NCBI GenBank assembly: GCA_003168355.1
Contig: PMSQ01000090.1
Location: forward strand, 16,731-53,146
Source: Acidobacteriaceae bacterium
GTDB taxonomy: Bacteria > Acidobacteriota > Terriglobia > Terriglobales > Acidobacteriaceae
Direction: 5' to 3'
DNA: 36,416 nt
The translations under genes were made by a program, and so were the position numbers. The notes under the pieces are model-generated. The model did no database searches. It was not told the DNA's origin and saw only the letters and a program-made list of their open reading frames with translations. Positions within the stretch are counted from its first letter, which is position 1. Each line of letters opens with the position of its first letter. Of the stretch, positions 1 through 36,416 are shown piece by piece.

Positions 1-5
1 TAACC

Positions 6-1532
6 ATGGACGATTATCTGGCGATGTTGCGCCGCCGGATGAAAGTGATTCTGATTCCGGCGCTGCTGGCGCCGTTGGCCGGATTTCTGGTCTCATATGT
101 GTTCTCCGCCAAATACACCTCGCAGTCGCTGGTGTTGGTGGAGGCGCCGAAGATTCCGGATTCGGTGGTGCAGCAGGTCTTCACGGAGGATCTCACGCAG
201 CACATAACCACGATGGAGCAGCGGGTGTTGAGCCCGAGCCAACTGCGGCCCATGGTGGAAAAGCTCGGGTTGGCCAAGGAAGGCCAGAACGTCGATGATC
301 TGGTTAACGAGATCCAGCTCAACATGACGATCGAGCCGGTTCCGGATATTTCGCAATTCGGTACGGCCAAGAAAAAGCCGGGTCAAAGCAGCAGTCCGGT
401 TCCCGGCTTTTACGTCAACTACACCGCGCCGACCGCCAAAGAGGCGAAGGATGTATGCACCGAGCTGACCTCGATGCTGCTGGAAGAAGATCTCAAGTCG
501 AGGCAGGACGCGAGCCAGGGCACAACGCTGTTCCTCGCCAGTCAGGTGGGGGAAGCCAAGCAGAATCTCGACGATCTAGATAAGAAGCTGGCAGCCTTCA
601 AGAACCAACACATGGGGCAGCTTCCCGAAGACGAGGACAATAATTTAAAGATCTTGATGGGGCTGAACTCGCAACTGGATGCCAACACACAGACCCTGAA
701 CCGGGCGACCCAGGACAAGTCCTATACCGAGTCACTGCTGTCGCAGCAGTTGGCGGCTTGGAGAACTTCGCAGTCAGCCAGCAATCCCCAAACCCTGCAG
801 CAGCAACTCTCGCAACTACAAGCCCAACTGATCGATCTGCAGGGACGCTATACGGACGATCACCCCGACGTAATCAAGACCAAGGCGGACATTGCAGAGG
901 TCAAGAAGGAACTGGCGGCGATCAACGACGCATCCGCGAAGGGAAGCGACAGTGGAAACGACAAGGGTTCAGCATCGGAGCCGCCAGAGATTCGCCAACT
1001 GCGGCTGCAGGGTCACCAGTATGAGGATTTGATTGCCCAGGCGACGCGTGATCAGAAGAAGCTTCAGCAGGAGATCGCCGTGTACCAGGGCCGGGTGGCG
1101 TCCAGTCCGGGCATTGAAGAAGAATACAAGGAAATGGCGCGCGACTATGACAACGCGCAAAAGGTCTACCAGGACGATCTGGCCAAACAGAGCACCTCGA
1201 AGATGGCGACCCAGGCTGCGAATGAGGCGCAGGGGGAACGGATGGTGCCTCTGAATCCAGCGAACCTTCCCGATGCGCCGAGCTTCCCGAACCGGCTGTT
1301 GTTTGCAGGGGGAGGATTGGGCGCCGGTCTGGTGCTAGGGCTGGGCCTGGCGTTTTGGCTGGAGTTCCGCGACCAGTGCATCCGCACGGAGGCGGATGCC
1401 GAGGCCGCTCTGGAGCTTCCCATGCTGGTTGCGGTGCCATGGGTGATCGAGACAGCGCCGGCAAACGGCAACGGCCGTTTCTGGAAGCGGAAAAAGCTGC
1501 CGGAGGAGAGCAAGGAAGCGGCCAGGGTTTAG
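6..1532 (+). CDS. Wzz/GumC-like polysaccharide chain-length determinant, XrtA-locus type
   Basis: This is an inner-membrane polysaccharide co-polymerase expected to set chain length of the exported polymer together with the tyrosine kinase two genes downstream. The 508-residue protein has a basic N-terminus followed by a membrane segment at about residues 15-35. A Wzz-type beta strand region follows (YTSQSLVLVE), then a long, Gln/Lys/Asp-rich periplasmic coiled coil at about 150-400. A second membrane segment (FAGGGLGAGLVLGLGLAFW) lies near residues 435-455, followed by a short cytoplasmic tail. This two-helix hairpin with a large periplasmic coil is the family architecture. The start is only 5 bases inside the window and no in-frame stop precedes it, so the true start could lie further left. 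The neighbours match the chain-length subfamily found in exosortase-A loci. Confidence 0.88.
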   Translation: MDDYLAMLRRRMKVILIPALLAPLAGFLVSYVFSAKYTSQSLVLVEAPKIPDSVVQQVFTEDLTQHITTMEQRVLSPSQLRPMVEKLGLAKEGQNVDDLVNEIQLNMTIEPVPDISQFGTAKKKPGQSSSPVPGFYVNYTAPTAKEAKDVCTELTSMLLEEDLKSRQDASQGTTLFLASQVGEAKQNLDDLDKKLAAFKNQHMGQLPEDEDNNLKILMGLNSQLDANTQTLNRATQDKSYTESLLSQQLAAWRTSQSASNPQTLQQQLSQLQAQLIDLQGRYTDDHPDVIKTKADIAEVKKELAAINDASAKGSDSGNDKGSASEPPEIRQLRLQGHQYEDLIAQATRDQKKLQQEIAVYQGRVASSPGIEEEYKEMARDYDNAQKVYQDDLAKQSTSKMATQAANEAQGERMVPLNPANLPDAPSFPNRLLFAGGGLGAGLVLGLGLAFWLEFRDQCIRTEADAEAALELPMLVAVPWVIETAPANGNGRFWKRKKLPEESKEAARV

Positions 1533-1611
1533 TAGTGGTGGAGTTCGACAAGGAAGCGAGCCAAACGCGCGATTGTTGCGTCGCAAAGAACGAGACGCTT
1601 CGCGCGGCTCG

Positions 1612-1657
1612 CACAGATCCCTCGCTGCGCAAAAGGCGCTTGCTCGGGATGACAGAG
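1612..1657. repeat. Possible dispersed intergenic repeat (REP-like)
   Basis: The 151-base gap between the chain-length gene and the ATPase contains cagatccctcgctgcgc, then a GCGC-aaaag-GCGC mini-hairpin, then gctcgggatgacag. The reverse complement begins tgtcatcccgag and ends gggatctg. From memory, this pattern resembles repeated intergenic elements common in Acidobacteriota and some other phyla. There is only one copy in this window, so repetition is not shown here. It lies between two operon genes, which suggests insertion into the leader of the ATPase gene. Confidence 0.4.
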
Positions 1658-1683
1658 TAGGCGAAGGCGTTCAGGCAAAGATC

Positions 1684-2643
1684 ATGTACAAAGAGTTTTT
1701 CGGCCTGCGGGCAAATCCGTTCAACGTAAACCCCGACCCGCGTTATCTGTTCCTGACGCGGCACACCGAGGAGGCACTGGCCTGCCTGACCTATGGCATC
1801 CAGAGCCGCAAAGGGTTTGTGCTGCTGACCGGGGAAGTGGGCACGGGCAAGACCACGCTCATTAACAAGCTGCTGGAGTGGCTGCGCCTGCAGCAGGTGG
1901 CGACTGCCTTCATTTTTAACTCGCGGCTGAACACGACGCAGTTTCTCGACTACATGATGGCGGACTTCGGCATTCCATGCGATTCGAAGGCCAAGAGCCA
2001 GATTCTGTTGCGGCTCTACAACTGGCTGCTGGATCGTTACCGGGCGGGCGAGACCGCGGTGCTCATCGTGGATGAGGCGCAGAACCTTACCGATGAGGTG
2101 CTGGAAGAGATTCGAATGCTGACCAATCTGGAGACCTTCACGGAGAAGCTGCTACAGATCGTACTGGTGGGCCAGCCCGAGCTGGAGCAGAAGCTGAAGC
2201 AGCCGCAACTGCGGCAATTACGGCAAAGGCTGACGCTGCGCGCCAAGACGCATCCTCTCACTCTGGAGGAGAGCAAAGCTTATGTCCAGCAGCGGTTGCG
2301 CATCGCCGGTTCCAACGGCCAGCAGATCTTCGAACCTGAGTCCGTGGTCGCGATCCACCGCTATGCCAGCGGCATTCCGCGGGTCATCAACCTGTTGTGC
2401 GAGCACTGCCTGGTGAGCGCGTTCGTGGACCAGCAGAAAGTGATCGCGCCCTCGGTGGTGGACGTTGTGGCCCGGGACTTTGATCTGGCCGACGGAACTG
2501 CGGCAGGAGTCATGACGGCGCCGCCGCCGCTGGCCCAGGAGAAACTTGACTTAGTGGAAACCTTGCGGTCGCTGGCCGACCTGGCAGACCGCTTGCGCGA
2601 GGAAGATGAGGATAAGGACCTCCCCAGGGAAAGGAAAGTATGA
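1684..2643 (+). CDS. ExeA-like AAA ATPase, XrtA/PEP-CTERM locus type
   Basis: The product is a cytoplasmic P-loop ATPase of the ExeA/GspA-like family, of the kind that accompanies exosortase-A polysaccharide loci. The exact role in export is not established. The N-terminus MYKEFFGLRANPFNVNPDPR is the hallmark opening of the family. Walker A is GEVGTGKT at about residues 49-56 and Walker B is VLIVDEAQ at about 126-133. A sensor/lid region follows with RQLRQRLTLRAKTHPL and the GIPRVINLLCEH motif. The open frame continues upstream to 1573, but that part only translates the repeat-like intergenic stretch, so I place the start at 1684, giving 319 residues. The stop overlaps the start of the kinase gene as ATGA (2640-2643), so translation is probably coupled. 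Confidence 0.88.
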   Translation: MYKEFFGLRANPFNVNPDPRYLFLTRHTEEALACLTYGIQSRKGFVLLTGEVGTGKTTLINKLLEWLRLQQVATAFIFNSRLNTTQFLDYMMADFGIPCDSKAKSQILLRLYNWLLDRYRAGETAVLIVDEAQNLTDEVLEEIRMLTNLETFTEKLLQIVLVGQPELEQKLKQPQLRQLRQRLTLRAKTHPLTLEESKAYVQQRLRIAGSNGQQIFEPESVVAIHRYASGIPRVINLLCEHCLVSAFVDQQKVIAPSVVDVVARDFDLADGTAAGVMTAPPPLAQEKLDLVETLRSLADLADRLREEDEDKDLPRERKV

Positions 2644-3572
2644 GCAGAATTCACGAAGCGTTGAAGAAAGCCGAACAGGAGCGGGCGGCACTGCAGGGGG
2701 GGGCAGCCCAGTCCAGTTTCGCGGCTGCGGAGGAGTCGCCCGTGACGACCACAGTGGACGACTTGCCCGCCAGGGGAGTGCCCGGCGCTGGAGTTCCACT
2801 TGCGTCAGGGATGCCGTCGTTCGCCAGTCCCCTTAGCCTGGATGTCTTGCTGGCGCGCTGCCCGCAACTGCAGTGGAATCCGGATCAGAAAACGATGCTG
2901 TTCTTTAACGGCGACGATGGCGCGCGCGGTACGGAGGAGTTCCGCACGCTGCGTTCCCGGCTTTACCACGCACGCGAGAAGATGGCGCTGAAAAAACTTC
3001 TGGTTACCAGCGCGCTGCCCAAAGAGGGCAAGTCGTTCACCGCGGCCAACCTGGCCCAGGTGATGGTGCGCCAGCACGGACGCCGCGTGTTGCTGATTGA
3101 TGCCGACCTGCGCGGTCCGCGGCTGCACCTGATGCTGGGCACAACTTCGTCGCCGGGCCTGGCGGACTATCTGCAGGGAAGAAGCGATGAATTCTCAATC
3201 ATGCAGCGCGGGCCCATGGAAAACCTGTTCTTCATTCCCAGCGGTGAGGAGATTTCAGATGCCGCCGAACTGGTAGCCAACGGGCGGCTGAAGTTCCTGC
3301 TGCAGCGTGTAGAGGCTTTGTTCGACTGGATCATCATTGATTCACCGCCGGCGGTGCCGGTTTCCGATGCCAGTGTGCTGGCGAAGGCTTGTGACGGTGT
3401 GCTGATGGTGGTGCGCTCAAACTCGACGCCGGTCGATATGGCGCGCCGGGCGCGGCAGGAATTTCCAGATCAGGCCCTGGTGGGGGTGGTGCTGAATGGC
3501 ACGGACGCTGAGGCCATGTCCTATACCCGGTACTACTACGACGTGAAGAATGTGACCGAGTCCAAGGTTTAG
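2640..3572 (+). CDS. Bacterial tyrosine kinase (BY-kinase), CpsD/Wzc-C-terminal type
   Basis: This is a cytoplasmic tyrosine autokinase that partners the separate chain-length protein to control polysaccharide assembly. The N-terminus MSRIHEALKKAEQER is typical of the XrtA-locus kinases. A variable Pro/Ala-rich linker of about 50 residues follows, then the P-loop fold. Walker A is SALPKEGKS (124-132), Walker A' is LLIDADLRGP (151-160) and Walker B is IIIDSPP (231-237). Near the C-terminus there is a small tyrosine cluster, YTRYYYD (295-301), a likely autophosphorylation site. Membrane helices are absent, as expected when the transmembrane chain-length half is a separate protein. The start overlaps the ATPase stop codon, and the next gene starts 15 bases after its stop. 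Confidence 0.9.
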   Translation: MSRIHEALKKAEQERAALQGGAAQSSFAAAEESPVTTTVDDLPARGVPGAGVPLASGMPSFASPLSLDVLLARCPQLQWNPDQKTMLFFNGDDGARGTEEFRTLRSRLYHAREKMALKKLLVTSALPKEGKSFTAANLAQVMVRQHGRRVLLIDADLRGPRLHLMLGTTSSPGLADYLQGRSDEFSIMQRGPMENLFFIPSGEEISDAAELVANGRLKFLLQRVEALFDWIIIDSPPAVPVSDASVLAKACDGVLMVVRSNSTPVDMARRARQEFPDQALVGVVLNGTDAEAMSYTRYYYDVKNVTESKV

Positions 3573-3587
3573 AGAAAACAGGGAAAC

Positions 3588-4961
3588 GTGATCCGGCTGT
3601 TCAAAGTCCATTACCCGCTACGCGCGCTGGTTTTACTGGTGGGCGAGGCTTTGATCGTCTGGACTTCGTTCGTCCTGGGAACGATGGTGCAGAACCGGGA
3701 AGACAGCTGGCTTCTGCTCAACGTTGAGCACGGATATCTGAAGATCCTGGCGGTCACAGGCGTGGTGCTGCTGTTTTCGTACTGGTTTGATTTGTACGAT
3801 TCTTCCAGCTTGGGAGCGAAGTGGGACCAGACATTGCGGCTTTTGCTGGTGCTGGGGTTTGTAGCTCTGATCCTGGCGGCAGTGGGTTTTATCTATCCTA
3901 ACATTGTGCCGGGGAATGGGTCGGCGCTGGCGGGACTCGTCATTCTGACGTTTACGCTGCTGGGCTGGCGCGCCGCTTATTCCTGGATGGTGAGACAGTC
4001 CTTCCTGCGCGAGCGGGTTTACGTTTTGGGCACGGGAGAACGCGCGCAGCGGCTGGTTAGAGGTCTGCGCGAGCGCGCCGAACTCGGGATTGAAGTGGTG
4101 GGATGGACCGGGGATGCCGAAGGCGAATTGACCCGGGACGCGGTGGCATCGCACCTGCTGGGGTTGGTGCGGGGCAGAGGCGTGCATCGCGTGATCGTCG
4201 CTATGCCGGACCGCCGTGGCAACTTGCCGGTGGAAGAATTGCTGGATTTGCGCCTGGCGGGGGTGAAGGTGGAAGAGGCGACATCCTGGCTGGAGAGGAT
4301 ATCGGGCAGGATTGAGGTTGAGCAGCTATACCCCAGCTGGCTGATCTTTGCCGAAGGTTTCCACTCCAGCAGTTTCTTTCGGATGGTTCGCCGCGCGCTG
4401 AACGTTTTGGTTGCGCTCGCCGGAACGCTGATCTCGCTGCCCCTGCTGCCCTTCATTATTCTGGCCGTCAAGTTGGATTCATTGGGTCCGGTGCTGTACC
4501 GGCAGCAGCGCGTGGGGAGGGGAGGAGTGATTTTTTACTGCTACAAGTTCCGCACCATGCGGGTGGACGCGGAGGCAGATACCGGGGCGACCTGGGCCTT
4601 AGACGATGATCCGCGGATCACGCGCGTAGGCAAGTTTCTGCGCTCTTCGCGGCTTGATGAAATTCCGCAGTTGTGGTGCGTGCTGAAGGGCGACATGCAT
4701 TTTGTGGGACCGCGCCCGGAGCGGCCGGAATTTGTCGAGTGGCTGAGCAAGGAGATTCCGTACTACGGCGTGCGCCACGTCGTGCGGCCGGGCATCACGG
4801 GCTGGGCGCAGGTGCAGTATAAGTACGGCAACACGCTGGACGACGCTCGGGAGAAGTTACAGTACGACCTGTTTTACCTAAAGAACGCCTCCATTGGTCT
4901 GGACATGCTGATCATGTTCCAGACCATCAAGATCGTCCTGCTGGGGCGAGGCGCGCAATGA
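3588..4961 (+). CDS. Polyprenyl glycosylphosphotransferase (initiating sugar transferase), XrtA type
   Basis: The product initiates repeat-unit synthesis by transferring a sugar 1-phosphate from a nucleotide sugar to undecaprenyl phosphate at the inner membrane. The N-terminal half has about four or five hydrophobic helices, starting MIRLFKVHYPLRALVLLVGE, and then a Rossmann-like CoA-binding domain (VYVLGTGERAQRLV). A further membrane helix precedes the catalytic bacterial sugar transferase domain. This carries YKFRTMRVDAE, the DDPRITRVGKFLRSSRLDE block, GDMHFVGPRPERPEF and VRPGITGWAQV. Its length of 457 residues fits the family. The start codon is GTG with a purine-rich cagggaaac before it. 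The sugar donor cannot be read from sequence. It follows the kinase closely in the same operon. Confidence 0.92.
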   Translation: MIRLFKVHYPLRALVLLVGEALIVWTSFVLGTMVQNREDSWLLLNVEHGYLKILAVTGVVLLFSYWFDLYDSSSLGAKWDQTLRLLLVLGFVALILAAVGFIYPNIVPGNGSALAGLVILTFTLLGWRAAYSWMVRQSFLRERVYVLGTGERAQRLVRGLRERAELGIEVVGWTGDAEGELTRDAVASHLLGLVRGRGVHRVIVAMPDRRGNLPVEELLDLRLAGVKVEEATSWLERISGRIEVEQLYPSWLIFAEGFHSSSFFRMVRRALNVLVALAGTLISLPLLPFIILAVKLDSLGPVLYRQQRVGRGGVIFYCYKFRTMRVDAEADTGATWALDDDPRITRVGKFLRSSRLDEIPQLWCVLKGDMHFVGPRPERPEFVEWLSKEIPYYGVRHVVRPGITGWAQVQYKYGNTLDDAREKLQYDLFYLKNASIGLDMLIMFQTIKIVLLGRGAQ

Positions 4962-5070
4962 GGTGATCGCTCTGGGGCTCAGCTTTTCCAAATCCTCTAC
5001 ACCCAAGTGGGTTGGGAGCCATGAAAGTGGCGTCCTCGCATGAGAGCGGAAAATACCGGAGCCAGTAGTG

Positions 5071-5080
5071 GAGGAGAGGG
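5071..5080 (+). promoter_or_regulatory. Ribosome-binding site of the ligase/polymerase gene
   Basis: The purine run gaggagaggg ends six bases before the ATG at 5087 and fixes this start. It lies at the end of a 125-base spacer after the sugar transferase gene. Confidence 0.6.
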
Positions 5081-5086
5081 ATTCTG

Positions 5087-6481
5087 ATGGCGGTTCTTGA
5101 GAACGATATCCGGAGATCCCGGTGGCCGCAGAAGTTGGCACTGAAACGCGAGCCGCTGGCGGGTGCCTTCTTCTGGCTGAGCGGGTTTTACCTGATTTAT
5201 TGTGCCCGGCCGGAGGATTGGATTCCCGGGCTTGCGTACATCCCTCTAGCAAAGATCTCGGCGGTTTTCGCGTTGCTGGGGCTTTTAATGAGCGCGGGGA
5301 GAACCCAGCGGGGGTTCCGCGATCTGCCCAGGGAGGCGGGTTATTTTTTCGGCATGATCTGTCTGCTGTTCGTGTCCGCGCTGCTCTCTCCGGTGTGGAG
5401 GGGTGGCGCGTTTTTCGGAACGCTGGATTTTGCCAAGGCGCTGATTGCGTGGGTGCTGACTTTCCTGGTTATCACGACATTTGCGAGATTGCGGCGAATC
5501 ATTTTCATCCAGTCGGCGTCGGTCGCGGTGATTACCGTTGTATCCATCATCAAAGGACGGTCCCATCTCAGGCTGGATGGGGTGATTGGAGGAATCTATT
5601 CCAATCCCAATGACTTGGCATTCGCGATCGTGCTTTCCCTCCCATTCTGCTTCGCCTTTCTGTTGAGCACCCGCAGCATTCCACGCAAGGCCGCATGGGC
5701 AGCGTCCATACTGGCAATGTGTACCGCCTTGTTCATGACCGCCTCGCGCGCCGGTTTTATCGATCTCCTGGTCACAGGTGCGGTCTGCTTGTGGTTTTTC
5801 GGCGTCAAGGGGAAAAGGATTCACCTCATTGCGGCGGCGGTAGTACTGGTGTTGGTGGTTGGAGCCGCGGCCGGCGGACGGCTGAAAGATCGCTTCTTTG
5901 CCATATCGAGGAACAATGTCGACACCTCGCTTGAAGTCAGCGCCCACGACTCGTACGAGCAGCGCCGGATGTTAATGGTCGACAGTCTGAAGGGAGTAGC
6001 GCGCTATCCTTTGGGAATTGGATTGGGGAATTTCATCGTTTATTCTGGCATGTGGCGAGAAGTTCATGTCTCCTATCTCCAGATCGCGGTGGAGGGGGGG
6101 ATTGGCTCTTTGGTTCTCTACCTGCTCTTCTTCGCGCGTGGTTTCGCCAATCTCAAGCGGCTGCGCCGCATGCCCAGCTACGATCCTCAGATTGATCTGT
6201 TTGCGGGAGCCTTGTACGCGACTCTGATCGGATTCGTCGTGGGGGCCTTCTTTGCGCCCGAGGCTTACCAACTCTTCCCTTACTTTGCTGTGGCCTATAC
6301 CTCGGTGTTATTGGCGATCGCCAAGGAAAGAGAACAGTCCGCCGTTTCCCCTGCAGATTCGGTGAACCAACCCCAACCACGGTCGATAGCGCGGGCCCGA
6401 GCAGGCGAGTTGGCGTCGGTTCGCGGCGGCCCGGCCGAGTATTCCAGAACGCCTGACCATTTGCTTCGAAATCAGCGATGA
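5087..6481 (+). CDS. O-antigen ligase/polymerase-like membrane protein (Wzy_C family)
   Basis: This is a polytopic inner-membrane protein expected to polymerise or ligate lipid-linked repeat units on the periplasmic side. The 464 residues contain about ten hydrophobic helices, among them GAFFWLSGFYLIYCA, ALIAWVLTFLVITTFA and LIAAAVVLVLVVGAAAGG. A larger periplasmic loop near residues 270-330 carries the Wzy_C-like patch YPLGIGLGNFIVYSG. The cytoplasmic tail after about residue 425 is Arg/Ala/Pro-rich and of low complexity. Wzy and WaaL families cannot be told apart reliably by sequence. The presence of a flippase and chain-length factor in the locus favours polymerase. The start has a strong ribosome-binding site. 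The next gene begins 43 bases after the stop. Confidence 0.82.
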   Translation: MAVLENDIRRSRWPQKLALKREPLAGAFFWLSGFYLIYCARPEDWIPGLAYIPLAKISAVFALLGLLMSAGRTQRGFRDLPREAGYFFGMICLLFVSALLSPVWRGGAFFGTLDFAKALIAWVLTFLVITTFARLRRIIFIQSASVAVITVVSIIKGRSHLRLDGVIGGIYSNPNDLAFAIVLSLPFCFAFLLSTRSIPRKAAWAASILAMCTALFMTASRAGFIDLLVTGAVCLWFFGVKGKRIHLIAAAVVLVLVVGAAAGGRLKDRFFAISRNNVDTSLEVSAHDSYEQRRMLMVDSLKGVARYPLGIGLGNFIVYSGMWREVHVSYLQIAVEGGIGSLVLYLLFFARGFANLKRLRRMPSYDPQIDLFAGALYATLIGFVVGAFFAPEAYQLFPYFAVAYTSVLLAIAKEREQSAVSPADSVNQPQPRSIARARAGELASVRGGPAEYSRTPDHLLRNQR

Positions 6482-6524
6482 CGAACACGATGCAAACATC
6501 GGATTCGCCGCGTGGAGAACGTGC

Positions 6525-8465
6525 ATGTGCGGCATAGCGGGAGTCGTGCAAACTCATCCTGACGGCTCGGTGGATCACGCCACCGTTCACCGGATGTGTG
6601 AGGCCGTCGTGCATCGGGGTCCCGATGACGAGGGAATCTTTGTCAAGGCCGGCGTCGGACTGGGCATGCGCCGGCTCAGCATCATCGACCTGGCGGGTGG
6701 GCACCAGCCGGTCTTCAACGAAGACAAGACCATTTGGATTGTTTTCAACGGCGAAATCTACAATTTTCCTGAGCTGCGCACCGAACTCGAGAAACGCGGC
6801 CACCGCTTTTATACCCACACCGATACGGAAGTGATCGTTCATCTGTATGAGGATATGGGCGCCGACTGCGTAAAAAAACTTCGCGGCATGTTTGCGTTCG
6901 CCTTGTACGATGAGCGCCGCGGCAAGCTGCTGATGGCGCGTGATCGCCTCGGGAAGAAGCCGTTGCACTATGCCCTCGCGGGCGGGCGTTTACTGTTCGG
7001 TTCCGAGATCAAATCGATCCTGGCGGTGGCCCCGGAACTTGCCAGCGTGAACAATGAAGCGCTTCTGCAATACATGTATTTCGGATATATTCCCGATCCG
7101 CTTACGTCCTTTCTGGCCATTCAAAAGTTGCCTCCCGGACACTTGCTCGAGTTTGCGGCAGGCCAGGTTCAGGTTCGGCAGTATTGGGACTTGCCGGAAT
7201 ACGGCACGCACCAGCCTCGCAGCGAGGAAGAATGTTTGGAGGAGTTGGAGTGGCGGCTGGCCGAAGCGGTGCGCATCCGGTTGATTTCCGATGTTCCGCT
7301 GGGCGCGTTGCTGAGCGGAGGAACCGACTCCTCGACGGTCGTCGCCTTGATGGCGCGGGCAAGCTCCAAACCGGTGAAGACTTTTTCGATTGGTTTCACC
7401 CACGACGATTTCAATGAAGCTCATTATGCTCGCATTGTCGCGAAACGCTTTGGCACCGAGCACCACGAATTAGTGCTGGAACCTAACGTACTGGAAACGG
7501 TCGAGACGCTGACCAGTTCGATTGAGGAACCGTTCGGGGATTCCTCCATGTTGCCGACCTATTACGTTTCCTGTATGGCCCGGAAGCACGTAACGGTGGC
7601 CTTGTCGGGCGATGGCGGGGACGAGATATTCGCCGGATACGACCGCTATGCGATCAATCTGCGCCGGCAGGCCTTCGAGCGAATCCCGCGCTGGGCGTGG
7701 CGTTTGTACCGTGAGCGGGTTTATCCCCACCTGCCACAGGACATGCACGGGAGAAAATTCTCGTACAACGTTTCCTTGCCCTGGCGGGAGCGTTATGTGG
7801 ATAGCATTTCGTTTCTCCCTTCTTTTGAAAGAGACATGCCCCTCTTGTCCAATGAGTTCCGGGAGACTCTGCGGACAGACGGCAACCCGGAGAACGTGAT
7901 GTACCGGTATTTCGATGAGGCTCCGGCGAAGGACCCTATCAGTCAGATGTTGTATGTCGATACGAAAACCTACATGGTTGCCGACATCCTGACCAAGGTT
8001 GATCGAATGAGTATGGCTACCTCGCTGGAGGTGCGCGTTCCGCTTCTCGATCACTTGTTTGTGGAGTGGGCTACGGGACTGCCGGTGGAGTGGAAGCTGC
8101 GCGGTGGGCAACAGAAATACATTCTCCGCAAGCTGGCGGAGCGAGTTGGCGTGCCGCGCGAAGCGCTATACCGGCCAAAGCAAGGCTTCGCCATGCCACT
8201 GGTGCACTGGATTCGGAACGAATTGAAGGATCTGATCATGACGGTTCTGCTCGAGCCTCGAACTCTGCAGCGGGGCTACTTCAACCCAGCAGCCGTACGG
8301 CGACTGCTCGACGAGCACTTTCGCGGACGCCGCGACCATTCTCACGAAATTTGGCGCTTGCTGATCTTTGAGCTGTGGCACCGCAACTTTCTGGAGAGAA
8401 TCCGGACCACGGAATGGGGCGCCGAGCCGTATAGCGTCACCAGTACGGCTGGGAACCTGGGATGA
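6525..8465 (+). CDS. asnB: Asparagine synthase-like glutamine amidotransferase 1 (XrtA-locus type)
   Basis: The family hydrolyses glutamine and passes ammonia to an adenylated carboxylate. In polysaccharide loci such proteins are thought to amidate sugar carboxyl groups (uronamides) rather than make asparagine. The N-terminal class II glutaminase domain starts MCGIAG, with Cys2 as nucleophile after Met removal. It also has HRGPDDEG, the RRLSIIDLAGGHQP loop and FNGEIYNF. The C-terminal synthetase domain has the ATP pyrophosphatase P-loop SGGTDSS at about 263-269, ALSGDGGDEIFAGYDRY, and KVDRMSMATSLEVRVPLLD. Its length of 646 residues is normal. GGAGA sits about eight bases before the ATG. The stop overlaps the next gene as ATGA (8462-8465). 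The AlgD-like dehydrogenase nearby could supply a uronic acid substrate, which is inference. Confidence 0.88.
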   Translation: MCGIAGVVQTHPDGSVDHATVHRMCEAVVHRGPDDEGIFVKAGVGLGMRRLSIIDLAGGHQPVFNEDKTIWIVFNGEIYNFPELRTELEKRGHRFYTHTDTEVIVHLYEDMGADCVKKLRGMFAFALYDERRGKLLMARDRLGKKPLHYALAGGRLLFGSEIKSILAVAPELASVNNEALLQYMYFGYIPDPLTSFLAIQKLPPGHLLEFAAGQVQVRQYWDLPEYGTHQPRSEEECLEELEWRLAEAVRIRLISDVPLGALLSGGTDSSTVVALMARASSKPVKTFSIGFTHDDFNEAHYARIVAKRFGTEHHELVLEPNVLETVETLTSSIEEPFGDSSMLPTYYVSCMARKHVTVALSGDGGDEIFAGYDRYAINLRRQAFERIPRWAWRLYRERVYPHLPQDMHGRKFSYNVSLPWRERYVDSISFLPSFERDMPLLSNEFRETLRTDGNPENVMYRYFDEAPAKDPISQMLYVDTKTYMVADILTKVDRMSMATSLEVRVPLLDHLFVEWATGLPVEWKLRGGQQKYILRKLAERVGVPREALYRPKQGFAMPLVHWIRNELKDLIMTVLLEPRTLQRGYFNPAAVRRLLDEHFRGRRDHSHEIWRLLIFELWHRNFLERIRTTEWGAEPYSVTSTAGNLG

Positions 8466-10807
8466 GTTCGTTGACAGACAACGGAAACATGCCAGAACCG
8501 GATCAACCAGCTTCCTCGCAAACAACCAGTCCACTTCCTTCTTCCGGTTCCCCCGTTCCCATCTTTCTCATGATCGACAGCCTGCAGACGGGCGGCACGG
8601 AGCGTCAATTTGCAGAGATTGCGCGATCGTTGAGGAAGAATGCTCTTCAAGTACATTTGGGCTGTTTGCAAAAAAAGGGGCCTTTCCTGGAAGGTCTGGG
8701 CGAACTGCATCTGTCTGAACCCGGGGGGAGTCTCTACAGTCTGACTTCGATGCGCAGCCGCTGGCGGTTGATGCGCCATTTGCGGAAATCAGAGATCGCA
8801 GTAGCTCACGCTTTCGACTTTTACGCGAATCTAATGCTGATTCCAGCCGCAAAGCTGGCCCGAGTTCCGGTTGTGATTGGCAGTCACCGTCAACTGGGGG
8901 ATCTCCTTACTCCCGCCAAATTCCACGCCCAGTTAATGATGTTTCGCTGGTGTGACCGGGTGGTGTGCAACTCCCAGGCGGCCGCAGACCGCCTGTTGCA
9001 AGCGGGACTGCCGGGACACAAGCTGGTGGTGATTGGAAATGGCTTGCCGCCAGAGGCGTTTGCCGAGACCGCACCGGCTTTGGAACGTTCAGAGGGGATT
9101 CTCCGGGTGGGAATGATCGCCCGGATGAATGCGGGCTACAAGAACCAGGGCGCGTTCCTGCGAGCGGCGGCGCGTGTGGGGCAGAGATTCTCCAATGTGG
9201 AATTCCTGTTGGTTGGTGACGGTCCGCTGCGCCCGGCGCTGGAGCGGGGGGCGGCCGAGCTCGGCTTGCAGAGCCGGGTTCGCTTTCTGGGAGATCGCCG
9301 TGATATACCCGCGATCCTGTCCAGTATCGATGTTTCGGTCGTGCCGTCTGCTTCGGAAAGCTTGTCGAATGTCATTCTCGAATCGATGGCGGCTGGCGTA
9401 CCGGTCGTGGCGACCGCTGTGGGGGGAAACAATGAACTCGGTGGCGGCGGGCGGGCGCTCCTGGTCTCTCCGAATGACGATGAGGCTCTCGCCGCTGGAT
9501 TAGAGCGTGTGCTGGCAGATGAGGAGCTACGCCGGCGAATGTCGCACCAGGCGCGGCAATTCGCACAAGAGCACTTCACCGTTGAGCGAATCCGCGAGCA
9601 ATATTGCAAACTTTATGCCGATGTGCTCGCCAGCCAGCGCCGGCGCAGTGGGCTGGGACGCCGGTCTCACCCGGTTGCCAGTCCGCGTATTCGTGTGGCC
9701 GTAGTTGCTCCCAGTTTGCGCTATGTTGGTGGTCAGGCGGTGCAGGCTGATTTGCTCCTACGAAATTGGAAGCACGATCCGGACGTGGAGGCTCGTTTCG
9801 TTGCTGTCGATCCGCGGTTTCCTTACGGTCTGGGCTGGGCTGAGCGGGTGCCGCTCTTGCGCACGATTATCCGCGAACCATTGTATGCGCTGAGCCTTTG
9901 GGACAAGCTGAAAGATGTGGATGTTGTCCATATATTTTCGGCTTCTTATTCATCTTTTCTGTTGGCGCCGCTTCCGGCGTGGCTGATGGCACGGCTGCGG
10001 GGGAAGAAAACGCTGATCAACTATCACAGCGGAGAGTGCCGGGACCATCTGCGCCGGTCCCGCACCGCGCGACGGGTGCTAAAACAAACCGATCGGCTGG
10101 TGGTTCCTTCTGGATACCTGGTTGACGTTCTCGGGGAGTTTGGGCTGGCCGCTCAAGCAATCCCAAACATCGTGGATGTATCGCAATTTCCCTTTCGGGT
10201 GCGGCGGCCGCTGCGTCCTCACCTGGTATGTACGCGGGGTTTTCATCCCTACTACTGTGTTGACGTGGTGGTGCGGGCGTTTGCTGAAGTGCAGAAGACG
10301 TTCCCGGCAGCGCGGCTCGACCTGGTCGGCGGCGGACCGGTCGAGGCAGACATTCGGAATCTGGTGCGGGAGATGAATCTCAGCGGAGTCCACTTCAAAG
10401 GCGTTGCCGCGCACAGTGAGATTGCGCGCTTTTACGACGAGGCTGATATCTTCATCAACGCTTCCCGCCTCGACAACATGCCGGTCTCGGTGTTGGAGGC
10501 GTTCGCTGCAGGAATGCCGGTGGTCAGTACGGAACCGGAAGGGATGCGCTATGTTGTCAAGCACGGACGGACCGGGTTGCTTTCGGTGCCGGGAGACGCG
10601 ACAGCGCTGGCGCAGAATGTAATCCGCGTTCTACAGGATTCTGAGTTGGCGGATCGCCTGGTTTCGAACGCCCGGGAAGAGCTCGAGCGCTACTCCTGGC
10701 CCGTCGTGCGGGAACAGTGGGTGGAAATTTATCGAGCCTTAGCCACCGATGAAATGAAAGCAGCAAGGCAGTTTGCTTCCACCAGTGCGAAATCCTCCGA
10801 CGATTAG
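8462..10807 (+). CDS. Tandem fusion of two GT4 glycosyltransferases
   Basis: This 781-residue protein contains two complete GT-B glycosyltransferases of family GT4 in one chain. After a low-complexity leader of about 32 residues, the first unit (about 33-395) opens with FLMIDSLQTGGTERQFAEIA and carries its E-x7-E donor-binding motif in ASESLSNVILESMAAG near residue 298. A linker of about 15 residues rich in Arg and Ser follows. The second unit (about 408-770) opens with IRVAVVAPSLRYVGGQAVQAD and has RLDNMPVSVLEAFAAG near residue 667. The two halves are only distantly alike, so this is probably a fusion of neighbouring genes. It would add two sugars in sequence at the cytoplasmic face. Its stop TAG overlaps the TAA of the convergent gene (10804-10807). 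Confidence 0.88.
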   Translation: MSSLTDNGNMPEPDQPASSQTTSPLPSSGSPVPIFLMIDSLQTGGTERQFAEIARSLRKNALQVHLGCLQKKGPFLEGLGELHLSEPGGSLYSLTSMRSRWRLMRHLRKSEIAVAHAFDFYANLMLIPAAKLARVPVVIGSHRQLGDLLTPAKFHAQLMMFRWCDRVVCNSQAAADRLLQAGLPGHKLVVIGNGLPPEAFAETAPALERSEGILRVGMIARMNAGYKNQGAFLRAAARVGQRFSNVEFLLVGDGPLRPALERGAAELGLQSRVRFLGDRRDIPAILSSIDVSVVPSASESLSNVILESMAAGVPVVATAVGGNNELGGGGRALLVSPNDDEALAAGLERVLADEELRRRMSHQARQFAQEHFTVERIREQYCKLYADVLASQRRRSGLGRRSHPVASPRIRVAVVAPSLRYVGGQAVQADLLLRNWKHDPDVEARFVAVDPRFPYGLGWAERVPLLRTIIREPLYALSLWDKLKDVDVVHIFSASYSSFLLAPLPAWLMARLRGKKTLINYHSGECRDHLRRSRTARRVLKQTDRLVVPSGYLVDVLGEFGLAAQAIPNIVDVSQFPFRVRRPLRPHLVCTRGFHPYYCVDVVVRAFAEVQKTFPAARLDLVGGGPVEADIRNLVREMNLSGVHFKGVAAHSEIARFYDEADIFINASRLDNMPVSVLEAFAAGMPVVSTEPEGMRYVVKHGRTGLLSVPGDATALAQNVIRVLQDSELADRLVSNAREELERYSWPVVREQWVEIYRALATDEMKAARQFASTSAKSSDD

Positions 10808-12738
10808 TGCGCCGCCGCCGCAACCGGCTCGTGTTCTTCTTTTTCCAGGCAGACTCTGTGCCACAATTCCAGATTCAAAAGACGCCAGATGCGGTCGGAA
10901 TGATCGCGGTGTCCTGACCGATGCTCGTTGAATAAACGCTCTACGGCGGAACGCTGGAACAACTCCCGCTCCAGGCTGCGCGGCTCCAGAAGCAGGTTGC
11001 GAATCACATCCAACTGCGGTCCGGCCAGCCAGCCGCTGAAGGGCGTGGGAAAGCCCAATTTCTGTCGGTAAAGAATGGAGTGCGGCAGCAGATCTTCGAC
11101 GGCCTTTTTCAGAATGCGTTTGCCTGCAAATCCGCCGAGCTGCAGATTCTGTGGAATATTCGTGGCAAACTCCACAAGGGGATGATCGAGGAAGGGAACC
11201 CGGCTCTCGATCGAGGCGGCCATGCTCATGTTGTCCTGCTTCATCAACAATTCAACCAGATAAGTCTTAATGTCGGTGTAGAGAAGACGCTGCAGCATCT
11301 CGCCAGAAGAATCTTCCCAGTATCCAAGTACGTGCCGATAGGCCGATCCTGCAGCGCATTCCTTGATGACCTCGTTGGTGAGTAATCCGGCTTGATCGCT
11401 CTCGCTGAATGCGGAGAAGAAATTGTCGAAATAAAAAGAAGCCCACGAGCTTCCATTACGGGCGAGGAAGGTGTGAGATAGCTTGCGCCGGATAGCGGCG
11501 TTGATCCAGGTAGAGTCGGCGATGGAGCCGCGAATAGCGCCGCGGACTGCGCCGGGAACCGTGCGCCGATAAATGCGGTCCCAGGCCGCATTCTTGAGAG
11601 TGAAGGCATATCGGGTGTAGCCAGCCAGCGTTTCGTCGGCTCCTTCGCCGGTCAACACGACCTTCACTCGCTCGTGTGCGAGCTTGGCGACGAAATAAAG
11701 AGGAACGCTGGAGGGCCAGACGATGGGCTCATCCTCATGCCAGATCAGATGCGGCAGGCTATCGAAGAAATCCTGCCGGCTGACGAGAACTTCATGGTGA
11801 AGCGAATTCAAATGTTGGGCGACAATGCGGGCGTAGGGTAGTTCGCTATATGCATCTTCGGAGTAGCCCACCGAAAAAGTCTCGACCGGAGCGTGGCGGA
11901 TCTTTGTCATCAGCGCAGCCACCGCGCTGGAATCAACGCCGCCGCTGAGGAAGACGCCGAGCGGCACATCGCTCATCAAGTGACTGCTCACCGCTTGCTC
12001 CAGCATTTCCCGGTAGGTCTGGATGTAGTAACTTTCCTGGTGTGCGTGCTCACTTTCGGTTACGGGGAGATCCCAGTAGGGTTCAATTCTGATTTGTCCG
12101 CTCTGCTCAACTTCCATCCAATGACCCGGCATCAGCTTGCGAATTCCGGTATAGAACGTTTGTTCGCCGGAGAGATACCCGAATGCCAGATATTCCGGAA
12201 GGACCGTGCGATCAAACTGCGCGCCGTTTCCGGAGCAGGCGAGAATCACTTTAATCTCTGAACCGAAAACTATTTGCTGCGCTGTCAGTTGGTAGTAAAG
12301 GGGCTTGATGCCCAGCCGGTCGCGAGCGATGAAGAGGCGTTGACAGCGCGTGTCCCAGATGGCGAAGGCAAACATGCCGCGCAGGTGTTGCACGCAGTCC
12401 GGCCCATATTCTTCGTAGAGATGAACGATGGTTTCCGTGTCGCTGTGAGTGCTGTAGCGATGACCCACCGACTGCAGTTTCTCGCGTAGGTCGGCGTGGT
12501 TGTAGATTTCACCGTTGAAAACAATCCAGACTGTCCCGTCTTCATTGCTAAGGGGCTGGTGTCCGGTTGCCAGATCCACGATGCTGAGGCGTCGCATGCC
12601 GATCCCGACAGAGCCAGCGGTGTAGATTCCATCGTCATCGGGGCCGCGATGGACCATGGCGGCACACATCTGCCGGAGAGTTTCAGGCTCAACCCTTGCG
12701 CCGTCCCTGAATTGCATGACCCCGGTAATACCGCACAT
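10804..12738 (-). CDS. asnB: Asparagine synthase-like glutamine amidotransferase 2
   Basis: This is a second enzyme of the same fold as the plus-strand amidotransferase, transcribed toward it. The glutaminase domain opens MCGITGVMQF with Cys2, then HRGPDDDGIY, RRLSIVDLATGHQP and FNGEIYNH. The synthetase domain carries the P-loop SGGVDSS near residue 260, VLTGEGADETLAGYTRYAF and KQDNMSMAASIESRVPFLDHP. The 644 residues make it complete. The two copies differ clearly along their length, so they are not a recent duplication and may act on different acceptors. It lies 49 bases downstream of the heparinase-like gene on the same strand and is probably cotranscribed with it. True asparagine synthesis remains possible but is less likely given the location. 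Confidence 0.87.
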   Translation of the reverse strand: MCGITGVMQFRDGARVEPETLRQMCAAMVHRGPDDDGIYTAGSVGIGMRRLSIVDLATGHQPLSNEDGTVWIVFNGEIYNHADLREKLQSVGHRYSTHSDTETIVHLYEEYGPDCVQHLRGMFAFAIWDTRCQRLFIARDRLGIKPLYYQLTAQQIVFGSEIKVILACSGNGAQFDRTVLPEYLAFGYLSGEQTFYTGIRKLMPGHWMEVEQSGQIRIEPYWDLPVTESEHAHQESYYIQTYREMLEQAVSSHLMSDVPLGVFLSGGVDSSAVAALMTKIRHAPVETFSVGYSEDAYSELPYARIVAQHLNSLHHEVLVSRQDFFDSLPHLIWHEDEPIVWPSSVPLYFVAKLAHERVKVVLTGEGADETLAGYTRYAFTLKNAAWDRIYRRTVPGAVRGAIRGSIADSTWINAAIRRKLSHTFLARNGSSWASFYFDNFFSAFSESDQAGLLTNEVIKECAAGSAYRHVLGYWEDSSGEMLQRLLYTDIKTYLVELLMKQDNMSMAASIESRVPFLDHPLVEFATNIPQNLQLGGFAGKRILKKAVEDLLPHSILYRQKLGFPTPFSGWLAGPQLDVIRNLLLEPRSLERELFQRSAVERLFNEHRSGHRDHSDRIWRLLNLELWHRVCLEKEEHEPVAAAAH

Positions 12739-12787
12739 TTGCTTGTGCTTCCTTCTATCTCGTCGAAGTCCGGCCTGAAGCGCCAGT

Positions 12788-15178
12788 TCAAATCACGATT
12801 TCTGAATCGAGCGCACTCGCAGAAAACGAACGGGCGGCAGACTCATCGGAGCAGGCCAGCTGATGCCGGCCCGCGCGGTTCGTCCACTCCAACCATTGTA
12901 GAGTGGCGTTGTGTGAGAGGAGAGACTCGCCCTGGAGTTGCGCGAAACTTCCCTCGCAGAACACCAGGTGGTCTACTCGGCGATCCTTTACACAAAAATA
13001 GAAAAACTTCGCGTCACTCGTCCATGGACCAAAATTCCAAACCGTCTTCTGCGCTTGACAAAAAATCATGGCGTGCGTGCTAGGGCCGCGCTCGTACCGG
13101 TAAGCCGCTTCCGGTGTTCCGACGTTGCCGCGCTGGCCTTCGTGACGAAGAAACTCACCGGTCTCTTCCATTCCGCCAACCGCGGGGATTAGCAGCACAG
13201 CATGCTCTGCCGGAAGTTCAACACGAGCGCTGCAGCGCACGACGGGCGCGCTCAACTTTGCGCCATAAGCCGGGGAGACATGCTCCGAGAGCAGCTCGAA
13301 TTTCCATAGTGGATCGGTGACCGGAAGTAAGGTTAGATGATTCGATCCCTCAGGATTGGCTGATTGGCCCTCTACGTGGCCAGCAACAAAAGCGTTTCCA
13401 CGATTGGAGACTTCAAGGTCCGGCGCGAAGTGCCAGGAGGTCTCGAGAAGATGCGAACCGTTGCCCTCGGAAACATCGCGTATCAGCCAGAAGCTGCCGT
13501 GCAAGTGAAACACAAAACGCCGATGTCGTGCCGGTTCACGGAGCCGCTCATATCCGGAGTGCGATCCGGCAAACAGGGTGAAGTTCGCGCCGGCGATCCA
13601 CAGCTCTGCCTTAGTGTCGGGAATCGAACTCCAGGCGAACGGGCCATCGGGTTCGGCCTGATCGAGACCGTCAACCGCCAGTGTGTTGTGAGCGCGCGTA
13701 CCACGAAATGTATTCCGCTCGTCGTCAGGACCGACGTAACAGCAGGTTCCTGCATCGACCAGCCACCGGCGGCCGCAGAAAGCGAGTTTGACGCTCAATG
13801 CGTCCGCATGGCCGTGCCCGCTGCATCGATTGCCTTGAGGACCAGCGTCGATGATCATCTGTTGAGCGATGGGTTCGGAGCTTCCCGCAATGTAGAGTCC
13901 GCCATCTGAAAAGGACTGAGATTTCGGTGTAGGCCGCGAGTCGGATATTCGCGCGATCCAAGACAGAGCCTCTTCGCCGAACAACCAGATCGATTCCTCG
14001 GTCAGGACGGCAGTGGGTCGAAGGCTCTCGTCGTGAAAAAGCGCAGCTCCGAGCGCCAGCGGATCCGTCATGTGTTCAGCGCGGTTGCGTCTGGGGTTGA
14101 AGACTCGTCCGCCGTCATCATCGCCGAAGCCGTCCGGCGGACCTGCTTGCGCAAGAGCCTGGATAACAGCCAGCATCTTTCTGACGACAAGTTCGAATGC
14201 GGAGGGAATTTTCATTTCATTTCGCGATGCGAGCAAACGTGCATGCAGGAAGAAATCAAGAGCATAGACGTGGTAATACAGCGATTGTTCGAAATATACG
14301 CCGTCGGGCCTGACTTGCCGCACCGCTTCCTCCTGGATGATCCTCCAACCTTTCTTCTTCCAGTCTTCGGCAGACGAAAGTTGAGGGCAAAGCGCTCCAA
14401 TAAAAACAAGTGCGACTGCTTCTCCCAGCAAATGCGTGTTGGGCGAAAAATAGGTAGATAGATATCGCTCTATATGGTAGCCGTTCAATGCCAATGCATG
14501 CAGGAGATCGTTCTGGAAACTGGCGGGCACAACGGGACAGTCTGCAAGCATCTGCCGAAGCCAAATCCAGGACAGACTGCGGAATGCGACTTCAAGGCTA
14601 CTGGCCCAGTTCGTCCCCAGCGGATAAGGATTGGCGAGCTGCCAGGAGTGCCATTGTGCGAAGATTTCCCGCGCATAGGCTTCTTCGCCGGTAAGCAGCC
14701 AAGCCTTTGCCAGTGTGACCAGGTGTTGATGACGATTCAATTCCCAAATGATCTTATGATCGCCGACCTTCGCAAAATCGAGGAAATTGATCTTGAACCA
14801 CGGTAGCAGTGGCGAGCGCAAACCATGTACCGCGTCGAGATGCCAATCGATTTCGGCACCGTAATCGAGGTCCCGATACCCCAAGAGTCGGAAACGATGG
14901 CGGCAAATCTCATTCGCTTCCGCCACAGTGTCCGTCGCTTCTTGAGGCAGATGTTCCCGTAGAAGACTCACGCGCTGACGGAGTTCATCCGCTGAAAAGA
15001 AGAAATTTCCTGGAGATCTTGAGGGGAGACGCAGGCCGTTCCGGCCCGGTCGCAGCCCGAAGCTACACAGGGCTACGTCGAGCCGCTTCGAAACCCCCTG
15101 GCGCGCGCGAGTCTCGAGTTCGTCCCAACTCATGTTGGACAAACGAGCCCAGAGCCTTCGTCCGGTGAGAGGCACCAT
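12788..15178 (-). CDS. Heparinase II/III family polysaccharide lyase-like protein
   Basis: Family members cleave uronic-acid-containing polysaccharides by beta-elimination, and relatives are often encoded inside EPS loci. The N-terminal alpha/alpha toroid domain (about 100-400) includes RSPLLPWFKINFLDF, KIIWELNRHQHLV, NPYPLGTNWASSLEVAFR and QSLYYHVYALDFFL. The C-terminal beta-sandwich carries the diagnostic block CSGHGHADALSVKL near residue 455, followed by WLVDAGTCCYVG and TRAHNTLAVDGLDQ. At 796 residues it is rather long for the family. No signal peptide is visible, so it may act in the cytoplasm, for example on misassembled precursors, or its export route is not obvious. The frame also opens with GTG at 15181, but the ATG one codon later at 15178, with gagg upstream, is the better start. 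It is divergent from the AlgD-like gene. Confidence 0.87.
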   Translation of the reverse strand: MVPLTGRRLWARLSNMSWDELETRARQGVSKRLDVALCSFGLRPGRNGLRLPSRSPGNFFFSADELRQRVSLLREHLPQEATDTVAEANEICRHRFRLLGYRDLDYGAEIDWHLDAVHGLRSPLLPWFKINFLDFAKVGDHKIIWELNRHQHLVTLAKAWLLTGEEAYAREIFAQWHSWQLANPYPLGTNWASSLEVAFRSLSWIWLRQMLADCPVVPASFQNDLLHALALNGYHIERYLSTYFSPNTHLLGEAVALVFIGALCPQLSSAEDWKKKGWRIIQEEAVRQVRPDGVYFEQSLYYHVYALDFFLHARLLASRNEMKIPSAFELVVRKMLAVIQALAQAGPPDGFGDDDGGRVFNPRRNRAEHMTDPLALGAALFHDESLRPTAVLTEESIWLFGEEALSWIARISDSRPTPKSQSFSDGGLYIAGSSEPIAQQMIIDAGPQGNRCSGHGHADALSVKLAFCGRRWLVDAGTCCYVGPDDERNTFRGTRAHNTLAVDGLDQAEPDGPFAWSSIPDTKAELWIAGANFTLFAGSHSGYERLREPARHRRFVFHLHGSFWLIRDVSEGNGSHLLETSWHFAPDLEVSNRGNAFVAGHVEGQSANPEGSNHLTLLPVTDPLWKFELLSEHVSPAYGAKLSAPVVRCSARVELPAEHAVLLIPAVGGMEETGEFLRHEGQRGNVGTPEAAYRYERGPSTHAMIFCQAQKTVWNFGPWTSDAKFFYFCVKDRRVDHLVFCEGSFAQLQGESLLSHNATLQWLEWTNRAGRHQLACSDESAARSFSASALDSEIVI

Positions 15179-15181
15179 CAC

Positions 15182-15322
15182 AGTTTATCCTCAAGTTCCC
15201 GGTATACTCCAATCTGAGTGGACGAAGATTATTGAGAAGCGAAAACTTACGTCACCTTCGAAGCGGCTGAAGAATTCGCATACTGGAAGCTCGCATTCAT
15301 AAGGTGCATAAAGGAGCTGAGA
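15182..15322. promoter_or_regulatory. Divergent intergenic region between heparinase-like and algD-like genes
   Basis: This 141-base gap must hold the promoters of both divergent transcripts unless they lie inside genes. It contains the -10-like hexamer TATACT in ggtatactcc near 15202-15209 and CATACT near 15279, but neither has a convincing -35 partner. The plus-strand gene has the ribosome-binding sequence aaggag at 15311-15316, six bases before its GTG start. I cannot name a regulator. Confidence 0.45.
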
Positions 15323-16645
15323 GTGGGTCTGTCGATCAGTGTGTTTGGCATGGGCTACGTGGGCTCAGTTACAGCCGCATGCTTCGCTCACCTAGGCCAC
15401 CGGGTAACCGGGGTGGACGTTAGTCCCGCCAAAGTGGAGATGATGGCTTCGGGGCACAGCCCTATCATCGAAGCCCGCATGAGTGAACTGGTGGAAGCAG
15501 GGCATCGGGCCGGGACACTGCATGCCACTACGGACGCGCTGGAAGCGGTTCGGAATTCGGAGATTTCTTTCGTCTGTGTCGGCACTCCGAGTCTGCGCAG
15601 CGGGAAGCTCGATCTGAGTTATGTGGAGCGCGTGGTTCATGAAATTGGCACAGCGCTCAGGCAAAAGGATTCCTATCACGTGATCGTGCTGCGCAGTACG
15701 GTCTTGCCCGGTACGACTGAGTCACTGGTCATTCCGACTGTGGAGAAGGCCCGCGGTTGCCGTGCGGGCGAGGGCTTCGCTGTGTGCTACAACCCCGAAT
15801 TTATGCGCGAAGGCAGCGCGGTCGCTGATTTTCTTCAGCCCCCATACACAGTGTTTGGGGCGCAGGACCAAAAACATTTCGCCAAGGTGCGGCAACTATA
15901 TAGCACGATCGCCAGTCCGGTCTTCGAAACCAGCATTCCTGTGGCGGAGATGGTGAAGTACGTATGCAATGCCTTCCACGCGGTGAAGGTAGGCTTTGCG
16001 AACGAGATGGGGACGCTATGCAAAAGTCTTGGAGTCGATGCTGAAGCCGTCACGAAGATCTACACCTCCGATACAAAGTTGAATATTTCTCCGGCGTACC
16101 TCTCGCCGGGTTTCGCTTTTGGCGGATCGTGCCTGCCCAAGGATTTGCGTGCGCTGGGTCATCGTGCGAAAGAGCTCGATCTGGGCCTACCTCTTCTGGA
16201 GTCAGTTTTACCGAGCAATGCGCAGCATATCGATCGGGCGGTTGACGCGGTGTTGCGGACAAACAAGAAGAAGATTTCGTTTCTGGGGTTGAGCTTCAAG
16301 CCCGGGACCGACGACCTCAGAGAGAGCCCTCAGGTGCAGATGATTAAACGGCTGCTGGGGGAAGGCAGCCAGGTGCGGGTATGGGATCGAGACGTGTCGC
16401 TGGGACGGCTGGCCGGCTCGAACCGCCAGTATATTGAGGAAGTAATTCCCCATATCGGTTCTTTACTCTCCGCCGATCTTGAAGAAGTAGTTCGAAGCGG
16501 CGAGGTGGTCGTTATCGCCACCAAGGTCGACAAAGACCAGCTTGCCCGGTGCCTGGGGCACGACCAGATTGTGATTGATCTCATCAATCTGGCTTCCGCA
16601 TCCCGCCCCACTGCCGGCACCTCCTATCAGGGGATTTGCTGGTAA
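15323..16645 (+). CDS. algD: GDP-mannose 6-dehydrogenase (AlgD-like nucleotide-sugar dehydrogenase)
   Basis: The enzyme oxidises a nucleotide sugar at C6 in two NAD-dependent steps, here probably GDP-mannose to GDP-mannuronate. The NAD-binding motif is FGMGYVGSVTAAC (8-20). The middle holds RSTVLPGTTESLVIP, and YNPEFMREGSAVADF follows. The central helix has VAEMVKYVCNAFHAVKV. The catalytic cysteine is Cys270 in GFAFGGSCLPKDLRAL. The C-terminal domain has LGLSFKPGTDDLRESP and the protein ends GICW. The FAFGGSCLPKD context, the length of 440 and the GICW ending closely match Pseudomonas AlgD as I remember it, and fit less well to UDP-glucose dehydrogenases. Substrate is therefore likely but not proven. 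It starts with GTG behind a good aaggag site. It is the only rightward gene in this part of the window. Confidence 0.87.
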   Translation: MGLSISVFGMGYVGSVTAACFAHLGHRVTGVDVSPAKVEMMASGHSPIIEARMSELVEAGHRAGTLHATTDALEAVRNSEISFVCVGTPSLRSGKLDLSYVERVVHEIGTALRQKDSYHVIVLRSTVLPGTTESLVIPTVEKARGCRAGEGFAVCYNPEFMREGSAVADFLQPPYTVFGAQDQKHFAKVRQLYSTIASPVFETSIPVAEMVKYVCNAFHAVKVGFANEMGTLCKSLGVDAEAVTKIYTSDTKLNISPAYLSPGFAFGGSCLPKDLRALGHRAKELDLGLPLLESVLPSNAQHIDRAVDAVLRTNKKKISFLGLSFKPGTDDLRESPQVQMIKRLLGEGSQVRVWDRDVSLGRLAGSNRQYIEEVIPHIGSLLSADLEEVVRSGEVVVIATKVDKDQLARCLGHDQIVIDLINLASASRPTAGTSYQGICW

Positions 16646-16664
16646 GTTCTGGGTATGTTCGCCG

Positions 16665-17408
16665 TCACGTTCGTTTGACCAGACGGCAGCGCACTACCGC
16701 GGTTGTAAATTCGCGCGTGAGCCGGTTGTGCAAACGTCGAAGCTTCTTGATGGGTACAAGTTCAAAGTCGGCGAACTGAAGGGGGCTATCCGCTACCAAC
16801 TGCTCGAACCTCACGATCGTCATTTGATTCAATCCTCCGGCCACCTCGCTGAATCGCGTTGCTCCATCGGTCTTAAAAGTGGACCGCCAACGGATCAGAG
16901 CCTTCTCGCTGAATATCAGATGTGCCCACGGAAAAACAGAAAATAGATGACCACCTAATGGATGATGCCAGGTCGGCCCGAAGCTTACGAGTACCTCGCC
17001 TGCCGGCTGCAGGAGCGAACTCAGAATACGCAAGATGCCCGCAGGATCCGCGAAATGCTCAAAGGCGTCCACGGAAACGACAATGTCTGCAGTCTCCTTC
17101 GTCGAAGATACGAATAGGCAAGTATCGTGAACGCCTGCACGGAGCGCCTTCTGTCTTGCCTCCTGGAGAACGTGCTCACGGATATCAATACCAATCACTC
17201 GCTTCGCTCCCCCTCCAGCCATTTCTACGGCATCCGCGCCTTCGCCACAGCCGAAGTCGATGATGACTTTCCCTGCGATCTTAGGGAAGAATTCATCTCC
17301 CATCAGAACCGCGAGCTTCGACTTACCCTCGTAAACGCTTCCGCTACAGCAATCGGGGGCCGCGGGGGAGATTTTCTTTAGAATTCGATATTGTAGGTTG
17401 GTGAACAT
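16665..17408 (-). CDS. Class I SAM-dependent methyltransferase
   Basis: This is a cytoplasmic methyltransferase of the Methyltransf_11 type, acceptor unknown. The SAM-binding motif I is VIIDFGCGEGADA (48-60), followed by the acidic end of strand 2 in VIGIDIREH and by motif-IV-like DIVVSVDAFEHFADP. The C-terminal part carries GGHLFSVFPWAHLIFSEKAL, a feature seen in methyltransferases from polysaccharide loci. The 247 residues form a complete single domain. It is the last gene of the leftward right-hand block and converges on the AlgD-like gene with 19 bases between the stops and no clear terminator. It probably methylates a sugar hydroxyl or carboxyl of the polymer, from context only. Confidence 0.8.
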   Translation of the reverse strand: MFTNLQYRILKKISPAAPDCCSGSVYEGKSKLAVLMGDEFFPKIAGKVIIDFGCGEGADAVEMAGGGAKRVIGIDIREHVLQEARQKALRAGVHDTCLFVSSTKETADIVVSVDAFEHFADPAGILRILSSLLQPAGEVLVSFGPTWHHPLGGHLFSVFPWAHLIFSEKALIRWRSTFKTDGATRFSEVAGGLNQMTIVRFEQLVADSPLQFADFELVPIKKLRRLHNRLTREFTTAVVRCRLVKRT

Positions 17409-17446
17409 TCCACTTTGTCGTTCTCACCGTTGAGATAAGGCCCGCG

Positions 17447-18697
17447 TCACGCCGGTGATCCTGCATCGCCTGCTTCAACCGCGGCTGGAGGTGTGGGCCG
17501 GGCGATGACGTCTTGCAGAATACGGGCAAAACTTTCAGCCACTTTCGGCCAGCTGTATTTCTCTTGTACCAAAGCTCGCGCGGAAGCACCCAATCGCTTC
17601 CGTTCGCTGGGATCACGCAGCAGCGAAACAACAGACTCGGCAAAATCGTTGGGCGTGTCCGCCAGAAGGATGTTCTCGTCGGCCTGCACCGGCAGGCCCT
17701 CGGCTCCCAACGATGTAGAAACAACCGCTTTACTCATTGCCATGGCTTCAAAAATCTTCAGGCGAGTGCCTCCGCCGATGCGCAAAGGCACAATGCAAAT
17801 CGAGCCCCGTGCGACGAACGGCCTTATGTCTTCCACCCACCCCGTGAGTCGCACACTCTTTTCTTGCTGGACCAGCGCCTGCAGCTTGCGGGAGGGGCTT
17901 CGTCCCACAACTTTGAGAGACACTTCGGGGCATTGCTGCTTGATCAAGGGCAGAATAGCCTGGACAAAATAAAAAATCGCGTCTTCGTTCGGAAGCCAAT
18001 CCATCGAGCCTGTAAATACCAGGGAATTCGCGGCTTCGTCCACGGGCATGGGCTGGAAATATTCAACGTCTACGCCGGTGGGAATAACGGTTAGCTTTGC
18101 GGGCGCCACGAAAGGCGCGAAGGCGTCACGATCTGTTTCAGAAACTGTGAGCACCCGGTCGGCAAGGCGCAGGTACCGCCGCTCCGCAGCTTCCATCCTT
18201 CGCCACTCCAGCCAGGAAATGGCCTTCCAGAGCGGATTGGCCGCAACCTGGTAATGACGACGCCAGATTGTAGCTTCGACGTTATGAGTAAACAACACCT
18301 TGGGAGTGGGCCAATTCCACGGGACCACGCCTGCGGCCACCATGAAATCACAGACGATGACGTCATAGTTTTCCTGCTTGAGCAGGAGGCGCAATTGGCG
18401 GCGCACCTCCGGACGGCAATATTTTGTAATGTTGTAGGGCCGCGGCGAGAGCAAGTGCAGGCAATAGTCGAGCAACTCCGCAGGGCTCTTGGGCGCGGGA
18501 AGCCTGAGCGGCAGGCAGATTACACGATCGAACACGTTCTTCAAATCCGGGTGCAAGTCGTTGTCGTGCGCGGCGTAGAAAGAAAAGAAAGTGACGGAAT
18601 GCCGGCGCGCAAGCTCACGGAGAATGTTGTAGCTGCGGATTTTTCCACCGGTATCGGGAGGCACCAGACCGCCGGCTTTCACCCAAAGTATCTTCAT
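17447..18697 (-). CDS. GT4 glycosyltransferase, XrtA-system type
   Basis: This is a GT-B fold retaining glycosyltransferase of family GT4 that would add a sugar to the lipid-linked repeat at the cytoplasmic face. The opening MKILWVKAGGLVPPDTGGKI and the segment FTHNVEATIWRRHYQ resemble the sugar transferases named for exosortase-A loci. The C-terminal donor domain has LVFTGSMDWLPNEDAI, VKVVGRSP, VPLRIGGGTRLKIFEAMAM and AVVSTSLGAEGL, where the conserved Glu of the motif lies in KIFEAM. The 416 residues are complete, and a low-complexity Ala/Pro tail ends the protein. GAGG lies about ten bases before the ATG. It is separated by 152 bases from the beta-helix gene upstream, and the downstream methyltransferase starts 38 bases after it. 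Confidence 0.86.
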   Translation of the reverse strand: MKILWVKAGGLVPPDTGGKIRSYNILRELARRHSVTFFSFYAAHDNDLHPDLKNVFDRVICLPLRLPAPKSPAELLDYCLHLLSPRPYNITKYCRPEVRRQLRLLLKQENYDVIVCDFMVAAGVVPWNWPTPKVLFTHNVEATIWRRHYQVAANPLWKAISWLEWRRMEAAERRYLRLADRVLTVSETDRDAFAPFVAPAKLTVIPTGVDVEYFQPMPVDEAANSLVFTGSMDWLPNEDAIFYFVQAILPLIKQQCPEVSLKVVGRSPSRKLQALVQQEKSVRLTGWVEDIRPFVARGSICIVPLRIGGGTRLKIFEAMAMSKAVVSTSLGAEGLPVQADENILLADTPNDFAESVVSLLRDPSERKRLGASARALVQEKYSWPKVAESFARILQDVIARPTPPAAVEAGDAGSPA

Positions 18698-18849
18698 GTC
18701 ACGGATGCCTCACTGGCAAATCCCTTCGTAGTCACCCGAGATCACGGGTCCAGACGCCCGCTCGCGCAGCAAGTCGATGACAATATGGCCGGGCATAAGC
18801 GAGCGGTGTGATTTATTGTGATCACGGCCGAAAGGACAGACTCAGTTCT

Positions 18850-20517
18850 CTATTCCACGCCAGCGGTAGCCGAAGCGATTGCAGCCACATCCGCTCCGAG
18901 GTCCTTACCATCGGTCCCTTTTCGCTTGTAGGGGCTGGAGGGTTGCAGTTGATAGTTGCCGCCATTGCCGCCATTGTAATTGACGAATCGGACCGCCGCT
19001 GCCGTCGCTGGGAAGAAATTCCCCGGGGGCCATTTTGCCGGGGCAGCGAGGGCAGGAGGATCGATGATAGCGTTGGCGGCAAAAGTATAGAGACTAAAAC
19101 AAGCATTGAAGGTAATGAAGGGCGAATCCTGGGCGGCACAGTTCGCTACATTACCAGTAGACCATACCGGATAGATGCCGGCATTCACGATGCTGTTGGT
19201 GAAAACAAAGTTCTTCATCTGCGTGGTGGATGCGACTATATCGCCGATAATGAACAGCATTTTCGGCGGGAAGGCGGTAACGTGATTGATGGTCACGTCC
19301 TGAAGAACTGGCTTGCCTGAAGCCACAGAGACCTGTGCAAATTCACCTGGACCGCTGTACTTCACACCGTCGATATCGTCGATCACGATATCGTGAATGC
19401 TATAACGCTGTCCCCGACCAGCACGACCAGTCAAGACGTTTGCGATCTGGAGCCCGGCCCCGACGTGGCTAATGGAGTTATAGCGGATGGCCACGTCCGT
19501 AACCTGGCAGGTGGGACAATGGCCGTTTTGATCGACTGGCGTTAACAGGATGGCAAAGCCGACCTGAGAGAAACCGCCCCAGGAGTTCTCCATAATGTTG
19601 CCCTCGATCAAAACGCGCTGCGCGTTCTTCAGTTCGAAGAGATTCTTGACAATAAATGGATTCCCGGTCGTTCCGCCAACGTATCCAGCTTGCCCTTTCA
19701 TCCAGGTAGTAGGCTTGAACATGTGATTGTGGCTGATCTGAATATCAGCCGGGGTCGCAGCGGCCCCGCCTCCGCCGAATAAGATGTTCTCTCCCGCTGC
19801 CTCAAGAAAGTTGTCCGCGATCTTGTAAGGCCCCATCGGGGTGTCGCTAAGACCTCCGGCGATGGTTTGCGCATCTGTACACGAGCCAGTCCGGGCAATG
19901 CAATGGAAATCAGTAAAGTAAGAATCCACCACCGCGACATATCGGCTCGGACCCAGGAAGATGCCCCGGGTGGTTTCGTCCTGGGCAGTGCCATGCACCC
20001 ACATACGATCGAATACCACATGATCGGCGGGACCGTTAAATTGGATGAGGTTGTAAACGGTCCCCGGGGAAGCTGCTCGCGTCACTTCCAACCCGACCAG
20101 TCGGTAGTGGTTGGCTCCCGGAGAAAAGGTAATAGGTCCTGCGGCGCCATGGCCATCGAATTCGATTCTGGCGAGGACGTTTGCAGTGGAAGCGCAATTC
20201 AATCGAGGTCTGCCCGGCAGACCCGATATGCCCGCGTAGCACGGGGTCAGGCGCGTGCCTTCGGGAGGGAGACTGGAATCAGGCGCGCTGGTACGGATGA
20301 TGATCCAATGAGCGTCATCGCAGCTTTTGGCTGGTATGACAAAGTTGCCGTCGAACGCGGCGCCCGCCTGCAACTGAATAATATCGCCGCAGGACGCGCC
20401 GGCGAGAACCTGCTCGAGACTTTGCCCGGAACCTACCGTCCAAGTCTTTCCGCCCGCAGGAGTGTCTTTCAATGAGCTCTTTACATACTCCCTTGGCAGC
20501 TCTGCGGGGCCATCGTA
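18850..20517 (-). repeat. Beta-helix module, copy A of a 1.67 kb direct repeat
   Basis: This stretch encodes the part of the shorter beta-helix protein that starts at YDGPA. It has a same-orientation, near-collinear counterpart at 22992-24668. The DNA stays alike, especially at the 3' end, where stretches such as ccgccattgtaattgacga are identical. Only short indels separate the two. Confidence 0.75.
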
Positions 20518-20667
20518 ATTGCCATTGGACGGAGTGGAAGACTGATCCGAAGTCGCACGAAAGGGAGAAGCCAGAATCAGCAAGAGGAAAACAACCCAAG
20601 ACGCAGCCAGATGGCGGCTGGAAATCTGCATGTCTGTCGACCCCTTGTTTTTCTCTTTCTGTTTCAT
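18850..20667 (-). CDS. Secreted right-handed beta-helix protein (shorter paralogue)
   Basis: This is an exported protein predicted to fold as a parallel beta-helix of the pectate-lyase type, which usually binds or cleaves polysaccharide. Function is not assigned. The start is either 20667, behind taggaga, or the internal ATG at 20631, behind aagggg. The latter gives a cleaner signal peptide, MQISSRHLAASWVVFLLLIL. From residue 51 (YDGPAELP) the sequence runs through a CGDIIQLQAGA motif and then repeated short strand/turn blocks, for example VVFDRMWVHGTAQDETTRG and IRYNSISHVGAGLQIAN. The last about 555 residues are closely related to the lipoprotein at 22992. The final 45 residues differ at one position. 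Cys residues are conserved in both. The gene starts 9 bases after the GT2 gene stop, so the two are probably cotranscribed. Confidence 0.82.
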   Translation of the reverse strand: MKQKEKNKGSTDMQISSRHLAASWVVFLLLILASPFRATSDQSSTPSNGNYDGPAELPREYVKSSLKDTPAGGKTWTVGSGQSLEQVLAGASCGDIIQLQAGAAFDGNFVIPAKSCDDAHWIIIRTSAPDSSLPPEGTRLTPCYAGISGLPGRPRLNCASTANVLARIEFDGHGAAGPITFSPGANHYRLVGLEVTRAASPGTVYNLIQFNGPADHVVFDRMWVHGTAQDETTRGIFLGPSRYVAVVDSYFTDFHCIARTGSCTDAQTIAGGLSDTPMGPYKIADNFLEAAGENILFGGGGAAATPADIQISHNHMFKPTTWMKGQAGYVGGTTGNPFIVKNLFELKNAQRVLIEGNIMENSWGGFSQVGFAILLTPVDQNGHCPTCQVTDVAIRYNSISHVGAGLQIANVLTGRAGRGQRYSIHDIVIDDIDGVKYSGPGEFAQVSVASGKPVLQDVTINHVTAFPPKMLFIIGDIVASTTQMKNFVFTNSIVNAGIYPVWSTGNVANCAAQDSPFITFNACFSLYTFAANAIIDPPALAAPAKWPPGNFFPATAAAVRFVNYNGGNGGNYQLQPSSPYKRKGTDGKDLGADVAAIASATAGVE

Positions 20668-20676
20668 GTCGGTCTC

Positions 20677-21855
20677 CTAGCCTAGGGGCGGTCGTTTTCC
20701 AAGTTGGTCAAGCTCTATCCGAGATGGAATCGCGCGGCGGTGACGCAGAGCCTGGTAGACCCACGCAAAAAGTGCTGAGTTGATCATGCAGAAGTAATAG
20801 GGGAGCCGGAGGACTTTCGGCTTGAGGCTGATCATGGCGCCGAGTACAGCGAGCCCGTAGAAGAGCGCTTGCCCAAGCAGCAGCCAGTTGTACGGGAATT
20901 GCCCGCGCAGAGCGATGTTCGCTGCGAGCGCTGCGAGCATAAACACTGGCACCAGCAGCCGCCCCGTCTTGTGGGACAGCAAGCAGAACAGCACAAACGG
21001 CCGGGGCGGCCAGATCAGGCTCTTGATCTCCCGCAATTGCTCGATGTTTCCGGCGGTGATTCGCACCCGGCGGGAGAAACCTTCCATTTCATGAGCCTCT
21101 TCATAAGCCACGGCAGCGGGTTCGTACGCCACGCGGTAGCCACTCTCGAGGATGCGCATGGGGATGGTGAAGTCGTCGTTAATCGTGCCTTCGGGAGGAA
21201 ATGGATACAGCGCACGGCGGATGGCATACAGCGATCCATGCGCGCCCGTGAATGCACCGAGCCTGGCTTCTTGCACCTTCAGGAAGGTTTCGTACTTCCA
21301 GTAGAGATCCTCTTGCGCTCCGAGATGGGCTTGATCCTTTTTCAACACGCGGTAAACCCCGCTGGCCGCGCCGACCCGAGGATCGCTAAAGCTCTGAACC
21401 AGAGTGCGGACGGAATCGGCCGCCAGCATGCTGGTGGCGTCGGAAAAGGCCACGATTTCTCCGCGTAATTCTCGTACTGCGTCATTCAGAACAGCCGTCT
21501 TGCCGCGATTTTCCTCGAAGTTGAGAAGACGAACTCGTCCGCCGGCTTCGCCTTCGACGGTTTCGCTTCCATAAAAAGAGCGGACGATTTCCGCGGTGGC
21601 GTCCTTCGATCCGTCGGATGCGATGACGACTTCCAGTTTGTCCGCCGGATAATCGAGCCCGAGACTATTGCGGATTTTGTCCGCCATGACTGCGGCTTCG
21701 TTGTACGCTGCCACGAGCAACGAAACGGAGGGCTCGATCGACTGCTTGCGAGGTGAAGAGCGAAAGACTGCTTGCAGCCCCCACAAAAGGACGGGGTAAC
21801 CGATGTACACGTAGACCGCAAATCCGGCTGAGATCCAGAACAGGAGCTTGGCCAT
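20677..21855 (-). CDS. Membrane-bound GT2 glycosyltransferase
   Basis: This is an inverting GT-A glycosyltransferase of family 2 anchored in the inner membrane. One N-terminal helix (LLFWISAGFAVYVYIGYPVLL) precedes the catalytic domain, with PSVSLLVAAYNEA, ASDGSKDAT and the central acidic site AFSDATS. INDDFTIPMRI and SRRVRITAGNIEQL stand in the place of the acceptor/Q-x-x-R-W region, in which the Trp is absent. About three hydrophobic helices close the protein, as in processive or lipid-linked-sugar GT2 enzymes. The frame extends to 21897, but the ATG at 21855 fits the usual short N-terminus. Neither site has a strong ribosome-binding sequence. It lies between a methyltransferase and a beta-helix gene on the same strand. 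Confidence 0.84.
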   Translation of the reverse strand: MAKLLFWISAGFAVYVYIGYPVLLWGLQAVFRSSPRKQSIEPSVSLLVAAYNEAAVMADKIRNSLGLDYPADKLEVVIASDGSKDATAEIVRSFYGSETVEGEAGGRVRLLNFEENRGKTAVLNDAVRELRGEIVAFSDATSMLAADSVRTLVQSFSDPRVGAASGVYRVLKKDQAHLGAQEDLYWKYETFLKVQEARLGAFTGAHGSLYAIRRALYPFPPEGTINDDFTIPMRILESGYRVAYEPAAVAYEEAHEMEGFSRRVRITAGNIEQLREIKSLIWPPRPFVLFCLLSHKTGRLLVPVFMLAALAANIALRGQFPYNWLLLGQALFYGLAVLGAMISLKPKVLRLPYYFCMINSALFAWVYQALRHRRAIPSRIELDQLGKRPPLG

Positions 21856-21939
21856 CGTTTTAGATTGCCGTGGATCGGACGCAGTGCATTTGCCCAAGGA
21901 TTCCGCGCGACTCCAAGAGGCGACGGGTAGCTCAGTATA

Positions 21940-22896
21940 TCAACTCTGCGAAGTGTGCCTGGGTTTGCGTCCTCTGACGCCTATGGGATCGTCACCGACA
22001 GTGAGGTCCCCGAGCCCGCAACTCTCAAACCAACGGAACACTTGTTCATAGGTGTGCTTGGACTGATACTTGGGAGAATACCAATCCAAGGTGTCCAAAA
22101 CTCTGGCTTCCGGGTCAGGTTGGTGGTTAATGGGGAAGAGATGATTGGTAAGACCCGCCACTGGCTTGCCGACGATTGGTACCGCGCGAAGACCACGGTC
22201 CAGCCAATAAAAAAAAGGTACAGCCACGCGGAGGAAGCGATGCAAGGTGCGCGGCGACATGCGGTGGGTAATCTTCCTGTACTGATCGCTGAATCGATAC
22301 CACTTGTTGTAACCGCTGTAGAGCCAAACTGCGATGGTGCCGCCCGGCTTCAGATACTGAGGCAGTACCTTGAAGGCCTTTTCGCAATCCGGAGTGTGAT
22401 GGAGCACTCCCATGCTGTAAATACAATCGAAGGTTTCGGGCGGGAAAGGGAGGGCGAACACATCCGCCTGAAAACCTGCAAAATTCCGGCTGGAAAGGTT
22501 TTTAACCGCAACTTCGGCAGCAGCGCTCAAGTCGATGCCCACCACGCGAGCGCCCCAGCGGGTCGCGACTTCCGCGAACCGTCCCATGCCGCAGCCCACG
22601 TCAAGCACCAGTTTTCCCTTCAGGTCTTCGGGTTTCAGTCCGGTCTTCTTGATAAAATCCGGTTCCGAAAAATTACGGCTCGGATCATCGAGTTGGGTCC
22701 TATTAAATTGGTGCCACTGGTAGCCGAAGCTGTCGGCATAGTTGCTCTGGTCGACAAAACGGAGCACGCCGCGTACCTCCGGGAAGCTCCGGCCACAGGA
22801 GGGACAAGAATAACCGTTCTCCTGCTTGGCTAGCGAAGCCCGGCAGACGGGGCAACAGAGCAGAGTGAGCAGGTCCTCTGAGGCCCTACGCGACAT
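21940..22896 (-). CDS. SAM methyltransferase with N-terminal zinc ribbon
   Basis: The first about 45 residues form a Trm112-like zinc ribbon with cysteine pairs CPVC (15-18) and CPSC (31-34). A class I methyltransferase follows, with SAM motif LVLDVGCGMGRFAE (97-109) and VVGIDLSAAAEVAV. The motif IV region is DCIYSMGVLHHTPD, with a Methyltransf_11-type GGTIAVWLYSGYNKWYRF after it. The C-terminal 100 residues contain RMSPRTLHRFLRVAVPFFYW, a partly hydrophobic stretch. The acceptor is unknown, and a sugar or lipid-linked sugar is likely from context. gagaggc lies just before the ATG and supports the start. Its neighbours on the same strand are the Ig/beta-helix lipoprotein upstream and the GT2 downstream. 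Confidence 0.83.
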   Translation of the reverse strand: MSRRASEDLLTLLCCPVCRASLAKQENGYSCPSCGRSFPEVRGVLRFVDQSNYADSFGYQWHQFNRTQLDDPSRNFSEPDFIKKTGLKPEDLKGKLVLDVGCGMGRFAEVATRWGARVVGIDLSAAAEVAVKNLSSRNFAGFQADVFALPFPPETFDCIYSMGVLHHTPDCEKAFKVLPQYLKPGGTIAVWLYSGYNKWYRFSDQYRKITHRMSPRTLHRFLRVAVPFFYWLDRGLRAVPIVGKPVAGLTNHLFPINHQPDPEARVLDTLDWYSPKYQSKHTYEQVFRWFESCGLGDLTVGDDPIGVRGRKPRHTSQS

Positions 22897-22991
22897 TTCG
22901 TTGCCTCTCGTTCGGGGCCACTGGCTTTCTGTTTTTCCCCTGGGCCCATGTGGCGGCGGAAGAGGCGCTTTGTCGTTGGCGGCTGAGGTCT

Positions 22992-24668
22992 CTACTCCAC
23001 GCCGGCGGTGGCTGAAGCGATCGCAGCCACATCCGCTCCGAGGTCCTTACCATCGGTTCCTTTGCCCTTGTAGGGGCTGGAGGGTTGCAGTTGATAATTG
23101 CCACCATTGCCGCCATTGTAATTGACGAATTGGACTGCTGCCGTTGACGCTGGGAAGAAGTTCCCTGATGGCCAAGTTGACGGCAAAGCAAGGGCAGGAG
23201 GATCGATGATAGCGTTGGCGGCAAAAGTGTAGGGGCTGAAACAAGCGTTGAAGGTAATGAGGGGGGAATCCTGGGCGGCGCAGTTCGCTAGAGTACCCTC
23301 ATTGCCTGTAGACCAGATGGGATAGATCCCGGCATTGATGATGTTATTGGTAAAAACAAGGTTCTTCATCTGGGTTGAAGGTAGAGTACCGATAAAGGAT
23401 ATCGTTTTCGGCGGGAAGGCTGTAACGTGGTTGATCGTCACGTTCTGAAGGATTGGGTCGCCCGGACTCACAGAGAGCTGTGCAAATTCACCGGGACCGT
23501 TGTACTTCACACCGTCGATATCGTCGATCACGATGTCATGAATGCTGTAGCGCTGCCCGTCGAGTGGAGGGTTGTGGCCTGCCAAGGCGTTGGCCATCTG
23601 TATTCCGGCCGCGACATGGCTGATGGAGTTATAGCGGACGGTCACGTCCGTGACCTGGCAAAGCGGGCAGGTATTTTCCTGATTAATTGGCGTGATCAGG
23701 ATGCCAAAGCCGACCTGAGAGAAACCTCCCCAGGAGTTCTCCATTATGTTGCCATCGACTAAAACGCGCTGTGCGTTCTTGAGTTCGAGAAGATTCTTGA
23801 CAACAAATGGATATCCGTTGGTCCCACTCACGTATCCGGGTTGCCCTTTCATCCAGGTCAAAGGCTTGAACATGTGATTGCGGCTGATCTCGATGTCAGT
23901 CGGGGTCACCGTGGCCTCGCCTCCGCCGAATAGGATGTTCTCTCCTGATGCCTCAAGAAAATTGTCCGCAATCTTGTAAGGCCCCATCTGGTCGTCACCA
24001 AGGCCGCCATTAATTGCCTGAGCATCGGAGCAAGATCCGAGCACCATGCAGTGAAAATCCGTAAAGAACGAATCCACGACCGATGTGTAAGTGCTGCTCC
24101 CGAGATCGATGCCCCGGTTTGTTTCGTCCCGGGCGGTACCATGCAGCCATACTCGATCAAAAATGAGGTTGTTGGCAGCGCCGCTATTTGTAACCGATGC
24201 CAGTGCGTAGACCAGCCCAGTTCCGGCAACACGCGTGAGCTCCAGACCGATCAGCCGATAGTGGTTTGCACCCAAAGCAAAGACGACGGGGCCATTGTCA
24301 GACCCTGCCAGCACCAACTTGGCTAAAACGTTGTTGGTGGAAGCGCACTGAAAAGCGGGCCGGCCGGGCAGTGAGGAGACTCCCGCATAGCAGGGCGTAA
24401 GGCGTGTGCCTTCCGCCGGCAGCGCGGAGTCGTTCGCGCTGGTGCGAACAACGATCCAATGGTTGTCATCGCAGCTTTTCGCCGGGAAGGTGAATACTCC
24501 GCTAAAGGTGGCGCCAGCCTGGAGTTGAATCGTGTCGCCACAGTTGGCGCTGTTCAGCGCGGACTGCAGATCTCCTCCGGAGTTGACGGCGATTGTGCTG
24601 CCAGGCGCCGGAGTGTTCGACATGGCGGTTTGGATGTAAATAAGGGGCAGCTGCGCCGGGCCATCATA
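22992..24668 (-). repeat. Beta-helix module, copy B of a 1.67 kb direct repeat
   Basis: This is the counterpart of 18850-20517, fused downstream of Ig-like domains. The boundary of similarity coincides with the domain start at YDGPA, and sequence upstream of that point is unrelated in the two proteins. This indicates duplication of the module with different N-terminal parts. Confidence 0.75.
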
Positions 24669-25673
24669 TCCGCTGGCCGAGCTTGAGGAAACTGTCAGAG
24701 TGAAGGCGAAAGTGGCGCTTTGTCCGGGGAAATCGGTCACTTTTGCGGTAAAGGGAAACGAGCCGGTAAGAGTGGTCAGCCCTGTGATGGTGCCGCTGGA
24801 GGGTTGCAGCTGGATTCCGGATGGCAAGGACCCAGTGGTAAAACTCCATTGGTAGGGGGGTACGCCACCGGTGGCGGAGAGCGAGGCGGTATAGGGCTCG
24901 CTGGCATCGGCTCCCGGAAGGCCGGGAGTTGTGATCGCCAGGGCGGCCACCGGGGTTACCGTTACCGTTGCGGCGGTGTGTAAATTGGCGTTGGCCACGC
25001 TAGTGGCCGTTACGATCACGGAAGTATTGCCCGTTACCTTAGGTGCCGTAAACACTCCTGTGCTGGAAATCGTCCCTGAGCTGTCTGACCAGATGACAGC
25101 TGTATCCGCGCTGCCGCTGATGCTGGCGGTGAATTGTTGCTGGGCTTGTGAGGCCAGGGTCATGCTGACCGGTGAAATCGAGAGTACAGGTCCGGAACCG
25201 CTGGCGGAAACGGCGATGTGTGCAGGGGTCGATCCCGACTCGGCCTCCGGAAGCGTCGAGAAGCCATTGATAGGAATCGCTCCATTTTGCCTCCCCGGCA
25301 TCGTCGAGACGCTGAGCGTGAAATCGTAGGTGCCCGCTACAAGAGGTTTGCCGGTGATGGAACCTGTGTTTGGGTTGAGAACCAGACCCGGTGGCAAACC
25401 GCCATTGGTGATCGTGAAGACATACGGAGCGCTTCCGCCGGTGACTGAACTCACGGCGTTGTAAAGGATGCCAACTGTGCCTACCGCTGGCGGAATCGAA
25501 ACTCTGAGCTGTCCGGACGGAGTGGTTCCGCCACTTGACGTGCTGCTCGCAGTACCACCGCAGGCCATGGTTAAGCTTGTAAGGCAGAGCAAGAGCGAGA
25601 GAAAGCAAACATTTGCGGCAAGAGTTTTATCCGCATTGCGGATTCTTGCGGTGCCCGGTTGGGTATGGCGCAT
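22992..25673 (-). CDS. Ig-domain and beta-helix lipoprotein (longer paralogue)
   Basis: This is a probable outer-surface lipoprotein. The frame opens with GTG at 25727, but the ATG at 25673 has gagg upstream and gives a signal sequence ending FLSLLLCLTSLTMACGG. Its cysteine could be lipidated, although the residue at -3 is Thr rather than the usual Leu. After a Ser/Thr/Gly linker come a putative Ig domain of the He_PIG type (GGLPPGLVLNPNTGSITGKP), a bacterial Ig-like domain (AVIWSDSSGTISSTGVFTAP) and a second He_PIG-like domain (GSLPSGIQLQPSSGTITG). From YDGPAQLP at residue 336 the beta-helix module matches the shorter paralogue to the end. The protein may bind or process the polymer made by the locus, which is inference. 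A possible operator lies in its leader. Confidence 0.82.
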   Translation of the reverse strand: MRHTQPGTARIRNADKTLAANVCFLSLLLCLTSLTMACGGTASSTSSGGTTPSGQLRVSIPPAVGTVGILYNAVSSVTGGSAPYVFTITNGGLPPGLVLNPNTGSITGKPLVAGTYDFTLSVSTMPGRQNGAIPINGFSTLPEAESGSTPAHIAVSASGSGPVLSISPVSMTLASQAQQQFTASISGSADTAVIWSDSSGTISSTGVFTAPKVTGNTSVIVTATSVANANLHTAATVTVTPVAALAITTPGLPGADASEPYTASLSATGGVPPYQWSFTTGSLPSGIQLQPSSGTITGLTTLTGSFPFTAKVTDFPGQSATFAFTLTVSSSSASGYDGPAQLPLIYIQTAMSNTPAPGSTIAVNSGGDLQSALNSANCGDTIQLQAGATFSGVFTFPAKSCDDNHWIVVRTSANDSALPAEGTRLTPCYAGVSSLPGRPAFQCASTNNVLAKLVLAGSDNGPVVFALGANHYRLIGLELTRVAGTGLVYALASVTNSGAANNLIFDRVWLHGTARDETNRGIDLGSSTYTSVVDSFFTDFHCMVLGSCSDAQAINGGLGDDQMGPYKIADNFLEASGENILFGGGEATVTPTDIEISRNHMFKPLTWMKGQPGYVSGTNGYPFVVKNLLELKNAQRVLVDGNIMENSWGGFSQVGFGILITPINQENTCPLCQVTDVTVRYNSISHVAAGIQMANALAGHNPPLDGQRYSIHDIVIDDIDGVKYNGPGEFAQLSVSPGDPILQNVTINHVTAFPPKTISFIGTLPSTQMKNLVFTNNIINAGIYPIWSTGNEGTLANCAAQDSPLITFNACFSPYTFAANAIIDPPALALPSTWPSGNFFPASTAAVQFVNYNGGNGGNYQLQPSSPYKGKGTDGKDLGADVAAIASATAGVE

Positions 25674-25788
25674 GAGGAAAACCTCAAAAACGGAGTTGGG
25701 GACCGTCGTTCGAGTCCTAGAGAGCACTTTAGAGAAGAGAAGGAGGGAAGGGCAGATGACGTGGGAACAGGGCCTATCAGATCACGGG

Positions 25789-25814
25789 AGTACATTACGG
25801 ACGTACGATGTACT
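25789..25814. promoter_or_regulatory. Inverted repeat in the lipoprotein gene leader
   Basis: A perfect 7-base inverted repeat, agtacat and atgtact, is separated by 12 bases. It lies 116 bases upstream of the chosen ATG of the Ig/beta-helix lipoprotein, within a 234-base gap. It could be a dimeric regulator site or an RNA hairpin. No regulator gene is in the window. Confidence 0.35.
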
Positions 25815-25852
25815 TTCGGGTTCGAAACTCACGATTTGCAATTCCAAAAGGG

Positions 25853-25882
25853 GGAACAAAGCTAAGTCCTTGCTTCAGGACT
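25853..25882 (-). terminator. Possible intrinsic terminator after the flippase gene
   Basis: On the minus strand a 6-bp hairpin AGTCCT-gaagca-AGGACT sits 26 bases past the flippase stop and is followed by TAGCTTTGTT, a moderately T-rich tail. The stem is short, so this is a weak terminator call. It agrees with a break between the sulfation/flippase unit and the lipoprotein unit. Confidence 0.35.
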
Positions 25883-25907
25883 GCGCGTCCCCGCGGGATC
25901 GCACTTT

Positions 25908-27470
25908 TCAATGCTCTTCTTGCTGCGAGGTCTCGATAAGGCCGATCGCGACCTGGTTGGCGGCGTCCTGATCGTGGATCCCTTCCAACTGCCACGCTCT
26001 GCGCGTCCAAATTGCCCACAGAAGTCCCACGCCATAAACCACCGCTCCCACCAGAAGCTGAATCGTCAGTTGGAAATAGTTATGCGCTGCGAACCAATGG
26101 CGCATGAGCAAAAGAACGGCAACCAGCGGCCCGCAGAGCATCACAGGCAGAAGAAATGCCTGGCGCAGGTAAATGCCGATGCGCAGATTCAACACGCGGC
26201 AGAGGTGCCGAGGGATGAAGAACAGACTCGTACAGGCCAGCGGAATCGCGGTGCCCACCGCATCCCCGAGAATGCCGAACCGTCTTACCAGCAAAATGCT
26301 CAGGAAAAGATTCGCACACCCTTCCATCAGCGTCACGACCGCCAGAGTTTTGTGCTTTGCCATCCCGTACAGAATTCGGGAGGAAGCGCCCTGCGCTAAC
26401 ATCACGGTGGATGGGATCAACAGAACCAGCAAGACAGGGTAGCTCATAGCCACATACCGGGCTCCTACCCAGGCCTCGATCACCGATTTGCCCAGAATGA
26501 TGAGGATAGCCGCCATGGGAAGGATGATCAAGGCGCATGCACGGTTTCCGGCGACAAAGATCTTTCTCAGCCCTGCCAAATCCCCGGTGGCATCAGACTG
26601 GCTCGACATGGGCACGAACACCTGTGCCAGGCCACCGACAACCTCTCCGGCATAGTCCACCAATCTTGATCCAATGGTGAAGTAAGTGATTGCGGCGGAG
26701 GACACAAACGTGCCGATAACGATTGCATCCGTCCGAAAACGCAGGCGAACGGCCACGATGAGAATGAAGGTCGTGCTGCTGTAGGTGGCAATGCGTCGCA
26801 GGCTCTCGCGATTGAAGTTCTTGATACCGAGACGGAGGGGGAGAATATAGAGGACCGCGGTGGCATTGACCAGCCCGGAAATCAGAGGCATCGACACGGT
26901 GATCAGCGCAACCGCGAGAAGGCCATGCCCGCGCCGGACAGCCATCACAATCAAAACCGCACGCAACACGGTTGCGCCAATGCTGGTGAAGTTCAACAGG
27001 TAGAATCGCTGCAAGCCCTCGAGGACACCGCCAAATACTCCTATGGGAAAGCCGAGAGACACGGCTGAACCGACAATCAAGAAAAGCCATCGCGCCGTAT
27101 ACAGGAACTGTGGCGATATGCGAAAGATCGAGTCGACGTAGAAACTGCCGGCCAGAGTAACGAGGATCGCGAGGGCGCCGATTCCGCTGTAGGTGAACAA
27201 TGCCGTGCTGATGAGGCGGTTCAACTCCTCCTGATTATGAGTAGCCGAATAGGTGGCAACATAACGCACGATAGACGAACGAATTCCCAGATCGAACAGT
27301 CCGTAATAACCGGTGACGGAGAAGACCAGGAACCACAAACCGAAAGCATCGTCTCCCAGGTGGTGAATGATGTAGGGCGAAATAAAGATTCCGACGAGGA
27401 TGTTGACGCCAAGGGCAAACCAGCTTGAGCCAACATTCTTGAAAATCGCGATTTTATCCAGCCTCTTCAT
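25908..27470 (-). CDS. Wzx-like polysaccharide flippase
   Basis: This is a polytopic inner-membrane protein of the MVF/MATE-like oligosaccharide flippase superfamily, expected to move undecaprenyl-linked repeat units to the periplasmic face. The 520 residues contain about 12-14 hydrophobic helices. The opening KNVGSSWFALGVNILVGIFI and the segment HHLGDDAFGLWFLVFSVTGYYGLFDLGI, with its Gly-Leu-Asp-x-Gly turn, are typical. Mid-protein loops are Arg-rich and cytoplasmic. The start codon overlaps the stop of the GT2 gene as ATGA (27467-27470), so the two are translationally coupled. With the ligase/polymerase-like gene and the chain-length factor at the other end of the window, this completes a Wzx/Wzy-type assembly set. 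Confidence 0.86.
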   Translation of the reverse strand: MKRLDKIAIFKNVGSSWFALGVNILVGIFISPYIIHHLGDDAFGLWFLVFSVTGYYGLFDLGIRSSIVRYVATYSATHNQEELNRLISTALFTYSGIGALAILVTLAGSFYVDSIFRISPQFLYTARWLFLIVGSAVSLGFPIGVFGGVLEGLQRFYLLNFTSIGATVLRAVLIVMAVRRGHGLLAVALITVSMPLISGLVNATAVLYILPLRLGIKNFNRESLRRIATYSSTTFILIVAVRLRFRTDAIVIGTFVSSAAITYFTIGSRLVDYAGEVVGGLAQVFVPMSSQSDATGDLAGLRKIFVAGNRACALIILPMAAILIILGKSVIEAWVGARYVAMSYPVLLVLLIPSTVMLAQGASSRILYGMAKHKTLAVVTLMEGCANLFLSILLVRRFGILGDAVGTAIPLACTSLFFIPRHLCRVLNLRIGIYLRQAFLLPVMLCGPLVAVLLLMRHWFAAHNYFQLTIQLLVGAVVYGVGLLWAIWTRRAWQLEGIHDQDAANQVAIGLIETSQQEEH

Positions 27471-28456
27471 TTGGGCGATTGCCGGGACTTTCGTCGGTGC
27501 AAGAAGCGCGCCCCCAGGACCGTCAAACGTGGTGCGAGGCGCAGGCCAATCAGAAGGGCACGAAGTTTCGTGGTCGGCACAAGAGCGTTGGCGCGGCTCA
27601 GGGATTCGCAGGCTTTTTCCCGCTCTCCTGCCAGCACGAACGCCTTACCTTCAATAAAGGCAAGCTCCGCCTCTATGATTCGCAGTCTCTGTGCGAGCAA
27701 GGCGCGGGTGCGGGAGCTCAGATCGAGATCCTGATCCAGTTTTCTGAGCGTTCTGCCTTCGCCGGCCAGCAAGCTTGCCGGAGCCGACCCTTGGCTATCA
27801 GGGCGCACGTTGCGGCGCAGAAGCACTTGCCGCTGATATGCCATCCTGCCGCCGGCGTAGACGACACGCAACCACAGATCATGATCTTCGGAGTGGCGAA
27901 TCGTTTCGTCAAAAAGACCCGCCTCTGTCACTTTTTGCCGCCGCACGATGGTTCCTGAGGTGACGGGCTGCGTTTGCGAAATCAGAAGGCTCTCGAAAGT
28001 TACCGGTCCGGTCGAGGGGCAAAGTTGCATGAAAGTTTTGCCCGCGGTGTTTATGTCGCCCTCAAGGGCGGCGTCGCAAAACACCATGTCCAGAGCAGGG
28101 TCACTGTGCAGGAATTTCATCTGCTCTGCGAGGTAGTGCGGCAGCCAGGCGTCATCGCTATCCAGAAAGGCGAGGAATTCTCCCTGTGCATGCTGAATGC
28201 CAAGATTGCGAGCCGCACTGGGACCGAGATTTTCCTGCGTCAGGTAGGTGATGCGAGAAACGTAGGGCCGAATGGCCTGCTCCAGCCGCGCGGTATCGGA
28301 CGATCCATCGTTGACAAGAATCACTTCATAATCGGTGAAGATCTGCGCGAACACAGAACCCAGTGCCACTCCGATGTGGCCAGCCGTGTTGTAAGCGGGG
28401 ATGATTACACTCACTGCAGGCAATCCAGGCCTCTGTGCGTTATCGTTGAGAATCAA
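27467..28456 (-). CDS. GT2 family glycosyltransferase
   Basis: This is a soluble or membrane-associated GT-A glycosyltransferase of family 2. The catalytic domain opens AVSVIIPAYNTAGHIGVALG, then VNDGSSD at the donor site and FLDSDDAWLP as the D-x-D metal site. GTIVRRQKVTEAGLFDE and EDHDLWLRVV, at the acceptor/base region, follow. The C-terminal 90 residues are helical and Arg/Leu-rich. The start is uncertain. The frame opens with TTG at 28456 without a visible ribosome-binding site, and the GTG inside AVSVI is an alternative behind agagg. The sulfotransferase ends 28 bases upstream and the flippase start overlaps its stop, placing it inside the sulfation/flippase operon. Confidence 0.85.
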   Translation of the reverse strand: MILNDNAQRPGLPAVSVIIPAYNTAGHIGVALGSVFAQIFTDYEVILVNDGSSDTARLEQAIRPYVSRITYLTQENLGPSAARNLGIQHAQGEFLAFLDSDDAWLPHYLAEQMKFLHSDPALDMVFCDAALEGDINTAGKTFMQLCPSTGPVTFESLLISQTQPVTSGTIVRRQKVTEAGLFDETIRHSEDHDLWLRVVYAGGRMAYQRQVLLRRNVRPDSQGSAPASLLAGEGRTLRKLDQDLDLSSRTRALLAQRLRIIEAELAFIEGKAFVLAGEREKACESLSRANALVPTTKLRALLIGLRLAPRLTVLGARFLHRRKSRQSPK

Positions 28457-28484
28457 GGGAGAAGGAAAGCCAGACGGATTTTCA

Positions 28485-29327
28485 TCACAGGGCTGAATGC
28501 GCTTGGCCGCCCTCGCTAGTCACCAGCGCATACCCGAGCGTCGACATCAGATCTCCCCAGGTCGACTCAATCTTCGATACCAAGGCTGGCGCTAGATCCG
28601 ATTGCCATTGGCCGCTCACTGCCGGGCCCACGAAGGGGATGTCCTTGCGATGTTTTTTCGTCGCGACCCAGTGGTCCGATTGGGTCCGTTCCATCTCTCG
28701 CATCCGCTCTGGCGAACTGGCTTCGATGGCTTGCTTCAACCGCTCCGGTGTGGGTTCGAGGCCCAGAAAAGCTGCGATTCGCTTTAGTTCCCGTTCGGTG
28801 TCGCTCTTCATGTCTTCATAACGCAGAAGCAGGAAGCCGTTATGGTTCTGGCGAGTGTAAACCCAGCTCGCCACGTTCTCACCCCAACTGCCCCAGCCGG
28901 CCGAGATCAGCCTGCCATTTACAAAATCGTCCACGTAGTCGGCGAGCGGATAATCGTCCGTAAGCTGCCGGTATTTTCTCTGAAAGTTGTAATAGGATAG
29001 CACCAAATCGCGAGGGTCGCGCACAATGTAGAGCACACGCCGGCAACGCGGATCAAAGTACGTATGACTCTTAATGATGCGTGGCCGGGGCGTATTTTTC
29101 AGCGCACGATTGGACTGCGAAGATGTATCCGGGATCAGGCGCTCAATGTTCGTGAAAGCTACACTTTCTGACGGGAAAACCAGGTTTGCGATGAGGAACC
29201 GAGTCCAGGTATTGCCGGAACGCGGATACGAAACCACAAAAGTGTCATCCGGATATACCGCCAAATTGCGGTCCGCAACGTCGATCCCTAATAGGTATTT
29301 GAAAACAACTTTAATTCCGTAAATCAT
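28485..29327 (-). CDS. PAPS-dependent sulfotransferase
   Basis: The enzyme transfers sulfate from PAPS to a hydroxyl or amine and releases 3',5'-PAP. All core Sulfotransfer_1 motifs are present: the 5'-phosphosulfate loop SYPRSGNTWTRF (33-44), the probable catalytic KSH (86-88), and the 3'-phosphate site YIVRDPRDLVLSYYNF (100-115). A C-terminal KKHRKDIPFVGPA segment resembles the PAPS adenine/phosphate lid. The 280 residues have no signal peptide, so it works in the cytoplasm where PAPS is made. The acceptor is inferred to be the growing lipid-linked sugar, because GT2 and flippase genes follow directly and PAPS synthesis genes lie just upstream. A small-molecule acceptor cannot be excluded. 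The ATG overlaps the end of the pyruvyltransferase remnant by 17 bases. Confidence 0.88.
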   Translation of the reverse strand: MIYGIKVVFKYLLGIDVADRNLAVYPDDTFVVSYPRSGNTWTRFLIANLVFPSESVAFTNIERLIPDTSSQSNRALKNTPRPRIIKSHTYFDPRCRRVLYIVRDPRDLVLSYYNFQRKYRQLTDDYPLADYVDDFVNGRLISAGWGSWGENVASWVYTRQNHNGFLLLRYEDMKSDTERELKRIAAFLGLEPTPERLKQAIEASSPERMREMERTQSDHWVATKKHRKDIPFVGPAVSGQWQSDLAPALVSKIESTWGDLMSTLGYALVTSEGGQAHSAL

Positions 29328-29511
29328 TGAGAGGAAGCTCCATCAAGTCTAGCACCGCCGGAAGGTGATGGAGTCTTTCCACTTCCTGCGGCTGCTCAGA
29401 CAGAACGGTCAGCCGGAATCCGCGTTTTTCCAACTGACGACGGAGACAGAACAACATCATCTCGTCGCCCAGATTCTTTTGTCCGTAATAGCCCATCAAT
29501 AAAGCATTCAT
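29311..29511 (-). pseudogene. N-terminal remnant of a polysaccharide pyruvyltransferase (CsaB-like)
   Basis: A 66-codon frame starts at the ATG that overlaps the cysQ stop (ATGA at 29508-29511). Its opening MNALLMGYYGQKNLGDE is the diagnostic first strand and loop of polysaccharide pyruvyltransferase-family proteins, which are normally 300 or more residues. The first Rossmann unit continues to about residue 40, and then the frame ends at 29311 after LPLNDLRN. The family's glycine-rich next motif and all of the catalytic domain are missing. The sulfotransferase start lies in another frame within its last 17 bases. This looks like a truncated gene whose remainder was lost, perhaps when the sulfotransferase arrived. 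A functional small protein is possible but less likely. Confidence 0.7.
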
Positions 29512-30317
29512 GGGGTGTTTTCGGCTAGGCGGAGGTATGGCTCTATCAAAGCGACCAGCTTCTCTTTCAGAAAAGGCCCGCTGGCCAGCAGGCCTGACAG
29601 AAGAGGATCGCGACGATTGGCGGTCAAATCGGTTTTCTCCAGCGTGCTGACAAAACCACCCGCACTCTGCACCAATGCCGCTCCTGCCACAACGTCCCAT
29701 TCGTTCTTGGGAGTGAGCGTGAAAGTGGCGTCCGCGAGCCCAGCGGAAACGAGTGCCAACTTGTAAGCGACGGAACCCATGGCCCGAATCTCGAACCGCT
29801 CATTTTCAAACGGCTTCCACTCGCCGCGTTTGACTTCGCTGCGGCTGGCGAGAACGAGCGCTCCATCCAGACTTGTGCGCTGGCTGGGACGCGCCGACAC
29901 GCCGTTGTAGAGCACGCCGTTGCCGATGGATCCGAGAAAAGTCTCCTTGGTGGCGGGGTTGTAAATTCCGCCAGCGACGGGCTTCCCGTTCTCCACGAAC
30001 CCAATCGAAACGCAGAACTCCGGAATGCCTTGCACAAATTCGCGGGTGCCGTCGAGAGGATCGACCACCCAAACGCGTGAGCGCTGCAGGCGGATGGGAT
30101 CGTCTACGCTCTCTTCGGAGAGCCAGCCTTCCCCTTCGCGCAGAAGTTCCCTGCGCAGAACGGCGTCGAGCGCGCGATCGGCCTCGGTTACGGGATCGTG
30201 TCCAGCTTTGTACTCCGTTTCAATTGCTCCCGGTGTGAAGCGGGCAAACACCGCGTGAGAGGCTTCCAGGGCGGCGTGAATGCGTTCCAGGATTTTTGCG
30301 TAGGATTTTGATTCCAT
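29508..30317 (-). CDS. cysQ: 3'(2'),5'-bisphosphate nucleotidase (PAP phosphatase)
   Basis: CysQ hydrolyses 3',5'-PAP, the inhibitory by-product of sulfotransferases, to AMP and phosphate. The inositol monophosphatase fold signatures are present: GHDPVTEADRALD, the acidic WLSEESVDD and the metal site DPLDGTREF near 86-94, with EFCVSIGFVENGKPVAG after it. The C-terminal EWDVVAGAALVQSAGG block is also there. The frame is open up to 30434, but that part overlaps the transporter gene upstream. The ATG at 30317, preceded by aagag, gives the normal length of 269 residues. The stop overlaps the remnant frame as ATGA. Sulfate activation, transport and sulfotransfer genes on both sides support CysQ over a plain inositol phosphatase. 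Confidence 0.86.
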   Translation of the reverse strand: MESKSYAKILERIHAALEASHAVFARFTPGAIETEYKAGHDPVTEADRALDAVLRRELLREGEGWLSEESVDDPIRLQRSRVWVVDPLDGTREFVQGIPEFCVSIGFVENGKPVAGGIYNPATKETFLGSIGNGVLYNGVSARPSQRTSLDGALVLASRSEVKRGEWKPFENERFEIRAMGSVAYKLALVSAGLADATFTLTPKNEWDVVAGAALVQSAGGFVSTLEKTDLTANRRDPLLSGLLASGPFLKEKLVALIEPYLRLAENTP

Positions 30318-30370
30318 GGTCACTCTTGATGTGTCCAGTTTGTTCCAAAGGCACTCACTGAGAACTGTTT

Positions 30371-31138
30371 TCAAGCCATGAGCATGCGCGCGCCGGTTGC
30401 CAGCAACACCGCGCAAAGAATACGTCTGAGCCACGGAACCGGTACGCGCGTGCTCAAGTAGGAGCCGAGCAACCCTCCCGGAACCGAGCCGATTAAAAGT
30501 GCCCCAACCAGGTGGATGTCAATATTGTGCATCCGAAAATGAAGAAGACTGGTTACGCCGGTAAGGATCAGGGCGTGGACGATGTCGGTGCCCACCATCA
30601 CTTTCGGCTGAAAGCTGTAAAACAGCAACAGCATCATCATGACGATGCTGCCCGAGCCGACCGAAGTGATGCCCACCAGGAATCCCGCCACCAAGCCAAT
30701 GAGCGACATCCAGGCGAACGATTTCGTCGTAGGGGGCCGGTCGGCGACGCGGTCCTCGATTTTTTTCTGGAAAAATAGGAAGGTCGGAATGCAAACCAGC
30801 AGCACTCCCACGGCAACAGTGATGAAGTGGTTGACGCCATTGCCATAGACGTTTCGCAGGTGAACCAGCAGACTCACGCCGAGATAGGAGCCGGGAGCGC
30901 TGCCGACTGCGAGCGCCACGACTACCTTGTGCCGAACCGTCCCCTTGCGCAGGTGGACGATGCTGGCGCCGATCTTGGTGAGAAAGTTGAAGAGCGCGTC
31001 TGAGCCTACGGCGCGCATGGGCGGCACGCCCAAACCGAAAATGAGGATCGGGAGCAGCAGAACGCCGCCCCCGACACCCGTCATTCCGATGAGGGTCCCG
31101 ACTCCAAAACCCACCAAGATCTTGATCAGCAGATCCAT
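30371..31138 (-). CDS. TauE/SafE (TSUP) family anion transporter
   Basis: This is an inner-membrane transporter of the TSUP family, whose members move sulfite, sulfonates or related small anions. Within 255 residues there are about eight hydrophobic helices in two repeats. Each repeat starts with a Gly-rich motif, LIGMTGVGGGVLLLPILIF near the N-terminus and FLVGITSVGSGSIVMMMLLL in the middle. Charged loops include HLRKGTVRHKVV. It starts 13 bases after the ATP sulfurylase/APS kinase stop and ends 53 bases before cysQ. Its position inside a sulfate-activation operon suggests sulfate uptake or sulfite/sulfate balance. The direction and exact substrate cannot be read from sequence. Confidence 0.85.
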   Translation of the reverse strand: MDLLIKILVGFGVGTLIGMTGVGGGVLLLPILIFGLGVPPMRAVGSDALFNFLTKIGASIVHLRKGTVRHKVVVALAVGSAPGSYLGVSLLVHLRNVYGNGVNHFITVAVGVLLVCIPTFLFFQKKIEDRVADRPPTTKSFAWMSLIGLVAGFLVGITSVGSGSIVMMMLLLFYSFQPKVMVGTDIVHALILTGVTSLLHFRMHNIDIHLVGALLIGSVPGGLLGSYLSTRVPVPWLRRILCAVLLATGARMLMA

Positions 31139-31151
31139 GAGTTACCGCGGC

Positions 31152-32897
31152 CTAGACCGACTCCGCAGCCGTTCCGATGAAGCCTTCCCGCTCCAAGTGC
31201 AGAATGATTTCCTGGGCTGCCTCTTCGGCGGATAAGTCCCCGGTGTTGATGGTGACTTCGGCGTCGGCCGGAGCTTCGTAAGGATCCGAGATGCCGGTAA
31301 ATTCCTTCAGAATTCCCGCGCGCGCTTTGGCATACAGGCCTTTGCGATCGCGTTGTTCGCAGACTTCCACAGTGGTGGCGATGTGCACCAGAATGAACCC
31401 TCCGTAGGGCTCAATCAGCTGCCGCACATGTTTGCGCGTCGCGTCATACGGCGCGATGGGCGCGCAAATAGCAATGCCGCCGTTCTTGGTGATTTCCGAT
31501 GCGACGTAGCCGATACGCCGGATGTTGATGTCGCGATGTTCTTTGGAGAATCCGAGTTCGGAAGACAGATTCTTCCGGACCAGATCGCCATCCAGTAGCG
31601 TGACCGGACGCCCACCCGTTTCCAGGAACTTAGTTAGCAGTACATTGGCGATGGTCGACTTACCGGAACCGGAAAGTCCGGTGAAGAAGACGGTCACGCC
31701 TTGTTTGTGACGGGGTGGGAAGCTGCGGCGCAATTCCGTCACCACTTCCGGATAGGTGAACCAGGCGGGGATGTCGCGGCCTTCGTTCAGACGCTGGCGA
31801 AGTTCAGTGCCGGAGATGTTCAGCACGCGATCGCCGTTCTTCACTTCATCGTCAGGAACGTATTTGTCCTGATCCTCGAGGTACACCATCATGTTGAAAG
31901 GGACCATGATGACGCCGATATCGGCTTCGTGTTTCTTGAAAACTTCCTGGGCTTCATAGGGACCGTAGAAGGGCTTGCCATTAGTGTCCTTGCCCGGACC
32001 CGCGTGATCGCGGCCCACGATGAAGTGAGTGCAGCCATGATTCTTGCGGATGAGCGCGTGCCAGATCGCTTCACGCGGTCCGCCCATACGCATGGCGAGC
32101 GGCAGCAAAGAAAGTTTGGCGGTCGATTGCGGGAACTTCGAGAGCAGCAGTTGATAACAACGCACGCGTGTGTAGTAATCCACGTCACCGGGCTTGGTCA
32201 TGCCCACCACGGGATGGATCAGCAAATTCGCTTCGACTTGCTTGGCGGCGCGGAATGCCAACTCGACGTGAGCGCGGTGCATAGGATTGCGAGTCTGGAA
32301 AGCGACCACGCGCCGCCAGCCCACGCGGGCAAATTCAGCGCGCACTTCGGCGGGAGTCAAACGCAGGTTACGGAAATCATAGTGGGACGGAATCTGGGTC
32401 CCTTCCAGCTTTCCGCCGACGTACCAGGGGTTTGCCTTGTTGATGGTGTAATCCGCGCCCGGATGAGCGGGGCTGGTGCTGGCGAAAACCGCCTGGGCCT
32501 CGGCCTTGCGGTCAGGCTGCCAGACTTCTTCCACGTTCAACACCGCCAACATAACGCCTTCAGGGTCGCGCAAGGCGATTTTGCTGGTGCCCGGAGTGAG
32601 CTTCTTGGCAAATTCCTCGGTTACATCCAGGGTGACGGGCATGGGCCAAAGCGTTCCGTCGGCTAACCGCATGTTGTGGCAAACACCTTCGTAATCGGCG
32701 CGCGTCATGAATCCCCGCAGCGGAGAAAACCCGCCGGTGAGCAGCAACTCGAGGTCACAAAGCTGGCGGCCGGTGAGGTCCCACGAGGGCCATTCTTTCG
32801 AATGGGACTTTAATTCGGCGATTCGCTCGGGTTGAGCGATGATTTGAATAAGTTCTCCGCCGTGCGGCGGGATGAGATGGCTGGTCGAAGCGGTCAA
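31152..32897 (-). CDS. sat: Bifunctional ATP sulfurylase / APS kinase (PAPS synthase)
   Basis: The protein makes PAPS from sulfate in two steps: ATP sulfurylase forms APS, and APS kinase phosphorylates it. The N-terminal PUA-like domain includes LLLTGGFSPLRGFM. The sulfurylase domain has QTRNPMHRAHVELAF near residue 200 and GRDHAGPGKD near 292. The C-terminal APS kinase has the P-loop GLSGSGKST near residue 405, then LLDGDLVRKNL, LGFSKEHRDINIRRIG and APYDATRKHVRQL. The 581 residues are typical of a fused enzyme. The start is TTG at 32897 behind a perfect AGGAGG eight bases upstream. Assimilation-only loci would usually carry reductase genes such as cysH. None is here, which favours PAPS use by the sulfotransferase. 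Confidence 0.93.
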   Translation of the reverse strand: MTASTSHLIPPHGGELIQIIAQPERIAELKSHSKEWPSWDLTGRQLCDLELLLTGGFSPLRGFMTRADYEGVCHNMRLADGTLWPMPVTLDVTEEFAKKLTPGTSKIALRDPEGVMLAVLNVEEVWQPDRKAEAQAVFASTSPAHPGADYTINKANPWYVGGKLEGTQIPSHYDFRNLRLTPAEVRAEFARVGWRRVVAFQTRNPMHRAHVELAFRAAKQVEANLLIHPVVGMTKPGDVDYYTRVRCYQLLLSKFPQSTAKLSLLPLAMRMGGPREAIWHALIRKNHGCTHFIVGRDHAGPGKDTNGKPFYGPYEAQEVFKKHEADIGVIMVPFNMMVYLEDQDKYVPDDEVKNGDRVLNISGTELRQRLNEGRDIPAWFTYPEVVTELRRSFPPRHKQGVTVFFTGLSGSGKSTIANVLLTKFLETGGRPVTLLDGDLVRKNLSSELGFSKEHRDINIRRIGYVASEITKNGGIAICAPIAPYDATRKHVRQLIEPYGGFILVHIATTVEVCEQRDRKGLYAKARAGILKEFTGISDPYEAPADAEVTINTGDLSAEEAAQEIILHLEREGFIGTAAESV

Positions 32898-33271
32898 GTG
32901 CTAGGCCTCCTGGAATTCTTGCGTTGTTTTGTCTATTACCTTTATTATCTTTGCCTGGATCGCTTCCCAGACTCTACCGGGGGGCGGAACCGATTGCAGG
33001 TTACCTAAGGGAGAGGAACAACCCCGAAGCTTTACCCAACAGACTACCACTTTTCTGCGATGGGAATAAAGCTCGATTGATGACTGCAAATAACTAAGAA
33101 ATGCAGCAATTAGCAGACCTTCCGCGCTATGCGCTACCCACGTAAGCAAATGAAACGAAGAGGTTTGTCGAGGGTGGTCTGCCTGCGAAGCTCCGGAGGG
33201 CCCAGAGGATGAAAACAATTGCGACAATGGGTAGAGCAATTCCACCCAGCTTAAGACTTGGCACCTGCGAT
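32898..33271. other. 374-base gap upstream of the PAPS synthase gene
   Basis: I see no convincing gene here. The strand in use is minus, and the gap should carry the leader, and possibly a promoter, of the sulfation operon. The only strong element is AGGAGG next to the TTG start. An A/T-rich stretch, aaagataataaaggtaatag, sits just upstream of it. An 8-base palindrome, ctccggag, lies near 33190-33197. I recognise no riboswitch consensus. Confidence 0.5.
32906..32911 (-). promoter_or_regulatory. sat: Ribosome-binding site that fixes the TTG start of sat
   Basis: AGGAGG on the minus strand lies eight bases before TTG at 32897. No ATG or GTG is placed as well, and an in-frame TAG at 32901-32903 excludes any start further upstream. 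Confidence 0.75.
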
Positions 33272-34036
33272 TTAGGTTCGCCGGCCCTGCTGCCAGTCGT
33301 TCAGTTTCCAATCATGGCCGCGGACACAGAGAGCGGCGGCATAGCCAAGGCCCCCTGGCACATCCTGAAGTAGCCAGCGTCCCGCTTCTGAGCCGTCGGG
33401 GCGCGTGGCCAGCAGCGCATTTTTCTCCCCAGCCTCCAGTGAGACGTCGAATTGGCTTAGGGGAAGCGATAGTCCGTCCCCGGTTGCTTTGATGTAGGCC
33501 TCTTTTCGCGTCCAGCAGCGGAAGAAGGAATCAGGTTTTTCCTCCGCGGGCACTGCGACAAGTTGCCCCTGCTCGTGTGTGGAAAAGAAGCGGCGGGCGA
33601 TGGCTTCCAAATCGAAATCGCGGCGAACTTGTTCCACATCGACACCGATCTCGCGCCCGCGAGTAAAAGCCAACAAGGCGATGTCTCCGGAATGGGAAAC
33701 GTTAAACGTGACATTGCTCTCCGCATGCTCCGGCCCCAGAGAAGGTTTTTCTTTTTTCGAATAGGAGAAGCGCAAGCCTTTTGGATCCGTTGCCAGATAG
33801 CTACCGAGGATTATCCGCAACAGGGCTCGCGCCGTAACAAAGCGCTGACGGTCCCGCGAAAAATGAAAACGGGAAGCGCGGGTCGATTCATCGGAGGAAA
33901 GAATTTGTTTCCAGCGGGATTCCTCCGCACCGATAGCCTCCAGATCGACTCGCCAAAGTTGCACTTCGTCTTCGGGTAGTGTGAGAGGCTCGTCGATCCG
34001 GAAGCCTGCGTCGATGATGTTCATGTTCTGGCTCAT
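33272..34036 (-). CDS. 4'-phosphopantetheinyl transferase (Sfp/AcpT superfamily)
   Basis: The enzyme transfers phosphopantetheine from CoA to a serine on a carrier protein and releases 3',5'-PAP. Family motifs are clear: FHFSRDRQRFVTARALLR early, FNVSHSGDIALLAF in the middle, the Mg-binding GVDVEQVRR near residue 129 and FFRCWTRKEAYIKATGDGL near 170-188. The size of 254 residues fits the Sfp-like group. Start may be 34036 or the ATG four codons later, and neither has a clear ribosome-binding site. No carrier protein, fatty acid or polyketide gene is in the window, so its partner is elsewhere. It is followed by a 374-base gap, so linkage to the sulfation operon is not certain. Confidence 0.88.
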   Translation of the reverse strand: MSQNMNIIDAGFRIDEPLTLPEDEVQLWRVDLEAIGAEESRWKQILSSDESTRASRFHFSRDRQRFVTARALLRIILGSYLATDPKGLRFSYSKKEKPSLGPEHAESNVTFNVSHSGDIALLAFTRGREIGVDVEQVRRDFDLEAIARRFFSTHEQGQLVAVPAEEKPDSFFRCWTRKEAYIKATGDGLSLPLSQFDVSLEAGEKNALLATRPDGSEAGRWLLQDVPGGLGYAAALCVRGHDWKLNDWQQGRRT

Positions 34037-34086
34037 GCGTCTGGTTCAGCCCGGCGTTCCCGCAACTCCGATTGTCAATTCGGCCA

Positions 34087-34115
34087 TAATATCGGGTACC
34101 CGAAACCACCCAAAG
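34087..34115 (-). promoter_or_regulatory. Candidate promoter with embedded 12-base palindrome
   Basis: On the minus strand, upstream of the phosphopantetheinyl transferase gene, TTGGGT and TATTAT are spaced 16 bases apart, a weak sigma-70 match. Between them lies the perfect palindrome TCGGGTACCCGA (34092-34103). This placement would suit a repressor operator. It is short enough that chance is possible. Confidence 0.35.
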
Positions 34116-34147
34116 CGGGAACCGCAATCCGACACCATGGTGTGAAG

Positions 34148-35911
34148 CTATCGTTTCAAGGGCAGAACGCGCTTCATCGGCACAGGAGAACATCCGTCGA
34201 TCAACTCAACATTGCCGGCCCGGTTGTAGGTATGAATGCCCGAGAGTCCTTTCCAATGTTCGGGAGTAATGGTTTTGAAGGGCCGTTCAGAATACCGCTG
34301 TTTGGAGAGTTCAGTGATCTCATTGAAAGAGACGCTGTAGCCGTAGGAAGGAGCGCAGCTCTGGCTGGGCCTGATCAGGCGATTGTGATTGCGAAAGACA
34401 CGGCCAGCGCCGCGGTTTCTTCGAACGTCCGTGGAGATCGGATTTCCCGGATGAAAATGCCAATCTCCTGTGAGCGATGCCGAATAGAACAGCAAAAGAC
34501 AGCCGGAGCGCGAACTCGACTCGACGCCTGTGGTCGTGAACCACCATAGTTCCTCATGCTCCCAGATCGTTGTATCGACAAACCTGCCTTCCAACAGAGT
34601 CGCCTCACGAACCCACTTGTCGGGAAATTGCTGGCATCGAAAAAGATCGACAGAATTGGAATCGAAGGACTCGGGAATCATGAAGATCTCGGATCCAGCC
34701 CGGAAGATGTGGGGATAAGAATAGTGGTTGCTGGGATGATCAAGACAAAGCACTGGCGGTCCCAGTTCGCCCTGCGGCGAGACTTCCGAACATGCGATGC
34801 CTGCCCGCTTCTTTTGATAGGAATAGTCTTCGAAAAAGGCCCAGCATCTGCCCTCGTGTTCAAAGACAAAAGGATCGGCCCAGAAATGACCTTTAGGAGG
34901 ATCGATCCACCGGAAGCCAGAGAAATCAGAATCGGAGTCGAAATCATAGAGCGGTTTCCTATTGACGCGGCTGGCAATTCTCCAATGCTGCACCGTCTCC
35001 TTGCGAAAGGGATACAGGATCGCTTTCTTTAAGAGACTTGGCCCGAGCCATGGCAGCATATCGCGGTTGGCGGGGGTCCTGTAGATGCCACGTTTCCCCT
35101 GGTACGGAGCAGAGGGGATCGCCCGTTCGAGCAGGTAGTCCCATCCGAACCGGTGCAGCTCATTGAGTTTCCGGATGATCAAATCCGAGGATCCCCAATA
35201 CGGTGTGAATCGATTTCGGGAGACACTTAAAGTGTGCTCGGTCGCGAATAGCGACTTGCAAAGCACCAGCCCTCCGTCCAGATCTTCGGTGAGAACCTGC
35301 AGAATCACGCCCGATAGCGGAGAGCCTTCACGCAATTCCCAGAAATGGGCAGGGCCGCCACGATAGAACTCATTGTCTCCGTGGTGATACGACCAAACAC
35401 CGTAACGGGCAGCTTGCAAGATGTCGCCGTGGAGGATGTTGAATCCAAATCGAATGAGAACATCGAGATTCTTCGCCCGAATTTTCTCCAGAGCATGGGT
35501 GGGGAAGCGATGAACAAACTTCTCTCCCACCGGTTCGACTTCAAGCGTCTCGATTCCGGAGAGCAGGGCCCTGCAATCCACATTGGCCAGCGGGTCGTTG
35601 GCTGGCCTCATTCGCGCGTCGAGGCGAAGGTAAAGATCGTAAAGCAAGCGCCTTCTCAGTTTCGCATCCGAGATGTGCCGCAGAAAGCTGAGGGCACGTG
35701 AGTTCGGTGGCTTGCCCGGCGCCAGCTTCTCCGCAGTAGTCTTTCTGACAACGAGCAACTCGATTCCTGCGAAATTACTGGCTTTGATATCTTCGATGAT
35801 CCGCGCAAGAAAGGCGGAAATCTCGTCAAAGGAATCCAAAAGTAGGCCTATCCGCAGAGGAGCGCGGTCCGCGGAAGAGACGCGATAATAACTGTTCGCA
35901 GCACTAACCAT
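34148..35911 (-). CDS. Formyltransferase-like domain fused to a GINT1-type beta-propeller
   Basis: Residues about 15-260 resemble a methionyl-tRNA/sugar formyltransferase N-terminal domain: RIGLLLDSFDEISAF, VLIRFGFNILHGDIL, then VWSYHHGDNEFYRGGPAHFW and LDGGLVL. The His and Asp of the usual N-x-H...D catalytic set are kept, but the Asn position reads Ser (SYH), so formyl transfer is doubtful. Residues about 330-587 look like the five-bladed propeller domain found in glucosamine inositolphosphorylceramide transferase-type proteins: HFWADPFVFEHEGRCWAFFE, IFMIPESFDSNSVDLFR and WWFTTTG. The whole acts perhaps on nucleotide or lipid-linked amino sugars, which is inference. The frame extends to a TTG at 35950, but the ATG at 35911 is preferred. 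No partner overlap is seen, and gaps of 111 and 160 bases flank it. Confidence 0.72.
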   Translation of the reverse strand: MVSAANSYYRVSSADRAPLRIGLLLDSFDEISAFLARIIEDIKASNFAGIELLVVRKTTAEKLAPGKPPNSRALSFLRHISDAKLRRRLLYDLYLRLDARMRPANDPLANVDCRALLSGIETLEVEPVGEKFVHRFPTHALEKIRAKNLDVLIRFGFNILHGDILQAARYGVWSYHHGDNEFYRGGPAHFWELREGSPLSGVILQVLTEDLDGGLVLCKSLFATEHTLSVSRNRFTPYWGSSDLIIRKLNELHRFGWDYLLERAIPSAPYQGKRGIYRTPANRDMLPWLGPSLLKKAILYPFRKETVQHWRIASRVNRKPLYDFDSDSDFSGFRWIDPPKGHFWADPFVFEHEGRCWAFFEDYSYQKKRAGIACSEVSPQGELGPPVLCLDHPSNHYSYPHIFRAGSEIFMIPESFDSNSVDLFRCQQFPDKWVREATLLEGRFVDTTIWEHEELWWFTTTGVESSSRSGCLLLFYSASLTGDWHFHPGNPISTDVRRNRGAGRVFRNHNRLIRPSQSCAPSYGYSVSFNEITELSKQRYSERPFKTITPEHWKGLSGIHTYNRAGNVELIDGCSPVPMKRVLPLKR

Positions 35912-36071
35912 TCTTACAGAGCGTACTAGAATCCCGGATGAACAAAGCAATTCATTCTTTCTGGGTGACCACGCTATGCACGCATCTTCAAGTCAGGAGC
36001 CGGTGGGCAGCAGGAAGCCCAAGGCCTGGCGCAAATTTCAAGAATTCGAGTACAACGCGTTCGAAGAAGAA

Positions 36072-36416
36072 TTACGCGGAGATGTTCTCTGATCGCCTGT
36101 CTGCGGGCGGCAACTTGCCCGGTGTCGCGCCGGCGGCCAATGCCTTAGTATCAGGTGTCGACGTCTGCCGCGCAACCGCCGGCTCGGTGATGCAATACTT
36201 CACCAGGCACCAGAGCGCGCGCAAGCCATCCTTCCACTGGATTTTTTTGCCTTCTTCATACGTACGGCCCCAATAGCTGATGCCGACTTCGTAGATGCGC
36301 AGATTCCGCCTGGCGATCTTCACCGTGATCTCAGGCTCGAACCCAAAACGCTTTTCTTCCAGAGGAATGGATTGGATGACCTCGCGCCGGAACACTTTGT
36401 AACAAGTCTCCATGTC
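36072..36416 (-). CDS. GT2 glycosyltransferase, DPM1/GtrB-like (3' part; 5' end outside window)
   Basis: The frame runs off the right edge of the window. The visible 114 codons begin [13 protein letters not shown], the conserved acceptor-side motif of dolichyl/polyprenyl-phosphate hexose synthases of family GT2. [33 protein letters not shown] and [14 protein letters not shown] follow, all typical of the end of the catalytic domain. The last about 38 residues are a low-complexity Ala/Thr/Pro tail without hydrophobic helices, so membrane anchors seen in some relatives are absent. Family members charge polyprenyl phosphate with a hexose. Whether this one does is inferred from the visible third of the protein. 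Confidence 0.8.

Follow-up and report, generated by a model that had tools for sequence, protein, structure and literature searches.

A probable sulfate-activation and sulfation module in an XrtA-type exopolysaccharide locus of an acidobacterium

Results

Genes of the locus

The window that we analyzed, i.e., the whole stretch of 36,416 nucleotides, comes from an acidobacterium (Acidobacteriaceae). Profile searches of its ORFs revealed a set of six genes on the minus strand, encoding a fused ATP sulfurylase/APS kinase (Sat-APSK), a TSUP transporter, a CysQ-like phosphatase, a SULT-type sulfotransferase, a GT2 glycosyltransferase, and a Wzx flippase (Table 1). We call the first three the cassette. 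A previous sequence-only reading had named these six genes, and the profile matches find them at the positions it gave. It had also described gaps of at most 53 bases and two ATGA overlaps. This is accurate only if one counts an ORF of 66 amino acids between the CysQ-like and sulfotransferase genes; if the ORF is left out, these two genes are 180 bases apart. The gap between TSUP and Sat-APSK is 13 bases, and the one between the CysQ-like gene and TSUP is 53 bases, counted from the CysQ-like ATG. The 66-amino-acid ORF is possibly a gene remnant, matching the N terminus of the polysaccharide pyruvyl transferase CsaB. We also considered a pyruvyl transferase as a regular neighbor of the cassette and rejected it: PF04230 occurs in 33 of 61 genomes, but no place listed for it is close to Sat. 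In just one genome (G018) does a listed match share a contig with Sat, at a distance of ~490 kb, and the single match in the genome of the window is on contig C92.

Table 1. Features of the window (positions in the window; scores in bits)
Feature	Position	Strand	Evidence
XrtA-type priming glycosylphosphotransferase	3588..4961	+	TIGR03013 453.9 (cut-off 393.35)
Putative O-glycosylation ligase/Wzy-like polymerase of XrtA loci	5087..6481	+	TIGR03097 66.9, below cut-off 188.1
XrtA-type amidotransferase 1	6525..8465	+	TIGR03108 712.9, below cut-off 816.9
XrtA-type amidotransferase 2	10804..12738	-	TIGR03108 605.5, below cut-off
Heparinase II/III-like lyase of the EPS locus	12788..15181	-	PF07940 and PF16889
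UDP-glucose/NDP-sugar 6-dehydrogenase	15323..16645	+	TIGR03026 397 (cut-off 189.8)
Wzx-like flippase	25908..27470	-	PF13440 44.8 (cut-off 23); 11 TM-like stretches
GT2 glycosyltransferase	27467..28456	-	PF00535 96.8
SULT-type sulfotransferase	28485..29327	-	PF00685 137.3 (cut-off 22)
66-amino-acid ORF (possible CsaB remnant)	29311..29511	-	TIGR03609 (CsaB) 42 (cut-off 213), model positions 2-51
CysQ-like phosphatase, inositol-monophosphatase family	29508..30317	-	PF00459 164.1; ATG at 30317, longer GTG ORF from 30434
TSUP (TauE/SafE) transporter	30371..31138	-	PF01925 164.2; 7 TM-like stretches
Sat-APSK	31152..32897	-	NF004040 929.5 (cut-off 669); TTG start behind AGGAGG
Conserved leader 5' of Sat-APSK, apparently noncoding	32898..33075	-	blastn and alignment
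Sfp/HetI-type phosphopantetheinyl transferase, upstream of the leader	33272..34036	-	PF01648 68; HetI model 212.7, below cut-off 370

The set adjoins XrtA-type exopolysaccharide (EPS) genes, including those for an exosortase, EpsI, a priming transferase, an NDP-sugar dehydrogenase, and a heparinase-III-like lyase. The exosortase is found upstream, with EpsI and an export protein. Three proteins exceed the cut-offs of the XrtA (PEP-CTERM) EPS core: the exosortase (TIGR03109, 216.3 bits for a cut-off of 208), EpsI (TIGR02914, 135.1 for 42.8), and the priming transferase (TIGR03013). The exosortase reaches 239 and 234 bits with the models of XrtD and XrtW as well, each time short of the cut-off, so that its type is not clear-cut. 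The other XrtA models (ATPase, chain length, export, amidotransferase, and kinase) are all under their cut-offs (score/cut-off: TIGR03015, 300.6/324.5; TIGR03007, 196/278.9; TIGR03018, 148.7/230.7; TIGR03027, 146.8/180; TIGR03108, see Table 1). By these profile scores, the EPS locus is a divergent XrtA-type one. A beta-rich protein at positions 18850-20667 gave a poor structure prediction (mean pLDDT of 45.7). All four solved sequences matched by the lyase are heparinase III, and its HepC matches are below cut-off. Since the locus holds both a UDP-glucose-type dehydrogenase and this lyase, its polymer is probably rich in uronic acids.

The cassette and the sulfotransferase

Sat-APSK exceeds the cut-off of NF004040 and keeps both domains, which identifies it as a bifunctional sulfate adenylyltransferase/adenylylsulfate kinase. 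It aligns over nearly its full length with solved ATP sulfurylases and with the bifunctional SAT/APS kinase 2gks (alignment to residues 10-574), and it retains the P-loop GLSGSGKS and the motif QTRNPMHRAH. The TSUP protein could serve in sulfate uptake or in sulfite export. The CysQ model TIGR01331 is the best of 7 NCBIfam matches of the phosphatase, but the score (125 bits) is under the curated cut-off (228.8), and hence we name the protein CysQ-like. A blastn search of 41 relatives' loci matched the leader of Sat-APSK in 9 of them, at 71-82% over 127-238 bases. Rfam gave no match to it at E values up to 5, and none in the whole window. An ORF of 136 amino acids (32901-33311) was not taken as a gene because it lacks a family match and overlaps the leader.

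The PF00685 score and the conserved motif residues assign the sulfotransferase to the SULT type. The YPxSGNTW loop, K86, H88, R103, D104, R106, D107, S111, and G239 are invariant among 10 aligned sequences, P105 and W241 nearly so; we take the conserved residues to be those of PAPS binding and catalysis. The predicted fold resembles that of SULTs bound to PAP. A hydropathy scan predicted no membrane segment, and the enzyme would therefore act before flipping. The flippase scores 47 bits with NF041503 (WZX_like), below the cut-off of 300. A plasmid search with the sulfotransferase matched 90 records; among the 40 of them listed, the highest identity is 29.4% and the xss plasmid of Synechocystis is absent.

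Conservation in relatives

The sequence-only reading had proposed comparing related genomes for co-occurrence of these genes with the XrtA EPS genes, and the association is indeed conserved. We searched 101 genomes, of which 28, counting that of the window, combine a member of the sulfotransferase subfamily with a usable Sat place. The two are on one contig, 3.2-9.8 kb apart, in 16 of these genomes. They are on separate contigs in the other 12, which are draft assemblies where some separations may be breaks. Of the 21 relatives read, 19 have EPS markers at most 10 kb from a sulfotransferase; counted by place, this applies to 31 of 36 sulfotransferases. The stretches read contain at least two sulfotransferase genes in 14 of these 21 relatives; the window has one. 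Within the cassette, 28 of 32 relatives' loci have TSUP, and 31 the CysQ-like gene, near Sat on the same strand. Wzx is within 10 kb of the Sat enzyme in 17 of the 32 loci; in 10, the 10 kb around the cassette are free of all EPS markers that were tested. In a second batch, profile search gave no sulfotransferase in 16 of 20 loci. In four loci that lack the sulfotransferase subfamily, eight ORFs next to the cassette gave no sulfotransferase match either. One genome (G011, 99% complete) has its sulfotransferases and EPS core on another contig than the cassette, which is accompanied by an XrtA-ATPase homolog.

The nearest solved relatives of the sulfotransferase are SULTs acting on small molecules, with StaL and the Teg enzymes, which act on small molecules or glycopeptides, lower on the list. 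Hence, sequence and fold give no pointer to a glycan acceptor, and one could imagine that a small molecule or a lipid is sulfated, as in sulfolipids or Nod factor, and not the EPS. We find this improbable. The gene is flanked by GT2 and the cassette, with Wzx on the far side of GT2, the relatives have EPS markers near it, and most of those read have several sulfotransferase genes. Furthermore, no NRPS or polyketide synthase was matched among the 26 ORFs of the window that were scanned, although the window does encode a phosphopantetheinyl transferase.

The latter raises another question. Phosphopantetheinyl transferases release 3',5'-ADP (PAP), and 12 of the 32 loci carry such a gene at most 10 kb from Sat, 10 of them at ~1.6 kb. 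The CysQ-like phosphatase might then mainly clear this PAP, with sulfation being incidental to it. This seems very improbable to us, as nearly all loci have the CysQ-like gene close to Sat, and thus at least 19 have it without the transferase within 10 kb.

Probable cysteine-synthesis genes elsewhere in the genome

Contig C135 of the same genome encodes CysH, a sulfite/nitrite-reductase-like protein, and siroheme genes. The reductase beside CysH has as its best match a nitrite-reductase model, below cut-off. The sequence-only reading had found no reductive assimilation gene and saw in this an argument against a cysteine pathway. The absence is true of the scanned genes of the window, but C135 excludes a genome devoid of reductive genes, and the argument is not supported. 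It had also called the sulfation module dedicated. Yet the genome yielded a single Sat-type sulfurylase, Sat-APSK (one PF01747 match), with no separate assimilatory ATP sulfurylase in an assembly that is 92% complete, such that a second one could have been missed. CysD is absent from this genome and from all 37 genomes of the genus, this one included. We therefore reject a dedicated module as stated, given the single Sat-type sulfurylase seen and the CysH on another contig. For the same reasons, Sat-APSK is probably common to cysteine synthesis and sulfation. Three genomes (85-91% complete) run counter to this, having CysH and no Sat match. The CysH of the window's genome carries a CC...CxxC arrangement, which we take to be the pattern of APS reductases. 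The APS kinase half would therefore be needless for cysteine, leaving sulfotransferases as the likely users of PAPS. Another genome (G025, 96% complete), in which cassette and sulfotransferases are present without a CysH match, also speaks for the sulfation module.

Discussion

The window has PAPS synthesis genes and a sulfotransferase within a polysaccharide cluster, as in a locus for sulfated-polysaccharide biosynthesis. We think it rather likely that an XrtA-type, Wzx/Wzy-like EPS locus here harbors a module for sulfate activation and sulfation, whose Sat half probably also supplies cysteine synthesis. From its genes, the organism probably makes a sulfated slime. The proposal of a sulfation locus in an EPS operon thus survives, with a complete PAPS-making and PAPS-using set beside XrtA-type genes and linkage in many relatives, shorn of the term "dedicated." Sulfate would enter, possibly via the TSUP protein, and Sat-APSK would convert it to APS and then PAPS. 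GT2 and other transferases would build an oligosaccharide on a lipid carrier, to which the cytosolic sulfotransferase would transfer the sulfuryl group of PAPS, the CysQ-like phosphatase clearing the by-product PAP. Wzx would flip the sulfated unit, followed by polymerization and export. The Sat half would also provide APS to the APS-reductase-like CysH. The lack of a predicted membrane segment in the sulfotransferase agrees with the earlier suggestion that sulfate is added to a lipid-linked sugar before flipping; that the polymer is the acceptor we infer from the gene neighborhood.

Alternatively, Sat, TSUP, and CysQ could be a plain sulfate-assimilation unit that history placed beside EPS genes, with the sulfotransferase acquired separately. 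The absence of another sulfurylase in the assembly and of CysD in the genus, the CysH and reductase-like genes elsewhere, the loci whose cassette lacks nearby EPS markers, and the separate contigs of G011 (despite its XrtA-ATPase homolog) all fit this scenario, as does a cassette with its own conserved leader. Still, we regard it as unlikely. With a CysH of the APS-reductase pattern, cysteine synthesis would need neither the fused APS kinase nor CysQ. The scenario accounts for the Sat half and leaves the sulfotransferase unexplained, as well as its proximity to Sat in over half of the informative genomes and to EPS markers in almost all relatives read. We favor the sulfation module and tentatively extend it: in this acidobacterial genus, the only sulfate-activating enzyme may sit in an EPS island together with its own conserved leader, so that cysteine synthesis, through APS and CysH, and a GAG-like, uronic-acid-rich sulfated EPS, through PAPS, would both start from a single APS branch point.

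Sulfated bacterial polysaccharides were called exclusive to cyanobacteria in 2021 (PMC8205485), a statement repeated in 2026 (PMC13390465). They are documented in cyanobacteria and in a few other, mostly marine, bacteria. The conserved linked set in Acidobacteriota extends this potential to a common soil phylum and provides a testable gene list for relatives. It may also help to trace the unassigned producers of sulfated GAG-like polymers in granular sludge (PMC7356697). If the sulfurylase is shared, matrix chemistry would be linked to sulfur nutrition; if there is one APS branch point, sulfated slime would be a widespread feature of a major soil phylum, coupled to the cell's sulfur status.

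The sequence-only reading knew of no characterized sulfated EPS from XrtA-type loci. Our literature search found no report of PAPS-synthesis genes with sulfotransferases in polysaccharide loci for Acidobacteriota or for XrtA loci. Several known systems are similar in part. The Synechan xss cluster of Synechocystis PCC 6803 also combines a Wzx/Wzy-type EPS with sulfotransferases, two where the window has one; it is cyanobacterial, its gene listing names no PAPS-making genes, and the word "exosortase" is absent from the main text (PMC8205485). The wps-1 cluster of Actinoplanes missouriensis, an actinomycete, has two sulfotransferases and is likewise predicted to make a sulfated EPS via Wzx/Wzy, the sulfate of its polymer being a prediction; loss of an adjacent Sat/APS-kinase-family gene severely impaired sporangium formation (PMC13390465). 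Pontiella sulfatireligans (Kiritimatiellae) has a sulfotransferase in a glycosyltransferase-rich cluster for a GAG-like polymer. Its sulfated EPS was measured, whereas ours is predicted from genes, its listed sulfotransferases are of PF13469 and not PF00685, and the available text mentions no PAPS-making genes (PMC7356697).

PAPS-synthesis genes with sulfotransferases in polysaccharide loci are already known from Vibrio and Cobetia. In Vibrio sp. KMM 8419, whose capsule locus resembles ours in having both in a polysaccharide cluster, the authors regard the combination as a hallmark of sulfated polysaccharide synthesis (PMC11641403). In Cobetia marina KMM 1449, cysN/cysC, cysD, cysQ, and a sulfate permease form one operon next to the export genes of the capsule locus, which also has a sulfotransferase, and the structure of the sulfated polymer was solved (PMC11766843). 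The resemblance to our locus lies in sulfate-activation genes, cysQ, and a sulfotransferase beside polysaccharide genes. That system is marine, of the ABC-transporter capsule and CysND types; ours is acidobacterial, of the XrtA/Wzx type, and has a Sat-APSK fusion. The Vibrio locus carries second copies of cysC, cysN, and cysD (PMC11641403), whereas the sulfurylase described here is the only one found in its genome. A single shared sulfurylase thus seems to be a further difference from the published Vibrio and Cobetia loci.

Conservation of a sulfation module in an exopolysaccharide locus

The sulfation module in the exopolysaccharide (EPS) locus is real and conserved, and it is probably functional. 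Family profile searches recovered all six genes named by the sequence-only reading. The fused ATP sulfurylase/APS kinase (Sat-APSK) exceeds the 669-bit cut-off of the bifunctional model with 929.5 bits, the sulfotransferase matches PF00685 (137 bits), the transporter PF01925 and the flippase PF13440. The phosphatase belongs to PF00459, and its best NCBIfam match is CysQ, at 125 bits under the cut-off of 228.8. The proposed tight spacing holds only when a 66-aa ORF immediately preceding the sulfotransferase start is counted; otherwise, there is a gap of 180 bases at that place. This CsaB-like ORF is probably a gene remnant, possibly the relic of one acidic decoration gene replaced by another.

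Features of the locus and related loci (window positions, except L-numbers, which denote loci read in the genomes compared)
Feature	Position	Strand	Remarks
XrtA-type EPS genes	1-10.8 kb		Chain length, ATPase, kinase, priming transferase, ligase, amidotransferase; also a GT4 protein
stp1-like GT4	17447-18697		258 bits, under the 316.65 cut-off
Two related proteins	18850-20667; 22992-25727	-	Hydrophobic N-terminal stretch; 72% identity over common part
Six-gene sulfation set	25908-32897	-	Sat-APSK, TSUP transporter, CysQ-like phosphatase, sulfotransferase, GT2, Wzx flippase
66-aa ORF	29311-29511	-	Resembles first 50 residues (N terminus) of pyruvyl transferase CsaB; 42 bits, below cut-off
Conserved leader	32898-33075	-	Roughly 180 bases upstream of Sat-APSK
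HetI/Sfp-type phosphopantetheinyl transferase	33272-34036	-	
Two-part protein	34148-35950	-	Formyltransferase-like part (below cut-off) and GINT1-like part; perhaps a sugar-modifying enzyme
Second sulfotransferase	L042:7913-8740	-	35% identical; own contig C172, not the EPS contig
PF13469 sulfotransferases in relatives' EPS neighbourhoods	L044:8133-9182; L077:5684-6718	+; -	Second sulfotransferase kind

The window covers bases 16731-53146 of contig C117, in an assembly of 5.3 Mb that is 92% complete. Beyond the XrtA-type set, the surroundings include a second amidotransferase, a heparinase-III-like lyase, an NDP-sugar dehydrogenase and further transferases, and immediately outside the window lie an exosortase (TIGR03109, 216.3 against a cut-off of 208), EpsI and an export protein. 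Since multiple XrtA models fall under their cut-offs, we regard the locus as a divergent XrtA-type one. The XrtA-type gene nearest to the sulfotransferase, about 10 kb off, is the stp1-like GT4. The longer of the two related proteins carries Ig-like (He_PIG) repeats; the 605-aa member has no Pfam or NCBIfam match, and its predicted model is poor and beta-rich.

The linkage between the sulfotransferase and Sat is conserved. Sulfotransferase homologs were found in 45 and the Sat-type ATP sulfurylase profile PF01747 in 62 of the 101 genomes searched. A close sulfotransferase subfamily (157 bits or more) kept 30 genomes, usable Sat places were available in 47, and 28 genomes, our own included, had both. 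The two genes share a contig in 16 of these 28, 3.2-9.8 kb apart, and lie on separate contigs in 12. If genes were placed at random in a 5-Mb genome, we calculate that any one pair would have a chance of about 0.4% of lying within 10 kb; as the genomes are related, the cases counted here are not independent events. An EPS marker occurs within 10 kb of the sulfotransferase in 19 of the 21 relatives whose sulfotransferase neighbourhoods were read (31/36 by place), and 7 of those 19 have an XrtA-type marker.

Of the Sat-APSK loci of relatives, 32 were read, a sample that was not random (12 picked for sulfotransferase presence, 20 mostly for absence). Near Sat and on the same strand, TSUP was present in 28/32 loci and a CysQ-like gene in 31/32; within 10 kb of Sat, 17 loci carried Wzx, 15 a sulfotransferase and 22 one or more of the tested EPS markers. 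The tested markers were absent within 10 kb in the other 10, some of these stretches stopping at contig ends; in one of the 10 (L066, genome G011), the cassette of Sat-APSK, transporter and phosphatase adjoins a gene homologous to the XrtA-associated ATPase, which did not count as a marker. The PF13469-type sulfotransferase of genome G085 (L077) lies about 4 kb from Sat, and six further loci have weak profile matches of similar length. The phosphopantetheinyl transferase was within 10 kb of Sat-APSK in 12/32 loci, and in 10 of those 12 the distance was about 1.6 kb; such enzymes and sulfotransferases alike release PAP.

The leader upstream of Sat-APSK is conserved in 9 of 41 relatives' loci searched (71-82% over 127-238 bases), which suggests a separate start for the cassette. 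Its possible roles are those of a promoter region and of a regulatory RNA. An alignment of 12 sequences shows a CCUCC-type stretch that can base-pair with the GGAGG of the ribosome site. The regulatory RNA is a guess, because none of the five CCUCC/GGAGG pairs has changed on both sides and the consensus energy reaches only -4.3 kcal/mol; no Rfam match was found for the leader.

Probable enzyme activity and predicted side of the membrane

Sat-APSK keeps both the QTRNPMHRAH motif and the P-loop GLSGSGKS. In an alignment of 10 sulfotransferases, the YPxSGNTW loop, K86, H88, R103, D104, R106, D107, S111 and G239 are invariant; in SULTs these are PAPS-binding and catalytic motifs. The predicted sulfotransferase structure (mean pLDDT 81) matches PAP-bound SULTs with TM-scores of 0.65-0.77 by query length among the 50 matches listed. 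A simple hydropathy scan found no membrane segments in the sulfotransferase, Sat-APSK or GT2; Wzx has 11 such stretches and TSUP 7. A cytosolic sulfotransferase would act before flipping. The EPS polymer is the predicted sulfate acceptor; SULT relatives use small molecules, so the fold gives no guide to the acceptor.

Dedicated or shared sulfate activation

The module had been proposed to be dedicated to sulfation, and the absence of a reductive assimilation gene had been taken to argue against a cysteine pathway. Genome-wide this fails: contig C135 carries the only match to the CysH-type reductase profile PF01507, together with siroheme genes and a sulfite/nitrite-reductase-like gene beside CysH (best model nitrite reductase, below cut-off). 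This CysH has CC and CxxC pairs, the signature of APS reductases. With the APS-reductase model it reaches 233.1 against a cut-off of 235.3, and with the PAPS-reductase model 215.4 against 254.2. CysD was not found in our 92% complete assembly, nor in any of the 37 genomes of the genus, our own included, of which 31 have some CysH match. Since CysH is present and CysD was not found, Sat-APSK is probably shared between cysteine and sulfation: the APS half would feed cysteine and the PAPS half the sulfotransferases. 'Shared' is thus a better word for the module than 'dedicated'. Sulfation is favoured as the reason for the APS kinase and CysQ, because an APS-using CysH would need neither. Sharing fits less well with genomes G017, G019 and G027 (85-91% complete), which have CysH without a Sat match, and with G001 and G025 (both 96% complete), which have Sat without a CysH match and where a sulfation role suits better than an assimilatory one.

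Comparison with known systems

The sequence-only reading knew of no characterised sulfated EPS from XrtA-type loci. Among the matches listed, in a search covering mainly open-access papers, we likewise found no paper on sulfated EPS linked to XrtA/PEP-CTERM loci or made by Acidobacteriota, nor any report of such a putative module in this phylum or locus type. One genome survey of Acetobacteraceae matches both PEP-CTERM and sulfotransferase. The principle of PAPS synthesis and sulfotransferases in polysaccharide loci is already known. The Cobetia marina capsule locus combines PAPS synthesis, cysQ, a permease and a sulfotransferase, and its sulfated structure is solved (PMC11766843); in Vibrio KMM 8419, cysC, cysN and cysD each occur in a second copy, together with sulfotransferases (PMC11641403); synechan is made by a Wzx/Wzy cluster with two sulfotransferases, in a paper that names exosortase only outside its main text (PMC8205485); and in Actinoplanes a Sat/APS-kinase-family gene, required for normal sporangia, adjoins a predicted sulfated-EPS cluster (PMC13390465).
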